In this document: one piece after another, positions 1 through 60,096 of the stretch
Position numbering within the stretch: position 1 is the stretch's first letter
Layout: each line of letters opens with the position of its first letter
Assembly (NCBI GenBank): GCA_903901425.1
Contig: CAIURC010000022.1
Location: forward strand, 1 to 60,096
DNA length: 60,096 bases
Direction of reading: 5' to 3'
Origin: an uncultured Spartobacteria bacterium
Lineage (GTDB): Bacteria > Verrucomicrobiota > Verrucomicrobiia > Chthoniobacterales > Chthoniobacteraceae
Notes under the pieces: generated by a model
The model's input: only the letters and a program-made list of their open reading frames with translations
Told to the model about the DNA's origin: nothing
The model's database searches: none
Position numbers and translations under genes: made by a program

Positions 1-621
1 GCCCGCACTCTGTCCCTCGACAACGCCGGGCTCTGGGCAAAGACCGACCTCAGCCTCAGAGGGGGGGATCTCTCGGTCTCAAACGGATTTACCTCCCTCA
101 GTTCCTGGGCGGAGGATGACGATTCTGGAACCGCCTTTGAGCAAACCCCAAGGAACGCCGACACTAAGCTCTCCAAACGGGGCACGGCGCTTGAGGCCGG
201 AAACACGCTTTCCATCCAAGCTGCAGGCTCGTTCCGGGCAGTGCGGACCGATCTGGTCGGCGAAACCATCCGGATCGGTGCCGGCAATGACATCCAGTTG
301 AACTCGGTCCGGCTTTCGAACAAGGACTTTGATCCCAACCGCGGCGCAGCCATCCTGACCGCCTCCAACTTGGTCAATGTCACCGGTGCCCGGTTTCAGG
401 TCGGTCTGGTCAACATCAACGCTCGGACCATCAACCTCACCGATGTCCGGTTCTCCGAGGGCTCCCGGGTGCGGCTTTTCTGCGAATCCGGCCGCTACAC
501 CATCGACGCGCGCCCGGTGGACGGCCGCGTCAACTTCAAGGATGTCAGCTACGGCTCCGAGGATGTGTCCGGTGAACTCGCCAAGGGAGGCGCTTCCCAA
601 GTCCAAGTGCGCCGCCGCTGA
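1..621 (+). CDS. C-terminal part of a beta-rich surface or secreted protein (5' end outside window)
   Basis: The frame is open from the first base to a stop at 619-621, so only about 206 C-terminal residues are visible. The sequence is made of short alternating hydrophobic and polar strands (for example NLVNVTGARFQVGLVNINAR and TINLTDVRFSEGSRVRL). This suggests a right-handed beta-helix or filamentous-haemagglutinin-like passenger. No catalytic motif, membrane segment or sorting signal is visible, and the protein ends on a basic VQVRRR. An outer-membrane barrel gene follows 80 bp downstream on the same strand, so an exported protein and a barrel may be co-expressed. The family is not identified; the coding call is firm because the frame is long and uninterrupted. 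Confidence 0.7.
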   Translation, partial: ARTLSLDNAGLWAKTDLSLRGGDLSVSNGFTSLSSWAEDDDSGTAFEQTPRNADTKLSKRGTALEAGNTLSIQAAGSFRAVRTDLVGETIRIGAGNDIQLNSVRLSNKDFDPNRGAAILTASNLVNVTGARFQVGLVNINARTINLTDVRFSEGSRVRLFCESGRYTIDARPVDGRVNFKDVSYGSEDVSGELAKGGASQVQVRRR

Positions 622-701
622 ACCGTCTTCCGGCCAGGGTACCGACGAAGGGCTTGCCGCCCTCCCGAAAACCCCTACCCTGCCGGGCTGTAACCTGTTG
701 A

Positions 702-1721
702 ATGCAGATGAGAGCAACCGTTCTGATTTTTCTGACTCCCCTTGCGGTTGCCGCGCAAACAGCGCCTACTTTCCGCACTTCGGAATCCGCGCTGCGTCAG
801 GCACAGACGGCGACCCAGCGCCAGGACTCCACGCCCTCGATCAACGCCCGGGCGGGATCCAAGGAAGCCGCTCCCGAACTTTACCAAGGCGAGTCCGCTG
901 ACGTGGGGCCCCAGTTGATTCTGGTGGAGAAACAGAGGCGGCTCTGGTTCGAGGCAGGCGTCGACACCCAGTATTATTACACGTCCAACCTGTTCCTGAC
1001 TGAAAAGGAGCGCATCGATACGGACAAGGGACCCACCGAATCTGGGATCTTGCTGACCACGGCCCAGTTTGCGATTGCGCCGGAAGCTTTTCTGATCGGG
1101 CCGGGCGAATACAGCATCCGAGCCGGGTACAGGCACCAGACTTACCTCTACGGCCTCGAGAAGACCTCCAGCAAACTCGACGACTTCGACTTCGACGTGA
1201 GTTCGACCTACCTCAACCACAGGTACAGGCTCCCGTCCGGTTTCGCCTTTTCGCTCGGCTCGGAGTATAATCGGTTTTTGAGCCATGATGCGGCATGGCG
1301 CGAGTTCTACGCGGAGTTTGCTTTGACATGGGGCGTGGAGAAATCGTTCGGATTCGGCGAGAACCATCAGGTGGTGCTCGCCTACTACGGGATGAACCAC
1401 TTCACCCACACCGATCCGACGCCCACCACCAATGTCAACGACCGCATCGACAGCATTCTGTCCCTGAGTTGGAGCTGGCAGTTTTATCCACGCGTCCTGC
1501 TCCAGCCCTTCTACCGGATTCAACAGGTACACTACTGGCGGAGCAATGACCGAGACGACCTTATTAACACAATGGGTGTTTCCATCGCATGGTACCCCAC
1601 CGATGCCGTGTCCGTCCGCCTCTTCACCAGTTATGAACTGCGCGAGTCCGACGACGAGTTCGTGGACGACTACCATAAACTGGATGCCGGCGGTGGACTC
1701 TCCCTGAACTTCCGGTTCTGA
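702..1721 (+). CDS. outer-membrane beta-barrel protein
   Basis: About 339 residues with a short N-terminal signal peptide (MRATVLIFLTPLAVAAQT). Two ATGs are possible, at 702 and 708; the second leaves a tighter signal peptide. After a charged linker, the chain shows many amphipathic strands rich in Tyr, Phe and Trp (YSIRAGYRHQTYLYGLEK, YLNHRYRLPSGFAFSLGSEY). It ends with LSLNFRF followed by the stop. A terminal Phe with alternating hydrophobics is the classical recognition signal for BAM-assembled outer-membrane barrels. No substrate can be assigned. It lies 80 bp downstream of a partial surface-protein gene on the same strand and is convergent with the AsmA-like gene. Confidence 0.8.
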   Translation: MQMRATVLIFLTPLAVAAQTAPTFRTSESALRQAQTATQRQDSTPSINARAGSKEAAPELYQGESADVGPQLILVEKQRRLWFEAGVDTQYYYTSNLFLTEKERIDTDKGPTESGILLTTAQFAIAPEAFLIGPGEYSIRAGYRHQTYLYGLEKTSSKLDDFDFDVSSTYLNHRYRLPSGFAFSLGSEYNRFLSHDAAWREFYAEFALTWGVEKSFGFGENHQVVLAYYGMNHFTHTDPTPTTNVNDRIDSILSLSWSWQFYPRVLLQPFYRIQQVHYWRSNDRDDLINTMGVSIAWYPTDAVSVRLFTSYELRESDDEFVDDYHKLDAGGGLSLNFRF

Positions 1722-1743
1722 CCGGCCCAAGGCCTTCCCGCTG

Positions 1744-4119
1744 CTAGCCTCCGGCCCCCACCGCCTTTTCCCGGCCCCCGCCGAACCGTGGCACCGCCCG
1801 TGGCCTCCATTTTGGCTTCGAGAGCTTCTCATCGGCCACGTACTCGAAAAGTTTGCTGACCGGGAACAGGAGGACCCCCGGGATTCCCTGCGCATTCACC
1901 CGCATGCTGAAGTCCATGGCGTCATCGAGGAAAAACAGTTTGCCCTTTCCAAACATGCTGAAGCCGTTCCCGACAACCTTCAGGTTTTCGGTCCGGATCA
2001 CCCCCTGATCGACTTGGAAACCGGCCTCGCCCCAGCGGGCCACATCCATCCCCATCCCGGGCACGATGCCGTTCAGGATGCTGGAGAACGGCCCCAGAAA
2101 CGGGATCGCGAACACGTTTCCCTCGCTGATCCTGATCCAGCCCTCCCCCTTCATGGTCCGGCCCTCGCTTCCTGCTCCCGTGAACTCGTAGAGTCCGTCC
2201 ATCAGCCCCTTTGAGTCCTCGTACCCGAAGTACAATTTGGTCAGACTCGAAAAGTCGACCTTTGCAAACTGGATCTTTGCCCGGTGGCCAGGCTGCTTCA
2301 GCAGCAGGGAGACTGTGGCGTCCCCAACCACATGCCCCCCAAACAGCACCGCATCCAGCCCTGTGATCTTCAGGTCGCGGCTGGTGAAGAACAGTTTCCC
2401 GGTGACCTTAGGCGAACTCAGTTTCCGGTTGAGGAAAACGTAGTCCATCCCCTCGGCGGCATCCACATCCAGCCACAGCCGGGTTTCAGGCCCGCCGGCG
2501 CGCAGGTCCACCACCCCGTTCAAGAGCACGTTCGGAGCCTGCCGCACAAAGAGGTAGGGCTCCGCAGACCGCGCAATCACCGGGTTGATCCAATCCAGCA
2601 CGTCCACGGGTTTCAGCCGCGTCTTGATCCCCTTCAACACCACACGCTCCCCCTTGAGGTCCACCTCCACCTCGCCGCTCCCCTCACCCTCCGTCCGCCT
2701 GATCTGAAACGGCCCGATCCCGATCAACCCGGCCTCATACCGGAACGGCGTCTTCAAACCCAGCAAACCCACTTTCCGGTAACTCCCACGGCCGCACTCC
2801 AAACGCCCCGTCACACGGGCATTCTCGGGATCCGCCCCATCCGCCTCCAACTCCAGGTGCGGCACATCCTGAAACTCCAGATCCCCCAGCACCCGGCTCA
2901 GTTCCCCACGGACTAGCGGCGCAAACACCTCTGGCCGGATCCTGCTCGATAACCGCATCCGGAACCGGTCCGGGGTTCGCATCGCCTCGGCCTTCACCAC
3001 GCCGGACCGGTGGGCAATCGTCAATCCACGGACGCTCCAACTGCCACGGTCATACGAGAAATCCCCCTGCACCCCCTCAAACCGCACAGACCCGGCCGAG
3101 ATCCGGTCGGTCTCAAGCCGCCCCAGCAAACGCAGACCGCCTCCGGTCGTTCCTAGCGGTTTCGCCCAGACGGCGTCCAATTCCAGCCGAGCCCGGCCGT
3201 GTACATCCATCTCGCGGGACAGAGCCTGCTCCAGAGGAAACACCCGGCTGATCGCCAGCAGATCCAAGGAGGAACGCAGGCGAAAATCGCCCTCCCCCTC
3301 CCGCAACTCCCAACGCCCACTTCCTTCCAGACGCCCCTGCCCATCCTGCACCTCCAGTTCCTCAATCGAAACCGTTCCGTCTCTCAGAACAATCCCGGCC
3401 CGAATCCCGTTGAAATGCAGGCCGCTGTAACGGAAGCCGCCTGCAGTCAGGCGCAGGTCTGCCTCAATTTCATCCATTTTTTCCAAGTCGCCACTGAACC
3501 GGATCTCCAGCCGGGGCCCCACTTTCTCCCAGCTCAAAGCCCTGAGTTTCTCAAGTACGGTCTGGAGCCTCTGCGCAAACGTCCCTCCCCCGTCCGAGGA
3601 CGCCTCCAGTTTCAAGGCCTGCGGATGCAGCAACCGGCCACTGGCCACGACCGTAACACCTTGGATTTCGGCCTCCAACGAACTCAAAACCAGCTTCTGC
3701 GGTGTCAGGAGCAGGCGCCCGCTCAGTTCCGCCACCTGCACCCCCTGCCAACGCCCCCCCTTTTTTCCCTTTCGGTCGTCCGCAAAATAAAGCCGTGCCC
3801 GCCTCAGATCCAAAGCCTGAAGGAAAGGCTGTCTCTGCGCCAGTTGGGCATAGTCGACCACCAGAACCACCTCGTCCACCGCCGCCAGAACCCGCTTCCG
3901 CTCCGGCCCCTCGTACACCTTCAAGTCCCGGGCCACGATCCCGCGGAATGGCACCATCGCCAACTGACGCATCGAAATCTCCACCCCGCGTTTCTGGAAT
4001 TCCCCGGCCACAAACTGGCGCCATTCCCGGTTGAAGCCCCGCTTGTAGAAATACCAGCCTGCCCCTAGAAAAGCGGCCAGTATCAGGGCCAGAAAGATGC
4101 TCATTGCCCGCCGCGCCAT
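1744..4119 (-). CDS. AsmA-like / TamB-related membrane-anchored protein
   Basis: A protein of about 791 residues with one N-terminal membrane segment (SIFLALILAAFLGAGWYFY). A long periplasmic region of repeated beta strands follows, typical of AsmA/DUF3971-type proteins linked to lipid transport and outer-membrane biogenesis. The last 150 residues carry the AsmA C-terminal signature: GEGWIRISEGNVFAIPFLGP, then a VDQGVIRTENLKVVGNG strand pair and KGKLFFLDDAMDFSMRVN. I chose the ATG at 4119 because it directly precedes the membrane segment; an in-frame ATG at 4161 would add 14 unremarkable residues. The gene is divergent from the DUF1080 gene. Coding is secure; the exact role is inferred from family resemblance. 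Confidence 0.8.
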   Translation of the reverse strand: MARRAMSIFLALILAAFLGAGWYFYKRGFNREWRQFVAGEFQKRGVEISMRQLAMVPFRGIVARDLKVYEGPERKRVLAAVDEVVLVVDYAQLAQRQPFLQALDLRRARLYFADDRKGKKGGRWQGVQVAELSGRLLLTPQKLVLSSLEAEIQGVTVVASGRLLHPQALKLEASSDGGGTFAQRLQTVLEKLRALSWEKVGPRLEIRFSGDLEKMDEIEADLRLTAGGFRYSGLHFNGIRAGIVLRDGTVSIEELEVQDGQGRLEGSGRWELREGEGDFRLRSSLDLLAISRVFPLEQALSREMDVHGRARLELDAVWAKPLGTTGGGLRLLGRLETDRISAGSVRFEGVQGDFSYDRGSWSVRGLTIAHRSGVVKAEAMRTPDRFRMRLSSRIRPEVFAPLVRGELSRVLGDLEFQDVPHLELEADGADPENARVTGRLECGRGSYRKVGLLGLKTPFRYEAGLIGIGPFQIRRTEGEGSGEVEVDLKGERVVLKGIKTRLKPVDVLDWINPVIARSAEPYLFVRQAPNVLLNGVVDLRAGGPETRLWLDVDAAEGMDYVFLNRKLSSPKVTGKLFFTSRDLKITGLDAVLFGGHVVGDATVSLLLKQPGHRAKIQFAKVDFSSLTKLYFGYEDSKGLMDGLYEFTGAGSEGRTMKGEGWIRISEGNVFAIPFLGPFSSILNGIVPGMGMDVARWGEAGFQVDQGVIRTENLKVVGNGFSMFGKGKLFFLDDAMDFSMRVNAQGIPGVLLFPVSKLFEYVADEKLSKPKWRPRAVPRFGGGREKAVGAGG

Positions 4120-4223
4120 CCCCACAGTCTCCCCGGCACCGATCCCCCGTGGCCAGCGCAATTTTCTTCCCCCTTCCGGGAGCTTGCGCGAACCCGGGCC
4201 TCGATTCTAACCTGTTAGTCCAC

Positions 4224-4859
4224 ATGAAAGCCCAGTTCCTCCTTCCCCTCCTCCTCAGCGCCGCCTCCCTCACCGCTGCCGACTCACAACCTGCAGACGG
4301 TTGGATCCAGATTTTCGACGGGAAATCGCTCCAAGGCTGGAAGGTAAATGAGTCCCCTGAATCCTTCCGGATCCAGGACGGCGAACTGGTCGCACACGGC
4401 AACCGGTCCCACCTCTTTTACGACGGCGCCGTTGCCAACCACGACTTCAAGAACTTCGAGCTCAAGGCCGAAATCAAAACCCTGCCGGGTTCAAATTCCG
4501 GCGTTTATTTCCACACTGAGTTCCAACCCGACGGCTGGCCTTCCAAAGGCTACGAGATTCAGGTCAACAACACCCACAAGGACCCGAAAAAAACCGCCGG
4601 CATTTACGGCATCCAGGACAATTTCACCGCCCCGGCGCAGGACGGTGAATGGTTCACGCTCTACATCCGGGTTGAAGGCAAACGGATCCTGACCAAGGTC
4701 AACAACAAGGTCATCTCCGATTACACCGAGGAGGAAAACCCCACCCGCCCGGCTCAGTTCAAAAACCGACTCCTGTCCCACGGCACATTCGCCATTCAGG
4801 GGCACGACCCCCAGAGCGAAGTCCACTACCGCTCCATCTCGGTCCGCCCGCTTCCCTAA
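4224..4859 (+). CDS. secreted DUF1080 (3-keto-disaccharide hydrolase / LamG-like) protein
   Basis: 211 residues. The signal peptide is MKAQFLLPLLLSAASLTAAD, which fixes the ATG at 4224; an upstream in-frame ATG lacks a leader. The mature part is one DUF1080 jelly-roll domain: WIQIFDGKSLQGW at its start, then FRIQDGELVAHG, FELKAEIKTLPGSNSGVYFH, GYEIQVNNTH and the closing GTFAIQGHDPQSEVHYRSI. The family is greatly expanded in Planctomycetota and Verrucomicrobiota. Some members act as 3-keto-disaccharide hydrolases and others are thought to bind carbohydrate. The length equals a single domain with nothing fused. A hairpin lies 20 bp after the stop. Confidence 0.9.
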   Translation: MKAQFLLPLLLSAASLTAADSQPADGWIQIFDGKSLQGWKVNESPESFRIQDGELVAHGNRSHLFYDGAVANHDFKNFELKAEIKTLPGSNSGVYFHTEFQPDGWPSKGYEIQVNNTHKDPKKTAGIYGIQDNFTAPAQDGEWFTLYIRVEGKRILTKVNNKVISDYTEEENPTRPAQFKNRLLSHGTFAIQGHDPQSEVHYRSISVRPLP

Positions 4860-4879
4860 ACTCCGGACAACGGTCGAAC

Positions 4880-4899
4880 CCGGGGCGCTTTGTCCCCGG
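4880..4899. terminator. hairpin between convergent genes (candidate bidirectional terminator)
   Basis: A perfect 6-bp stem CCGGGG/CCCCGG closes an 8-base loop, 20 bp after the DUF1080 stop and about 100 bp from the stop of the opposite-strand gene. There is no clear T-tract (ATTATT follows), so intrinsic termination is only plausible. Confidence 0.35.
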
Positions 4900-5000
4900 A
4901 TTATTCCCCGAACCCAACTCGCCTTGGAGCGTCCCGACACGCCTCGGGCGAACTGGGTTCTGCTCATCCCTGCCTCGCAACCGGGTTCTCCCGGCCGGAT

Positions 5001-5453
5001 TCAAATCCGGATTCCGCCCACCGGTTTCGTCTCTGGCCGGCCCAGTTTCACGTCCAGCACCCTCCATCCCCGGTTCTCAAACCGGAACCGGAACGTGCAC
5101 GGTGTGACGCGTCCTCCAGACAGCACGAAAAACACCTCCACCTCGGCCTCCTGATCTCCCTGCCTGACGGGGCCGAATTCCAGGTGTTCCGCGCGGAGCA
5201 GTTCGGGGTAATCCCTGAGGAACCCCTCCGCCCCACTGGCATCCAGAAACTTGTCGAAAAATGGGAGGTCCGCAGAAACTTTGAGCCACTGCCGCGCACC
5301 CATTTCCGCGGGGAGGCTCCGGGCCACCGCCTCATAGAGTTCAAAAGTTTCAGGGTGGGCGCCTTTGCGACTGAAGCGTTGATGGCTCCACACCCCGAGC
5401 ACGCCCACACATCCCACCGTCCCCAGCAAAAGGATACGGTGCCCGGCTTTCAT
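5001..5453 (-). CDS. small membrane-anchored or secreted protein of unknown family
   Basis: 150 residues. The N-terminus KAGHRILLLGTVGCVGVLGV is a single hydrophobic anchor or signal segment. It is followed by a compact domain of mixed helix and strand (FELYEAVARSLPAEMGARQW, then AEVEVFFVLSGGRVTPCTFRF). The ending, CTFRFRFENRGWRVLDVKLG, resembles small NTF2-like or DUF4864-like folds, but that is a guess. Its ATG overlaps the stop of the DUF971 gene in an ATGA (5450-5453). It is therefore the last member of a translationally coupled chain with yggS and DUF971. I do not recognise the family. Confidence 0.7.
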   Translation of the reverse strand: MKAGHRILLLGTVGCVGVLGVWSHQRFSRKGAHPETFELYEAVARSLPAEMGARQWLKVSADLPFFDKFLDASGAEGFLRDYPELLRAEHLEFGPVRQGDQEAEVEVFFVLSGGRVTPCTFRFRFENRGWRVLDVKLGRPETKPVGGIRI

Positions 5454-5767
5454 CCCAGTTCCGTTCCGAGCCGTTGAAGAAAGGCAAACGAGTAGATTCC
5501 CGAGCCGTGGCCATCGCCCCAGAGGGGTTGAACGGCGTAGCCGCCGACAAAACCGAGACGCACCAGTTCAAAACTCCGTTCCGTGTAGTGAACCTCGGGC
5601 CGGTCGACGTTCCCCAGAATATCTGGTTCCCCGCCGCAGGCGGCACATGGGCAGGCCCGGCGGAGATCCTCCAAGTGGACAAACGACTCCGTGCCATCGC
5701 TCCAAGCGATTGCCAGTTCGTCTCCAATGGTCTGGACCTGAGTCAGACTGAGTCGCCCATTCATCAC
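5450..5767 (-). CDS. DUF971 (gamma-butyrobetaine hydroxylase-like N-terminal) domain protein
   Basis: About 105 residues forming a single DUF971 domain. Visible signatures are the strand pair LAIAWSDGTESFVHLEDLRR, the Cys-containing RRACPCAACGG typical of the family, and the closing VQPLWGDGHGSGIYSFAFL with its conserved DGH and GIYS. In eukaryotes this domain is the N-terminus of carnitine-synthesis dioxygenases; stand-alone bacterial forms are linked to iron-sulfur or metal handling, and the two close Cys pairs fit metal binding. The start is a GTG at 5767 overlapping the yggS stop, or an ATG at 5764. The 3' end overlaps the next gene by 4 bp. Confidence 0.9.
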   Translation of the reverse strand: MMNGRLSLTQVQTIGDELAIAWSDGTESFVHLEDLRRACPCAACGGEPDILGNVDRPEVHYTERSFELVRLGFVGGYAVQPLWGDGHGSGIYSFAFLQRLGTELG

Positions 5768-6495
5768 GCGGAGAGCCTCTCTGATTCAGAAGCAGGACGC
5801 CAGCCCGAACCTGAACGCCGGCCAAACAGCGCGCTTCCCACGCGCACCAGGGTGGATCCCTCCTCGATCGCCACCTCGAAATCGGAACTCATCCCCATCG
5901 ACAACACAGGCAACCCAACGCCGAACTCTGATGCCAATGCATCCCGCAACTGGCGCAACCCGGCGAAATACGGCCGTGCGCGCTCCCCCTCAGCAGCGGC
6001 GGGCGGGATGGCCATCAGCCCCTCCACCGACACCCGGTTCAAGGAAAGAATCTGCTCCAAACTGGCCCGGATGGATTCGGGCCGGAAACCGAATTTTGAG
6101 GATTCAGCCGCCACGTTCACTTCGAGCAGAATCCGGGGGCGGACGCCCGTATCGGCGCTGATGCGCTCCAGTTCCAACGCAAGTTCCAGGCTGTCGATGC
6201 CGTGGAAAAGCTCCACAGGCAGGCTGAGAACCTGCCGCACCTTGTTCCTCTGGAGGTGTCCGATGAAATGCCAGCGCACCCTTCCGGGGAGAACAGGAAC
6301 CTTGGCTTTGAACTCCTGCACCCGGCTTTCTCCAAACAGAGTCTGTCCTGCCTCCAAAGCCTCGACGAGAGCCTCTGGCGGATGCGTCTTGGACACCGCC
6401 ACCAACTCCACCGAGTCCGGGGGCCGCCCACTTCGGGCAACCGCGGACTCCATCGCAGCCCGGATCTGCGCGAGGTTCTCAGCTACCAGGCTCAA
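5764..6495 (-). CDS. yggS: YggS-family PLP homeostasis protein
   Basis: 243 residues if started at the TTG at 6493-6495, close to the usual length of about 230. It is an alanine-racemase-fold, single-domain PLP-binding protein that controls vitamin B6 and amino-acid balance. Motifs: VELVAVSKTHPP with the PLP lysine at about residue 36, LFGESRVQEF, WHFIGHLQRNK, GLMAIPP and the phosphate-binding SMGMSSDFEVAIEEGST. The only ATG upstream (6648) lies deep inside the preceding protease gene and adds 51 unrelated residues. The TTG overlaps the protease stop in a TTGA, so I prefer it. Its stop overlaps the DUF971 start. Function is confident; the start is inferred. Confidence 0.88.
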   Translation of the reverse strand: MSLVAENLAQIRAAMESAVARSGRPPDSVELVAVSKTHPPEALVEALEAGQTLFGESRVQEFKAKVPVLPGRVRWHFIGHLQRNKVRQVLSLPVELFHGIDSLELALELERISADTGVRPRILLEVNVAAESSKFGFRPESIRASLEQILSLNRVSVEGLMAIPPAAAEGERARPYFAGLRQLRDALASEFGVGLPVLSMGMSSDFEVAIEEGSTLVRVGSALFGRRSGSGWRPASESERLSA

Positions 6496-9400
6496 GGCGC
6501 GTTCGGGTCCAAGATCACATTGCCAATCTCTCGGAACCCGGTCTGCCCCAAGGGCGCTCTCGGAGCCAGAAATGCCCCATAACCGCGTGGGGTCCCCAGA
6601 ATTGTTTTCTGGTAGATCACCCCTTCGTAACCGACCGTAGCCGGCCACCTTGGATGAACAAACCGTCCGGAAAATAGGCCGGTGGCGGCACTCACCCCGA
6701 AAGTCACTTTCTTCGGGTTTACCAAAGCTGGAGTGGCTGAAACATCGCCAACGAAGACCGTGCTATTCTTGAGGCTAGAGAGGTTGACCTGCGTCGAAAA
6801 CTCGGTGTTCAGCAAGCTTCCTTTCGTAAAGTTCAGCAACACCGACCCAGCCGGATCCGCAGTCGCCTGACCCGGGATTACCCAAGGGCTCCCCGTGGCA
6901 GAAGGCGCCGTATACAAAGCGGCAAGGAGCGTCTGCGGGAATGGACCGAACCCGCTCGGCAGGAGGTTCGCATCGCTCCCGGTGGTCGACTTGTACCAAG
7001 TTCCCGTGGTCTTCATGTCGCTGTCACTGGCGGACTGCACCACGCTTGTTCCAAAAAACACCCCCTGAGCGCCAGACCTGCCGGCATACAGCGGCAGGTA
7101 GAGCGGCCACGTGTTGTCTTTGCTCAATACCGAAGCCAGCCTCACAAACGGTGAGCCGTCCGCCAGTTTCCCCGTCAAAAACACCCGACCCAACGTGTCC
7201 ACCGTGGCCGTGCCATATCCGTGCCCAGTCGGCTCCGTGGGATTCGAAAAGGCCAGATCCGAGGTCGGGTTTCCGATCGGAGCCGGAGAAACCGTCAACT
7301 GCAATCCGTCCGCGCTCACGGACGTCACCGTGGTTCCCGTCAGGATGTTGGTCCCTGAAACATAGGCATTCTGCCGGATCCCCAGCGTTGCGGCCGTGTC
7401 AGTCCCGGTCAACGTGATGACGTTTCCGGAACGCGTCGCCAGCGAGGTGGTGGTGATGCTCCGCGGCGGCACAATAAACGTGAACGGCTTGGTGGGCGCC
7501 GCGTACGGCAGGCTCTTGCTGTAATGCGCGCGGTCCGCACTGACGACGCCAGCCACCGGGGTTGTCCCGAATCCTGGACCCGCATCCGTTCCCGTCACCG
7601 TGCCCGTGATGCGCCGTGTGCCGGCCGGATTCAAGTCGAGAACCAGATTCAACGTGAGGTTGTCGCGGGCATCTTTCCGCGGGATGAGCACGTTGAGCGT
7701 GGCCTGCCCAGCCGCGGGCACCCCGGGCACAAACTCCCCTTTGAAGGGGTAGGCGACTGACCCCACCAGAGGCGCGGTGACCGTCGTGTTCGGATACACC
7801 ACCCGGCCCAGTGTCAAACGCCCCGAACACACCCCGCCCGCAGTAACCGTGGCCGACAGGAACCCGGTCGAGTTATATGCAAACCCGGCCGCCTTCTGCA
7901 CCAATCCCGCGTAGTTCCCGGTGATTTCCGTGGCATAGGGACTGGTGACAAAGTTTGCCGTCAGCGTGGCTGCGCTGTCCGGCATCACGAAGTTCAAAGT
8001 CCGGGAATTGGAGTTGATCAACCCGGTCCACCCGGAAAACACCAGCCCGGATCTCGAGGAGGAGGAGGCTGTGATCCGGTAGGTGGTGTTCGCGTCCCTC
8101 GCACTGGTGGGAAGGAACCCCCGGTCGACCGCCACCCCGGAGGTGGGCGTTGCCGGCGCGCCGTTCACCTGCAGGTTCACCGTGAGCAGGTTGGTTTTCG
8201 TGAAGAAAAACGTCCTCACGGCAAGGGGGGACTGGTTGCCGTCCTTGTCTTCGCTATACACACGCAACGTGTTCAAACCAGGCACGATCTCCGCCTGACT
8301 GAGCGTTGCCGTCCAGTCGGAGACACTTCCCCGGGGGATCAGGGAACCCACCGGGATCACATGGGGAGCCGCACTGTTGACTCGGTACACCACAGCACTC
8401 AGGTCTCGCACATTGTCTGAGGCACTGCCGGAAGCGGAAATCCCCACCACCACCTGCGAAAGCGTCACGCGCTGCCCCGCCTTCGGGGTTGCAATTGTCA
8501 CGGAGGGCTTCCTGCGGTCCGGCAACCTGTCGTTGTCCGTGATGCTGACCGTGGCCGATCCCTTCTGGGCCGTGACAGCGTAGGTGGCGTTCTCCATAAC
8601 CGTCGCCACCACGGAAAGCGTGCCATTGTAAAGAGCGTCATCCTTTGGAGCGACCAGCAGATCCACGGAACTGAGGCCCGCAGTCAGGGTCACAGAAGCC
8701 GTCCATGCCACCCCTGGAGCTACCGGGAGAACCGCCGGCCTTTGGCTCAGAGTGAAACGGGTGCCGTCGATCACCTGCACCACCTGGGTCCCCGCAGCGA
8801 GTCCGGTTCCTGTTACCACCATGCCCGCCCTCAGCCCGGTGGTGTCCGCGCAGGCAAAGGTAAACTCGTCCTCGAATACACACGCGGACAGGGTCACGCT
8901 TCCCACCGTGTCGTTCGCGGCAGGATTGATGCTGAAAGCGTTGGGACTCACCGATGTGACCACTGTTCCCGCAGCAATTCCAAGACCGCTGACTTTCATT
9001 CCCACCTGCAGTCCTGTCGTCCCACCAGCGCAGGTCACATTCGTGGTGCCGTCCGTTCCCACCTGAGTGAGGGCAAGCCCGGGAATCGTCACCGTGGAAG
9101 CAATCGGATCATAGTGGGTACCGGACTCTGCGGACCCGCCCACATCCAGTTGGACCACCGTTGGAATTGGCAGAACCGACTCCTCCAATGTCGCCCCGTT
9201 CCTGCGCTCCCGTTTGATGGTGAATTTGCCGGGCCGATAAAAACGGGCGGCAGTCACAGGCTGCAGGGTTGCCGCCGAAAGCGTCACCGTCAGGTTGCTG
9301 ATGGATGCCACGGTTGTTCCAGGTGCGATCCCAGTTCCAGCCACGGACATTCCCACGGCCAGATCGGAGATGTTGAACTGAGCCGGAGCCGAGGACAGCA

Positions 9401-12400
9401 GAAGGGCCGTGTTGCCTGCCGTGTTGGTGATCCCGCTGATCCCCTTTGCCTCTTCGATCACCGGTGATCCGCCAGTGGATTCCACAGAGATACTGGGAAG
9501 ATCGTTGTCCCTCAGGTTGAGCGTGGCTGAACTCGGTGTTCCCAATGCGTACGCGCCAGGTCCGGCTGCCACCGTCAGGTTGATGGTTTCCGTGCCCTCC
9601 ACCAATAAATCCTCCAAAACATTCACGGGCACCTCCACACTCGAAGCACCGGCCGGGATCGTCACACTGGTCGGCAAAGCCTCGTAGTCAAACCCCGAGG
9701 CAGCAGTTCCGGTGGGCGCCGACAGGTTGACGGTCAGAGGCGCGGAGGTGGCAACCACCCTCGAAACGATAAATGAACCCGGGTTGGGCACCCCGTCCGA
9801 TTCCGCCAAGGTGCTGTCCCCGGCACGGATCGTCACCCGGTTGGAATCGTCGTCCAAAATCTCCACCCTGTGGATCACGTTGCCGCCCAGGGCCGCATTT
9901 CCGGTGGCGTCTTTGAGGATCAGGTAAAAAAACCGGCTTTCCTGTTCGGTCGCATTGTCCGGGATCGGAACGGTGATGGTTTTGGAGGTTTCGCCGTCGG
10001 CAAAACTCACGGTTCGGCTGTAAACACTGGTAAAATCCACCCCCTCGAGTGCGGAATCACCGGAGTGCGGGTTTACGGTGATCGAAACCACAGCCGCGCT
10101 GGTCGGACGGTCCAAGGTAATCTGGTTGGTGCCAGAATCGACCACCGTTATCCGGCTTCCGGGCCGCACGCCGACCCCGCGCACCAGCATTCCTGGAACC
10201 AGGCCGGTGGTTGCCGGGAGCGTCATCACCTCGGTTTCCGCCGCGTTCACTGCCGGGATGTTGGTCTGTTGAGCCGCACCGTTGAACCCGCCCAGGACAC
10301 AAGTCACGCCAGCTGAACCCGCGGATCCTACGAGCCGGTTGACGACGATGCTGGCCGTACTGCCGGCACCCTCCAACACTTGGGACCGCTGGGAAGCAAA
10401 CCCAACCCGCTGCGTGATGGCTGGGGCGCTGGTTCCAAACAACGTCACATCGCACGACTGCCAATTCCCCGTGGTCCCAGCAGCAAGATCCTTCACCACC
10501 ACCGTCCAAATCCCCGCGCTGTTTTCGCCCCAATGGTGCGTCGTGCTGAAAGTCCAGCCGTCAGCACCCTCCCGGTAGTCGATGTTGCTGTCGCCAAAAC
10601 TCAGCGGAGGCGCAGCATGGGTCTCAGCCAGGATGCTTCGTGTACCGCTCGGTGAAACCAGTTCCAGCTGAAGGTCGCTCCGACGGGGGTGCGTAATCAG
10701 CGCCTTCACCGTGACTCGCTCCACACGCATGTTTGGGTTTACGGAAAAATCAAAACTCTGTGTGATCCCTGCTGGCGCATTGTCTGGAACCGCAAATGCG
10801 GCGGCACTTGACATCGTCAGGGCCGTCTCAGCCCCAAGGTTTTTCCAGTCCAACGCCAGGGTCGCCGCCGTGGTCACATCAATCATCCCTGCGCCGTACC
10901 GGTGGTTGAAGTGAAACCCGGCCCCGTTGGTTGCCCAGTCCGAATCCGTCCCGTCCACTTTCACCGCTGACTGAGCCAGAATTTCACACACATCCCGCCA
11001 GCCCAAGCGGGGGTTGGCTCCCAGAATCACCGCGACCCCGCCGGAAACCAAGGGCGTCGCGGAGGACGTCCCGCCAAAGGAGTTGGTGTACCCGAGCCCT
11101 GTGGGCTCGCCGGTTCCCGGGTTGTAGCCGGGCGCAGCCGCCAGATTGAAGTTGTCCGTGGTGAAAATTCCAAGCGACCCCCCATTGCTCGGTGCCGAAA
11201 TCAGCAGGTTCGCACCGGGGTTGCTGTACCATGACTGCACCCCAGAGTTGTCAATCGCACCCACGGCTACCACAAACCGGTTCCTCTGCATCTGCTGGTA
11301 GTTGCCGTTGTCCTGCCGGGTTCTAGAGTTTCCGTTCGCAAACACAGTCACCTGACCTCGCACAAATTTCGCAGCCGAAACCGCCCCCAACGTCGTCTGG
11401 GTGAGTGTCACTTGGCTGCTGGAGTCAATCGACGTCACACGACTCCCGGGACGGACTCCAGTCCCAAGGACCGGCATTCCAACACTCAAATCAGCGGTGC
11501 TCACCAAACCGCTCAACACCGCGCTGCCCGCCGTGTTCGTCACCGCCAGATCCAACGTCCGCCCCTCCTGCGCCGCCTTGGCCAGCGCCGCCTCCATGAT
11601 CGGACCCGACGAGCGCAGCCCCGGCGCCCCCCCAAAACCCCAACTGTTGTTCGAGACGGAAGCCGGGTAACCCGCCGGATTCCAAGTCAGCGCTGTCGCG
11701 AAATCCTCATCGGCCGCCGGGCCGCCGATGATTCGGATTCCAAGCAGGTTGGCCTCGGGACCACTGCCGGACACCCCCTGCGCGGAGGGAACGTCCAGTT
11801 GGTTGTTCTGACGCGCCAAAGCCACCCCGGCCACGGAAGTGCCATGCGACTCGTCGGGTGTCTGCGGCGTCGGGTCGTTCACGCCCAAAACTCCACCCAG
11901 GAAATTCCGGTGCTGGGGACTGTCTGCAGGTGGAGTCTGAGCCACCGCGTAGGTCCTCAAGTCGGGATGCCCAACCTGCACCGAGTCATCCACCACCACC
12001 AGATTCACCCCCGCCCCCTTGCTGACGTCCCATGCACTCACCACGTTCGCGTCAATTCCGGGCGCCCCCCCTCCCTGCCCCGTGTTTCTCAGATGCCACT
12101 GATTCGAAAACTGGTCGTCGTCGGGCGCTGCATACTTCTGGAGCACGCGCTGAACCACAGGCTCCGCCTGCTCCCCTCGCGCCTGCAACAGATTGGCCGC
12201 TTCCAAGGCTCGCCATGGATTTTCGAACTTCAGGTAAACCCAGCCGGCCACGGACGCCGGCCTGACCCCCTCGGCTCCCGACAAAACCACCAAATCCTGC
12301 CCAGACTGCCCAGGCTTCAGACGCACCAGCACCTCCCGCGTCCCATACACCCCAAACTCCGGCCGCCCCTGAAGCCCCTTCGGATACAACACCGGTTGGA

Positions 12401-12710
12401 TCTCAACCCCGGCCCCACGCGCACCCTCCTCCCCGCGCGCCGCCCGCGCACCATCCAGAGGCTCCCTCAACCGCATCACGGAATGCCCCACCATATCCCG
12501 GACCAACGCCCCGCCCCCGCGCGCCTGACGCTCCAAATTCAACGCCTCGCGGCCGAAACTCCCGGCTCGCGACACCAAGACCTCGTCCTCCGCCAACTCG
12601 TAACGCTCAAGTCCAGTGCCACCCCGCACCCGGTACTCCACACCCCAACCTGTCACTGTTCCCATCTGGCTCAATGCCAACAAAACACTGAAAATCCGGT
12701 CTTTCTTCAT
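6492..12710 (-). CDS. giant secreted subtilisin-like (S8, kexin-type) protease with P-domain, Calx-beta domains and nested repeat modules
   Basis: 2072 residues starting at the ATG at 12710 (MKKDRIFSVLLALSQ, a signal peptide). Order: signal and propeptide to about 195; S8 catalytic domain with Asp241 (VVDDSVQVGHPDL), His289 (ESHGTSVAG) and Ser549 (GTSSATP). A proprotein-convertase P-domain follows (RVERVTVKALITHPRRSDLQ). Next come three Calx-beta domains ending in ILDDD, LRDND and ITDND, then Ig-like and InlB-like repeats. The protein ends in a C-terminal domain recurrent in Verrucomicrobiota secreted proteins (GYGTATVDTLGRVFLTGKL, WPLYLPLY). All three catalytic residues are present. Six related 60-75 residue modules interrupt these domains in frame. 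It lies divergent from the polysaccharide deacetylase, and its stop overlaps the yggS start. It is probably an exported adhesive or degradative protease; the substrate is unknown. Confidence 0.9.
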   Translation of the reverse strand: MKKDRIFSVLLALSQMGTVTGWGVEYRVRGGTGLERYELAEDEVLVSRAGSFGREALNLERQARGGGALVRDMVGHSVMRLREPLDGARAARGEEGARGAGVEIQPVLYPKGLQGRPEFGVYGTREVLVRLKPGQSGQDLVVLSGAEGVRPASVAGWVYLKFENPWRALEAANLLQARGEQAEPVVQRVLQKYAAPDDDQFSNQWHLRNTGQGGGAPGIDANVVSAWDVSKGAGVNLVVVDDSVQVGHPDLRTYAVAQTPPADSPQHRNFLGGVLGVNDPTPQTPDESHGTSVAGVALARQNNQLDVPSAQGVSGSGPEANLLGIRIIGGPAADEDFATALTWNPAGYPASVSNNSWGFGGAPGLRSSGPIMEAALAKAAQEGRTLDLAVTNTAGSAVLSGLVSTADLSVGMPVLGTGVRPGSRVTSIDSSSQVTLTQTTLGAVSAAKFVRGQVTVFANGNSRTRQDNGNYQQMQRNRFVVAVGAIDNSGVQSWYSNPGANLLISAPSNGGSLGIFTTDNFNLAAAPGYNPGTGEPTGLGYTNSFGGTSSATPLVSGGVAVILGANPRLGWRDVCEILAQSAVKVDGTDSDWATNGAGFHFNHRYGAGMIDVTTAATLALDWKNLGAETALTMSSAAAFAVPDNAPAGITQSFDFSVNPNMRVERVTVKALITHPRRSDLQLELVSPSGTRSILAETHAAPPLSFGDSNIDYREGADGWTFSTTHHWGENSAGIWTVVVKDLAAGTTGNWQSCDVTLFGTSAPAITQRVGFASQRSQVLEGAGSTASIVVNRLVGSAGSAGVTCVLGGFNGAAQQTNIPAVNAAETEVMTLPATTGLVPGMLVRGVGVRPGSRITVVDSGTNQITLDRPTSAAVVSITVNPHSGDSALEGVDFTSVYSRTVSFADGETSKTITVPIPDNATEQESRFFYLILKDATGNAALGGNVIHRVEILDDDSNRVTIRAGDSTLAESDGVPNPGSFIVSRVVATSAPLTVNLSAPTGTAASGFDYEALPTSVTIPAGASSVEVPVNVLEDLLVEGTETINLTVAAGPGAYALGTPSSATLNLRDNDLPSISVESTGGSPVIEEAKGISGITNTAGNTALLLSSAPAQFNISDLAVGMSVAGTGIAPGTTVASISNLTVTLSAATLQPVTAARFYRPGKFTIKRERRNGATLEESVLPIPTVVQLDVGGSAESGTHYDPIASTVTIPGLALTQVGTDGTTNVTCAGGTTGLQVGMKVSGLGIAAGTVVTSVSPNAFSINPAANDTVGSVTLSACVFEDEFTFACADTTGLRAGMVVTGTGLAAGTQVVQVIDGTRFTLSQRPAVLPVAPGVAWTASVTLTAGLSSVDLLVAPKDDALYNGTLSVVATVMENATYAVTAQKGSATVSITDNDRLPDRRKPSVTIATPKAGQRVTLSQVVVGISASGSASDNVRDLSAVVYRVNSAAPHVIPVGSLIPRGSVSDWTATLSQAEIVPGLNTLRVYSEDKDGNQSPLAVRTFFFTKTNLLTVNLQVNGAPATPTSGVAVDRGFLPTSARDANTTYRITASSSSRSGLVFSGWTGLINSNSRTLNFVMPDSAATLTANFVTSPYATEITGNYAGLVQKAAGFAYNSTGFLSATVTAGGVCSGRLTLGRVVYPNTTVTAPLVGSVAYPFKGEFVPGVPAAGQATLNVLIPRKDARDNLTLNLVLDLNPAGTRRITGTVTGTDAGPGFGTTPVAGVVSADRAHYSKSLPYAAPTKPFTFIVPPRSITTTSLATRSGNVITLTGTDTAATLGIRQNAYVSGTNILTGTTVTSVSADGLQLTVSPAPIGNPTSDLAFSNPTEPTGHGYGTATVDTLGRVFLTGKLADGSPFVRLASVLSKDNTWPLYLPLYAGRSGAQGVFFGTSVVQSASDSDMKTTGTWYKSTTGSDANLLPSGFGPFPQTLLAALYTAPSATGSPWVIPGQATADPAGSVLLNFTKGSLLNTEFSTQVNLSSLKNSTVFVGDVSATPALVNPKKVTFGVSAATGLFSGRFVHPRWPATVGYEGVIYQKTILGTPRGYGAFLAPRAPLGQTGFREIGNVILDPNAP
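7244..7466 (-). repeat. nested module copy 6, inside the C-terminal domain
   Basis: Residues about 1748-1822, core QNAYVSGTNILTGTTVTSVS. It is the most diverged copy and lacks the GM. It sits between FTFIVPP and EPTGHGYGTATV, normally close together in this C-terminal domain. Confidence 0.55.
8706..8880 (-). repeat. nested module copy 5, tandem with copy 4
   Basis: Residues about 1277-1335, core LRAGMVVTGTGLAAGTQVVQ then RFTLSQRPAV. After it the Calx-beta frame resumes as ASVTLTAGLSSVDLLV. Confidence 0.65.
8884..9070 (-). repeat. nested module copy 4, inside the third Calx-beta domain
   Basis: Residues about 1214-1276, core LQVGMKVSGLGIAAGTVVTS then AFSINPAANDTV. It follows the VTIPGLALTQVG strand and abuts copy 5. 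Confidence 0.65.
9231..9431 (-). repeat. nested module copy 3, inside the third Calx-beta domain
   Basis: Residues about 1094-1160. It begins TNTAGNTALLL, has the core LAVGMSVAGTGIAPGTTVAS and ends VTAARFYRP. It is the closest relative of copy 1, sharing the TNTAG start and the AA(K/R)F end. It separates VIEEAKG from KFTIKRERRNG. Confidence 0.7.
10066..10265 (-). repeat. nested module copy 2, inside the first Calx-beta domain
   Basis: Residues about 816-882, core LVPGMLVRGVGVRPGSRITV then NQITLDRPTSAAVV. It lies between the GVTCVLGG strand and the GDSALEGVDFTSVYS strand, which are normally adjacent in a Calx-beta domain. Confidence 0.65.
11355..11543 (-). repeat. nested module copy 1, inside the S8 catalytic domain
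   Basis: Residues about 390-452 of the protease. It begins TNTAGSAVLSG, has the core LSVGMPVLGTGVRPGSRVTS and ends AAKFVRG. On both sides the catalytic domain reads continuously: AAQEGRTLDLAV before, QVTVFANGNSR (with the oxyanion Asn) after. Confidence 0.7.
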
Positions 12711-12901
12711 AAACTTAGGTCTTTTCGGAGGGCAATTCACCCAGCCCACACGGAGACACCAATTTGCGGCCCCGGGGGAAAGGCAAAAACTCTGGAAAGA
12801 AAAACTTTATTCGATCCCCCCTGCGAATACAAGCCCGTCTCCATCAAAACTCCCAGACCGCCGTCTTGCCTTCCCGCCCGCATCCAGTCCATTGATTTCC
12901 C

Positions 12902-13717
12902 ATGCGCCGATTCTCAGCCCTGACCGCACTGCTCCTGCCCGTGGCCCCCCTCTGCGCCGCAGCCGCAGCCCAGAAAGCCGCTCCTGCCAAACAGGGAGAC
13001 CCCTCCGCCTCGAGCCCCAAGACCACCTACAGCCAGTGCCATGTGCAGGGCAACTTCGTCGCGCTCACCTTCGACGACGGCCCCAGCCAGGAAAACACCC
13101 CCCGCCTTTTGGACATGCTCCGAAAACGCGGACTCAAAGCCACATTCTTTGTGGTTGGCCAGTGCGCCGCCCAGTACCCCGAAATTCTCCGGCGTATTGC
13201 CTCAGAGGGCCACGAAATCGGCAATCATAGCTGGTCCCATCCCTCTCTCGCGAAAATGGGCGAACTCGGTGTCACTGAACAACTCCAGAAGACCCACGAC
13301 GTTGTTCAGCAACTCACCGGATCGTTTCCCAAACTCATGCGCCCGCCCTACGGCGCGTTCACTGCCAACCAGCGTTCCTGGGCCCACCAGAAATGGGGCT
13401 ACAAAACCATCCTCTGGGACGTGGATCCCCTCGATTGGAAGGTCCGCAACGCCGGACGCGTCCATTCCGAGATCCTTCGCCAAACCGTTCCGGGCTCCAT
13501 CATCCTCGCCCATGACATCCATGCCTCCACCGTGGATGCCATGCCCGCCACCCTGGACGCGCTTCTCGCCAAAGGCTGCCAGTTCGTCACCGTCTCAGAA
13601 CTGCTGGCCATGGACCAACCCGCCCCAGGAAAATCCGCAAAACCGGAGCCCCCTGCCGCGCAGCCTGCCGCCGCCCCAGCCCCGGGCATCCCGCCCGCAG
13701 AGCCCACAAAACCCTGA
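12902..13717 (+). CDS. secreted polysaccharide deacetylase (NodB / CE4 family)
   Basis: 271 residues with a signal peptide (RRFSALTALLLPVAPLCAAA). The complete CE4 catalytic set is present: TFDDGP at 56-61 (base Asp and metal Asp), NHSWSH at about 108-113 (metal His109 and His113), RPPYG at 147-151, WDVDPLDW at about 172-179 and LAHDIH at 202-207 (catalytic His). Such enzymes remove acetyl groups from peptidoglycan or chitin-like glycans. The final 45 residues are a Pro/Ala-rich tail of low complexity. It is transcribed with ftsK and rimO, about 200 bp upstream of ftsK, and is divergent from the large protease. Peptidoglycan is a likely target by context, but a secreted glycan cannot be excluded. 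Confidence 0.92.
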   Translation: MRRFSALTALLLPVAPLCAAAAAQKAAPAKQGDPSASSPKTTYSQCHVQGNFVALTFDDGPSQENTPRLLDMLRKRGLKATFFVVGQCAAQYPEILRRIASEGHEIGNHSWSHPSLAKMGELGVTEQLQKTHDVVQQLTGSFPKLMRPPYGAFTANQRSWAHQKWGYKTILWDVDPLDWKVRNAGRVHSEILRQTVPGSIILAHDIHASTVDAMPATLDALLAKGCQFVTVSELLAMDQPAPGKSAKPEPPAAQPAAAPAPGIPPAEPTKP

Positions 13718-13917
13718 GTCCCCACACCCAGGGCTCCACCGTGGCTGCCCCATAAAGGCGCGCCGGCAGCCCCTGGCCCGAGTGATGCCGGCCGCTCCAT
13801 CAGATTCTCTGCAGGGCACGGTTTTGAATCCGGATCCCTGTGAGATCAGATCCCCCACGGCTCTGGCCTCTCACCGCCGTTGAATCCGGACCGGATGCGG
13901 TTACTATCCTGCCCCAC

Positions 13918-16458
13918 ATGCCCAGTCCCGCCACTCCCAAGCCCCATCTCCAGGAAGCCCTCGGCCTGGCCATGCTCGTCTGCGGAGCCCTGCTCTTTCT
14001 TTCCCTGATTTCCTACGCCCCCAGGGATCTTCCCGCCTGGTTTCCCCTTGCCTCGGTCAGCACCCCCAACAAGGACACCCTCAACTTCATCGGCCCGGTC
14101 GGCGCCATCATTGCCTCGGTCTGCTACGCCCTGCTCGGAGCCGCCGCGTATCTCCTCCCCGCACTCCTCCTCGGCTACGGCATCCTGAAACTCCTCGCCC
14201 CCGACCTCCAACTCCTCCGCAAACTCCTCTGGGCAATCGCTTTCGTCCTCTGCGCCTCCTGCCTCCTCGAAATCTTTGCGGTTTCTTTCATCGACGCACA
14301 GCGCCTCCAAATCCCGGGCGAAGGCGGTTGGCTCGGCAAATGGATCGGGGCCGGCCTCTTTGCAAACCTCCTCGGCCGCGTCGGCGCCGCCCTCCTCCTT
14401 TCCTCGCTCTACCTGGCTGCCCTCCTCCTCATGACCGGCGTCCATCCGGCAAATGCCGCACGCGCCGCACTCGAAAAACTCCCCGCCCTCCTTTCCGCTC
14501 TCCGCGCCTTCACAGGAAAACTGAAGCCCACTTTCCCGAGAGCCACGCCCCCCTCCGCACCTCCCGCCCCCCCCGCACCGGCTGAACCCAGGAAAAACCG
14601 GAGCCGCGCCGCGAAACCGGCTCCAGAACTATCCCCGGAGGAGGAAACCGAGTTCCAGTTGCGCGCCGAGGATCCCGAACCGGAACGCCCAGCCCCCAAG
14701 ATCATTGACGGCTCGGCGCCTCCGCTCAAATCCGCGAAGGAAAAAGCGGAAAAATCCCGAAAGGAAACCCCGCAGGCCATGGCTGCGGTCTCCTGCGAGA
14801 ACTACGAGCTTCCCTCTTTGGATTTGCTGGATCCGGTGGACCTCACCAACCGCCAGGCTGCAGATCCCGGGGAACTGCTTGGCATTCAAGACACCCTCAT
14901 CGACACCCTCGCGCAGTTCGGCATTCCGGTCTCAAGGGGCGACATCACGCGCGGCCCGACCGTCACCCGCTACGAGGTCTATCCCGCGAAGGGTGTTCGC
15001 GTGGACAAGATCGTCAGCCTGGAACGGGATCTGGCCCGGGCCACACGCGCGGAACGCATCAACATCCTCGCCCCCATCCCCGGCAAAGACACCGTCGGGA
15101 TCGAGATTGCCAATGCCAAAAAGCAGAAGGTCACACTCCGCGAACTCCTTGAAAGCGACGATTTCCTGCATTCCAAAGGCCGGATCCCGATCGCCCTTGG
15201 CAAGGACGTCTATGGGAAAACCGTCATCGCCGACCTTGCCGCAATGCCCCATGGACTCGTCGCCGGCACCACGGGCTCGGGAAAAAGCGTCTGCATCAAC
15301 GCCATCATCGCCAGTATTCTCTTCCGATTTACCCCGGAAGATCTCCGGCTCATCATGATCGACCCCAAGGTGGTTGAAATGCAGATGTACAACACCTTGC
15401 CTCACCTGGTCGTCCCCGTGGTCACCGACCCCAAAAAGGTCCTCCTCGCCCTCCGCTGGGCCGTCGATGAAATGGAACGCCGGTACGCCATCTTTGCCAA
15501 AACCGGCGTCCGCAACATCGCCAGCTTCAACTCGCGCCCCCTTCCCAAGTCCCAGCGCGAACTCGATGCCGAAAAAGCCGCACAGGCCCCCGCGGAAACC
15601 GATCCCGCAGAATCCCAGGCGCCGAGCACCGCCAAAAACAGCTCCGTTGCCATCGCCACGACCGGCCCGGCCGACGACCCGGACGAAGAAGAACCCGCCG
15701 AGATCGACTTCAGCGCGATGGAGGACGAGGACCTTTTCAAAGTCGCACCCCCAAAACCCAAGATGGCCGTCCCACGCGATGCCGAAGAACTCATCATCCC
15801 GGACCGGATGCCGTTCATTGTCATCATCGTGGACGAACTGGCCGACCTCATGCAGACCGCGCCCGCGGACGTTGAAAGCGCCATCGCCCGCATCACCCAG
15901 AAGGCCCGGGCGGCCGGGATCCATATGATCATTGCCACCCAGACGCCGCGCGCCGACGTCATCACGGGCGTCATCAAAGCCAACGTTCCCTGCCGGATCG
16001 CCTTCCAGGTCTCCTCCCCGCTCGATTCAAGGGTCATCCTGGACGAGAACGGTGCCGACAGGCTCCTTGGCCAGGGCGACCTCCTCTACCGTCCCCCAGG
16101 CACCTCCAAACTCCTCCGCGCCCAAGGCGTGCTGGTCACCGACGAAGAAGTCCAGCGCATCGTCGACCACGCCTCCCGACAAAGCGAACCCGCCTTCGAA
16201 AACTCCATCCATCAACGCCTCCAGTCCGACTCCAGCTCCCAGGAGGAGGAACTCACCGACGAAGACGAGGAACTCGTCGAAAAATGCGTCGAAGTCATGC
16301 GCCAGGAGAAAAAGGCCTCCACCTCCCTCTTCCAACGCCGGCTCCGCCTCGGCTACACCCGCGCTGCCCGGATCCTCGACATCCTCGAAGCCCGCGGTTA
16401 CGTCGGACCGGGCGAAGGCGCAAAACCCCGTGAAATCCTGCGCGACCTTGACGCCTGA
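13918..16458 (+). CDS. ftsK: FtsK/SpoIIIE-family DNA translocase
   Basis: 846 residues from the ATG at 13918; an in-frame ATG 78 bp upstream adds a non-family leader. Four membrane segments fill the first 185 residues, followed by a Pro/Lys/Glu-rich linker. The motor domain starts near 310, with Walker A GTTGSGKS at about 450-457 and Walker B IVIIVDELADLM near 635. Both are followed by the usual translocase motifs (QKARAAGIHMIIATQTP, KANVPCRIAFQVSS, LLGQGDLLY). The C-terminal gamma winged helix (FQRRLRLGYTRAARILDILE) would read polar DNA sequences. It pumps chromosome dimers through the septum. Unusually, about 80-90 acidic, Ala/Pro-rich residues separate RNIASFN from the Walker B strand. The rodZ-like gene follows 57 bp downstream. 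Confidence 0.95.
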   Translation: MPSPATPKPHLQEALGLAMLVCGALLFLSLISYAPRDLPAWFPLASVSTPNKDTLNFIGPVGAIIASVCYALLGAAAYLLPALLLGYGILKLLAPDLQLLRKLLWAIAFVLCASCLLEIFAVSFIDAQRLQIPGEGGWLGKWIGAGLFANLLGRVGAALLLSSLYLAALLLMTGVHPANAARAALEKLPALLSALRAFTGKLKPTFPRATPPSAPPAPPAPAEPRKNRSRAAKPAPELSPEEETEFQLRAEDPEPERPAPKIIDGSAPPLKSAKEKAEKSRKETPQAMAAVSCENYELPSLDLLDPVDLTNRQAADPGELLGIQDTLIDTLAQFGIPVSRGDITRGPTVTRYEVYPAKGVRVDKIVSLERDLARATRAERINILAPIPGKDTVGIEIANAKKQKVTLRELLESDDFLHSKGRIPIALGKDVYGKTVIADLAAMPHGLVAGTTGSGKSVCINAIIASILFRFTPEDLRLIMIDPKVVEMQMYNTLPHLVVPVVTDPKKVLLALRWAVDEMERRYAIFAKTGVRNIASFNSRPLPKSQRELDAEKAAQAPAETDPAESQAPSTAKNSSVAIATTGPADDPDEEEPAEIDFSAMEDEDLFKVAPPKPKMAVPRDAEELIIPDRMPFIVIIVDELADLMQTAPADVESAIARITQKARAAGIHMIIATQTPRADVITGVIKANVPCRIAFQVSSPLDSRVILDENGADRLLGQGDLLYRPPGTSKLLRAQGVLVTDEEVQRIVDHASRQSEPAFENSIHQRLQSDSSSQEEELTDEDEELVEKCVEVMRQEKKASTSLFQRRLRLGYTRAARILDILEARGYVGPGEGAKPREILRDLDA

Positions 16459-16515
16459 CCATGCTATTGCCCTGCAGCCAAACCCGCACTTTCTTCCACT
16501 GACCGCTTTTTTCGT

Positions 16516-17292
16516 ATGCAGGATTCCGTCGGCCGCCGCCTGACCAAAGCTCGACTCGCCAGAGGCCTCTCCATTGAGGAGGTCGCCCATGCCACACGCA
16601 TCCGGCCCGACAAAATTGCCGCCTTGGAATGCGGCGACTACTCCCGTTTCGGCGGCAACGCCTACGCCAAGGGCTTCCTGGTCATTTACAGCCGGTTCCT
16701 GAAGGTTGACGCCTCCGAGGAAACCCGGCTCCTTGAGGCGCCGCGCACGGTCAGCATCAACGATTACCAGTACCTTTCCAACAACGACGCCCCGCTCCCC
16801 AGCGAGTCGCCGGCCAGTTACCGGCCGACCCAGTCCTCCAGGCCCTCCGCTCTGCCCCTCCTCATTTTCACCCTGCTTCTCGGCCTCGCCGTCGCTGGAT
16901 TCTACGTGTTTGTCACTGCCAAACGCCTCGACAACCTCGGGGACCTCCAGCCCCTGCAACCCCAGAAATCCAAACCCGCCCAGGCTCAGGCACCGCAACC
17001 GGTCAAACCCGCGACCCCCGCCCCGGCTCCGCCGCCTCCGCCAACTCCTGCCGCTGCACCGGCACCCACTCCAACCCCACAACCGGCCGCCACCCCGACT
17101 CCCTCTCCGAAACCGGAACCGGTCGAGTCCGTGCCTGTGACGCCGCCCGCAGCCCCGTCCCAGAAAGAACCTGCAGCCACTCCCCCCCCTCAGGCCGCCC
17201 CGCCCGCCCCCCCGGCATCTCCCGCACCGGGTTCCGCCGAACCCGCCAAAAAGCAGCCCCCGCTCCAACCGTTCCAGCCCATCAAACGCTGA
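16516..17292 (+). CDS. RodZ-like helix-turn-helix membrane protein
   Basis: 258 residues. The first 70 form the HTH_25 domain found in RodZ and related cell-shape proteins (GRRLTKARLARGLSIEEVAH, RIRPDKIAALECGDYSRF, then the YAKGFLVIYSRFL helix). A single membrane span lies near 113-133 (ALPLLIFTLLLGLAVAGFYV), giving a cytoplasmic HTH and an external C-terminus. The external part is almost entirely Pro/Ala/Lys low-complexity sequence and lacks the usual RodZ C-terminal beta domain. It sits between ftsK (57 bp) and rimO (7 bp), so co-transcription is likely. RodZ links MreB to the wall machinery; whether this short form does so is inferred. Confidence 0.8.
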   Translation: MQDSVGRRLTKARLARGLSIEEVAHATRIRPDKIAALECGDYSRFGGNAYAKGFLVIYSRFLKVDASEETRLLEAPRTVSINDYQYLSNNDAPLPSESPASYRPTQSSRPSALPLLIFTLLLGLAVAGFYVFVTAKRLDNLGDLQPLQPQKSKPAQAQAPQPVKPATPAPAPPPPPTPAAAPAPTPTPQPAATPTPSPKPEPVESVPVTPPAAPSQKEPAATPPPQAAPPAPPASPAPGSAEPAKKQPPLQPFQPIKR

Positions 17293-17299
17293 ATTCGCC

Positions 17300-18763
17300 A
17301 TGCCGCCCACACCTCCTCCATCCGCCGCACAGAAAACCAAAGTCGGCATGATCAGCCTCGGCTGCGCCAAAAACCTCGTGGATGCAGAGGTCATGCTCGG
17401 CGGTGTCCTTGCCGATGGCATGGAAATCACCAGCAACGCCGATGAAGCCGACGTCCTGGTGGTGAACACCTGCGCATTCATCGACTCCGCCAAGGAAGAA
17501 TCCATCGAAGCCATCCTCGAGGCCCACCAAGCCCGCGGAATGAAACGCCGCGCCGGCCAAAAACTGATCGTCAGCGGCTGCATGGCCCAGCGCTTCGCCA
17601 CCCAACTCCAGCAGGAACTCCCCGAAGTCGACGCTTTCATCGGGCTCGACCAAGTGGCCGATGCTGCTTCCATCATCCGGCAGGTCCTCCAACGCCCCGC
17701 CTCCCCGCAGCCCGCCGAATCCGACGACTCCACGCTCACCGACGAAAAGTGGGAGCCTCTCAACCTGGTCACCCGCAAACCGGTCTACATCCCCGATTAC
17801 GACACGCCGCGGTTCCGGCTCACCCCCGCACACTCGGCGTTCACCAAGATTGCGGAGGGCTGCAACCATCCCTGCAGCTTCTGTGTCATCCCCCAGATGC
17901 GGGGCCGCCACCGCTCCCGGACCATCCCCAGCGTTGTCCAAGAGGTCAAAGCCCTCGTTTCAGAAGGCGTCCGTGAAATCAACCTGATCAGCCAGGACAC
18001 CACCTACTTTGGCATGGATCTCTGGGACGAAAAGGCCGGTCCAAAAGCCCGGGTCGATTCTTCCAAAGGCCCTTCCCTCACCCGGCTCCTGTCTGAACTC
18101 GACCAGATCGAGGGCGACTTCTGGATCCGCCTCCTCTACACCCATCCGGCTCATTGGAGCGACGAACTCATCCAGGGCATCGCCCAGTGCAAAAAGGTCG
18201 CCCGCTACGTCGACATGCCCCTCCAGCACATCCATCCCAGAATGCTCGACCTGATGCGCCGCGAAACCTCCTCCGAACACATCGAGGATCTCATCGCCAG
18301 AATCCGGGCCGGCATCCCGGGCATCCATCTCCGGACCACCTTCATCGTCGGGTTCCCCGGCGAAACCGACGAGGAATTCGAGTACCTCCTCGACTTCATC
18401 CGCCGCACCCGGTTCGAACGCCTCGGCATCTTCACCTACTCTCAGGAGGAAGGTTCACGTGCTGCAAAAATGGAGGACCAGGTCCCGGACAAAACCAAGG
18501 CGGCGCGTTACCGCAAAGCCATGAAGCTCCAGCAGAAAATCGCCGCGGAAATCTCCGCCGCTCAGGTCGGACGCAGGGTCCGCGCCTTGGTGGACCAACC
18601 GCTCGTCGCACGCGGCCACGCCGATGCCCCTGACATCGATGGACGCATCCTTCTCTCCAAACCGGCTCCCGTCGGAGAGTTCATCGAGGTCGACATCACA
18701 GGCACCCAAATTTACGACCTGCTCGGCACCCCGGTCCTTCCGGCGAAACCCAAACGCAACTAA
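17300..18763 (+). CDS. rimO: ribosomal protein S12 methylthiotransferase RimO
   Basis: 487 residues, slightly longer than the usual 440. N-terminal UPF0004 domain: KVGMISLGCAKNLVDAEVML, VNTCAFIDSAKEES and SGCMAQRF supply three Cys ligands of the auxiliary cluster. The radical SAM domain has EGCNHPCSFCVIPQMRGRHR, the CxxxCxxC [4Fe-4S] motif. A TRAM domain forms the C-terminus (GRRVRALVDQPLV to VEVDITGTQIYDLLGTP). RimO adds a methylthio group to Asp of S12. The SLGCAKNLVD and CSFCVIPQMRG signatures distinguish RimO from the tRNA enzyme MiaB. An extra stretch of about 20 residues (SPQPAESDDSTLTDEKWE) precedes the radical SAM domain. It lies 7 bp after the rodZ-like gene. Confidence 0.95.
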   Translation: MPPTPPPSAAQKTKVGMISLGCAKNLVDAEVMLGGVLADGMEITSNADEADVLVVNTCAFIDSAKEESIEAILEAHQARGMKRRAGQKLIVSGCMAQRFATQLQQELPEVDAFIGLDQVADAASIIRQVLQRPASPQPAESDDSTLTDEKWEPLNLVTRKPVYIPDYDTPRFRLTPAHSAFTKIAEGCNHPCSFCVIPQMRGRHRSRTIPSVVQEVKALVSEGVREINLISQDTTYFGMDLWDEKAGPKARVDSSKGPSLTRLLSELDQIEGDFWIRLLYTHPAHWSDELIQGIAQCKKVARYVDMPLQHIHPRMLDLMRRETSSEHIEDLIARIRAGIPGIHLRTTFIVGFPGETDEEFEYLLDFIRRTRFERLGIFTYSQEEGSRAAKMEDQVPDKTKAARYRKAMKLQQKIAAEISAAQVGRRVRALVDQPLVARGHADAPDIDGRILLSKPAPVGEFIEVDITGTQIYDLLGTPVLPAKPKRN

Positions 18764-18764
18764 G

Positions 18765-18780
18765 CCGGCTCAAAAGCCGG
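18765..18780. terminator. hairpin just after rimO stop (candidate terminator)
   Basis: A 6-bp perfect stem CCGGCT/AGCCGG with loop CAAA begins 2 bp after the rimO stop and lies between the convergent rimO and moxR genes. No T-tract is seen. Confidence 0.35.
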
Positions 18781-18862
18781 GGCCGTGCAAGCCGGGGCCG
18801 TACGAAAGGGGTTTGCCGGACGCAGGCTGCGCCGCCTTCAAGAGCTCAAACGCCAGCCGGAT

Positions 18863-19840
18863 TCAACGTCCGAGCGCCTCCGCGATCACTTGGTCCGCGT
18901 CCATCCCAGCCGCCTCCCCCTCAAAATTCAACATCACCCGGTGCCGCAACGCCGCAGGCGCTGCCCGGTCAATGTCCGCCTTGGACACATGGTAGCGCCC
19001 TTCAAGCAGCGCGTACACCTTGGCCGCGAGAATCAGGGCCTGGGCTCCGCGCGGACTCGCTCCGTACCGGACGTACCGGCTCGCCAACGGGGTCGATCGC
19101 TCCGTTCCCGGGTGCGTTGCGAGCACAAGGCCCACCGCCCGCTCCTGCACCTCCCGAACCAGCGGCACCTGCCGCACCACCTCCCGCATCCGAAGCAACC
19201 GCTCCGGATCCTCCAACACCCTCGCAATCCGCGGCTGCTCCCCCGAAGTCGTCCTGTCCAAAATCGCGTGCAAATCTTCCCCGGACGGAAACGCCACCTT
19301 CAGCTTGAAGAAAAACCGGTCCAACTGCGCCTCGGGCAGCGGATAGGTCCCCTCCATCTCCAGCGGATTCTGCGTCGCCAACACTTGAAAAGGTTCCCCC
19401 AGCACATGCGACACCCCCCCCACCGTCACCCGCCGCTCCTGCATCGCCTCCAACAACGCACTCTGCGTCTTCGGCGTCGCACGGTTGATCTCGTCCGCCA
19501 AAACCAGATTCGAAAAAACCGGGCCCGGCTGGAACTGGAACGCCTTGCGCCCGCCCTCGCCCTCCACAATCAGCTGGGTACCAAGGATGTCCGAGGGCAT
19601 GAGGTCCGGTGTGAACTGGATCCTGGCGAACTTCAGGTTCACCGCTTCTGCCAGGGTCCGGACCAGCATCGTTTTTCCGAGGCCGGGCACCCCTTCCAGA
19701 AGGACATGGCCCCCGGCAAACAGCGCCACCAACACCCCTTCCACCAAAGGCCCCTGCCCCACCATCAACCGCTCCATCTCCTGTCGGATCCGGCCAAAAC
19801 AACCGCAAAACTCTTTCACCTGCTCGGGGATGGCGTTCAT
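18863..19840 (-). CDS. MoxR-family AAA+ ATPase
   Basis: 325 residues. Walker A is GVPGLGKT at 50-57. The MoxR-specific Walker B and arm region reads LADEINRATPKTQSALLEAM followed by QERRVTVGG, and sensor 1 lies in LATQNPLEMEGTYPLPEAQL. The lid domain is C-terminal (RYVRYGASPRGAQALILAAK). MoxR proteins act as chaperone-like ATPases, usually with DUF58 and von Willebrand factor proteins. Here the only obvious partner is the 520-residue coiled-coil membrane protein whose stop lies 26 bp upstream; the downstream neighbour is the convergent rimO. No DUF58 or VWA gene is in the window. Confidence 0.93.
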   Translation of the reverse strand: MNAIPEQVKEFCGCFGRIRQEMERLMVGQGPLVEGVLVALFAGGHVLLEGVPGLGKTMLVRTLAEAVNLKFARIQFTPDLMPSDILGTQLIVEGEGGRKAFQFQPGPVFSNLVLADEINRATPKTQSALLEAMQERRVTVGGVSHVLGEPFQVLATQNPLEMEGTYPLPEAQLDRFFFKLKVAFPSGEDLHAILDRTTSGEQPRIARVLEDPERLLRMREVVRQVPLVREVQERAVGLVLATHPGTERSTPLASRYVRYGASPRGAQALILAAKVYALLEGRYHVSKADIDRAAPAALRHRVMLNFEGEAAGMDADQVIAEALGR

Positions 19841-19866
19841 GGGTGGGTATCAAAAATTCCGCCGCC

Positions 19867-21429
19867 TCAGCGCGGACGGATGAGTTCAAAGTATCGCTGA
19901 ATAAAAAACCGGGAGCCAATCGGAATCGCCTCCTGCATCACGGCCTCCCGCGCCTCCGGCGCCAGCGCCTCGTACAGTTCCTTGTACCGCCGGGCCGCCT
20001 TGGAGTTGTCCCCTGCCGCAGGCAAATACCCGGACAGCGTTTCCCCGGCCCCGAGACGGCCCGTCAACGCCAAGTCTTCCCCGGCCTCCCCCGGTGCGCC
20101 TCCGGCAGCCCCAAACGGCGTTCCCGTGGTGCCCAAATCCCGTTCCCCACCGGCCTGCCCAGAAGCACCTCCTGCCGAATCCGCGTCTCTTCCCGCCTTC
20201 CCAAACACTTGAACCGCGACCCGGCCTTCCCCTTCCCCAGGCCCCCCTTCCCCACGCTCCGGCCCGCCCCCTGAACCCCTGCCTTCCGCCGGGTTGCCGT
20301 ACTTCAGATCCTGGAGCGCACTCAGCAACTCCTTCAACCCTTTGCCCTCCTCACTCCCGGGGCGCCCAGGCTGTCCACCCTGCGCCATCTGACGCAACAT
20401 CCGCTGGAGCTTCTCCACCGCCCCCTTCCCGCCTGAACGCTCCAGTTCCTCCAAAAGCCGTTTCATTCCCTCCGAACGCGCCCGCTCCTCCGCCAGCCTC
20501 TCCAGAGCCTGCTGGATGCGCTTTTCCAACGCCTCCCCGCCCCCGCCCGCCCCCAGTTCCTCCAACGCCCGTGCCGCATCCGAAAGCCGTCCCTCCTCCA
20601 GCGCCCGCGCCATCTCTTGGAACTCCGCCGATCCCGACAACGCCTCCGCCAACGCTTTCATGTCCGCCGCCTGCTGCGGCATCCCTCCAGCCTGAAGCGC
20701 CTGCACCATCTGCTCCAAGCGCGACAGCTCGCGCATCGCCGCCTGCTGCGCGGATTCAGGATCCCGCGCGTCCGTCTTCAAATCCCGCGCCCCCTGCCGC
20801 AGTTTTTCCGCCAACTCCGCCAGCACGGGGTCGCCGTTCCCACGCTGTTCAGCCTCCCGCGCCAGCGCTTCCAAACGCTCCACCACGGCCGATACCTCCT
20901 GCAACCCAGAACGACGCACCGCCACCCGCCTCGTCTCCTCCAAATTCCCACTCCAAACCAGCAGCGCCAAACTCAACAGAGGCGCCACCCCAGCCAACAA
21001 TCCCGGCGGCAGGCGGACCGGAAAAAACTCCTCAAATCGTTCCCGCCCCGCAAACCCGGCACATTCCTGGAATGCAATCTCCTCCATTTCAGTGCGGCTC
21101 CCACGTTGGCCCAGCTCCCAACCCGTGACAAAACGGTCGCCAGTCCGGGCGCGCCGGTCCAGTTCGGCCGCGCACTCGGCCCAACCTGGCCAGCTCCAGA
21201 ACGCGTTGACCACGCTGTGGAGCGCGAATACCCCGGCGCCGATTCCGCCCAGCCAAGGGTTCCATGCGGGCAGCCCCAACCCGAGGCAGCGCACCAGACC
21301 CGTGCCCACGAGCAGGGCCGCAACAACAGCCCCGGCACGGACGGCTCCGCAGGCCCAGCGTTCGAACGCCATGCGCCAGCGCACCGCCCCAAGGGCGCGT
21401 ACCAGGCTTTCATGGGGGGAAACCTTCAC
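19867..21429 (-). CDS. coiled-coil membrane protein, probable partner of MoxR
   Basis: 520 residues. Two N-terminal membrane spans (AVRAGAVVAALLVGTGLVRC and the GGIGAGVFALHSVVNAFW region) are followed by a third near 145-160 (LLAGVAPLLSLALLVW). A long Glu/Arg/Ala-rich helical region (about 175-345) is predicted coiled coil, and then a Gly-rich linker. The last 50 residues, SKAARRYKELYEALAPEARE to FFIQRYFELIRPR, form a compact helical tail. The architecture resembles DUF4175-like proteins found beside MoxR genes in Planctomycetota and Verrucomicrobiota; I do not assign a domain firmly. MoxR follows 26 bp later, so one operon is likely. Confidence 0.75.
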   Translation of the reverse strand: MKVSPHESLVRALGAVRWRMAFERWACGAVRAGAVVAALLVGTGLVRCLGLGLPAWNPWLGGIGAGVFALHSVVNAFWSWPGWAECAAELDRRARTGDRFVTGWELGQRGSRTEMEEIAFQECAGFAGRERFEEFFPVRLPPGLLAGVAPLLSLALLVWSGNLEETRRVAVRRSGLQEVSAVVERLEALAREAEQRGNGDPVLAELAEKLRQGARDLKTDARDPESAQQAAMRELSRLEQMVQALQAGGMPQQAADMKALAEALSGSAEFQEMARALEEGRLSDAARALEELGAGGGGEALEKRIQQALERLAEERARSEGMKRLLEELERSGGKGAVEKLQRMLRQMAQGGQPGRPGSEEGKGLKELLSALQDLKYGNPAEGRGSGGGPERGEGGPGEGEGRVAVQVFGKAGRDADSAGGASGQAGGERDLGTTGTPFGAAGGAPGEAGEDLALTGRLGAGETLSGYLPAAGDNSKAARRYKELYEALAPEAREAVMQEAIPIGSRFFIQRYFELIRPR

Positions 21430-21614
21430 GTGTTTTGCGGCAGTCTACCCCCGTTTCACCGTATGGCAATGATTTGGCCCGGCCTCTTTCCCGGCCCGCC
21501 CAGACTTGAATCCCGGCATTTCGTGGGGGTTGCCTCAGACGCTCCGGCGGTTTATTCAGAAAAGATGCGCGCCCTCTCCGCGGCAACTTCCCCGATCCAT
21601 TTTCCCGCCCGCCC

Positions 21615-22523
21615 ATGAAAAGTTTCCTAGCCAGCCTCCTCGCTGTTTTCTTCCTCCACGCGGCCACAGCCAACAGCTCCGCCGCAGAGTCTGTCTCCCC
21701 GGATGAAGCGATCCGGATCACCGGCGAGGTGTACGACATCTTCGCCGCCAAATGCCTCGACTGTCACGGCCCCGAACTGGCTCGCCCCAAGGGCAAATTC
21801 GGCTGGGTCCTCGACCTCGCCCGCATCGCGGCGGAACCCAAGTACGTCGTGAAAGGCGAACCCGCCGAGTCCGACATCTACATCATGGTCCGCGACAACG
21901 AAATGCCCGGGGACGATGCCAAGGTTCCCGCGCTGACCGACAAGGAAAAGGAAACGGTCCGCAAATGGGTGGCCATCGGCGCACCAGGCATCCTGCCTCC
22001 GGGCAAGGATCCCTCCGGCCCCAAGGGCACTGCCGCCCCAGCCCCAGCCCCGGTCCCCGACGCGAATCCGATGCCTTTCTGGAAACAACTCGTCCGCTGG
22101 CTGGGCCATTTTCACGCCGTCACCACCCACTTCCCCGTGGCTCTCCTCATGGTCGCGCTCCTCGCCGAGGGACTCGCTCTGCTCACACGCCGCGAATCCT
22201 GGATTGGCACCATCCGTTTTCTGGTTTTCGTCGCCGCGCTCGGTGCCGTGTCTGCAGCTGTCCTCGGCTGGTTCAATGCCGCGTTTTCCGCCTACGGCGC
22301 AGGGTCGTCCGCCGGGATCCTGCTCTGGCACCGCTGGCTCGGCACGGCCACCGCATTCTGGGCCTGCATCTGCGCCGGCCTCCTGCTGATCCACGAATGC
22401 CCGGAGGGCAGCCAGGAACGGTCCCGGTTCCGCGCCGCCCTGTTTGTCGGAGCCATTCTGGTTGGGATCAGCGGATTTCTGGGCAGTTCTCTGGTGTACG
22501 GCCTCGACCACCTCAACTGGTAG
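21615..22523 (+). CDS. cytochrome c (PSCyt1-type)-DUF2231 fusion membrane protein
   Basis: 302 residues with a signal peptide (KSFLASLLAVFFLHAATANS). A planctomycete-type cytochrome c domain follows, with haem motif CLDCH in FAAKCLDCHGPELARPKG and a possible distal Met in NEMPGDDAKVPAL. After a Pro-rich linker, the C-terminal half holds four membrane spans of the DUF2231 type, opening with LGHFHAVTTHFPVALLMVAL, whose His residues could bind haem. This suggests an electron-transfer or redox-sensing membrane protein. It is a two-domain fusion; each half is common separately in this phylum. It is divergent from the MoxR-partner gene and about 60 bp upstream of trmB. Confidence 0.85.
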   Translation: MKSFLASLLAVFFLHAATANSSAAESVSPDEAIRITGEVYDIFAAKCLDCHGPELARPKGKFGWVLDLARIAAEPKYVVKGEPAESDIYIMVRDNEMPGDDAKVPALTDKEKETVRKWVAIGAPGILPPGKDPSGPKGTAAPAPAPVPDANPMPFWKQLVRWLGHFHAVTTHFPVALLMVALLAEGLALLTRRESWIGTIRFLVFVAALGAVSAAVLGWFNAAFSAYGAGSSAGILLWHRWLGTATAFWACICAGLLLIHECPEGSQERSRFRAALFVGAILVGISGFLGSSLVYGLDHLNW

Positions 22524-22586
22524 GAGCCGCCCTCGGCATCGGGCTGGCACTTGCCGGTTTCATGGTTCACACTGCAGGTTTTCCCA

Positions 22587-23216
22587 ATGGAACCCTGCCC
22601 TGAAGACGCCGATGAACCGCTCCCCCCGGAGGCCCAACACGTCCTTTTCCGGCCCGCAGACTTCTTTAAACGCATCGACCCGGATTCCCTGTTCCCAAAA
22701 CCCGCCCCTCTGGAACTTGATCTGGGCTGCGGCGAAGGGGCTTTCCTGGTCGAAATGGCCACCCGCCATCCCGACCGCAATTTCCTCGCCGTGGAACGAC
22801 TGCTCGGCCGCGTGCACCGCGTCTGCAAACTGGTCCACCGCCGGGGCCTCACCAACGTCCGCATTCTGCGGATCGAAAACTCCTATCTGGTCGAGCACAT
22901 GCTCCCGCACGGATCCGTTTCCGCCGCCTCCATCCTTTTTCCTGACCCCTGGCCCAAACGCTACCACCATCCGCGCCGCCTGATCCAACCGCCGTTCCTC
23001 CGCGCTCTGCACCAAGCCCTCGCCACCGGCGGCGAACTCCGGATCAAGACCGATGACCAGCCGTACTTCCTCTGGATGGAAAAAGCGTTCGCCCAAGTCC
23101 CGGAACTTAAACGAGTCGACTGGCCAGATGCCGGTCAGTTCCCAGTGACCAACTTCGAACGCCGTTTTCTGGATCAGGGCCTGCCCATCTACCGCGCCAA
23201 ACTCCTCAAACGCTGA
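22587..23216 (+). CDS. trmB: tRNA (guanine-N7-)-methyltransferase
   Basis: 209 residues from the ATG at 22587; an ATG at 22551 would add 12 hydrophobic residues. SAM motif I is LELDLGCGEGAFLVEMA, followed by FLAVERLLGRVHRVCKL. The family signature LFPDPWPKRYHHPRR contains the catalytic Asp and the tRNA-contacting basic stretch. The C-terminus carries TNFERRFLDQGLPIYRAK, diagnostic of TrmB. It makes m7G46 in tRNA. Its last 28 bp overlap the end of the opposite-strand comEC gene tail to tail. Confidence 0.93.
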   Translation: MEPCPEDADEPLPPEAQHVLFRPADFFKRIDPDSLFPKPAPLELDLGCGEGAFLVEMATRHPDRNFLAVERLLGRVHRVCKLVHRRGLTNVRILRIENSYLVEHMLPHGSVSAASILFPDPWPKRYHHPRRLIQPPFLRALHQALATGGELRIKTDDQPYFLWMEKAFAQVPELKRVDWPDAGQFPVTNFERRFLDQGLPIYRAKLLKR

Positions 23217-25552
23217 CCCGTCAGGTAGCCCTTCATCTCCAGCCATCCCCCGGCGCTCCCCGCCGCTTCCACCGCTCCGGTCCGGTCCTGCCTGAACTCC
23301 GCACACCCGGGAAAACTCACCCCCCCCCCGGCCTCCCGGCCCCGCCCCGCCCCCGGAAACACCACCGCCACAGGATTCACCGCAGCTAAAAACGCCCGGC
23401 TCCCGCCTGGGTCCCTGACATTTCGCCCCAAAACCCAAAGGTCCGCCCCCACATCCACCCCGCGCTCCAGCAGCCACTGCTCCGTCCAGAATCCGGCATC
23501 CGAGGAGAGCAAAACCCGGCCACAGGGCGTCACGAACCGGCAGACCAGCGCCCGGTCGTCCGCTGCGGAGCATTCCAACCCGGCCGGCGGATACAGGATC
23601 TCCAGAAAAGCCGCGTCTCCCAGTTCGATCCGGTCCCCGGCCCTGTAAAACGCCAGGCCGCGCCCCAACCGCCCGAGCTCGTCGTGCAACCGCCGCATCG
23701 AAGGGGACCGCTCCCGGGCGGGCCCGGCCGCAATCTCTCCAGGATTCAACTGCCGCACGGCGTCCAGACCTCCGCCGATGTGTTCCGTGTCCCCGTGCGT
23801 CAGAAGCAGGCCCGTCAACGTATCCACCCCGCGCTCCCGCAACGCCGGAAGCACCACCCGCCTGAATCCAACGCCACTCCCGCAATCCAACAGCCAGTCC
23901 GCTCCGGCCACCCGCAGATGGACAGCGCCGCCTTCTCCCAAATCGAAAACCGTCAGCTCCCAATCCAGCGGCGGGATTCTGGGCCGCCCGACATAGGCAT
24001 GGCCGCCGGGCAGTTCGGCGCAAACCTGCAACCCGGCCAAAAGCAGCTTCACGAGCACCCCATTGAGCCGGTTCAAAGCGACTCCCAGCGGGTCCGCCAT
24101 CCAGCCAAGGCCCAGGGACATCAATCCCACGCCCAGAAGCAGGGTGGCAAACGGCACCACATACACGTTCGCCAGCAAACCAGCCGGCGACCAGAGATGA
24201 AAAACCGCCAGACTCACCGGCAAAGACCCCAGCCAGCCCGTCACCGCCACCGCCCCCACACCGCAGCCCAACCGCCAAAGACCCGCCTTCCACACCTGAT
24301 CCAGCCTCCAAAGCCGCCTCGGAACAAACGGGTCCGGCCCCGCCAACGGCACCAGCACCCGCTCCATCCGCTTCACCCCCCACGCCAACACCAGCACCTG
24401 AAAAAACGACAACTGAAACCCAAGGTCCATCAACTGCCGGGTGTCCACCCCCAGAATCACTAGGGCCCCCGCGGCGAGGCTGTTGTACAAAACCGGCGGA
24501 CGATCCACCAAACCCGTCCCCACCAGAAGCCCGCCCATCACCGCAGCCCTCACACAACTGGGACTGCCCCCCGTCACAAGGGCGTACCCCACCAACCCCA
24601 CCAGCATCCCCAAGGATCCCGCCACCCGCGGAACCCCAAGCCGACGAAACACCACCCCCAAAATCAGGGTGAGCAACATCACGTTTTGTCCACTCACCGC
24701 AAACAGGTGCAGCGTGCCCGTCTCCCGGAACCATTCCCGAACCTCCGGCCCCATTTCCCCGCGCAACCCCAACACCATGCTTTCCACGACACCCGCCGCT
24801 TCCGCGCGCGCCCCTTCCATCCCCACTTCCAAACGCCCTCGTGCCCAGCGGCGCGCCGCCACCAGCCATTCCCCGGCCCATCCCCCGCGCCCCGTCTCCA
24901 GCATCCGACCGTCCCGCCCCGACCGAACATGGATCTCCGTCCAAACCCCGCGACGCCCCATCCATGCCGCTCGGTCAAACTCCCCCGGATTCCGTGCCCG
25001 GGCCACCCCACGGGCCTCCCCCTCCAGCTCCAAATACCACCCGTACTCCGGCACCCCACCCCGCCACTCCACCCAAACCTCCGCATCCCGGGCATGAACG
25101 GTTTCCACAGGCGCCCCATTTTCCACGCGCCGCCAGAGTCTCTCCACACGCAGACGGAACCGGCTTCCCCCCTTCTGCCCGGCCCGGCCTGAAACTGGCC
25201 CAGGATCATCCACCACCACTCCCCGCAGCCGCACCGGACAGGCGTCACTGCCCAGTTCGCTTGAGAGCAGAATCCCGGGCGAATACCGTTTTTCCACGCT
25301 GTGCAGGAAAAAAAACGTCGTCAGCGCTGCCACCCAACACACCAGAGTCCGCCGCCACCCCCACAACGCGCTCCAAGCCGCCACACATCCGCAGGCGCTC
25401 CACTCCATCCCCGGATCCCAGAACTCCGCCCCCAAAATCCCAGCCACCGCCGCCACCACGACCCCAACCAGCGGCTGCCTCGGAGGCCGCCTCCCGGCTT
25501 CCGCCTCCGCGGCCGCGCTGTCTGCCCACTCCGTTTCCCCCACGGCTCCCAC
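23189..25552 (-). CDS. comEC: ComEC/Rec2-type DNA uptake channel
   Basis: 787 residues. The N-terminus has membrane spans and a DUF4131 OB-like domain (LRGVVVDDPGPVSG to WYLELEGEARG). The Competence core begins LFAVSGQNVMLLTLILGVVF with further spans including GGSPSCVRAAVMGG and LMDLGFQLSFFQVLVLAWG. The C-terminal metallo-beta-lactamase-like domain has LLLTHGDTEHIGGGLDAVRQ, in which Glu replaces the usual second Asp of HxDxDH. ComEC moves single-stranded DNA across the inner membrane. The long open frame in another phase here has no family features and is a G-rich shadow. No other competence gene is in the window, as is normal for scattered com genes. Confidence 0.92.
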   Translation of the reverse strand: MGAVGETEWADSAAAEAEAGRRPPRQPLVGVVVAAVAGILGAEFWDPGMEWSACGCVAAWSALWGWRRTLVCWVAALTTFFFLHSVEKRYSPGILLSSELGSDACPVRLRGVVVDDPGPVSGRAGQKGGSRFRLRVERLWRRVENGAPVETVHARDAEVWVEWRGGVPEYGWYLELEGEARGVARARNPGEFDRAAWMGRRGVWTEIHVRSGRDGRMLETGRGGWAGEWLVAARRWARGRLEVGMEGARAEAAGVVESMVLGLRGEMGPEVREWFRETGTLHLFAVSGQNVMLLTLILGVVFRRLGVPRVAGSLGMLVGLVGYALVTGGSPSCVRAAVMGGLLVGTGLVDRPPVLYNSLAAGALVILGVDTRQLMDLGFQLSFFQVLVLAWGVKRMERVLVPLAGPDPFVPRRLWRLDQVWKAGLWRLGCGVGAVAVTGWLGSLPVSLAVFHLWSPAGLLANVYVVPFATLLLGVGLMSLGLGWMADPLGVALNRLNGVLVKLLLAGLQVCAELPGGHAYVGRPRIPPLDWELTVFDLGEGGAVHLRVAGADWLLDCGSGVGFRRVVLPALRERGVDTLTGLLLTHGDTEHIGGGLDAVRQLNPGEIAAGPARERSPSMRRLHDELGRLGRGLAFYRAGDRIELGDAAFLEILYPPAGLECSAADDRALVCRFVTPCGRVLLSSDAGFWTEQWLLERGVDVGADLWVLGRNVRDPGGSRAFLAAVNPVAVVFPGAGRGREAGGGVSFPGCAEFRQDRTGAVEAAGSAGGWLEMKGYLTGQRLRSLAR

Positions 25553-25653
25553 ACCGCCTCAACCCGCCTTGCCGCTCAAGCCGAATCCCGTTCCCCGACC
25601 CCAAAGCCCGCACCCCACCCGCCTCCAGAAGACCGAACACCGGCCTCTTTCCC

Positions 25654-26505
25654 TCAACGAGCCGTGAACTCCGTGGGTTGTCCCACCTCCTGCCATCCCG
25701 CCAACTCCGTCTCCAACGCCGCCAGTTGCCGCCGCCGCTTGTCGTGCGCGTACTTCCCCAAAACCAACCGCAACGGCGGGTTCGCAGACCGCACAGCCGC
25801 CAGCACCGCGCGCCCCGCTTTCTCGGGATCCCCGGGCTGACGCCCCTGCATCCCCTGAAGCAGTTTCGCAAACTTCCCGCTCGTCCCGGCGTACGCCTCC
25901 AAGGCCCCCGCAGCGCGCTCCAAGGAACGTCCGATGAAATCGGTTCGGAACGGCCCGGGTTCCACGAGGGTCACACGAATCCCCAGCGGCCCCACCTCCT
26001 GCGCGAGCGATTCTGATGCCCCCTCCAACGCCCATTTTGTCGCTCCGTACACCGAAAACCCCGGGTAATTCGCAATCGCTGCAGCCGCAGAAATGTTCAC
26101 CACATGCCCGCTCCCCTGACTGCGCATCCCGGGCAACACCGCTTGGATCAACGCAATTGCCCCAAAAAAGTTCACCTGAAAATTCCGGGTCATCTGCTCA
26201 ACCGAAATTTCTTCGAGCGCACCCACCACGCCATAACCGGCGTTGTTGACCAGCACATCCAGTCTTCCAAAGCGTCGGACAGCCTCCGCCACCACTTCAG
26301 GAATCCGGCCGGGCTCGGTGAGGTCCAGCTCTGCGGCAACACAGCGGTCCGGGTATTCGGCAACGAGATCGGCCAGTGCGGCTCCGTTGCGTGCCGTGGC
26401 AAACACACGGTCGCCCGCCGCGAGCACCACCCGGGCCAGGGCATGTCCCAAACCAGTCGAACACCCAGTGATCAGCCACGTCCTCGAGTCCTGTTGCGTT
26501 TCCAT
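25654..26505 (-). CDS. SDR-family NAD(P)-dependent oxidoreductase
   Basis: About 283 residues (start at 26505, or 26520 with five more residues). Classical short-chain dehydrogenase: the coenzyme loop is TGCSTGLGHALA, followed by DLTEPG, the NNAGYGV strand and the catalytic Ser in VVNISAAAA. The YxxxK is in YGATKWALEG and the post-active-site loop is VEPGPFRTDF. The TGCSTGLG form and the PGPFRTDF loop match the cluster often annotated as oxidoreductase/SDR with unknown substrate. It stands alone on the minus strand, 100 bp after comEC's start, with no pathway neighbours. Confidence 0.9.
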   Translation of the reverse strand: METQQDSRTWLITGCSTGLGHALARVVLAAGDRVFATARNGAALADLVAEYPDRCVAAELDLTEPGRIPEVVAEAVRRFGRLDVLVNNAGYGVVGALEEISVEQMTRNFQVNFFGAIALIQAVLPGMRSQGSGHVVNISAAAAIANYPGFSVYGATKWALEGASESLAQEVGPLGIRVTLVEPGPFRTDFIGRSLERAAGALEAYAGTSGKFAKLLQGMQGRQPGDPEKAGRAVLAAVRSANPPLRLVLGKYAHDKRRRQLAALETELAGWQEVGQPTEFTAR

Positions 26506-26674
26506 TCCGTTTTGTCCCACTTTCCCAAGGAAAAGGTCGAGCGCGCGTTCTGAATTTCAACGCCCAGTCCCACCAGAACCCCGCGGAGCAAACCACGCGT
26601 CTGAGATCCGGACAGCACCTCCGGGCCCTGCGTTCCATGGGGGCAATCCCCCCACCGCTCCGGCGTTGCAACCC

Positions 26675-27934
26675 CTAGGGACGGCTGATCTTCAGCCGGA
26701 GAAAACGCCGGCCGTCCTGCGGGAAGTTGTCCCGGACTTTGAACGTCTGCGGCGTGTTTTCCAAAACCGTGACCCCAGCCTGCGACCATCCCGCCAGCGC
26801 ACCCGAAGATTCTGCCCCCCACTGGATCCCGGCATCGGTGGCTTTGCTCACCGTCAGAGTCAGAAAACCGTTCTCCGTTGAAAATGTGCCCGGAACCGGA
26901 CCGGCCTGAGTGGGATTTGTACCCACGGCGTACTCCAGAAGGTTCGGAAGCGAATCTTGATCGGGATCCGAAAGGTCTGCAGCAGCCCCGGAATTGCTGG
27001 TGGTGTTGAAAAACTGCTGCCGCCAGAGACTCAGCGCATCCGGGACGACCAGGAAGAAATTGGGCCCTTGAAGTCCCGCGGCATTCGCAGCAGCGGCAGA
27101 AACCAGATCCGGCTTGGCTGCGCCGGAAAAAGGGTCGAGCCGGGCAATCCGGTTCTCGCCAAAAACCGCCACAGAAAGATCTTCGCCAGGCCCAAACCGG
27201 ACGCCCACCGGGAAGGTCGAGGGCGCGGTGGACAGCGTCAGGCCGGTTCCGGGATCCATCCCCCGGATCTGGTTTAGGCTTCCATCGGCTACAAAGACCC
27301 TCCCGTTCACAGGATGCAGTGCGAGTCCAAAGGGTTGCTGGAAAGGATCCGGATCAAAACTCGGGTCCTGAACTCCCTGGGAGTTCCATTTGGAAACTGT
27401 CATGCCGTTCCTGTGGGAGACATAGAGGGCAGACCCGGCAGCGTTCCACTGGATGCCACTTGGAGCCGAACCCGCGTCGAGTTGAGCAAACACGCCGAGA
27501 AACGCGCCGGTCTGTGGATTGAACCGGAGAATCCTGTCGTTGAGCTGGCTGCTGACAAACAGGTCTCCTGCCGGATTTACCGCCAGATCCACAGGATAAT
27601 CCAGAGTCCCCGGCGGCAACCCGTTCACGCCGTTCGCGATGAACTTGGAGTGAAAACTGCCGTCGGAATGAAACCGCAGGATCTCATCCGTGCCCGCACT
27701 CGCCACCAGCAGCGTCCGGTCGGCCAGCATCAGAATCCCGTGCGGTTGGGACAACCCGGCCGTCCCGGGCGCAATAAACATTCCGGACCCGACCGGACCG
27801 CCCGTGCCCTCCTGAAACCGGTACACCCCGCCGCTCGAAAAACCCGACACATAGAGGTCGGCACCAACCTGGGCACCGGTAAGACTGAGGAGCAGGGCCG
27901 TCTGAAACACGGAGAAAAGCTGCAACGCGCGCAT
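26675..27934 (-). CDS. secreted NHL/SMP-30-like beta-propeller protein with Verrucomicrobiota-type C-terminal tail
   Basis: 419 residues from the ATG at 27934, which opens a signal peptide (RALQLFSVFQTALLLSL). The body has repeated propeller blades of the NHL/SMP-30 kind: LYVSGFSSGGVYRFQEG, QPHGILMLADRTLLVAS, DLAVNPAGDLFVSS, GLALHPVNGRVFVADG. The tail is LSLWRQQFFN, then DPDQDSLPNLLEYAVGTNP and a beta domain ending FLRLKISRP. The same kind of tail ends the GH99/GH71-like protein at 30644-33085. It probably acts as a secreted binding protein; no catalytic residues are evident. The gene starts about 70 bp after the HlyD-like gene on the same strand. Confidence 0.8.
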   Translation of the reverse strand: MRALQLFSVFQTALLLSLTGAQVGADLYVSGFSSGGVYRFQEGTGGPVGSGMFIAPGTAGLSQPHGILMLADRTLLVASAGTDEILRFHSDGSFHSKFIANGVNGLPPGTLDYPVDLAVNPAGDLFVSSQLNDRILRFNPQTGAFLGVFAQLDAGSAPSGIQWNAAGSALYVSHRNGMTVSKWNSQGVQDPSFDPDPFQQPFGLALHPVNGRVFVADGSLNQIRGMDPGTGLTLSTAPSTFPVGVRFGPGEDLSVAVFGENRIARLDPFSGAAKPDLVSAAAANAAGLQGPNFFLVVPDALSLWRQQFFNTTSNSGAAADLSDPDQDSLPNLLEYAVGTNPTQAGPVPGTFSTENGFLTLTVSKATDAGIQWGAESSGALAGWSQAGVTVLENTPQTFKVRDNFPQDGRRFLRLKISRP

Positions 27935-28006
27935 GGCAATAAATCCCTTCTGGTTCCGGTCACCCGTACCAGATCCCGGGCACCGCTGCAAACAGACCTG
28001 CGGCGC

Positions 28007-29272
28007 TCATCGGCCTGCGGCCACCGCTCCGGCACGCACCCTGCAACCGTCCACCAGCGCATCAGGCGGATGCAGAACCACCTCTGTGCCCCGGGAAATG
28101 CCTGCCTTGACCTCGGCAAACTCGCCGTTCGAATGCCCCAGTTCCACCGGGACACTCCTGGCTCGTCCGCCGTCCACCCGGTAAACCCGCCACTCCCGGC
28201 CCAACCGGTAAACCGCGCCCACCGGCACCCGGAGCACCTCTGCGCCCCGCCACACCTCCAGACGCGCGTCCACCCGGAACCGGTCCCCCAACCGACGGCC
28301 CGCGGGCAGAGGCCGTTCCAGCCCCACACGGACCCGGACCCGTTGTTCCTCCACCCCCAGCGCTGATACCTTGGTGAACCCGCCCGGCTCGATCACCGCC
28401 ACCTTTCCACGCAACGGTTCCGCACCGCCCCATCCTTCCATGGTGACTTCCGCACCGGCCTGAACCCCGACCGCATCGCTGGACAGCAGTTCCACTTCCA
28501 CCTCCAAATCTTCCAGATCGCCCACTTCCATCAAAACCAGCCCGGGCAACACCGTCCGGGCACTTTCCTCCTTCACGTCCAACACCACCCCGTCCGCCGG
28601 CGCCGTGACCGCAAGGGTCTGCCGCACCTCCCCGTCCGGCACACGCACCCGCTCTAGAACCGCACGCGCCTGCGCAAGCTCCGCTTCCGCAACGCGCCGC
28701 CCAAACTCCGCCATCCGCAGTTCCCGGGTCCCCACCTCTACCCGGTTTTCCGCCGCATCCCAGTCCCGCTCTGAGACCGCCCCCGTATCTCGCAGTTCCC
28801 GGATCCGCCGCATCTCGCGCTCCGAAAACTCCAACCCGGCCCGGACCCGATCCACATCCGCACCGGCACGTTCAAGGGCCGACTCTGCCGCTTTCAATCG
28901 CGCTTCCGCCTCCGCAGCGGCCCGCGGATTCAAAAGACTGGAGGGTTCCGGCTCAATCTCCGCCAAAACCGTCTTCCCGGCCACCACCCGGTCCCCGGGC
29001 CGGAGCGGAATCCGGCGCAACCATCCCCCCACCGGCGCAGACACTTGGAACCGGCTCCGGACCCGGGTCTTGCCCTCCTCCCGGACCCAGACCCGGAGTT
29101 CGCCCGTTTCCACACGGACCGTTTCAACGGAAACAGGTTTTGGGAGAAAGCCCGCCACGACCAGAAGGAGAAGCGCGGCAGCACCCGCCCACGGGCCAAA
29201 CCGGCGTCCCAAGAAAAAGCGCGCCGCACTGCGCTGAGAAAGCCTCGGAGTATTGGGGGAAAAAGATTCCAC
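28007..29272 (-). CDS. HlyD-family periplasmic adaptor (membrane-fusion) protein
   Basis: About 421 residues from a GTG at 29272; longer in-frame ATG starts at 29395 and 29446 add sequence without family resemblance and run toward the divergent PIN locus. One membrane span (WAGAAALLLLVVAGFLP) is followed by a split lipoyl domain (VSAPVGGWLRRIPLRPGDRV and VTAPADGVVLDVKEES). A coiled-coil hairpin rich in Arg/Glu/Ala and a beta-barrel (LEVEVELLSSDAVGVQAGAE) complete it. Such adaptors bridge an inner-membrane ABC or RND pump and an outer-membrane channel. No pump gene lies beside it, so it is an orphan here. The start is uncertain. Confidence 0.85.
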   Translation of the reverse strand: MESFSPNTPRLSQRSAARFFLGRRFGPWAGAAALLLLVVAGFLPKPVSVETVRVETGELRVWVREEGKTRVRSRFQVSAPVGGWLRRIPLRPGDRVVAGKTVLAEIEPEPSSLLNPRAAAEAEARLKAAESALERAGADVDRVRAGLEFSEREMRRIRELRDTGAVSERDWDAAENRVEVGTRELRMAEFGRRVAEAELAQARAVLERVRVPDGEVRQTLAVTAPADGVVLDVKEESARTVLPGLVLMEVGDLEDLEVEVELLSSDAVGVQAGAEVTMEGWGGAEPLRGKVAVIEPGGFTKVSALGVEEQRVRVRVGLERPLPAGRRLGDRFRVDARLEVWRGAEVLRVPVGAVYRLGREWRVYRVDGGRARSVPVELGHSNGEFAEVKAGISRGTEVVLHPPDALVDGCRVRAGAVAAGR

Positions 29273-29439
29273 GTTTCGAGAGATCCTGCACCACGCGGGC
29301 GCCCCCCACCAGTCAGGAGTCACCACGCGGACCGAGGGGGCAGGGGTACCACGAGGCCCGCAGACTTGGAAGCCGCGCTGAACCGGGCTGCTCATTCGTC
29401 CGAGGCCTGGCGCGCGTCGCCCGTTTCCAGGAAGGACCC

Positions 29440-29553
29440 ATGCCAAAGAAGGTCTGGCACTTCCCCAGACTCGACTGCGGCGGCAACTTCCTCACAGATC
29501 CTGCCCACTTGCACCCAGAGGTGGAGTCCGTCCTTGAGCGCAACGCGTCATGA
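29440..29553 (+). CDS. very short ORF overlapping the PIN gene, candidate antitoxin
   Basis: 37 residues (MPKKVWHFPRLDCGGNFLTD and 17 more). A good ribosome binding site, AGGAAGG, lies 5 bases before the ATG. The stop overlaps the PIN start in an ATGA (29550-29553), the coupling expected of a toxin-antitoxin pair. It lacks the usual ribbon-helix-helix or AbrB DNA-binding fold, so it may be the remnant of a longer antitoxin, a non-canonical one, or only a leader peptide. The 150 bp before it, shared with the divergent HlyD-like gene, probably contain both promoters. Confidence 0.5.
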   Translation: MPKKVWHFPRLDCGGNFLTDPAHLHPEVESVLERNAS

Positions 29554-29981
29554 TTCGCTCCGCGGATACCCATATCTTCCTCTACGCAGCCAACCCGGAT
29601 TCGCTGGATCACAAAACAACCCGCCGCTTCTTCGAAGAAGAGATCGTCGGCGAGCGCTTTCTTCTGTGCGGCCGGGTGTTGGTGGAGCTTTACATGCGGC
29701 TCCGTAATCCTGCGGTGTTCAAGAAGCCCAAGAGCGCCAGAGAAGCCACCGCATTCTGCGATGCGCTGCGCGCCCATCCCGCCTGGGAGTTTGGGGATCA
29801 CGAACCCGAGGTTGGCAAACCCCTCTGGAACTGGGCGGACAAGACCGGCACCGGCTTTCGCCACATCATCGGCGCCCGGTTCACCCTCCGCCACCACGGC
29901 GTCACCCATGTTGCCACTGCCAACGCCAAGCACTTTGAGGGCTTTGGATTTGAGAAGGTCTGGAATCCCATCCAGAGCTAA
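29550..29981 (+). CDS. vapC: PIN-domain ribonuclease, VapC-like toxin
   Basis: 143 residues, a whole PIN domain. The first acidic residue is in IRSADTHIFLYA (Asp6), the second in LCGRVLVELYMRL (Glu46), and the third in the WADKTGTGFRHIIGARF helix. The strand near the end reads VATANAKHFEGF, where typical family members have a TxNxxDF form, so the fourth acidic position is His here. VapC toxins cleave tRNA or rRNA and are neutralised by an antitoxin encoded just upstream; the only candidate is the 37-residue ORF overlapping by 4 bp. It could be a solitary PIN enzyme. Confidence 0.8.
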   Translation: MIRSADTHIFLYAANPDSLDHKTTRRFFEEEIVGERFLLCGRVLVELYMRLRNPAVFKKPKSAREATAFCDALRAHPAWEFGDHEPEVGKPLWNWADKTGTGFRHIIGARFTLRHHGVTHVATANAKHFEGFGFEKVWNPIQS

Positions 29982-30643
29982 ACCCATCGGCCCGGAAGGA
30001 GCCGTTCGCTTGCCCGCACGCAGTGCCACGGATTCCGCTGTCCCGTGGGCGCTGCGGGTTAAGCGTTGCCTGTAGGCAGAACCGGCGGAGAGCCGGTCGT
30101 TGTGAAACTGACGAAACTTGAACTCACCGCTGACTTGTCCTTTAGATCTCCCGACCGCGTTTGACACAGTGCGGTATCTGGCGTTCCCAGATTGAACGCC
30201 CGAGCCCGTTCTTGAAGGGAACACAGACGCTCGTTTTTCCCATTGTTCCGCACGTGCCACTGCTTCGATCCCTCCCGGGATCGGCACCCTTGTTCATCAT
30301 GCGATCCGGTGGTGTCGCTACGCGCCACCGACCGGCTACCCTCTTGGATGCCTCCGGCATCTCCGGATCCGTTCCGAGCCCGTTCCGCTATCCAACCCCA
30401 TGCTCCCAACTTGTTCCCAGAAGAAGCACATGCTTGTTCTCTTGAAGAAACCAAAAACCTTGGTCCGGGATGGACCAAAGCAGGCGCTTGGCGCCTTGTT
30501 GCTGAAGGGAACACCACCGGCAACTCAACAAAAAATGCCCCCCCGGCAGCAAGGGTGCCAGCAGCCGACCCGACATCCTCCAGAAACACCGCATAATCTG
30601 TGGGCTTGTGAAAAGAACCCTTTCGTGAGACCATCTTAATCCG
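29982..30643. other. 660-bp non-coding interval with hairpins and repeat copy A
   Basis: No convincing gene. Visible elements are a hairpin ACCGGC/GCCGGT with a 5-base loop (30081-30097), the dispersed repeat copy at 30227-30395, and a tight hairpin AGGCGC-TTG-GCGCCT (30482-30496). The promoter of the downstream GH99/GH71-like gene must lie here, but I cannot place it. Frames across the interval are short and resemble no protein. Confidence 0.5.
30227..30395 (+). repeat. dispersed hairpin-rich repeat, copy A
   Basis: Starts ACGCTCG and ends GTTCCGCTATCCAACC. It contains the hairpin GATCCC-TCCC-GGGATC at 30267-30282, an inverted pair GGTGG/CCACC, and the hairpin GATGCC-TCC-GGCATC. It is in the same orientation as copies B and C. 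Confidence 0.8.
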
Positions 30644-33085
30644 ATGGTCGCCTGCTTTTCCATCCCGAATCTGAGGCTGCTGCTCGGGCTTTCCTGCATG
30701 GCTGTTTTCGATGCCGCCGCGGTGACATTTCCCACAGGAAAACTGGTGCTGGCCGACTACACCCCGCACCACATCACGCGTCCCATTGGAAACGGCCTCG
30801 ACCTCTGGCGGTACGACGGCAACGCGTTCAACAGCACTGCCAGTGTCACACGCCAGGTCAACAACGGGGACCTGATCGGAGCCAACGGCCGCAACCAGAT
30901 CCCTGCCTCTGTCTATCCTGTGATCGGGATGCAGTCCGAGGAGGATCCCGACTACGTGGAGTACCAGGTACTTCTGGCCAAAGCAGCGCGGATCGACGGG
31001 TTCATGATCGAGTGGGCTTATCCGGGCAAGCCCAGCAATTTGGTGCTGCGGGCCACTGCGGAGCGCCTCGGCTTTTTTGTGGGCGCGATCTGGCAGGGAG
31101 ACCAGACTCAGAACTTCCGGCTCAACCCCGCCTATCCCTCGGGAGCCACTCCGGAGCAGCGGACAGCGTTCCTGGCCGACTACGCCAACCAACTCCGCCA
31201 GGAACTCTACGAGCAGCCCACCGCCCCGAAAATCAACGGGAAACCCCTGTTGCTGTTCTTCGCGTTCGGCTGCCCGAGCTACGACGAACTCCCCCAGATC
31301 CGTTCCGGCTGGGGAAGCCCGATGCTCATGGCGCGAACCCATCTCGGCTTGCCCGACGCATTTGCCGCCGGCAATTTTCTGGCAGGCGCAGGCCGCGTGG
31401 ATGGCTATTACCCGTGGAGCTCCAGTGGGGCGGCTCTTTCCGAACCCAACTCCACCGACCCGGAATTGGCGGCCCTGATTGCGGCAAACACGCACGATCT
31501 CTATTTCTCCGGAGAAAACATCCTCGCGTACCGCACCCGGTGGATCGGCTACACCAAAACCTACGCCACCCAAGGCTTTCCGCTCCGAATGGGCGCCGTC
31601 ATGCATGGCGCAGACAACCGTCCCTGCGGCGGCTGGGGCAGCGGCACCCTCTTCTACATCGCCCGCAAAAATGGCGACACCGCCCGGATGCAGTGGGAGC
31701 TCTACCGGCAGGAGCGTCAGAACCTCGACGCCGTCCTGATCCCCACCTGGAACGACTGGACCGAAGGCACAGCCATTGAACCCACACTCGAACGCGGCAC
31801 CCTTGACCTGGCTATTACCGAGACCGGCGCCTCGCAGTTTAAGGATCTCGCGCCGGATCCTGCCGGACTCCCACTCCCAAAACGGCTCTTTGATGTCCGC
31901 AAAGGCTATGCCCGTTTGGCACGGCTAGGCTTTCCTGCAGCCGGCCCCAAAGCCCGACTCGATGCCGTGGCTCTCCAGATCGCGGAACGCCAGTTTGCCG
32001 CCGCCGCAACGGCCCTCGACACCGAGGAAGCCCGGCTCGTCGCCCTCGAGCCCGGCATCCTCCCGCAGCTCACCCCCACAACTCAGGTCCTCCTCGCGCC
32101 CGCCACCGAAAAAGTCGCAACCACCACGACGCCCGCTTACCTCACGCTTTCCACCGCACTCGACACCGCCCTCTCCACCCGCCGCTGCGATGTCGAACTG
32201 ACTTGGGAATGGCTCGACACCGGCTTCGGCTCCTACCGCATCTACACCAACACCAGCGGCACCGCCCCCGCAGATGCCATCGCCGAAATCATCTGCTCAG
32301 ACACCGGTTCTTGGAAATCCGCCAAAATCCGGGTCTACGACGAGAACTGCTTTTTCACCCGGGACGCCACCGCGGTATTTGGCGGGGCGGTGTTAAAGAT
32401 CACGGGGAACGTGACGGTCCGCAACATGGTGATGAACGCCGTCCGCAGCGATTTGCGCGCGAGTGTGAGTGTGCCCCCGAAGGGAGGTGTTTATGAGGCC
32501 AACCGACCGCTTACCCTGACCGTCGAGGCCGGTGGCACAGGGCTCGTGACCTACCAGTGGCGCAGGAACGGGAGCCCGCTCACGGGACAGACCGGTCCGA
32601 CGCTCACGCTGGACGCCCCCTTGCCTGCAGACTCAGGATCCTACGATGTCGTGGTTTCCAACAGCCAGGGGAGTTCCACCAGCGCCGCCGCAGCCGTGGA
32701 GATCCGGACCCCGTTCGACCTGTGGAAACTCACCAACGCTTTCCCCCAGGGCCAGGACGGCCCCGAGTCCGACCCGGATGGTGACGGTGTTCCCAACCTC
32801 GCCGAATACGCCGCAGGCTCCGATCCGCTCGCCCCGGGAACCTCCGGCGAGACTGTCACCGTCTTGGAGTCGGGAATCCAAATGGACTACGTCTGGAACA
32901 CGGCGGCCACGGACGTGGAGTGCGTTCCGGAATGGTGCCCGGATCTGGCGAACGCTGCATGGACTAACTCGGGCCTCCCAGCACCCACGGTGCGCACCGA
33001 ACAGAACGGGCTTCGCCAGATGCGTGCCTGGTTTCCCACGCAATCCAGCCGGGTGTTCGTCCGGCTCCGGATCCGGCGCCTCTGA
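30644..33085 (+). CDS. secreted GH99/GH71-like glycoside hydrolase with Ig-like and C-terminal tail domains
   Basis: 813 residues with an N-terminal leader (LRLLLGLSCMAVFDAAAV). Residues 30-420 resemble the GH71/GH99-like TIM-barrel group: GKLVLADYTPHHI, a catalytic-face strand RIDGFMIEWAYPG, and VLIPTWNDWTEGTAIEPTLE, close to the SWNEWxEGTxIEP motif of that group. A middle beta domain follows. Next are an Ig-like domain (YQWRRNGSPLTGQTGPTLTL, ADSGSYDVVVSNSQG) and the tail FDLWKLTNAFPQGQD with DPDGDGVPNLAEYAAGSDP. It is probably an extracellular alpha-glucan or alpha-mannan hydrolase; the substrate is inferred only from fold. The gene is bracketed by direct copies of a hairpin-rich repeat. 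Confidence 0.8.
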   Translation: MVACFSIPNLRLLLGLSCMAVFDAAAVTFPTGKLVLADYTPHHITRPIGNGLDLWRYDGNAFNSTASVTRQVNNGDLIGANGRNQIPASVYPVIGMQSEEDPDYVEYQVLLAKAARIDGFMIEWAYPGKPSNLVLRATAERLGFFVGAIWQGDQTQNFRLNPAYPSGATPEQRTAFLADYANQLRQELYEQPTAPKINGKPLLLFFAFGCPSYDELPQIRSGWGSPMLMARTHLGLPDAFAAGNFLAGAGRVDGYYPWSSSGAALSEPNSTDPELAALIAANTHDLYFSGENILAYRTRWIGYTKTYATQGFPLRMGAVMHGADNRPCGGWGSGTLFYIARKNGDTARMQWELYRQERQNLDAVLIPTWNDWTEGTAIEPTLERGTLDLAITETGASQFKDLAPDPAGLPLPKRLFDVRKGYARLARLGFPAAGPKARLDAVALQIAERQFAAAATALDTEEARLVALEPGILPQLTPTTQVLLAPATEKVATTTTPAYLTLSTALDTALSTRRCDVELTWEWLDTGFGSYRIYTNTSGTAPADAIAEIICSDTGSWKSAKIRVYDENCFFTRDATAVFGGAVLKITGNVTVRNMVMNAVRSDLRASVSVPPKGGVYEANRPLTLTVEAGGTGLVTYQWRRNGSPLTGQTGPTLTLDAPLPADSGSYDVVVSNSQGSSTSAAAAVEIRTPFDLWKLTNAFPQGQDGPESDPDGDGVPNLAEYAAGSDPLAPGTSGETVTVLESGIQMDYVWNTAATDVECVPEWCPDLANAAWTNSGLPAPTVRTEQNGLRQMRAWFPTQSSRVFVRLRIRRL

Positions 33086-33174
33086 GCAGAGACCGTTCCT
33101 GGAAAGGACGTGCAGCAACGCCGCTGCTGACCCAGTAAAAAAGGAGGAACGGAAGCCGGGGGTTCCAACCCGCC

Positions 33175-33198
33175 TTTCCGGCGGTGCACCTCCGGAAA
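33175..33198. terminator. hairpin downstream of the GH99/GH71-like gene
   Basis: A 7-bp perfect stem TTTCCGG/CCGGAAA with a 10-base loop, about 90 bp after the stop. A-rich on one side and T-rich on the other, so it could terminate transcription arriving from the right on the minus strand. Confidence 0.35.
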
Positions 33199-33203
33199 AA
33201 CCA

Positions 33204-33363
33204 ACGCTCGTTTCTCGCATTTGTCCGCACGGACAGCAGCTTCGATCCCTCCAGGGATCGGCACCCTTTTTCAACGCCCAATCCGGTGGTGTCGCTACGC
33301 GCCACCGACCGGCTACCCTCTTGGATGCCTCCGGCATCTCCGAGCCCGTTCCGCTATCCAACC
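33204..33363 (+). repeat. dispersed hairpin-rich repeat, copy B
   Basis: Same unit as copy A: start ACGCTCG, core GATCCC-TCCA-GGGATC at about 33244, identical GCTACGCGCCACCGACCGGC, hairpin GATGCC-TCC-GGCATC and end GTTCCGCTATCCAACC. Confidence 0.8.
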
Positions 33364-33465
33364 TTTTTGCAGAACCTTGACGGACACAATCTCTGTTCCA
33401 AAGAAAGGGCCTGCAGGGAAGCCCCGCTCACCTGTCATTCCGACGGCACAATGACGGAAGACCCG

Positions 33466-33608
33466 ATGCTTGTTTCTCACGCTTTTCTGCACGGACCACC
33501 GCTTCGATCCCTCCCGGGATCGGCACCCTTTTTCAACGCCCAATCCGGTGGTGTTGCTACGCGCCACCGACCGGCTACCCTCTTGGATGCCTCCGGCATC
33601 TCCGGGCT
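33466..33608 (+). repeat. dispersed hairpin-rich repeat, copy C (shorter 3' end)
   Basis: Same core as A and B, with GATCCC-TCCC-GGGATC, GCTACGCGCCACCGACCGGC and GATGCC-TCC-GGCATC. The final GTTCCGCTATCCAACC is missing; similarity ends where the SGNH gene's 3' end begins. Confidence 0.8.
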
Positions 33609-33617
33609 CGTTGCTGG

Positions 33618-34325
33618 CTATTGGGCCGCCTCAAACGGCTTTTCCACGGGCAGCACGATGGGTGCGATCGCGGCCTTCCAGACCGCGTATCCAGCTGGCA
33701 GCATGTGGATGTCTCCCGGAATAAAACACTCGGCTTTCGGCTGCCCGTCGGCGCCAATCAGGGGGCTGGTTGTGTCAATGAACCGAATCCAGGGCTGCGA
33801 GGCGCACTCTTCCTCAAGCAGCGCGTTGGTCCTCCGCAGATCGTCAATCTTGCCAAACCGTTTGCCGGGACTCGGCACCAGTCCCAACACATAAAGCCGC
33901 GTGGCAGGCAACGCGGCGTGAAGCGTCTGATGAAATTTCCTGAAGTTCCGGCGCACATCCTCCGGGGCGAACCCCGCGTTCAAATCGTTGCTGCCTTCGT
34001 ACAGAATCACGGCTCGCGGCTGGAACGGGATCACGAGCTTTTGGACAAACAAATCGGCCGCATGGTCCATCCGGCTCCCGCCGATCCCAAAGTTGCGGAC
34101 CGTCAACGGCGCGAGGTCTTCTTTCACTGAGGACCAAAGCTGCATGTGCGAACTGCCCACACAAATCACCCCACCCGGGGACGGCGGATCCTTCTGCGCT
34201 GCCGCCAGTGTTTTCTCGTAAAGCACCTGAATCTTGGAAGTCGGCGACTTGTCGGTGAGCACCTCGTCTGCACCCATCACGGAACCGGCGAGGATCAGGA
34301 GAGAAAAGAGGAGTCGGGGGAGCAT
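33618..34325 (-). CDS. secreted SGNH/GDSL-family hydrolase
   Basis: 235 residues with a signal peptide (LPRLLFSLLILAGSVMGAD). SGNH blocks: block I VICVGSSHMQLW with probable nucleophile Ser59; block II NFGIGGSRM with the oxyanion Gly; block III YEGSNDL with Asn; block V DIHMLPAGYAVW with the Asp-x-x-His dyad reduced to DIH. The family removes acyl groups from lipids or acetylated sugars; in this phylum such secreted members are usually carbohydrate esterases. It ends 10 bp from repeat copy C and is divergent from the DEAD-box helicase. Confidence 0.9.
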   Translation of the reverse strand: MLPRLLFSLLILAGSVMGADEVLTDKSPTSKIQVLYEKTLAAAQKDPPSPGGVICVGSSHMQLWSSVKEDLAPLTVRNFGIGGSRMDHAADLFVQKLVIPFQPRAVILYEGSNDLNAGFAPEDVRRNFRKFHQTLHAALPATRLYVLGLVPSPGKRFGKIDDLRRTNALLEEECASQPWIRFIDTTSPLIGADGQPKAECFIPGDIHMLPAGYAVWKAAIAPIVLPVEKPFEAAQ

Positions 34326-34464
34326 GGCTCCATTTTACCGCCCTGAGGCCGCCTCACCGCAAGCCCAGCCGCACGGAACACCTGATGCCTCTGACGCATC
34401 TGCCGTTCAATTATCTTCCAAATAGCGTGCCATCCGGTCCAAACCGACTCATGGTGGTCGTTTT

Positions 34465-35820
34465 ATGCCCTTTCGCGCTCTCGGCCTCGATGCCGCTCTT
34501 CTTCAGGCCGTTCAGGAATCCGGCTACACCGAACCCACGCCCATCCAGGCCCAGTCCATTCCGCTGATCCTCGAAGGCCACGACCTGATTGGCATCGCCC
34601 AGACCGGTACCGGCAAAACCGCGGCTTTTACCCTGCCCATCCTGCACCGTGTCCACCAAGCCCGGAACCCGCAGCGGACCGGCACCCAAGCCCTGATCAT
34701 CGCCCCCACCCGGGAACTGGTTGTCCAGATTCAGGACAATATCCGCGCCTACGCCAAACATCTCCCGCTCCGGATCGCCACCGTGTTTGGTGGAGTCGGC
34801 GAACGCCCCCAGATCGAGGCGCTCCGCTCCGGCACCGAGATTGTGATTGCCACGCCCGGCCGACTTCTGGACCTCATCCGGCACGCCCAGTTCCGGAACC
34901 TGTCGACCTTGGTACTCGACGAGGCGGATCGGATGCTGGACATGGGCTTTCTTCCGTCCATCCGCCAGGTGGTGCGCGCACTGCCAGTGAAACGCCAGAC
35001 CCTGCTGTTCTCCGCCACGCTCTCAAAGGAAATCGAACAACTCACCCACGAGTTCCTCCAGCAGCCGCGCAAGGTCGAAATCGGGCGCCGGTCCAACCCT
35101 GCGGAAACCGTCACTCAACTCGTGTACGAGATCCAGCCGCACCTCAAACCCGCCCTGCTCACCCATCTTCTGGCCGACCCCGGGTTCAACATGGTGCTGA
35201 TTTTTTCGCGCACCAAGCACGGGGCGGAACGCATCTCAAAACGGCTGACGTCCTGCCAAATCCCCAACGCCACGCTCCACTCCAACCGTTCCCAGAACCA
35301 GCGTCTGCGGGCTCTCGAGGAATTCAAATCGGGCAAAATCCGGGTTTTGGTGGCCACCGACATCGCCGCCCGCGGCATCGACGTGGACGGCATTTCGCAC
35401 GTGATCAACTACGATTTCCCGCCACACGCCGAGGACTACGTCCACCGGATTGGCCGCACCGGCCGCGCCAAGGCAATTGGCGACGCCCTCAGCTTTGTGA
35501 CGCCCGAGGACTACGCTTCCCTGCGTTCGCTCGAACGCTTCATCGGCCGCGGCATCGTCCGCAAACAGGCTGAGGGCTTTGACTACAGCCAGCCCGCACC
35601 GCCTCCCCCCCCAGCCCGGGAACCGGGCACCCAGCGGCCAGGCGGACAGGGCCGGAATCCGCGTCCCAACAACCGCCCGGGCAGCGGCCGGGAACAGCGT
35701 TCTGGAGGGCCAGGGGGCGGCCGTCCGCATTCCAATGACCGCAGACACGGTGGCGGAGGGGGCCCCAGCCGTTCCCGCCCCCAAGGCGGGCGCTCCGGCG
35801 GATCCACAGGCCGCCGTTAA
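34465..35820 (+). CDS. rhlE: DEAD-box RNA helicase, RhlE-like
   Basis: 451 residues. Q motif region [20 protein letters not shown]; motif I AQTGTGKT at 45-52; Ia [15 protein letters not shown] in [58 protein letters not shown]. The C-terminal 75 residues are Gly/Arg/Pro-rich, an RNA-binding tail typical of RhlE/DeaD types. It remodels RNA, for example in ribosome assembly or mRNA decay. It stands alone on the plus strand with no operon partner. The symbol rests on overall resemblance (MPFRALGLD start, RhlE-like motif spacing). Confidence 0.92.
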
Positions 35821-35992
35821 ACTGATGTCTGGCGGCAACTCGATCCCGCACACAAGCAGGCCAGATTCTGAAGCCAGTTTCGGCGGCCTGACAGCGTCCG
35901 TTCTCGCGATCTGACTGAATCAAAAGAGCCCGCAGGCGCTCTGGAGCGGAGACCAACCGCGCCAGCGCACATGAGGCTTTTAGGTTTCGTTC

Positions 35993-36700
35993 TTGCCCGG
36001 GTGGGTGGGCCGGCTTTACCTGCCTACCGTGCCCCCGGACTCCCCCAGCGCCGCTCTCCCCATCGAGGTCTGGATCGTCGAGGACCATTCCGTCTTTGGG
36101 AAACACCTGCAGCGCGCCCTGAACCGTCACCCGGACATCCAGTGTCCCTGTCACTTCACGACCTGTGAAGACACGCTGGCGCACATGGACACGCATCCCC
36201 CGCCTGCAGTGCTTCTGCTGGACCTGGATCTGCCCGGCATGGGAGGGGCTCAGGCCCTGCCGCTCCTCCGGCAAAAAGCGCCAGGGACAAGCATCGTTGT
36301 GCTCACCGTTTTTGAGGACGAGGACAAGATCGTCAGCTCCATCTGCGCGGGTGCCACAGGCTACTTGATCAAAACCGCCGGCTCAGAGGGAATCGCCGAC
36401 TCGGTCCGATCAGCCGCGGGCGGTGGTTCGCCGATCACTCCCCGGGTTACACGGAAGGTGCTTGAGGTGTTTTCCCGGGCCAAAACGGCTCCAAAAGATT
36501 ACGGCATGACCCCAAGGGAACTCGAAATGCTCCAAGCCCTTTCCAAGGGGCTCACCCTCAAGGAGGCTGCCGCCAAAAGCGGGATCAGCTACCACACTGC
36601 TGACGAGTACGTGCGCGCCGTTTACCGCAAACTCCAGGTCCGCAACCGGAGCAGCGCCGTAGCCAAGGCCGTCCAAGAGGGTCTGGTTCCCCCGCCGTGA
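35993..36700 (+). CDS. NarL/LuxR-type response regulator
   Basis: About 235 residues if started at the TTG at 35993; GTG codons at 36005 and 36029 are equally possible because the receiver domain begins only at IEVWIVEDHSV. Receiver: acidic pocket Glu30/Asp31, phospho-acceptor Asp77 (LLLDLDLPGMGG), and the conserved Lys in GYLIKTAGS. Output: a LuxR HTH (MTPRELEMLQALSKGLTLKE, SYHTADEYVRAVYRKLQVRN). The stop overlaps the sensor kinase start in a GTGA, so the two are translationally coupled. It likely controls transcription of an extracellular-polymer locus, possibly the adjacent DUF1592 cluster (inference). Confidence 0.9.
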   Translation: MPGWVGRLYLPTVPPDSPSAALPIEVWIVEDHSVFGKHLQRALNRHPDIQCPCHFTTCEDTLAHMDTHPPPAVLLLDLDLPGMGGAQALPLLRQKAPGTSIVVLTVFEDEDKIVSSICAGATGYLIKTAGSEGIADSVRSAAGGGSPITPRVTRKVLEVFSRAKTAPKDYGMTPRELEMLQALSKGLTLKEAAAKSGISYHTADEYVRAVYRKLQVRNRSSAVAKAVQEGLVPPP

Positions 36701-38736
36701 TCCCCACACTCTTCCAGTTTTTGAAGCGTCATGGGCTTTTGTGCCTCGCCACAGCCGCCACTCTTTTCCCGGAAAAACTGGCGGCACAGACATTCTGGAA
36801 TTGGGAATGGCTGCCGCCCTTCTCGCGCCTGCGCACGGAACAGATGTCCGCAGAAACGCGGCTCACACAACTGCCGCCTTTGCCCTCTGCCCAGTTCGGG
36901 CCCCGGATCGGATGGCACAGCAGCTACAGGACGTCTCCCAACCATGTCGAATGGGTGGAACTCGATTTCGGAAGAGATGTCCTCGTGGACCTCGTGGCGC
37001 TCGTGCCGACTCCCCCGCATTCCGAGAATCTGACCCCAGGCTCCGGATTCCCGCTCCGATTTAAACTGGAGGCGTTTTCGTCCCAGGCCCCAAATGTTCC
37101 ACAGCTGCTCTTTGACCAGACCAAAAGCGATTTCCCCAACCCGGGCATCCTGCCGGTGGCCATCCCCTGCAAACGAAAGCCCTTTTCCAAACTCCGCATC
37201 ACGGCCAACCGCCTCTCGGGAAACCCGGGCCGCCATTTTTTCTCGCTCGGCGAAGTCTTCTTAGTGGACGGCAATCGGAACATCGCTCCGGAGCTGGAGT
37301 CCCGGGGCGTCTCGTGGATTACAGCCTCAAGCAGCGAAGGCTCGCGGCCTGATTGGGGCAGGATCAACCTTGTAGACGGCCAGTCTGTGCTCGGTCTGCC
37401 GGAAGGCGCGCACCCCAGCCCCACGCTAGGTTTCTCCACCAAGCGCCACTCGGCTTCCCAGCTGATCCCCGCTCTGAAGGTCTCTGTGGATCTCGGACAG
37501 CCTTATCCACTCGATGAGCTCCGCCTCTTTCCCGCCCGGCCCCCAGACTTTTCCCACAGCTTCAACTTTGGTTTTCCCGATGCATACCGTGTCGAGCTCA
37601 GGGAAGCAGAAAGCTCCGAGCCCATTCTGCTCACTCCTCCAGACTCAGGGGGCTACATGGGCGCCCAAGGAAACTCGTGCACGGTGATTCTTGGGAATTC
37701 CACGCGGGCACGCCATGTCACCGTTTTTGTTCTTGAACCGCAAGTGACCAACGGAGCCGCATACCTCGCCCTCGCAGAATTGGAGGTTTGGTCGGGAGGC
37801 AAAAATGTTGCCCTCCAAAAAACCGTTGTTTCGGATGAGTCACTCGAAAAAGAAGGGTGGTCTGCCAGCGCTCTGGTGGACGGCTTTACGAGCCGGGCCA
37901 ACATTCTTGAACACGGCCCATGGCTTGCAGGCCTTTCCGAGAGAAGGGACCTCCAGAACCAACTCTCCCGGATCCAGAATGAAAAAGAAGTTTGGTCCGC
38001 TCGGATCCAGATCTTTTTGAAGGTTCTCGGCGCCGGGTCGCTCCTGTCGGTGCTCGTTTTTTTCGCAGTCGACCGGAGCCGTCAACGCCGGGACCGGGAC
38101 CGGGATTTTCAACTCCTGCGCAGGCGCTTTGCCCAAGATCTTCATGACGACATTGGCAGCAACCTGGGGGGAATTGTGCTCATGACAGAGCAAGCCCTCG
38201 AACTGACCGACAACCCCCAACTCCGAATCGAACTCCAGTCCATCCGAGAAACCGCCGCGGACTCGGTGGATGGGCTCCGTCAACTCGTGGAAGACAACCG
38301 GAACGGTCTCGGGACACTCCCTCACCTCCAGAACCGTCTGCAGTCGCTAATCGACCGATCCCTGCGCGGCGTGGTGGTTCACGCTGAAATCCCACCCACC
38401 GCCTGCCGCCTCCTGTCACCTCCGCTTCATCGCGATGTCCTGCTCTGGCTGAAGGAGGCGTTCCATAATATCCGCCGCCATGCTGCCGCCCAGAATGTCT
38501 GGGTCTCGTTCACCCTGTCCAAGGGCCATGTCGAAATCCGGGTCCGGGATGACGGACGCGGGTTCACCCAGCCCCCACCCGGCACCGGAAACGGGCTCTC
38601 CAACCTTCGCCACAGAGCAGCGGCGCTCGGCGGCCAGTTCCATCTGGAAACCACTCCGGGCAAAGGGACCGTCCTTACACTTTCTCTTCCGCAACCAAAA
38701 ACAAGCGGCAGACAAGAGCCCTCGGAACCTCTCTGA
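36697..38736 (+). CDS. sensor histidine kinase with discoidin-like extracellular domains
   Basis: 679 residues, GTG start coupled to the response-regulator stop. After an N-terminal hydrophobic leader come about 400 extracellular residues holding two F5/8 type C (discoidin)-like beta domains: WVELDFGRDVLVDLVALVP in the first and VSVDLGQPYPLDELRLFP in the second, each a jelly-roll opening. A membrane span lies near 440-460 (VLGAGSLLSVLVFFAVD). The HisKA_3 dimerisation helix has phospho-acceptor His483 in QDLHDDIGSNLGG, and the ATPase domain carries VRDDGRGF and GLSNLRHRAAALGG. It probably senses a glycan, because discoidin folds bind sugars. Pairs with the preceding NarL-type regulator. Confidence 0.9.
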   Translation: MIPTLFQFLKRHGLLCLATAATLFPEKLAAQTFWNWEWLPPFSRLRTEQMSAETRLTQLPPLPSAQFGPRIGWHSSYRTSPNHVEWVELDFGRDVLVDLVALVPTPPHSENLTPGSGFPLRFKLEAFSSQAPNVPQLLFDQTKSDFPNPGILPVAIPCKRKPFSKLRITANRLSGNPGRHFFSLGEVFLVDGNRNIAPELESRGVSWITASSSEGSRPDWGRINLVDGQSVLGLPEGAHPSPTLGFSTKRHSASQLIPALKVSVDLGQPYPLDELRLFPARPPDFSHSFNFGFPDAYRVELREAESSEPILLTPPDSGGYMGAQGNSCTVILGNSTRARHVTVFVLEPQVTNGAAYLALAELEVWSGGKNVALQKTVVSDESLEKEGWSASALVDGFTSRANILEHGPWLAGLSERRDLQNQLSRIQNEKEVWSARIQIFLKVLGAGSLLSVLVFFAVDRSRQRRDRDRDFQLLRRRFAQDLHDDIGSNLGGIVLMTEQALELTDNPQLRIELQSIRETAADSVDGLRQLVEDNRNGLGTLPHLQNRLQSLIDRSLRGVVVHAEIPPTACRLLSPPLHRDVLLWLKEAFHNIRRHAAAQNVWVSFTLSKGHVEIRVRDDGRGFTQPPPGTGNGLSNLRHRAAALGGQFHLETTPGKGTVLTLSLPQPKTSGRQEPSEPL

Positions 38737-38870
38737 CCGGGTTTTGGGACCGAGCCACAGACTTTCGGTTCACCGCTTCCGCAGCCAGCGCATCCCCACC
38801 CCCCGTGTTCTCGGGGGTATACGCGCCACCAACCCCAGCGTACGGTCAAGGGTGAACGCTCCCCACCCCC

Positions 38871-41321
38871 ATGTTCAGCACTCGCAACCCGTCCTCCCTG
38901 CTTCTCGGCGTTTCACTCTTCCTGACGCCCCTGATCCACGCCGCCGCCCCCTTTGAGGCCTTCCTCGAAAAACACTGCGTCCGATGCCACGGCCCCGAAA
39001 AGGAAAAAGGCGACCTGCGCATCGACCAGCTCTCCCGCGATTTCAAACTCGGCGCCGACACGCACCACTGGGCCGAGGTCCTCGAACAAATCAATTCCGG
39101 GGAGATGCCCCCAAAAAAAGACAAGGACGCCATTCGCCCTGCTCAGGACGACATCGCCGCTTTCGTTGCCGCCCTCGACTCACGGATCAAGGAGGGTCGA
39201 GCTGCCCGCATGGCCGCTCGCCCCCCGGTCACCCATTACCGGCTCAGCCGCAAGGAATACCAAAATACCGTCTACGACCTGCTGGGTGTCCGCTACGACC
39301 CCACCCAACCCGGCGAACTCAACGAGGACACCCTCTGGCACGGCTTCGAGCGGCTCGGCTCGGAGTTGTCCCTCTCTCCCTCCCATGTGGACCGCTACTA
39401 CCGCGCCGCCGGGATCGTCCTCGACCGGGCCTTTGCTACCGTCTCCGGCGAAGCCCGCAAGGTCCGGAAAACCGCCGCAGATCTGCGCTATGGAGGCGGC
39501 ATCATGCAGCAGGAAACCTTGGCCCGCTTTGGAATTAAGCGCCCTCTGCGTTCCCTTCTCTTTCCAGGAAGCGCTCATTTTACCGCTCTCGCACCGCACT
39601 GGTTTGGAAAAACAGGCCCTGAACACAGTGGACTCTACAAGGTGCGGATCCAAGCCAGCGGGATCCGGCCTGAAGGGGGACAACCCGCCCATCTCAGTGT
39701 CGGCAAAAGAACCACGGAGGAAACAGTCGCCGCCCTTTTTGAGACCGACATCACTGCTCCCGAAGACAGGCCGGAAATTTATGAGTTCGAGGTTTCCCTC
39801 GAGATGCCAGCCTCCCTGGACTTCTGCGTCGTTGCAACAAACACCGTGGACCGCAGGTCGGGTGCGGCCTACCGCAGCGCGCTGAGCTCCCCGAGTTACC
39901 TGTTCACGCACAGCAGCGAGACCCTGCTCCTTAATCCCAACGCCCCCCAAATGTTTGATGACAAAGGCAAGGGCCTCTTTCCCACCGTCTTGTTAGACTG
40001 GATCGAGTGGGAGGGGCCCTTGGTGTCCGAATCTGAAAAACAGAAGCGTGCCGGAGTTGTCCCCCCGGACGAAGCGCCCCCCGAGCAGGTCGCCGGTCAC
40101 CTCCTGCGCTTCGCCGAACGCGCCTGGCGCAGGCCGGTCGAACCCGTGGAACTTGCGGAGTATCTCGCCACCTACCGCGCCGAACGCGACGCGGGCGAAA
40201 AACCCTTCGATGCCTACCGGGTCGCACTCCAGGGCGTTCTCACTTCCCGCAACTTCCTCTATCTTGTCGAAGGCGCCCCCACACCACGGGAACGCCTCAC
40301 CGGGACAGAACTCGCCTCCCGACTCTCCTATTTCCTGTGGAGTTCCATGCCCGACGAGGCCCTCCTCGCTGAAGCCCAAGGCGGCACCCTCAGCGGCGAT
40401 AGCCTCAAGGCCCAGATCGACCGCATGTTGAAAGATCCCAAAGCCAGTCGTTTTGTGGACGATTTTCCACGGCAATGGCTCCAACTGCATCGGGTCGGCA
40501 TGTTTCCCCCAGAGAAAAAACTCTACCCGGCCTACGATGCATGGCTGGAGAACAGTCTCCGCTCAGAGCCCGTCGAGTATTTCCGCGCATTGTTCGCCCA
40601 AAACCTGCCACTCGACCGCTTCCTCGATTCCGACTGGACGATGGCCAATGCCCGGATCTGCGATTTCTATGGACTCCCGGAGCCCAAGAGCAGCGGATTC
40701 CAGCGCGTTGCCCTCAAGCCCGAGCATCACCGGGGCGGACTGCTCACGATGGGCGCACTGCTGGGCCTCACTTCCGATGGCACCCGTCATCGCCCCGTTC
40801 ACCGCGGCGTCTGGCTCAGCGAGGCCATCTTCGCCAAAACGCCGCCGCCGCCCCCGGCCAACGTACCCGCCATCGAACCGCCCACCCCACAAAGCCCCAA
40901 GGCCACTCTGCGGGAAAAAATCGAGGCGCACCGCAACAACGCCAACTGTGCTGCCTGCCACGCCAAAATCGATCCGCTGGGTATCGCCTGGGACAACTAC
41001 GACGCCGTCGGCCAGTGGCGCACCCACGAAAAGATTGCCGCAGGTGTCGGCCAGGATCCCCTCATCAACCCGGCAGGCCTGATGCCCGATGGGCGTGCAT
41101 TCACCAACCCCACCGAGTTCAAACAACGCCTCCTTGAGGACCGCGACAAGTTTGCGCGCGCCTTCATCGAACACCTCTGCACCTACGCACTGCGCCGGGT
41201 CCTCACCGTTGACGACCAGGAAGACCTCGACGCCATCCAAGCAGAAGCCAAATCCTGCCAGTACCACATCCGCGACATCGTCCGCGCCGTCGCGCTCTCC
41301 GACCTCCTTCGTAAGCGCTAA
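38871..41321 (+). CDS. planctomycete-type cytochrome c multidomain protein (DUF1587/1592/1588/1585)
   Basis: 816 residues with a signal peptide ([17 protein letters not shown]). PSCyt1 haem motif CVRCH at 36-40 is followed by GEMPPKK. Then the order typical of this family: DUF1587 ([19 protein letters not shown]), DUF1595 region, DUF1592 ([20 protein letters not shown]), DUF1588 ([20 protein letters not shown]) and DUF1585 at the end. A second CxxCH, CAACH, occurs near residue 693, followed by [13 protein letters not shown]. The protein is secreted or periplasmic and nearly always paired with a DUF1552 gene, as here 45 bp downstream. The biochemical role is unknown; electron transfer linked to polymer oxidation is the usual guess. 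Confidence 0.92.
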
Positions 41322-41366
41322 TCAACCTCACGCCGGCAGCGACACCCAACCTAGCCCCTCCCACCC

Positions 41367-42743
41367 ATGAACTACCTCTCCCAGTCCTGGCTCATCGACC
41401 GCCGCCATGCCCTCAAGGCACTCGGCAGCTTTATTTCCCTCCCACTCCTCGAGTGCATGATCCCACTCCGGGCCGCCGAAAACATCGTCACCAAGTCCCC
41501 GCGCCGCAGCGCCTTCATCTATCTCGCCAACGGCGTCCACTCGCTCAACTATCAGATCCTGACCCCGGGCCGGGACTACCAGTTCTCTCGGTCGCTCAAA
41601 CCTCTTGAAAAACACCGGGAGTCGATCACCCCGATCAGCGGCCTGCACAATCCCGGCACCCTCAGCCATCATCACAACTGCATCAACTTCTGGCTCACCG
41701 GTGGGAAGTACGGTCCCGCCACACGCAACACGATTTCCGTGGACCAAAAAATCGCTGAACTCACCGCTCCCCACACCCGGTATCCGTCTCTGGAGATCGC
41801 CATCAATCAGGAGTCACTGGCATGGAGCGCCGATGGAGTCCAACTCCCGGCCATGCGCCGCTGCAGCGAAATCTTCGCCTCGCTTTTTGAGGAACCCAAG
41901 GGGGGAAAAACTGCCCAACGCAGGGCCCTCCGCCACAAGGCCAGCATCCTCGACGCCAACCTCGCCGAGGTCCGCCGTCTGGAACAAAAGATGGGCTCCG
42001 AGGACAAAGGCCGCCTCGATCAATACCTCACCTCCGTGCGCGAGGCCGAGATCCGCACCAAACGGGCGGACACCTGGTTGGACACCCCTCTGCCAGCTCT
42101 CTCGGACGCAGACCGCACCCGAACCAACCGCGACATCCCGCAGACCAAAGCCGGCGATTATTTCCGGACGGTGTACGACCTCATGGTGCTGGCCTTCCAG
42201 ACCGATGTCACCCGGGTGGCCACCTTCAGCCTCGGCGGCGAAGGCCAAGCCATCGCCATCCCCGAGATCGGGGTCACCGAAACCCGCCACCAGCTCAGCC
42301 ATCATGGCGGGGATACGGTGTTCATGGAAAAGCTCACCAAATACGACACGTTTGCCCTCGAGCAGTTCGGCTACTTCCTCACCCGGCTCTCCGAAACCAA
42401 GGACCTCCATGGGAAGCCTCTCCTAGGCACCACCATGGCCCTTTTTGGCAGCGGCATGTCCTACGGTCACAGCCACGGCAACGCCAACCTCCCCCTCGTC
42501 CTCGCCGGCGGTTCCGACCTCGGCCTCCGCCATGGCAGCCACTTGGATTTCAACCGCGAATCCAAGGACTTCAAAGGCTACGCGCTCGATACCGAGGGCG
42601 CGCTGACCCCGGCCCACTACCAGATCTGCTCGCGCCCCGTGAACAGCGATGCGCGCATGAGTAATCTGCTCCTTCTCATGGCCCAACGCATGGGCGTTGA
42701 AATCGACATGTTTGCCGACAGCAACAAGGTCGTTGCACTATGA
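41367..42743 (+). CDS. DUF1552 secreted protein
   Basis: 458 residues. The N-terminus has a twin-arginine-like leader, [18 protein letters not shown], with Arg12 and Arg13. The rest is one DUF1552 domain: the hydrophobic [10 protein letters not shown] after the leader, [40 protein letters not shown], and [18 protein letters not shown] toward the end. The family lies next to DUF1592 proteins across Planctomycetota and Verrucomicrobiota; its fold suggests a relative of sulfatase or alkaline-phosphatase-like DUF1501 proteins. The 3' end overlaps the first 442-residue paralogue by 4 bp (ATGA). Confidence 0.92.
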
Positions 42744-44068
42744 AGAAGTTCTTTGTTCCTCGTGCTTGGTTCTTGGTGGGTCCTTGGCTGGCGGTTCTCG
42801 CTTGTTCGTTCGTTGTCCAAGGAAATGCCGCCAACGAACAACCAAGCACAAAGAACCAAGAACACGGAACCGCCGTCTTCCGCCCCGAACCCGGCAAGTT
42901 CCCGCCGTTGGAAAAAGCTCACTCCTACCGGGGCGAACTCATCTTTGTAGATCATGCGAACCGCCGCGGCAGCATTCGCGTGCAGGGGTCGGGCAAGTTT
43001 CGGATGAACGACCCGCATCCGTTCGCCATGCTGCCCTATGGCATGGTGCGCTATCACGGGGCCCCGGCCGACTTGCGCGACATCCCGCTGGGCACCGTCG
43101 TGCACGTCCGCGCCTTTCTCCCGCCGGACCCGAAGTTCTCCGCCGTGCCGGTGCTGCCGGTGGACAACAAGAGCAGGGACGCGAATCACAGTCGTGGCGC
43201 GGGTATCTTCCCGGCCGAGAACCACGTTCTGCTGCTCGAGGACGAGCCCAGCCACTGCCAGCGCGAGAGACTTGTCTGGAAACTCAAGGATTTGGAAATC
43301 AAGAATCGTGAAGGCACGATCATCGCCAGCCGCGAACCGAAGCAGGGTGGCGATGTCAGGGCCGTCGACGAGACGCTGAACTTCGATGCCGCCACGCGTG
43401 TCTGGCGCGGTCGCGAGTGCCTCCGCATCGAACACCTCATCGCCGGGGGTATCTGGCCCGCCGAGGGAAAAAAGGCGCTTGGCGGCCAGGTCGTGAGCCT
43501 CGGAATCACCTGGAAGCCCACGCCGGGCGGTGTATTCACCCGCTTCCACCTCTCGGATATCTGGCTGGACGACGCTGCCATGGAAAACGCCGCGCTTCAT
43601 CAGACCGAAGTGCACAAGGCCTTCATCCGCAGCCGCTGGATCCCCGGATGGATCGATGCGGTCGAGTATGGCAAGTTCGGCCGTGCCACCGTCACCGCAA
43701 CGCTCTTCGGCGGCATGGACGCCTCGCTTTACGCCGAACTCAAACCCGGCATCGCCGCCTTGATGAACGGCGCCGAGAACACTCTCAAGCACACCGAAGG
43801 CGGCACCGCCGGCCCCACCCAAATGGCCGCGGGCGGAAGGATCGTCGAAGTCACGCCACTCCCCGAGAAAGCCCCGCCCGGCAGCGGCGGCCTCCAGATC
43901 CGCTTTGAAACGGATCTCATCACCGAAGGCATGCGCCCCAAACGCATCGTCAAGGTCCGCCCGCAGAGCTGGCCGGACCTCCACCTGCCCCGCGAAGAAT
44001 ACCTCGGCAATGGCGCTTCCAATCTCGACGAGCGATTCCCCACGCCCGCCATCTTCCCGAAATATTGA
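42740..44068 (+). CDS. secreted 442-residue protein of unknown family, paralogue 1
   Basis: 442 residues. A signal peptide ([20 protein letters not shown]) is followed by an Asn/Gln-rich spacer and then a region shared with the next gene. Shared blocks include [104 protein letters not shown] and AIFPKY at the end. The blocks HVRAFLPP and [14 protein letters not shown] suggest a beta-rich domain, perhaps OB- or cupin-like, but I cannot name a family. Its ATG overlaps the DUF1552 stop, so it belongs to that operon. The leader region holds short inverted repeats built on CAACGAAC and AAGAACC. Confidence 0.85.
42749..42869. repeat. inverted repeats spanning the signal-peptide codons of paralogue 1
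   Basis: An imperfect long pair: the left arm contains GTGCTTGGTTCTTGG (about 42762-42776); the right arm contains CCAAGCACAAAGAACC (42842-42857). An inner perfect 8-bp pair GTTCGTTG/CAACGAAC lies at 42808-42815 and 42832-42839. The sequence looks like runs of AAGAACC and its complement. Confidence 0.55.
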
Positions 44069-44075
44069 TCCCGTT

Positions 44076-45404
44076 ATGAGACCGTTCCTTGTTCCCCGTT
44101 TGCGGTTCGCAGTTCCCACCTCCCTGCTGGCCCTTGCTTGCGCTTTCACCGCTCACTCCAACGCCGCGGAGGAACCAAGCACGAAGAACCAACCACCAAG
44201 AACCGGCGTAGCCGAACCCTTCCGTCCTGAGCCGGGAAAATTTCCGCCCCTCGAAAAGGCGCACTACTACGAAGGGGAGCTCGTGTTTGTCGACCATGCC
44301 ACCCGGCGGGGCAGTCTCCGGGTTCGGGGCACCGGAATGTTTCACCGGAACGACCCGCATCCTTTCGCCCTGCTACCCTACGGCGTTATCCGCTACCACG
44401 CTGCACCTGCGGATCTCCGGGATATCCCGCTGGGAACCTATCTTCATGTGCGGGCTTTTCTCCCTCCCGACCCTCGGACGTCGTCCGTTCCGGTTCTGCC
44501 TATCAACAACAAGGACGTAGACGCCAACCACTATCGCGGGCTGGGAGTCTTTCCGGCCGAAAACCATGCGTTGCTGCTTGAGGACGAACCCAGCCACTGC
44601 CTGCGCGAGGGGCTTGTCTGGAAACTCCAGGAGGTGGAGATCAAAAAGGAGGAAAACCTCCTTCTCGCCACCCGCGAATCCAAGCAACCGCAAAGCACAC
44701 AGGCGACTCCCGAAAAGTTGACCTTCGATTCGGCCACCCGATTTTGGAGGGGGCGCGAGTGTTTGTCCCTCAAAGAGTGGATCACAGAGGGTCACTGGCC
44801 TGCCGAGGGGAAGAAGACCTTGAATGGTCAACCGGTGCTGCTCGGCCTCTCTTGGAGACCCACCCCCGACGGTATCTTTACCCGTTTTCATGTCTCTGAC
44901 ATCTGGCTGGACGAAACCTCCATCGAACGCGCCGCGGCCAATCAAGCCGAAACCCACAAAGCCTTCATCCGCAGCCGCTGGATGCCGGCATGGGTGGACC
45001 ACGTCGAATATGGAAAGTTCGGGCAGGCCACCGTGACGGCCACTCTCTTTGGTGGCATGGATCCCTCGCTCTACGCGGATTTCACGAAGGGGACCCAAGT
45101 CTTCATGAACGGTGCCGAAAACACCTTGAAACACACGGCGGGTGGATACGGACCCGCCCACATCGCGTCCAAAGGCCTGCTCCTCCAGGTCACACAGGCA
45201 TCGGGCGAAATTCCACTCGGAAGCAGTGGGATCCAGATCCAGTTCGACACCGACCTCGTCATCGAAGCCATCCGCCCCACTCGCATTGTGCGCGTTCGTC
45301 CCGCCAGTTGGCGCGTGGTTCAACTGCCGCGCGAGGAAATGCTCGGCGACCAAAACAATCCCCAAGACCGCTTCCCCACCCCTGCCATCTTTCCAAAATA
45401 CTGA
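44076..45404 (+). CDS. secreted 442-residue protein of unknown family, paralogue 2
   Basis: 442 residues from the ATG at 44076, which opens a signal peptide ([20 protein letters not shown]); the open frame upstream of it is only overlap with paralogue 1. It is collinear with paralogue 1 over its whole length, roughly two thirds identical by eye ([69 protein letters not shown]). It follows 7 bp after paralogue 1, so it arose by tandem duplication and is in the same operon. The spacer after the leader again reads [11 protein letters not shown], the trace of the same AAGAACC-type sequence. Function unknown. Confidence 0.85.
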
Positions 45405-45464
45405 ACCCGTTTTTTGCCGTTCGTTGGAGTCCATCGTTCCTTGCTCCAAGCACACTCCCCACCC

Positions 45465-46745
45465 ATGTACCCCCGACTCCTCGCATTCCTTCTCTCCCTT
45501 TCTTTTCTCCATGCTGCGCCCCCTGATCTCTCCCAAATCCGCTCACAGAGCGACCTCGAGGCCCTGATTTCCGCCACCTCTGAAGCCGCACTGAAAAAGG
45601 CCCTTGCCGAGCAAGCAACGGCGATCCTTGCCGCTGCCCAGCAGCACCCGCATGTATCGGCGGTCATCCAAACCATCGAGAGCGCTCCGGGATCGCTCAT
45701 AAAGGTCAACACGACTCCCGAGCCCCTCAAAAAAGCCGTGGGCGGCGAACTCCCCCTCTTCGACACGCTCACGCAGGTCAACACCGGCATTCTCAACGGC
45801 AAAGCGCACGTTTACCGGAAGGCCGACGAAGATCCCTACGATGCCGCCTTCCTCGAGCATCTGGGCAACATACCGTCCCTCGAATCGGTCAAGATCGTCG
45901 CAACCAAGATCCAGGATTCATGGCTGCCTCCGCTGCTGAAACTCAAAAACCTCGAATCCCTCAGCATGGAGGGACGCGCTGTGGAGTTGCCGGGAAAACC
46001 CGCCCTTGGAGATCCAAGTCTGGAACGGCTCACGGCACTCACGGGCCTCCGGAAGCTCACCTCGCTGGAACTGGCCTATTTCGGAGATGCAACCGACGCC
46101 GGTTTGGAGCAACTCGCAGGGCTCACCCACTTGGAACGATTCACCTTCCGGGGCTCACCAGTGAAAGGGCACGCGTTCGAAAAATTCAAAGGCTGGACGA
46201 AGCTGAAGAGTATCAACTTCCACAGCAACAGCCTGGATGACGAGGGCTTCGGGCACGTCTGCCAAAACTTTCCGAACCTTGAGTTCATCAAGCTCTGGCA
46301 TTCCAAGCTGCTCACCGATGCCAGCGCTGAGAATCTCGGGAAACTCACCAAACTCACAGGTATCGAGATCAGCGCTTCCAAGGCCACCGCAGGCCTCCTC
46401 AAACACCTGCGCCAAGTGCCTCTGGAATACGCCGCGCTTGAATATGGCGTGAACGCCCCGGCGGCAGATGCCATCGCCACGATGAAATCCATCCCAACCC
46501 TGCGCCGCCTCAAACTCGGTGGCCCGCTCACTGACCCCGACCTCACCGAACTCGCCGGGGCCACTCAACTGCGCGAATTATCCCTCGAGTTGAGCGAACT
46601 GACCGCCGAACGCCTCCCGCAGCTCCAAGCCTTCTCTTTCCTCAAATCTCTGACCCTCACTGTCCGCCCCAAAAGCCTTTCCAACGAAGTGCAGAACCAC
46701 CTCAAAGCCCTCCTGCCAAACGTGGAAGTGAAGTTCGCACCGTGA
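45465..46745 (+). CDS. secreted leucine-rich-repeat-like protein
   Basis: 426 residues from the ATG at 45465 with a signal peptide (YPRLLAFLLSLSFLHAAPP). A helical N-terminal part (LEALISATSEAALKKALAEQ) is followed from about residue 130 by irregular LRR units: LESVKIVATKIQ, LKNLESLSMEGRAV, LRKLTSLELAYFGDATDAGL, LTHLERFTFRGSPV, WTKLKSINFHSNSLDDEGFG and LRRLKLGGPLTDPDL. It probably acts as a binding protein outside the cell. The stop overlaps a GTG that could start the downstream beta-helix frame, but the true start there is 120 bp later. Confidence 0.8.
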   Translation: MYPRLLAFLLSLSFLHAAPPDLSQIRSQSDLEALISATSEAALKKALAEQATAILAAAQQHPHVSAVIQTIESAPGSLIKVNTTPEPLKKAVGGELPLFDTLTQVNTGILNGKAHVYRKADEDPYDAAFLEHLGNIPSLESVKIVATKIQDSWLPPLLKLKNLESLSMEGRAVELPGKPALGDPSLERLTALTGLRKLTSLELAYFGDATDAGLEQLAGLTHLERFTFRGSPVKGHAFEKFKGWTKLKSINFHSNSLDDEGFGHVCQNFPNLEFIKLWHSKLLTDASAENLGKLTKLTGIEISASKATAGLLKHLRQVPLEYAALEYGVNAPAADAIATMKSIPTLRRLKLGGPLTDPDLTELAGATQLRELSLELSELTAERLPQLQAFSFLKSLTLTVRPKSLSNEVQNHLKALLPNVEVKFAP

Positions 46746-46867
46746 ATTCTCGAAACTCCCGCCCGGGGTTGTCGGGACAATTTCGGGCGTGGCATTGTCA
46801 CAACTCGAGCACCTTGTTTCTTGGCAGCCCGGAAACCCTCCCTTTTCCAAATCCGAGCACTGCCTCT

Positions 46868-47560
46868 ATGCCTCTCCTCCCGTATCTCCTCGCCCTCCTT
46901 CTCGCTTCCCACGCCCTCGCGGGTGAGATCTCCCGCAGCCCGCTGGTGCTTTCCAAAGGAGGCACGCCCGAGCACCCTGCGGTCTTCGATGGAAAAGGTC
47001 TCGTCATTGATCTGGGAACCGATGTGACCAATCACGCCTGGAAAAAAGAGGGAGACCTCTGGACCTCAAATGGGCCTCTCCTCCAGCGTCCTCCGCTCCT
47101 CGCAGGACAAACCGCCGGGCTCTTTGTCGATGAGCACCCCATCCCCATCCCCAGAGATCTTGAGAAGGAAAAGGCGCATCCTGAAAAAAAAGGGTTCTGC
47201 TACATCGACCCCGCCTCGCTCCGCCCCGGGCAGATGGGCTATGGGGAGGATGGGTCCCTCTATTTCCGGTGGCCTGAAAACCAGCCGCCGGGGTCAGCCC
47301 GCCTCGTGTTGCCGGCAAAGGCGGGCGTGAGCGCGGTCGTCATCGCCTGCTCGCACATCGTGGTGCGCAATGTGACCGCCATGCACGCCGGCAATGACGG
47401 CTTCAACATTCATAACGGTTGGACCGGGATTCGTCTCGAGAACATTCGGGCCCTTTCCAATGGCGATGAGGGCATTAGCGCGCATGACGAGGTGGAGATG
47501 ACTGTCGACGGCGCCGAGATCGCTTGGAATGGCTCGGCATCAGGGGGTGTTGCTGCTCAG
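46868..47560 (+). pseudogene. 3'-truncated right-handed beta-helix protein gene
   Basis: A signal peptide (PLLPYLLALLLASHALAG) starts at the ATG at 46868. The visible part has the leading domain and then parallel-beta-helix rungs with HIVVRNVTAMHAGNDGFNIH, NGWTGIRLENIRALSNGDEG and AHDEVEMTVDGAEIAWNGS, the start of a pectate-lyase-like helix. Near 47.54 kb the similarity stops after SASGG. The frame continues as non-helical, Arg/Gly-rich sequence that is the shadow of a WD40 gene. The gene is therefore cut off and joined to unrelated DNA. A functional product is unlikely. Confidence 0.75.
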
Positions 47561-48224
47561 AATCTGGCGCGAAAAAGGGGACCAGGTTTTCGAGCAGAAG
47601 GTGTTGCACTCGACCGTCGCCGCTCTGGAGTGGCGGCCGGACAGTGGAGGACTCGCGGTGGGCGGCTACAACGGGGTTTCGTTGTTCCGAATGAAGTCCG
47701 GGATCTGGGGGACGCAGCCATACGAGGAATTGGAATGGAAAGGCAGTGTGCTGGCGGTGGCATGGAGTCCCAGTGGGCGGTATGTCGCGGCCGGTTCGCA
47801 GGAATCCACCATCCAGTTCTGGAAACTCCCGTACCGCCACGGGGAGGCACTGGCGATGTCAGGGTACTCCACCAAAGTGCGTGAACTGGCCTGGGACGCG
47901 GAATCCCGCTGGCTGGCGAGCGGGGGCGGCGAACTGGTCACGGTCTGGGACGTGCGTGGGCGAGGGCCTGCCGGAACGCGCCCGCGCCAACTCGAGGGAC
48001 ACACGGAGCGGGTGTCGTGCCTGAAGTTTCAGAGAAAGGGTACCCGGCTTGCCAGTGGAGGACGAGACCGCCGGGTGTGCATCTGGGATCTTTCGGGATC
48101 GGGCGACCGCGGCCTGGAGCTGGAGTGGTCGGAACGTGTGTCGGTGCTGGAGTGGTCGCCGGACGGAGGCGCACTGGCTGTGGGAGGAAACGCCGGGGGC
48201 GTTCAGATCTGGGAAAATGCATGA
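47529..48224 (+). pseudogene. 5'-truncated WD40 repeat gene
   Basis: The frame can be read from an ATG at 47529, but real WD40 similarity begins mid-repeat at about LLLRIWREKGD and covers four or five repeats: LHSTVAALEWRPDSGGLAVG, GSVLAVAWSPSGRYVAAGSQ, TKVRELAWDAESRWLASGGG, GHTERVSCLKFQRKGTRLAS and VSVLEWSPDGGALAVGG. A propeller normally needs seven, so two or three repeats are missing at the 5' side, where the beta-helix gene ends. Its stop overlaps the ABC permease ATG by 8 bp, so it was the upstream member of a transport operon. Confidence 0.75.
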
Positions 48225-49164
48225 ATGGCTGGACATGTTCCGGCAGGAATTCGTGCAGCGGGCGCTCGTGGGCGCGCTGCTGGGTGGGTTTCTGAGTGGT
48301 TACCTCGGGGGCTGGGTGGTTCTGAGGAAAATGGCACTGACAGTGGATGCCATTTCCCATTCCCTGTTTGCCGGTCTGGCGGTGGCGGCAACCACGGTGG
48401 GGTTCTCCGCACCGGGCATGCTGCTGGGAGGTCTGTGTTCAGGCCTTTTTGTGGCAGGCGGCGCCGAGGTGGTCCGACGAACCACCCGGATCAAACGGGA
48501 TACCGCCATCGGAATCCTCTACACCGTGTCTTACGGGTTTGGTCTGATGGTGCTGGCCCGACATTCGTTCCGGCTTTCGATTGAGCACTGGCTGTTTGGC
48601 GACATCTTTTCACTTGCAGGCACAGATCTCGTCCAGTTGCTGGGGTGGACCCAGTGTGTCTTCCCAATCCTCGTGGCACTTGAAAGGCCTCTGGCATTGT
48701 GCTGCGTTGGCGAGGAGGTCGCCCGGAGCATCGGCATCCGGACGCGTTGCCTCAAATTTCTCCTGATGGCCGCCCTCCTGGGCACGGCGGTGCTGAACTT
48801 CAAGGTCGCCGGGGTTGTGGCCACGGTTTCCCTGCTAGTGGCTCCGGCTGCGACACTCTACCTCCTGACAGACAAATTTGCGCTGTTGCTTTGGGGAAGT
48901 GCCGCTCTCGGCGCGGGCGGAGCTGTGCTTGGGGTTGCCATCGCCAGCGTTCTCGAATCCGTTTCCGGCGGCGTCTGTATTGCCCTTGTGCAGGGCTGTT
49001 TTTTTCTCTGTGCACTGGTTTTTTCGCCGCGGTACGGCGTTCTGGCCTTGCTGAGAAAGGAGGATCATTACTGCGAGGAGTCCTTCTGGCGCTGGCACCA
49101 ACCACCCGGGGCGGCCCTGAGGAAAAACAGGCGCCTGGAGGGGATCGGTGCTGAGCCTCAGTAA
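48217..49164 (+). CDS. metal ABC transporter permease (ZnuB/MntB family)
   Basis: 315 residues with eight or nine membrane spans, starting at the ATG at 48217 that overlaps the WD40 stop by 8 bp. Family blocks: LVGALLGGFLSGYLGGWVVL, ALTVDAISHSLFAGLA with the conserved Asp and His, RDTAIGILYTVSYGFG, GDIFSLAGTD, and FKVAGVVATVSLLVAPAAT in the permease loop. It would move zinc or manganese into the cell with a binding protein and an ATPase. Neither partner gene is in the window; both may have been on the lost side of the 47.5 kb junction. The last 35 residues form a basic extension. Confidence 0.92.
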   Translation: MHEWLDMFRQEFVQRALVGALLGGFLSGYLGGWVVLRKMALTVDAISHSLFAGLAVAATTVGFSAPGMLLGGLCSGLFVAGGAEVVRRTTRIKRDTAIGILYTVSYGFGLMVLARHSFRLSIEHWLFGDIFSLAGTDLVQLLGWTQCVFPILVALERPLALCCVGEEVARSIGIRTRCLKFLLMAALLGTAVLNFKVAGVVATVSLLVAPAATLYLLTDKFALLLWGSAALGAGGAVLGVAIASVLESVSGGVCIALVQGCFFLCALVFSPRYGVLALLRKEDHYCEESFWRWHQPPGAALRKNRRLEGIGAEPQ

Positions 49165-49348
49165 CCGACTCGGCTGAAAGTGGCGCACACGCCTGGAGTC
49201 ACTTCTGTGGGGCCACCCTGCAAGTTTATCAGGGCCGCCCGCAGTCCTGTTCCAAACCCGTTTTTTTCTTCACAGCCCCAACGCAAACCCGTATCCACTT
49301 CCCGCGCTTCTGTAGGCAGTTTGTTTTCGCAGAGGCGGACCTTGAATC

Positions 49349-50902
49349 ATGAAGAACATTTCCCCTCTGTTTTATGCCTGCGCGGCCCTGTCCCTTCCCG
49401 GGATTTGCCACGCGGGAAAAGGCATTCTGGAAACCCGGCCGGGATTCAGACCCACCCTGGTGATTTCCGATACCCTGACGGACACCGTCCTGCGTTCCAT
49501 TGAACGGGAAGTGGATCCGGCGAACTCCGGGGACTCCTACGAGGACAGGAATGGCAACGGGGTTTTTGATGCTGGGGACGAACTGATCACAGATTCCGAT
49601 GGGGACGGCCAGTATGATGAGCCCGTGTATCTGACCCGGGTGAGCTACACCAGGGTTCCCATGCAGCGGTTGACAGCAAAGATCGTCGCCAGCCTCCGGG
49701 ATTTGGAGGGAGCTGATTTTGATTTCAGTTCGGTTTCCGTGGACACACCGGTTTCGATTCAGATCGGGGATTACAGTTTTTCAGGCCTGCTCGGGGAAGA
49801 ACAGGGGCGCGGTGTCTGGAGGAAGGCGGGCGCGCTGAACGGGGTTCCCTACGCGGCAGGGGATGCCAAACCCCTGGGAAACAGCGCCGTGTACGTTCTG
49901 GGTTCCCATGTCCGGCGGTTGGCAAAGGACGGCACGCCCCTGCTGGATCCCGTGGGCACACCGCTGACCCGTTTCAGAGAAGATGGCCGGATCCGGGTGG
50001 ATTGGAATGCCCGCCTTGGCCTAGTGCAGTTCACTGTTCAACTGCGTCTCTTGGACGATGGGAGCTTTGGAGCCACCCCGAGCTTTCTCGCAACCCGGCT
50101 GGCGGACTCCACCGAGTCCGGAAAACAGACGTTTAATCATCAGCCCATCCCGGTCCGGGTCCAGTTTGGCACTGCCACCGGGGAGCGCATTGTCTACGGG
50201 AAAGGCATCCGCCAAGCCAGCGCCCACAGGCTGCTCCCCGCTGAAACCCCGCTCCGCTCCATTGCGGTGCTGGGCGCCGCCGATCACCAAGCTCCCAAAC
50301 TGAGCCGGATGAATGTGCCGTCCCAGTCCACGGACGGGCACGTGAGTTTTTCCGGCACGTTGTCAGACCGACCGTCGCCGACTTTCCCGGGGCTCTTCGA
50401 GATCCCCGCAGAAGACTTGGCCGGGCCGACTTTGGAAGTTTACGTGAACGGGACTGGGGTCACCGACGGAAACGGAAACGTGGTGGGCGGTTTTCCCGTC
50501 GACACCTCGCTGTACTCCGAAGGCCGGTGCGAGTTCGGAGCAGCGGTGCAACTGGCGGAACCGCTCAACACATTGCGGTTGGTAGCGCGGGATGCCGATG
50601 GAAACCAGTCCGCGGGCACTTTCAGGGTTCGGGCGGGCAGCGGGTCCTCCGGGAGCAGCTCCTCCGGGAGCGTTGCCTTGACGAAAACCGGGTCGGGCTT
50701 CTTGGTCATCGGGCCAGGTAGCGGAGGGGTGGTGGTAAATGCAGGAGGCTCGCCTGTACCAAACCCGACGCAGGGCCAACTGATTCTGGGTGGCTCCGGA
50801 ACGGCTCCAGCCGGCACCGTCACCAACAACTCCGGCTTCCTGAATCTCTCGGGAGCCGCCGTACTGCCAAACCAAAATCCGGTTTTACCGCCCGGCAATT
50901 GA
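49349..50902 (+). CDS. secreted protein of unknown family with EF-hand-like calcium motifs
   Basis: 517 residues with a signal peptide (LFYACAALSLPGICHAGKG). Near residue 65 lie DRNGNGVFDAGDELITDSDG and DGQYDEP, dockerin/EF-hand-type loops with spaced Asp. The rest is beta-rich with no catalytic signature. Late features are LNTLRLVARDADGNQSAGTF, a cadherin/Ig-like strand set, then a Ser/Gly-rich linker (GSGSSGSSSSGS) and a Gly/Pro-rich end. Probably a calcium-stabilised adhesive or envelope protein; the family is not recognised. It stands alone, 180 bp after the permease. Confidence 0.7.
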   Translation: MKNISPLFYACAALSLPGICHAGKGILETRPGFRPTLVISDTLTDTVLRSIEREVDPANSGDSYEDRNGNGVFDAGDELITDSDGDGQYDEPVYLTRVSYTRVPMQRLTAKIVASLRDLEGADFDFSSVSVDTPVSIQIGDYSFSGLLGEEQGRGVWRKAGALNGVPYAAGDAKPLGNSAVYVLGSHVRRLAKDGTPLLDPVGTPLTRFREDGRIRVDWNARLGLVQFTVQLRLLDDGSFGATPSFLATRLADSTESGKQTFNHQPIPVRVQFGTATGERIVYGKGIRQASAHRLLPAETPLRSIAVLGAADHQAPKLSRMNVPSQSTDGHVSFSGTLSDRPSPTFPGLFEIPAEDLAGPTLEVYVNGTGVTDGNGNVVGGFPVDTSLYSEGRCEFGAAVQLAEPLNTLRLVARDADGNQSAGTFRVRAGSGSSGSSSSGSVALTKTGSGFLVIGPGSGGVVVNAGGSPVPNPTQGQLILGGSGTAPAGTVTNNSGFLNLSGAAVLPNQNPVLPPGN

Positions 50903-51165
50903 ACCGGTGCCGGGTCAAACAGCTTGAGTTTGAATGCCCCCGCTGGCATCCCTGACTTGAGGTTTTTCCGCCCTCCAGGCGCACCTCAGAACCCAGCCGG
51001 AACATCTCCGGATTCCTCAGGCGGCACCACCCAGCCGTGATACCCGGGCCGGCGCTTCCCTGACGCAGGTTGTCGTCGTGGGCACACTGGCGAGGTGTGG
51101 GATCCGTCTGCTCACTGCCGATTTCCCCCCGCCGATTCTCCCAAGGCTTCGCCCTGAAACAAATT

Positions 51166-52242
51166 CTAGCCGCCCCCGGTTCCCGCCGCACCCAGCTGTT
51201 CCAGCCGGGCTTCCATTGGCGGCACCGCTTCCGGGACCGTCTCCCAGATTTCCTCCATCCACCGGGCAATTGTGGCCCCGGGTTTGCCGGGAAAACGCTG
51301 ACCCACCAGCCGGTAAAGATCCCGGCGGGAGTCGAGATTGATCAGGAGCGCCAGAAAAAAGCGGTGCTCGGGTTCGTCGACCGCTCCGCGCAACCCGGCC
51401 AGCAGGTCGCGTTGCACAATTTCGTCGAGTGTCGGAAAAACGGCCTTGGCCAGGGAGGAGTGGCGTTTTTTGAAAACTTTTGTGGCGTTGTTCCAGAGGC
51501 CGCGGGAACGCAGGGCCGAGACACAGTTTTGCAGGATGAAAAAGCCGCGTTCGAAATCGAGGACGTCGAGCATCTCAAAGACGAGCTTGGGGAAACCGGG
51601 GTGTCCGGAGGCGTCCAGGACATCGAGCAGCTGTTTTCTGCGCTGGGTGAGGGAATCGTGATGGAACGGGTCGAGGGCGATGTGCGGGGGCAAATAAGTG
51701 AACTGCGGCCCCGTGCCCGGGCTCGTGTGGGTGCGGAGCACGACGGTAACCGACGGGGTTTCAAGATGGAAAAGGGCGTGGATGAATTCCGTGCCCGCCC
51801 GGATCGGGACGGTAGCGCCCGTGGGCAGAAGTTCGGACCGGAGCCGTTTCAGGGTGCCGGTCCGGAGATGGGCGGAAACGGGTTTGGGGTCGAGAAACCG
51901 GAAAGTGGAATGGAGGCTGGAGCCTTGGAGCACATGGAAGGCGCCATCGAACTCGTGCTGATGGATGTCGGTGGTGCCGTCCATCCAGAAAAGGAGCTGG
52001 ATGTACAGACGGGGATGATCGAACACCACCAGTTCGGGCTGGCCAAACCCGGACTGCGTCTGGAACGGCTGTTCTTCGGCCAGCAGGAAATCCTCGAGCA
52101 CCGTATCCAGATCGGCGTTCTGCGCGGGATTAGTCTCCTGCAGGAGCCGGGCCGCCAGAGCCGGAAACGCGCGCGGATCGAAATTCAGGGCCTGCCAAGA
52201 CTGGACGGCCCGGTTGCCCAGGGCGTGGAAAAAGGGGTTCAT
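51166..52242 (-). CDS. cupin-like (cysteine-dioxygenase-fold) protein of unknown function
   Basis: 358 residues, no signal peptide. A likely cupin metal site is DIHQHEFDGAFHVLQGSS (HxHxFxGAF) near residue 92, with a second strand pair FIHALFHLETPSVTVVLRTH. The N-terminal 80 residues and the C-terminal 180 are helical (KQLLDVLDASGHPGFPKLVF, RRDLYRLVGQRFPG). This suggests a non-haem iron enzyme or a sensor. It is the only minus-strand gene between 47.5 and 58.1 kb and has no operon partner. I do not recognise a named family. Confidence 0.7.
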   Translation of the reverse strand: MNPFFHALGNRAVQSWQALNFDPRAFPALAARLLQETNPAQNADLDTVLEDFLLAEEQPFQTQSGFGQPELVVFDHPRLYIQLLFWMDGTTDIHQHEFDGAFHVLQGSSLHSTFRFLDPKPVSAHLRTGTLKRLRSELLPTGATVPIRAGTEFIHALFHLETPSVTVVLRTHTSPGTGPQFTYLPPHIALDPFHHDSLTQRRKQLLDVLDASGHPGFPKLVFEMLDVLDFERGFFILQNCVSALRSRGLWNNATKVFKKRHSSLAKAVFPTLDEIVQRDLLAGLRGAVDEPEHRFFLALLINLDSRRDLYRLVGQRFPGKPGATIARWMEEIWETVPEAVPPMEARLEQLGAAGTGGG

Positions 52243-52347
52243 CAGATTTTGGGCAATCAGATCCGGAAGGCTCCGGAACGCGATTCCAAAATGAGGGCTG
52301 CATTCTCATCGCCGCAAACCTGTCCCCATGATACCTAAGACGCTTTT

Positions 52348-53637
52348 ATGAAGGAATGGTACTACGCACTCAACGGCGCTCAGAACGGACCAGTGGACGG
52401 AACCGAAATCCAGCGCCTGCGGGCCGCCGGAATTCTTGAGGACGAAAGTCTGGTGTGGTGCAACGCACTCCCGGAGTGGACCGCGTTCCGGTTTGTGCCA
52501 AAGGAGTTTTTTGAGGAACCGGCTCCGAGCGCAGAAACGGGCTTGGAAACTGCGGCTGGAATCGAGTCCGCACTGCCGGCGGGACAAACCGCGGTAGACC
52601 GCACGGAGCGCGAGTTGGCATTCGAGTTCAAAGGAGGCGCTGGCGAATATTTCCGGATCTGGATTGTGAACGTGGTGCTGACCCTCCTCACTTTTGGGCT
52701 TTATGCGGCATGGGCCAAGGTCCGCACCCGGCGTTATTTTTACGCCAACACTCTCCTGGGGGGTAAACCGTTTGACTTCACGGGGAACCCCGTGGCGATT
52801 TTGAAGGGAAACCTGATTTTCGGGGCGCTCTTCATTGGGTACAACCTGCTCCTCCAGTTTTATCCGATCGCAGCCATCGGGGCTTTTGGGCTGATGCTGG
52901 CGGTGTTTCCGTGGCTGATCTGGAAAGCGCTCCAGTTCCGGGCCCATAACACCGTGCACCGGAACGTCCGGATGCGTTTCCACGGAACTCTGGGGGAGGC
53001 ATACAAGGTCTATCTCGGGCTCGCTCTGCTCGTGCCGTTCACGCTCGGACTCATCCTGCCCTACCTCGGGTTCCGCCAGAAACGCTACCTGCTGAACCAC
53101 ATGGCCTGGGGCAACAGCCGGGCCGAGATGCGCGGCGAATCCGGGTTTTTCTACCTCACATTTTTCAAGGCCCTCGGGATTCAGGTTCTGGTGTTCATGC
53201 TGAACATTGCCCTCTGGATCGGTGCATTTGCAGGACTCAAACTCGCAGAAAAGGCGGACGGCAATCCTCCCTCGCTCATCTTCGCCCTTGTGGGTCTGGG
53301 GTCCTACCTCCCCATGTTTGCCGTGGCACTCTATTATCAGGTCAGGACTGGCAACTACGCCATCAACCTCACACAATGGGCCGGGGTCGGCCGGATCCGG
53401 TCCACGGTCCGGGCCCGGGACTTGCTCTGGATGTACTTGAGCAACGCGGTTGCCGTGCTTCTTTCCCTCGGTCTGCTGGCCCCATGGGCCAAGGTCCGGA
53501 TGGCCCGCTACAGAGCGAGCCGGACCCTGCTCGTGGTGTCAGGTGACCCGGACCAGGTCGCCCAGGAGGTGGCCCGGGAGGAGTCCGCCCTCGGAGACGC
53601 CGGCGCCGATGCTCTCGATGTCGAAGTCGGTTTTTAG
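52348..53637 (+). CDS. GYF_2-DUF898 membrane protein (YjgN-like)
   Basis: 429 residues. The N-terminal GYF_2 domain (KEWYYALNGAQNGPVDGTEI, LVWCNALPEWTAF) binds proline-rich peptides. It is followed by DUF898: GEYFRIWIVNVVLTLLTFGL, YAAWAKVRTRRYFYANT, and a second copy-like stretch TLGLILPYLGFRQKRYLLNH. About six membrane spans. DUF898 proteins are often encoded with M48 proteases, and here an M48 gene follows after 4 bp. Probable role in membrane-protein quality control or transport (inference from partnership). Confidence 0.88.
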   Translation: MKEWYYALNGAQNGPVDGTEIQRLRAAGILEDESLVWCNALPEWTAFRFVPKEFFEEPAPSAETGLETAAGIESALPAGQTAVDRTERELAFEFKGGAGEYFRIWIVNVVLTLLTFGLYAAWAKVRTRRYFYANTLLGGKPFDFTGNPVAILKGNLIFGALFIGYNLLLQFYPIAAIGAFGLMLAVFPWLIWKALQFRAHNTVHRNVRMRFHGTLGEAYKVYLGLALLVPFTLGLILPYLGFRQKRYLLNHMAWGNSRAEMRGESGFFYLTFFKALGIQVLVFMLNIALWIGAFAGLKLAEKADGNPPSLIFALVGLGSYLPMFAVALYYQVRTGNYAINLTQWAGVGRIRSTVRARDLLWMYLSNAVAVLLSLGLLAPWAKVRMARYRASRTLLVVSGDPDQVAQEVAREESALGDAGADALDVEVGF

Positions 53638-53641
53638 CCGC

Positions 53642-54685
53642 ATGACACTGCAAGGAACACTCTACGCCAGGAATTCGGCCCGGGCCACACCAGCTACAGC
53701 CCACCTGGAGGGGGACACCCTGCGCCTCTTCTGGGAGGACGGTCAGGACGTGCAGTCCATGGCCCGGTGTGAGCTTTCGGAACCCATGGGCGAAACGGCC
53801 CGAACTCTGGTTCTCCCCGACGGCCAACGCCTGGAGTTTCAGGATCCCGCGGCGCTCCGCGCACTGGCGGAATGGGAAACCGCCACGGGCCGGTCGTCGC
53901 TCTACGGCCGGGTCCATTGGCTTGAACAGCGCTGGGCGGCAGTGCTCGTGGCAGGTTGTCTGCTTCTGGCCGCACTCGGGCTGGGTTACTTCAAGGGGGT
54001 CCCGCTCCTCGCTGACCGCGTGGCCAGAAAGCTGCCTGATTCCGTGTCGGTCACCGTCACGGATCAGGCGCTCGGGATCCTGACAAAAATCCTGCGCCTC
54101 AAGGACTCCACGCTTCCGGCGGAGAGACGGGCGATCTTGGAGACCCAGTTCCGTGCCATGGCCGCGGAGATGGATCCCGGCAGCGGCCGGAACTACCGAC
54201 TGGTTTTCAGATCCACCCTGATCCCGAATGCCGTGGCTTTGCCGGATGGCCTGGTGCTGGTGACCGATAAACTGGTGGAGATGTCCAAGGACGACCGCGA
54301 AATCTACGGCGTGTTGGCCCACGAAATCGTCCATGTCCGGGAACGGCACGGGCTGCGGTCGGTCCTGCAGAACTCGGCCGTTTTCTTTGTGTGGACGCTT
54401 CTGAGCGGCGACATCTCCACCGTGGCAGGGGCAGGGGCGGCGGTGCCCACGGCGCTTGCGGAGTCCCGGTACAGCCGCCGGTTTGAGGAGGAGGCGGACC
54501 TCGGGGCAGCGGAATATATGGTGCGCGTGGGCTGGGGAACGGCGCCGCTGCGCAATATCCTGAGCCGGATCGATCCCGAGGACCGCCATCTGGGCGGGGT
54601 GGAGGAGATTTTTTCGAGCCATCCGATGACCGAAAAAAGAGCCCAGTTTTTCGACGCGTACGAGAAAAGCAGAAGCGGTCACTGA
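53642..54685 (+). CDS. M48-family membrane metalloprotease
   Basis: 347 residues from the ATG at 53642. An N-terminal cytoplasmic beta domain (about 90 residues) precedes a membrane span near 98-115 (AAVLVAGCLLLAALGLGYF). The protease domain has HEIVH in GVLAHEIVHVRERHG (zinc His pair and catalytic Glu), followed by the third zinc ligand in RRFEEEADLGAAEYM, and SSHPMTEKRAQFFDAY, the usual M48 C-terminal HP motif. Translationally close to the DUF898 gene (4 bp). It likely degrades misfolded membrane or periplasmic proteins. Confidence 0.92.
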   Translation: MTLQGTLYARNSARATPATAHLEGDTLRLFWEDGQDVQSMARCELSEPMGETARTLVLPDGQRLEFQDPAALRALAEWETATGRSSLYGRVHWLEQRWAAVLVAGCLLLAALGLGYFKGVPLLADRVARKLPDSVSVTVTDQALGILTKILRLKDSTLPAERRAILETQFRAMAAEMDPGSGRNYRLVFRSTLIPNAVALPDGLVLVTDKLVEMSKDDREIYGVLAHEIVHVRERHGLRSVLQNSAVFFVWTLLSGDISTVAGAGAAVPTALAESRYSRRFEEEADLGAAEYMVRVGWGTAPLRNILSRIDPEDRHLGGVEEIFSSHPMTEKRAQFFDAYEKSRSGH

Positions 54686-54696
54686 AGGGAGGACCT

Positions 54697-55719
54697 ATGA
54701 GCAAGATGCCGGTTCCTGGCGCGCCGTTGCGGTTGTTGCTGGCAACGGGGGCATGGGGATTCAGTTTTCCGGCGGCCAAAGCCGTCATGCTGGTGCAGGG
54801 CACCGTGCTGGAGGGGTGGCCGGACTGGTTTCAGGCGGGCCTGGTCTTGATGAACCGTATGCTGCTCGCCACGGTGCTGATGGCGGGATTGTACTGGCGG
54901 AATCTGGGGGCGATCCGCGCGTGCGAATGGCGCCAGGGAATTGAACTCGGGCTGTGCGGCGGGCTGGGGATGCTCCTGCAAACCGACGCCCAAGCCAGTA
55001 TCCCCGCCAGCAACTCCGCGTTTTTCACCCAGTTCACCTGCATCTTCGTCCCGCTGGTCGTGGCGCTGCGCGAACGCACGCTGCCTGCCCCGCGCGTCTA
55101 CCCCGCCTGCCTCATGGTGCTCGCCGGTTGCGCCGTTCTCAGTGGGGTCACCCTGGACCGACTCGGGTTTAGCCGGGGAGAATGGGAAACCATCGCCGCC
55201 GCCGCACTGTTCACCGCCCAAATCCTCGTCCTCGAACGCTCAGTGCACCGCGGAAACGACATGCGCAGCACCGCCACCGTCATGTTCCTCGTCAAAGGCG
55301 CCCTCTTTCTTCCCGTGGTCGCCGCCGGAGTTTTTTCAGGTACCGGGATCGGCACCGGCTTGAAGGAACGCGCCACCCTGTTTTTTTCCGTGTACGCGAA
55401 TGGCCCGGTGTTGGGGATCACACTGGCCCTGACGGTTTTCTCCACCGTGTACGGCTACGCAACGATGACCCGGTGGCAGTCTCACGTTTCCGCAACCCGG
55501 GCCGGGTTGATCTATGCGACCGAACCGTTGTTCGCAACGGTCTGGGCCCTGTTCCTGCCCGGTTGGTTTTCGGGCATGGCCGGGATCGGATACGCCAACG
55601 AACATCTCAGCCCCCAATTCTTTGCCGGGGCTGTCCTGATCCTGGCGGCCAACGCGCTTCTGCTCCGTGAAAACCGATCTCCTCAAGCATCGCACTCGCA
55701 ATCCGGCCCCGGTGCTTGA
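54697..55719 (+). CDS. EamA/DMT-family transporter
   Basis: 340 residues with ten membrane segments in two EamA halves: LRLLLATGAWGFSFPAAKAV opens the first, SNSAFFTQFTCIFVPLVVAL lies in the middle, and TRAGLIYATEPLFATVWALF is the second-half signature. A strong ribosome binding site, AGGGAGGA, lies just before the ATG, 11 bp after the M48 stop, so the gene continues that operon. Exporters of amino acids or metabolites; no substrate can be assigned. Base composition changes within the gene: about 55.0-55.3 kb is C-rich, unlike its flanks. Confidence 0.88.
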   Translation: MSKMPVPGAPLRLLLATGAWGFSFPAAKAVMLVQGTVLEGWPDWFQAGLVLMNRMLLATVLMAGLYWRNLGAIRACEWRQGIELGLCGGLGMLLQTDAQASIPASNSAFFTQFTCIFVPLVVALRERTLPAPRVYPACLMVLAGCAVLSGVTLDRLGFSRGEWETIAAAALFTAQILVLERSVHRGNDMRSTATVMFLVKGALFLPVVAAGVFSGTGIGTGLKERATLFFSVYANGPVLGITLALTVFSTVYGYATMTRWQSHVSATRAGLIYATEPLFATVWALFLPGWFSGMAGIGYANEHLSPQFFAGAVLILAANALLLRENRSPQASHSQSGPGA

Positions 55720-55991
55720 AGCGCAGGCGCTCGCCAAGACTCCGCCCCTGAAATTGCCCGGCCACACTGGGCTGAGTGCATGGAAAGCATCGATCCAGCT
55801 GATGCACCCAAACAAAAGATCGATTTCTCGCGCAGGCCACTCCATGCGCAGGATGGGACATGCAAAAACGCGCCCACCTCTTCAGCCATGCCGCTCTGGT
55901 TTCCCTGTGCGGTTCACACCTCGGGGCTGACACCGGCACAGGACCGCAAATTCCTGTCCCTGAGCCGGTCCGTTCTGGCAGGGTTTCCGTC

Positions 55992-56576
55992 ATGCCCCGG
56001 CCGGTCCTGTTGATCCACGGATTCAAGGATGACGCGCGGAAAATGGAACCCCTGCGCCGGCACTTGGAAAGCCGCGGATTCCATGCAGAGGCAGTGACCC
56101 TGAGTCCGAGTCTGGGTCAGGCCAGCCTTGAAGAACTCGCGGAACAAGTGGCCAGGTTCGCCCGCGAACGATTCGGCCCTTATGGCGCCATGGATCTGGT
56201 CGGGTTCAGCATGGGTGGACTCGTGGCCCGGTATTATGTGCAGAAACTCGGAGGCATGGACCGGGTCCGGCGACTTGTGACCGTGGCTTCACCGCATCAT
56301 GGCACCCTTCTGGCATGGTGCGTGCCGAACCCCGGCTGCCGCCAGATGCGGCCCGACTCGGCTTTTCTGAAGGATTTGAATGCCGACCAGGACTGGCTGC
56401 GGCGGGTGGAGGTCACAAGCATTTGGACACCGCTGGACCTGATGATTCTCCCCGCCTCCAGCTCGAGGGTGGAGGGCGCGCGGAACATCCGAAAATGGGT
56501 ACTTGCCCATCCGCTGATGGTGCTCCAGCGGAGTTGTTTGGAGTGGGTGACTGCCGCCCTTGAGGACGGGACCTAG
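55992..56576 (+). CDS. alpha/beta-hydrolase, PGAP1/lipase-like
   Basis: 194 residues from the ATG at 55992; an upstream in-frame ATG adds 44 residues without family features. Oxyanion region PRPVLLIHGFKDDARKM; nucleophile elbow DLVGFSMGGLVARYYV with Ser in GFSMGG; TVASPHHGTLLAW, typical of triacylglycerol-lipase/PGAP1 relatives; acid region TPLDLMILPASS; likely catalytic His in VLAHPLMVL. No signal peptide with this start. It acts on an ester of unknown identity. The 270 bp upstream hold no recognisable gene. Confidence 0.85.
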   Translation: MPRPVLLIHGFKDDARKMEPLRRHLESRGFHAEAVTLSPSLGQASLEELAEQVARFARERFGPYGAMDLVGFSMGGLVARYYVQKLGGMDRVRRLVTVASPHHGTLLAWCVPNPGCRQMRPDSAFLKDLNADQDWLRRVEVTSIWTPLDLMILPASSSRVEGARNIRKWVLAHPLMVLQRSCLEWVTAALEDGT

Positions 56577-56677
56577 CCGGGTTCGGCCTATTCTCGGGGG
56601 CGGGTGGTCCGGGAAGGCGCGTTTCCGCGTTGCCCGGCTTGCTCCGGGGCCGGATCTGAGTTAGCTTTCCAGACGCC

Positions 56678-58102
56678 ATGACTCCCCCCCCTGTCTGGTT
56701 CGTCGGGCTGCTTTCTCTTGCAGCCCTGTTTCCCTCCTCCTCTTTCGCCGCCCCGCTCCGGGCTGGAGCTGCCGCGGTGGATGTGACGCCCACGGAGTTT
56801 CCCGTGAACATGCCGGGCGGATTCAGTGCCAACACGGCCACTTCGGCCCATGATCCCCTGCACTCGCGGGCTCTGGTGCTGAGTGACGGCACACAAACCG
56901 TGGCTCTGGTTGTGGTCGACAACCTCGGACTGAGCCCGGACACGGTGGAACTGGCCAAGCAGCGGGCGTTCGAGCGCTGCGCCATTCCGCCGGCCCGGAT
57001 GCTGGTGGCGTCCACACACACCCATACCGGGCCGCACTCGGGAGTCAGCGAACGCTCCTCCCCGGCCCAAGTCCGGTACCGGGACAGGCTGGTGGACGGC
57101 ATTGCAAGTTCGATTGCCGATGCCCACGCGGCGCTCCGACCGGCAGCGGTTGGGACGGCCTCGCACCCACTCCCCGATGAGGTTTTTAACCGGCGCTGGT
57201 TTTTGAAACCGGGCAGAATGCAACCCAACCCGTTCGGCACCCTGGACCAGGTCAAAACCAATCCGGGAACAGGCGCAGATCTGCTGGAACGCCCGGCGGG
57301 TCCCACCGACCCCGATCTGATGATCCTGTCGGTTCAGGACGAGAAGCGGAAGCCCCTTGCGCTGTTTGCCAACTACGCGTTGCACTATGTCGGCGGAAGC
57401 CCAGCGGGCCAGATTTCCGCGGATTATTTCGGCGAATTCGCCCGGCTCATGCCGGCCCGGCTCCGAGCTCCCGAGAACTTTGTGGCGATGCTGTCCAATG
57501 GCGCATCAGGCGACATCAACAACATCCCGTTTACCGTGCTCAGGCCGCCGCGGGAACCCTTTGAACAGATCCGGATCGTTGCCCAGAAAGCTGCCGACGC
57601 CGCATGGCTGGCCCACCGCAAAATCGAGCGCCATGTCCAGGATGTGCCGCTGGCCATGCTCGAGCGGGAGATCCGCTTGGAATTCCGGAAACCCTCCCCG
57701 GAACAGGTGGAGGCCGCGCGGGCCGTGCTGGATCTGAAGGCTCCGGAGGATCTGGAAAAGCTGCCCCGCCTGGCGCAGAACTATGCGCGGAACACCCTGG
57801 GGGCTCTGGACCGGCCGGAATCCATCGCCGTCAAGGTCCAGGCGCTCCGGATCGGAGACACTGCGGTCTGTGGACTGCCTTTCGAGGTGTTTGTGGAGAT
57901 CGGCTTGGAAATCAAAAAGCGCAGCCCCTTCCAAAACACCGTGGTGGTTGGACTCGCCAACGGCCGGCACGGCTATCTCCCCACCCCTGCACACCACGAA
58001 CTGGGGGGATACGAGACTTGGCTCGGCACCAATGTCGTTCAGAAGGATGCTTCCGAACGGCTCACCGCCGCACTCTTGGAAATGCTCGGGGAACTGCGTT
58101 GA
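56678..58102 (+). CDS. secreted neutral/alkaline ceramidase-like protein
   Basis: 474 residues with a signal peptide (VGLLSLAALFPSSSFAAPL). Neutral/alkaline non-lysosomal ceramidase N-terminal domain: GAAAVDVTPTEFPVNMPGGF at the start, zinc-binding VASTHTHTGPHSGVSE, and MLSNGASGDINNIPF, equivalent to the nucleophile region. In this phylum such proteins are numerous, and many probably act on non-ceramide amides. Shorter than true ceramidases (about 650) because the C-terminal Ig-like domain is absent. It is the last gene before the base-composition change at 58.1 kb. Confidence 0.88.
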   Translation: MTPPPVWFVGLLSLAALFPSSSFAAPLRAGAAAVDVTPTEFPVNMPGGFSANTATSAHDPLHSRALVLSDGTQTVALVVVDNLGLSPDTVELAKQRAFERCAIPPARMLVASTHTHTGPHSGVSERSSPAQVRYRDRLVDGIASSIADAHAALRPAAVGTASHPLPDEVFNRRWFLKPGRMQPNPFGTLDQVKTNPGTGADLLERPAGPTDPDLMILSVQDEKRKPLALFANYALHYVGGSPAGQISADYFGEFARLMPARLRAPENFVAMLSNGASGDINNIPFTVLRPPREPFEQIRIVAQKAADAAWLAHRKIERHVQDVPLAMLEREIRLEFRKPSPEQVEAARAVLDLKAPEDLEKLPRLAQNYARNTLGALDRPESIAVKVQALRIGDTAVCGLPFEVFVEIGLEIKKRSPFQNTVVVGLANGRHGYLPTPAHHELGGYETWLGTNVVQKDASERLTAALLEMLGELR

Positions 58103-58211
58103 CCCCCGCCCCCCTGCGGCACGGTTCCAGCCTTTGTCTGGCATTCCCCCCTGGCCCCAACGGTCCGTTTGACACCCTCACCGCCCCCCCCTAGGGTCTG
58201 GGCTTCTCCGA

Positions 58212-59114
58212 ATGCCCAGCACGCCCCACCGCAAGCCGCGTCCCCAGAGGCAGCGCCCCCTGCTCGCATTCACCGTGTTTCTGCTGGTTGCAGCCACCCT
58301 CACCACAGGCCTCCTGCTCTCCTCCAAAAACCCGGCCCGGAACAGCCCCCAGACCAAAGCCACAAAGGCTGCGCGGGAATCCGCCCCACAAACAGCCTCC
58401 ACGCCAAGCTCTGGCTCGACACTTCTTTCCCGCTATCTGGAACTGATCGCCCATGGCCGCGAACTCCGCGCCGCAGGCGACACCGGAAGCGCCATCCCGC
58501 CCCTCTTGGAAGCCACACGCCTCAATCCTTCAGGCCCCGAGGGGCTCCATGAACTCGCCATCACGTACGAAAAAGCGGGGTACCAGGAGAAAGCCAACAC
58601 GCTCTGGGCCGCGCTCCTTGCCCTTGGCCCTGCCTCGGAACCTTTCCTCGCGGCCGCAAAGAGCCGGTTCCCCTCCCCCCAACCCGCTGAGCCCGGACAA
58701 CTGCTCTGCATCGACGCCCCACTGCTCACCCGCGACCCGGATAACCCCGCAAACGGTACCCTCCACATTCCAATCCGGCGAAAATCTCAAGCCCGGGTGG
58801 AGGTCGGCAGCGTCCGGGTGGAGATCCGCCTCTACGACGTTCTCCCCGGAAACAAAATCGAACTGACCGAGGCCGACATCCATTCCCGGTGGGCGTCCTT
58901 CCCACCGGAATGGGTGGACCGCGCCACGGAAATTTTGGAGGCCGAATTCCGGGTTCCGCCGCCTGCCCCAAAAACCGCTGCCGAACAGAAAAGGAAATTC
59001 TTTGGCTACGTGATCCGCCTTTACTATAAGGATCTTCTGCAGGAAACCCGTGCGGATCCTCCCGATCTGACCGAACAACTCAGCGCTTCACACCCCATCC
59101 GCCCTCCGGAATGA
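58212..59114 (+). CDS. membrane-anchored TPR-like protein
   Basis: 300 residues. A basic N-terminus precedes one membrane segment (LLAFTVFLLVAATLTTGLLL). A Ser/Thr/Ala-rich linker and a TPR pair follow (GRELRAAGDTGSAIPPLLEA, ELAITYEKAGYQEKANTLWA). The C-terminal beta domain includes ARVEVGSVRVEIRLYDVLPG and GYVIRLYYKDLLQET. I know no named family. The stop overlaps the response-regulator ATG by 4 bp (ATGA), so the two are coupled and probably act in one signalling or envelope pathway. Confidence 0.8.
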   Translation: MPSTPHRKPRPQRQRPLLAFTVFLLVAATLTTGLLLSSKNPARNSPQTKATKAARESAPQTASTPSSGSTLLSRYLELIAHGRELRAAGDTGSAIPPLLEATRLNPSGPEGLHELAITYEKAGYQEKANTLWAALLALGPASEPFLAAAKSRFPSPQPAEPGQLLCIDAPLLTRDPDNPANGTLHIPIRRKSQARVEVGSVRVEIRLYDVLPGNKIELTEADIHSRWASFPPEWVDRATEILEAEFRVPPPAPKTAAEQKRKFFGYVIRLYYKDLLQETRADPPDLTEQLSASHPIRPPE

Positions 59115-60096
59115 AAATCCTTTTTGTAGACGACGATGCCGCACTCTCCGAGTCGTTGGTCGCCCTGATGTCGCAGGAATTCCCCGCGCATTCCTTCCAG
59201 ACCGCTTCCTCCGGCGAACAGGCCCTGTCCCTGCTTGACGCGTCCACGGACCTCCTCATGACCGACGTCGTCATGGAACCCATGGACGGGTTCACCCTCA
59301 AAACCGCCGCTCTTCAGCGATTCCCCTCCCTCTCACTCCTCTTCCTGTCCGGATACGACCTCTCCGATTACCGGGCCCTGATTGAGCCCCACCGACTCCT
59401 GCAGAAACCCCTCGATCTCGAGGCTCTCCGGGACGCGCTCGCTGAGGTGCTCGCCCTGCGGACTCCTCCCGCGGCCCCGGCCACTCCCATCCCGGTTTCC
59501 CTCCCCGACACAGAATCCGAAGCCGAACGCAAACTGCAGACGGTCAGAATCCCTGCCCCTAAACCGGCATCGGGTGTCCGGGTCCAAACCCCGCTTCCGG
59601 CTGCCACTCAGGAACCTGCCACTGTCCGGGTTTCCCCAAACCGGCCGGTTGCGGCTTCCATCCCAAAAGCGGCAACCCCGCAGATTGCGGCAGCGCCGGC
59701 CGAGAACGCGCCTCAGACGCCAAAAACTCCAGTCCTTGATTTCGGCATGGACGCCGCACCGGTGCGTGCCGTCCGCCCGGCTCCTGTGACGCCCGTCCCG
59801 CAGGCAAGGCCGGGGGTTCCCACAGCCAAGCCATCAGCCCCCGCAGTGGCGACCCCCGTTCCCAGACCCACTCCGGTGCCAAAGCCTGTCGCTCCCGCGG
59901 CTGCCACTCCCGTTCCCCAAGCCACTCCGGTGCCAAGGCCCGTTGCTCCCGCGGCTGCCACTCCCGTTCCTCAGGCCACTCCGGTGCCAAGGCCCGTTGT
60001 TCCCGCGGCTGCCACTCCCGTTCCTCAGGCCACTCCGGTGCCAAAGCCCGTTGCTCCCGCGGCTGCCACTCCCGTTCCTCAGGCCACTCCGGTGCC
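59111..60096 (+). CDS. response regulator receiver with long Pro/Ala repeat tail (3' end outside window)
   Basis: At least 328 residues; open at the right edge. The receiver domain spans about 1-120: MKILFVDDDAALSESLVALM (acidic pair), LLMTDVVMEPMDGFTLK with phospho-acceptor Asp, LLFLSGYD and the Lys in RLLQKPLDLEAL. No helix-turn-helix is seen. The rest is Pro/Ala/Val-rich and ends in an exact 18-residue repeat (PRPVAPAAATPVPQATPV) encoded by 54-bp units. It may tether the receiver to a distal domain outside the window. It is translationally coupled to the TPR-like protein. Confidence 0.85.
   Translation, partial: MKILFVDDDAALSESLVALMSQEFPAHSFQTASSGEQALSLLDASTDLLMTDVVMEPMDGFTLKTAALQRFPSLSLLFLSGYDLSDYRALIEPHRLLQKPLDLEALRDALAEVLALRTPPAAPATPIPVSLPDTESEAERKLQTVRIPAPKPASGVRVQTPLPAATQEPATVRVSPNRPVAASIPKAATPQIAAAPAENAPQTPKTPVLDFGMDAAPVRAVRPAPVTPVPQARPGVPTAKPSAPAVATPVPRPTPVPKPVAPAAATPVPQATPVPRPVAPAAATPVPQATPVPRPVVPAAATPVPQATPVPKPVAPAAATPVPQATPV
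59873..60096 (+). repeat. 54-bp tandem repeat, four full units and a partial
   Basis: Units start at 59873, 59927, 59981, 60035 and 60089 (partial), each beginning CCGGTGCC. Differences are single bases (for example AAGCCT/AGGCCC, GCT/GTT). Each encodes 18 residues in frame. It continues past the window edge. A degenerate earlier unit precedes it. Confidence 0.95.

Follow-up and report, generated by a model that had tools for sequence, protein, structure and literature searches.

How did six related stretches come to lie inside the domains of one giant protease? The question is raised by a subtilase gene in the 60,096-nucleotide stretch of uncultured Spartobacteria DNA analyzed here (the window). 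The gene (6492..12749, minus strand) is a single open frame of 2085 aa counted from GTG; with Met14 as the alternative start, it ends at 12710, the end coordinate given in an earlier note on this DNA. The protein has Pfam matches to Peptidase_S8, P_proprotein, Calx-beta, and Flg_new_2. The catalytic domain (aa 245-621; 10887..12017, minus strand; PF00082, E 2.4e-27) is split by one of the six stretches, and the Pfam profile is covered end to end (positions 1-288 of 288). Kexin and furin are the solved-structure matches of this domain, and the translation contains VVDDS, HGTSVAG, and GGTSSATP, which we take to be the S8 Asp, His, and Ser motifs. Judged by its sequence, the protein is a kexin/furin-like S8 subtilase with a full catalytic domain and a predicted protease. 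The P-domain (aa 676-765; 10455..10724, minus strand; PF01483, E 3.6e-19) contains no such stretch, and the second Calx-beta domain (aa 966-1083; 9501..9854, minus strand; PF03160, profile positions 1-119 of 119) is uninterrupted.

The six stretches (here called module copies; all on the minus strand) are 64-73 aa long each and are homologous to one another, as the earlier note had proposed. A profile of any five recognizes the sixth, with leave-one-out scores of 15.4 to 42.3 bits versus 9.4 to 12.1 bits for the best of approximately 1000 shuffles per copy (1000 scored; 999 for copy 5). Copy 1 (aa 400-465; 11355..11552; 42.0 bits) lies within the Peptidase_S8 match, directly before the VFANGN stretch, and copy 2 (aa 829-896; 10062..10265; 37.1 bits) lies in the first Calx-beta domain, for which a module-free homologue matches the Pfam model at E 1.8e-16 and the window part at E 1.9e-7; both locations had been assigned correctly. 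Copies 3 to 5 do fall in the third domain, but their host, previously called a Calx-beta domain, is only Calx-beta-like by sequence (homologue E 0.0028, below the Pfam cut-off; no match for the window's own stretch). They occupy two places in it: copy 3 (aa 1106-1174; 9228..9434; 42.3 bits) is at the first, and copies 4 (aa 1226-1289; 8883..9074; 34.0 bits) and 5 (aa 1287-1358; 8676..8891; 31.8 bits) are in tandem at the second. Copy 6 (aa 1766-1838; 7236..7454; 15.4 bits), the weakest of the six, is in the C-terminal domain, again as first described, which brings the number of insertion points to five.

Homologues of the protease are empty at these points. We fetched 20 loci with stronger S8 matches, of which 17 were counted for the site of copy 1 (L087 and L088, which lack an S8 match, and L086, whose match is weak, were excluded). 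The site was empty in all 17, and no module was found at E 0.001 in any of the 20 loci. In the alignment with the solved kexin, the match stops at chain position 179 and restarts at 178, that is, kexin is contiguous there. Four homologues share the architecture of the window protein. The sites of copies 2, 3, 4, and 5 were empty in 4/4 of these, and the site of copy 6 was empty in the two that reach it, the other two (G028 and G031) leaving their contigs before that point; none of the four had a module match at E 0.001. Because these same-architecture homologues read through all five points without the module, the module stretches are real insertions. The immediate neighbors of the window gene are not shared with the four homologues, and their orthology to it is therefore unproven; a search of genome contigs with the whole protease returned one weak match only, titled Butyrivibrio.

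The module is not confined to this gene. The genome itself holds 30-odd copies, four of them inside its own FlgE-like hook protein, and the profile search that the earlier note had suggested detected the module in 25 of 40 genomes of the family (with an 84-row and a 16-row profile alike) and in 30-31 of 288 genomes of the phylum (84-row versus 16-row profile). Presence calls in FlgL, FlgE, head proteins, and nine viral loci were identical with both profiles. Relatives bear the module in FlgK, FlgL, and FliD, where the copy falls within the FliD_C match, and copies are present in IMG/VR viral contigs; its hosts range from a protease and flagellar proteins to virion-type proteins. The repeated in-frame landing within domains that the earlier note had read from one gene is borne out by the five empty points and also by FlgL and the FlgE-like proteins, of which five of the seven compared carry no module.

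No convincing match to the module was found among the Pfam and NCBIfam models, and TSP_Ig-like (Pfam) was matched by 1 of the 84 alignment members (E 0.023). These members had been gathered with the earlier 16-row profile, 3 rows of which are inexact at their ends (one lacks a residue, and the others have three and six wrong residues added). The 84-row profile, compared with 177635 PDB sequences, had a sole match below 0.05, namely, 8eci_1 (E 3e-5; module positions 3-63). This PDB sequence, 126 residues long, is that of the Arthrobacter phage Bridgette decoration protein. Modeled alone, the module gave a confident prediction (pLDDT 89.9; 84 rows) in which DSSP assigned strands only. In a fold comparison with 999 chains, 8eci_1 was the only one with Z ≥8 (VIA Z 8.5, rmsd 1.8, 65 aligned), with F1-ATPase barrels reaching Z 5.3-6.0; Foldseek against 8eci gave a TMq of 0.76 and an E value of 0.025, not significant alone. 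The predicted model supports a beta domain folding on its own, a point that the earlier note had asked to have checked. Its protrusion from the S8 domain is not shown, because the model of that domain with copy 1, built from 31 rows chosen among 40 random subsets for correct junction placement, has low confidence (pLDDT 50.9) and supports no claim. Five PHROGs families, three of them named virion structural, were matched by 33, 26, 22, 18, and 15 of the 84 members; phrog_17105 was also found in 1 of 14 control genomes (Escherichia coli), a match to the family and not necessarily to its module part. The link to phage virion domains had not been foreseen in the earlier note. From profile and predicted fold, the module is probably a domain homologous to the Bridgette-type decoration protein; we prefer this name to "decoration protein" because the six copies lie within a single protease and none of them is a separate protein.

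The reading that we favor, at a probability of roughly three in four, is that a phage decoration-type beta domain of ~62-66 aa has entered loops of secreted, flagellar, and virion proteins time and again by in-frame recombination. The six stretches would then be copies of one small, independently folding domain that enters loops singly or in tandem, both in the bacterial lineage and in viruses. Ends of the fold that lie close together may allow a loop to accept the domain, and its movement may proceed by recombination, either illegitimate or between modules and in part with phage genes. The insertions would persist if they did little harm to the host fold while decorating or stabilizing the surface; alternatively, the benefit may come from binding partners or glycans there.

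In a stronger form of this last suggestion, the module would bind glycan or matrix specifically and would be under selection for tethering secreted enzymes and flagella to polysaccharide. The range of hosts (protease, flagellar, and virion-type proteins) would suit such a role, as would several further fold neighbors, which belong to phage tailspikes and a capsule-specific lyase. However, it is a capsid decoration protein that the module matches best, and no binding site was identified on the module; specific binding is on the unlikely side. We are more doubtful that a phage coat-type domain serves as a currency exchanged between virion genes and host surface genes (hook, hook junction, flagellar cap, and proteases). 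If such exchange were real, the cell surface and the virus would share one decoration, and this would bear on adsorption, superinfection, or phage-host mimicry. Some results count against the reading that we favor as a whole: tblastn gave no hit for copy 3 or the L167 module in phages, nor for the L104 module in plasmids, and no recent transfer was seen among the 30 of 47 DNA pairs listed, in which recognized pairs from unlike hosts reached 77% over 104 nt and 72% over 161 nt.

Alternatively, the gene could have acquired a single copy, from which duplication within the gene produced all six. In favor of this, copies 4 and 5 stand in tandem, copies 1 and 3 are mutually among their best three matches, and the latter two cluster on a module tree (96/41). 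This tree, with 75 tips and 66 columns, is flagged as poorly resolvable, but it forces at least 4 label changes between the six protease copies and 21 other copies of the same genome. Copy 2 clusters with copies 2 and 3 of the FlgE-like protein and copy 6 with FlgE-like copy 4, whereas copies 4 and 5 fall elsewhere. The weakly resolved tree suggests that the protease copies do not form one clade and were drawn from several module lineages, and internal duplication as the source of all six appears improbable.

Still less probable is that the modules are old and vertically inherited, with the module-free homologues representing deletions. The FlgK copy is placed identically in six relatives, and a FlgL without the module (G012) beside one from G338 is most simply a single loss. 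On the other side, FlgL contains the module in only 7 of 16 sequences and is free of it in 9 of 16 across five genera, which requires at least 3 changes on a tree of 15 sequences; copy 1, for its part, is absent from all 17 aligned S8 homologues and from kexin.

The earlier note had offered two interpretations, of which a tolerated or selected loop-expansion module fits these data and a DNA insertion element of the Rickettsia type does not. At the module ends, where the earlier note had asked for a test of target-site duplications, the longest direct repeats were 5-6 nt and the longest inverted repeats 4-6 nt (chance frequency 0.32-0.99, depending on the ends chosen). DNA identity among the six copies was 44-61% over 15 pairs, compared with a mean of 49% for random segments, a control value that is somewhat high because at least one pair in it overlaps (maximum 1.00). 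The DNA start shared by copies 1 and 3, AACACGGC, proved uninformative as a clue and was rejected; the genome has 24 occurrences of AACACGGCNGG and 22 of the reversed control. An in-frame mobile DNA element translated as a by-product would explain why a single genome has many scattered copies and why sister FlgL genes differ cleanly by a whole module, but it can nearly be dismissed, given that end repeats and DNA identity are at chance and background levels, respectively, that the FlgL junction shows no target duplication by eye, and that reading frames are open in 30 of 31 matches in the genome itself (the stop-bearing one is weak, E 0.164), in all matches listed in family and phylum genomes with the 84-row profile, and in all but one fragment listed in the phylum search with the 16-row profile.

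Insertion of a whole domain in the middle of a fold is usually held to be rare and old. The present domain, which is uncatalogued, has found its way into many unrelated proteins, and sister FlgL genes differ in its presence, pointing to a route, so far little noticed, by which surface proteins acquire parts. Direct tests become feasible of how far insertion is tolerated, how the domain moves, and how phage coats are linked to bacterial surfaces. The module sites also mark, as a natural guide, positions at which proteases and flagellar proteins tolerate a 65-residue domain.

A literature search that included module motif strings, covering titles and abstract openings, recognized no description of the module, and several known systems resemble it in part. 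Rickettsia palindromic elements are likewise in-frame inserts within coding regions, but the module has neither an end inverted repeat beyond chance nor conservation at the DNA level. The Bridgette decoration protein matches the module in both sequence profile and fold but is a separate protein, whereas the module is nested inside unrelated ones. Fraser and colleagues reportedly described in 2006 the Ig-like domains of phages, a small beta domain on many unlike structural proteins. The module is scattered in a similar manner but lacks a convincing Ig-like Pfam match and occurs as in-frame insertions that extend to a bacterial protease and flagellar proteins. The beta-tulip decoration fold, in the portion of its description considered here, is also a small beta domain on capsid surfaces, built as a barrel of 5 strands in which a helix separates strands 3 and 4 (PMC7602432); it was set aside as the fold of the module, the predicted model of which has strands only and no such helix. 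Finally, the phage YSD1 major tail protein, as excerpts of its account describe it, contains an inserted beta-sandwich, "domain2" (PMC8718954), and by this description it resembles the module as a beta domain carried inside another fold.

The subtilase gene (positions 6492-12749, minus strand, 2085 aa) encodes a protein with domain matches to Peptidase_S8, P-domain, Calx-beta, and InlB-type (Flg_new_2) families, in which six related modules (copies 1 to 6) occupy five insertion points. The motif-sharing stretches described in the earlier note proved to be real: when each copy in turn was left out and compared with a profile built from the remaining five, scores ranged from 15.4 to 42.3 bits, above the best shuffled controls (top score per copy, 9.4 to 12.1 bits), with copy 6 scoring lowest. 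The common start AACACGGC, proposed as a further clue, was uninformative (24 occurrences versus 22 for the control). The domain that encloses copy 2 is Calx-beta (homologue E value, 1.8e-16), and the one enclosing copies 3 to 5 is Calx-beta-like only (the homologue, with an E value of 0.0028, falls short of the cut-off, and the corresponding part of the window protein gave no match). What we take to be the S8 catalytic motifs are still present in the protein sequence.

Copy 1 is absent from all 17 aligned S8 homologues from related genomes, in which ...GR runs straight into G.G...GN. The alignment with a solved kexin (1ot5) extends to residue 198 of the query fragment and restarts at residue 261 at an unchanged place in the kexin chain, presumably a helix-strand loop, skipping 62 query residues. 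Homologues of the same architecture were available from four genomes (G003, G013, G028, and G031, the latter two judged only to contig ends), and none contained the module at an E value of 0.001. With the module stretches deleted from the query beforehand, the sites of copies 1, 2, 3, and 4+5 (a tandem pair) were read through in all four, as was the copy 6 site in both homologues extending that far. No immediate neighbor of the window gene is common to the four, and G003 has one additional gene match, about 15 kb away within the window; because they lack these neighbors, we refer to them as same-architecture homologues rather than orthologues. The genomes examined do not display six copies everywhere and zero empty sites, an outcome that the earlier note had set against its own reading. 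These sequence comparisons indicate that the six stretches are real insertions.

The six-copy profile yielded 31 matches in the source genome at E values of ≤1, and larger profiles, which include its own copies and are hence partly circular, yielded 34 and 36 at 0.001. The module occurs in 25 of 40 genomes of the family (source genome counted) and, with two profiles, in 30 or 31 of 288 genomes of a phylum sample. Congeners differ sharply (34 to 36 matches in the source genome, 30 in G002, 1 in G003, and 0 in G001). Flagellar hosts include the FlgE/F/G-type hook protein of the source genome and, in relatives, FlgK, FliD, and FlgL (a Flagellin_N protein named for its position adjoining FlgK). 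Nonflagellar hosts in the source genome include an alkaline phosphatase (L093, contig C114), in which the module precedes the catalytic domain, and an NHL-repeat protein (L094, contig C154), in which it apparently lies inside a propeller repeat, the other repeats being without it by eye. Related host proteins at five loci (L172, L181, L182, L186, and L187) all bear the module; in L186, which matches DUF1549 and DUF1553, it is close to the C terminus. DUF1549/DUF1553 genes of relatives, along with giant autotransporter-like proteins, would point to Verrucomicrobiota. At four loci (L165, L171, L252, and L253), a head maturation protease match is followed by the module in the presumed capsid part, and hosts of this type have IMG/VR relatives at 72% identity with the module in the same place. 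The 389-aa protein of L167 is 100% identical to a protein of an IMG/VR contig, and all nine further viral loci, which were retrieved by module queries, carry at least one copy.

Gain and loss can be followed in the flagellar proteins. In FlgL, the module is found at one place in 7 of 16 sequences, weakly in G002 (16.5 bits; 17.7 on repeat), and the tree (15 sequences; the partial G027 sequence left out) forces at least three module changes, likely two gains (one in genus g4, the other in G002) and one loss (in G012). The G338 protein, sister of that of G012, retains the module; the two genes (L162 and L170) are one whole module apart, with a length difference of 192 nt and no target duplication seen by eye. 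The FlgE-like hook protein of the source genome (contig C188, 31401-33284, minus strand; an open frame in locus L092, positions 30000-35000) has four copies in a row (aa 162-455) between its D1 and C-terminal parts; that of the congener G001 (332 aa) is module-free. Among seven FlgE-like relatives compared, which came from 16 other genomes matched, five lack the module, G002 has three copies, and the partial G027 sequence has two; beyond these seven, G030 and G032 have five and three copies. FlgK of G338 has one extra tandem copy relative to its five relatives. The flagellar cap protein FliD is module-bearing at two loci (L175 and L176), and in L175 the FliD_C match (384-683) encloses the module (546-612).

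The earlier note had likened the module to the palindromic elements of Rickettsia. DNA identities among the six protease copies (44 to 61%; control mean, 49%) and repeats at their ends, no longer than expected by chance, argue against a DNA element of that type. Among the 30 of 47 DNA pairs listed, no near-identical copies in unlike hosts were recognized; the best pairs from unlike hosts that were recognized were L169 and FlgL of G020, with 77% identity over 104 nt, and a head protein and L167, with 72% over 161 nt. In the module tree (n = 75), which rests on 66 columns and has low resolution, the protease copies do not form a single clade: copy 2 groups with copies 2 and 3 of the FlgE-like protein, copy 6 with its copy 4, and copies 1 and 3 together with another copy from the same genome, with 4 and 5 elsewhere. 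When only the protease copies and 21 other copies of the source genome were considered, at least four label changes were forced, a number equally low in 32 of 500 shuffles. These results are compatible with copies having been gained repeatedly and swapped between genes that carry the module, perhaps through ordinary recombination.

AlphaFold2 predicted a fold of strands only for copy 1 with 84 module rows (pLDDT, 89.9; pTM, 0.73). The module is most likely a barrel with adjoining ends that folds independently; since the ends would be adjacent and folding independent, a host loop could take it up, at small cost to the host, and secreted or surface proteins would acquire a decorating domain. The combined model of the S8 domain and copy 1 was of too low confidence (pLDDT, 50.9) to show protrusion of copy 1. 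As to function, decoration or stabilization is our first choice, and glycan or matrix binding would come second. Pfam and NCBIfam gave only scattered weak matches (best E values, 0.0048 and 0.0029; at most 3 and 4 of the 84 members for any one family, respectively), and the best Foldseek E value was 0.025. Predicted viral proteins gave five matches at E values of ≤0.001 (TM scores, 0.79 to 0.90), and five PHROGs families, three of them named as virion structural, each attracted matches from between 15 and 33 module sequences out of 84. Other structural neighbors include phage tailspikes, tail tube, tail tips, and the P22 coat, as well as F1-ATPase barrels at Z scores of 5.3 to 6.0, so that these lower-ranked neighbors alone would indicate merely a common arrangement. 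The closest known counterpart is the decoration protein of Arthrobacter phage Bridgette (8eci_1), which was both the sole match below an E value of 0.05 for the 84-row profile among PDB sequences (3e-5) and the top structural match of the predicted module (Z score, 8.5; rmsd, 1.8; 65 residues aligned).

Follow-up and report, generated by a model that had tools for sequence, protein, structure and literature searches.

Prokaryotic members of one CobW subfamily (COG0523, subfamily 5) are reported to cluster with WD40 genes and with znuABC, forming zinc clusters of the CobW-WD40-znuABC type (Haas et al., 2009; PMC2770081). Deletion scars left in bacterial chromosomes by illegitimate recombination are recognised by two truncated genes that adjoin in different frames, by scarce or absent common sequence at the junction, and by the loss of the intervening genes. 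Similar abrupt junctions within genes, accompanied by a change of composition, occur in assembly chimeras. Metagenome assemblies often contain chimeric contigs, and one benchmark counted a mean of 2.6 (SPAdes) to 22 (MEGAHIT) of them per genome (PMC11261854). Misassemblies have been flagged by disruption of GC skew where whole chromosomes were compared with a norm for the genus (PMC7717575).

The window, that is, the whole stretch of DNA analysed here, is the complete contig C22 (60,096 bases, free of Ns) from a member of the Chthoniobacter group (Chthoniobacterales). The draft genome bin to which it belongs comprises 224 contigs and 5.1 Mb, has a listed completeness of 96% and contamination of 1.9%, and shows a short-read-like fragmentation. 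At 47.55 kb the window joins the remnants of two unrelated genes, and the features that bear on this junction are as follows.

45465..46745, plus strand: LRR-like gene, conserved in relative G041, where it likewise precedes the beta-helix gene
46868..47553, plus strand: remnant of a secreted beta-helix gene, 5' part, about 229 codons, with 85% protein identity to the intact G041 gene
47553..47556, no strand: breakpoint, where beta-helix homology stops and WD40 homology starts
47554..47884, plus strand: nonsense tail of about 110 codons, an out-of-frame run-on of the beta-helix frame
47556..48224, plus strand: remnant of a WD40 gene, 3' part, about 222 codons, recognised by homology to intact genes in G001, G014, and G016
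47556..58150, no strand: block of near-zero skew and native composition, delimited by third-codon-position G-C skew (skew3), tetranucleotides, and GC3
48217..49164, plus strand: metal ABC permease of the ABC-3/ZnuB type (Pfam PF00950), whose start overlaps the WD40 stop

The left side of the junction is colinear with contig C328 of G041, in which the LRR gene is followed by an intact beta-helix gene (L167:2553-3419) that encodes 288 amino acids and matches the Pfam Beta_helix family. The DNA alignment between the window and G041 runs at high identity to base 47553 and then ends sharply; immediately after the breakpoint, the window encodes Ala-Gln, whereas four relatives in the beta-helix alignment have a conserved Asp-Val. 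The start of the protein is signal-peptide-like as judged by eye, and no sequence relative of the protein was found in the PDB at E <= 1. The preliminary description had the 5' half of a beta-helix gene meeting the 3' part of a WD40 gene out of frame. The join, the two truncations, and the mismatch of frames stand; however, the beta-helix remnant is well over a half, since about 229 of the 288 residues are kept and only the final 59 or so codons are gone.

On the right side, the WD40 remnant shows 54-59% identity to the intact genes of 343-357 aa in G001, G014, and G016, three close relatives that are themselves metagenome bins, and it keeps about 222 of some 343 residues, corresponding to the last two thirds, while the first 117 or so codons are gone. 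The Leu-Arg-Val/Ile-Trp that the window shares with 3/3 of these relatives follows Gly-Arg-Thr in the relatives, but not in the window. A CobW GTPase gene lies directly upstream of the WD40 gene in all three relatives; the corresponding part is missing from the window. The arrangement in G014 and G016 comprises two tandem CobW-type GTPase genes immediately before the WD40 gene (L060 4055-6684 and L061 1635-4266). By analogy with the zinc clusters of subfamily 5, the CobW gene directly upstream of WD40 in the relatives and the overlap of the WD40 remnant with a ZnuB-type permease in the window would fit a right side that represents the tail of a CobW-WD40-znuABC-type cluster. The difference from those putative counterparts is that the window is without CobW, the WD40 5' part, and the partners of the permease. 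The preliminary description had looked to the rest of the genome for these partners, and a complete set does exist on contig C103. However, the bin contains two ZnuB-type permeases and a single ZnuA-type binding protein, and thus the permease at 48217 has no binding protein of its own in the bin.

The gene-to-gene junction is real, precisely placed, and not due to chance. Each flank follows an intact relative as far as one shared, sharply defined point: the left homology stops at 47553-47555 and the right one starts at about 47556. This places the breakpoint at 47554 +/- 2, the one place where the two remnants meet in different frames. As judged from the conserved residues of the relatives, the flanks could have a few bases in common at most, an overlap that is expected for end-joining and is too short for a k-mer (de Bruijn) misjoin. 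In the WD40 alignment, MAFFT also matched GVLL immediately before the breakpoint, across a 7-residue gap; this match was judged to be due to chance, because the bases concerned belong to the beta-helix homology. Neither remnant contains internal stops, which fits a recent event. A functional gene fusion was rejected, since the frames mismatch and the translation of the nonsense tail aligns with no relative past the breakpoint.

The preliminary description had suggested that the missing gene halves might lie elsewhere in the genome; searches of the bin, with its listed completeness of 96%, recovered neither of them. The missing beta-helix end was found with neither distant- nor close-relative queries, and the searches for the orthologous CobW gene and for the missing initial third of WD40 gave nothing beyond generic WD40 genes and, on contig C28, a distant CobW. 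In addition, the bin contains no second copy of the 46-49.3 kb region and no direct repeat spans the junction, and on these grounds a repeat-mediated misjoin was rejected.

The composition step at the junction was measured as skew3 on the top strand with 10-kb flanks. At 47.5 kb the skew changes from -0.34 to +0.03, which is the largest step of the contig, and the gene means are -0.31 left of the junction, +0.02 at 47.5-58.1 kb, and -0.23 at 58.2-60.1 kb. The earlier observation that the top strand is C-rich left of the junction irrespective of gene strand is borne out by minus-strand genes such as those at 18863-21372 and 23189-25552 (-0.49). The proposed coincidence of a composition flip with the two broken genes survives as a coincident step, but not as a reversal of sign, and the right block is not G-rich as had been described. 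Some of the bias on the left is specific to particular genes: those at 41.4-46.7 kb have a C-rich coding strand in most relatives too. Likewise, the minus-strand gene at 51.2 kb, earlier cited in favour of a strand flip, itself has a C-rich coding strand, as do most of its orthologs (-0.32 to 0.00), and is therefore weak evidence for such a flip.

For comparison, we sampled ~1.1 Mb of the same genome, with 3002 positions spread over 19 further contigs or parts of contigs. An absolute step of at least 0.36 with 10-kb flanks occurs at 5.2% of these positions, and with 5- and 8-kb flanks the fraction of such large steps is 2-3%. Separate places with equal or larger steps include 95.8, 124.5, and 137.5 kb of C5, 38.8 and 56.8 kb of C28, 21.5 kb of C12, and 15.8 kb of C42, and several of the other large steps of the genome lie between predicted, intact-looking genes. 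Thus, the skew step alone is not beyond chance, being common elsewhere in the genome. In the shorter samples taken from relatives, such steps were not seen in G001, G002, and G003, were rare in G006, and reached 4-11% in G014. It follows that, in a genome of patchy skew, a step within a draft contig says little for a misjoin and should be weighed against the genome's own step frequency. Contigs C5, C28, C12, C42, and C78 display sharp skew steps or sign changes every few tens of kb (stretches L036, L066, L067, L100-L113, L092, and L118-L120). At the strongest sampled step (-0.29 to +0.38), a REP-associated-transposase-like gene was noticed by eye (C5 95330-96388).

The origin of the right block was assessed by a classifier based on strand-symmetric tetranucleotides, which compared this genome with five relatives under contig-wise cross-validation and placed 86/86 of the genome's own windows correctly. 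The right block was assigned to this genome, at a distance to the genome centroid (0.165) that is among the smallest (own 5% quantile, 0.166), and its GC3 of 0.731 is close to the genome mean of 0.737. Both blocks are therefore native in composition, and a distant contaminant is excluded by tetranucleotides and GC3, measures with which a very close strain would still be compatible.

We lean towards the explanation that recent non-homologous (illegitimate) recombination, in its simplest form a deletion, produced the junction in the Chthoniobacterales population sampled. Such a deletion would have one end inside the secreted beta-helix gene, past codon 229, and the other inside the WD40 gene of a putative zinc-homeostasis cluster (CobW-WD40-metal ABC permease). 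The DNA lost between them would have carried the beta-helix end and the WD40 start, and probably also the CobW, binding-protein, and ATPase genes; a pair of out-of-frame remnants and a permease without partners would be what is left. The skew step may then reflect flanks drawn from places that differ in strand composition. A deletion would be expected to give a sharp junction without overlap and to remove both gene ends, and the abutting truncated genes, the scarcity of common sequence, and the failure to find the intervening genes liken the locus to known deletion scars. Three points speak against a deletion. Chimeras are frequent in metagenome assemblies; the joined flanks must differ in skew, and steps that large are present at only about 5% of positions; moreover, no relative has the two genes near each other, so that, in contrast to known scars, the pre-deletion order is not seen. 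Orthologs of both genes together at E <= 1e-35 were found in none of the other family genomes searched. Should the junction be real in the chromosome as well, one part of a zinc-homeostasis cluster is gone from this population.

The main alternative reading is that the assembly misjoined, at 47.55 kb, two pieces of this genome or of a very closely related strain, and that both genes are intact in the cell. The fragmented draft bin, the frequency of chimeric contigs in metagenome assemblies, the otherwise undecayed state of both genes, and the coincidence of the skew step with the junction are all in line with such a chimera. However, the region has no second copy in the bin, the true continuations of the two genes were not found there, and the flanks differ from typical chimeras in that their strand-symmetric composition is equal and no shared k-mer is evident. 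Composition thus disfavours a chimera between genomes, and the lack of shared sequence disfavours a repeat-driven misjoin, so that the earlier suggestion of two wrongly joined contigs loses its version with different organisms and becomes unlikely, if still a serious prospect, in its within-genome version. A foreign right block, whether a contaminating contig or a recent transfer from another species, could be suspected from the closest relatives, which differ between the WD40 fragment (G001, G014, G016) and the beta-helix gene (G041, G002, G006). Nevertheless, the identities of the right-block genes are at the family level expected if they are native, and a foreign origin, rejected by the tetranucleotide classifier and GC3, is highly improbable.

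An inversion or translocation would have moved the right block beside the beta-helix gene within the chromosome, leaving the other gene halves at a reciprocal junction elsewhere. The unlike skew on the two sides and the native composition of the block agree with this scenario, and both missing ends would go unseen together if the reciprocal junction fell into a gap of the assembly. On the other hand, the skew of the right block is no mirror image of the left, turning negative again from 58.2 kb, comparable steps are frequent in the genome, and a reciprocal junction with the missing gene ends was not found in the bin; without a mirror image and a reciprocal junction, a simple inversion is disfavoured. 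We therefore retain the breakpoint between broken genes from the preliminary description, and consider the inverted or moved block, for which neither sign inversion nor the missing ends offer specific support, to be improbable. It is also conceivable, albeit quite doubtful, that this lineage rearranges its chromosome unusually often, in which case the strand composition would be a true mosaic and the 47.55 kb junction one scar among others.

Two further observations concern other parts of the window. At 42740-45404, two neighbouring paralogous proteins of 442 aa without a Pfam family are encoded next to DUF1592/DUF1552 genes, and multi-copy arrays like this pair are present in G002, G003, and G012. 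The contig end falls inside a 54-bp tandem repeat (59855-60096; 4.5 copies, 93% matches), which sits in the Pro/Ala/Thr/Val-rich tail of a response-regulator-like gene and is the likely cause of the assembly break at this end.
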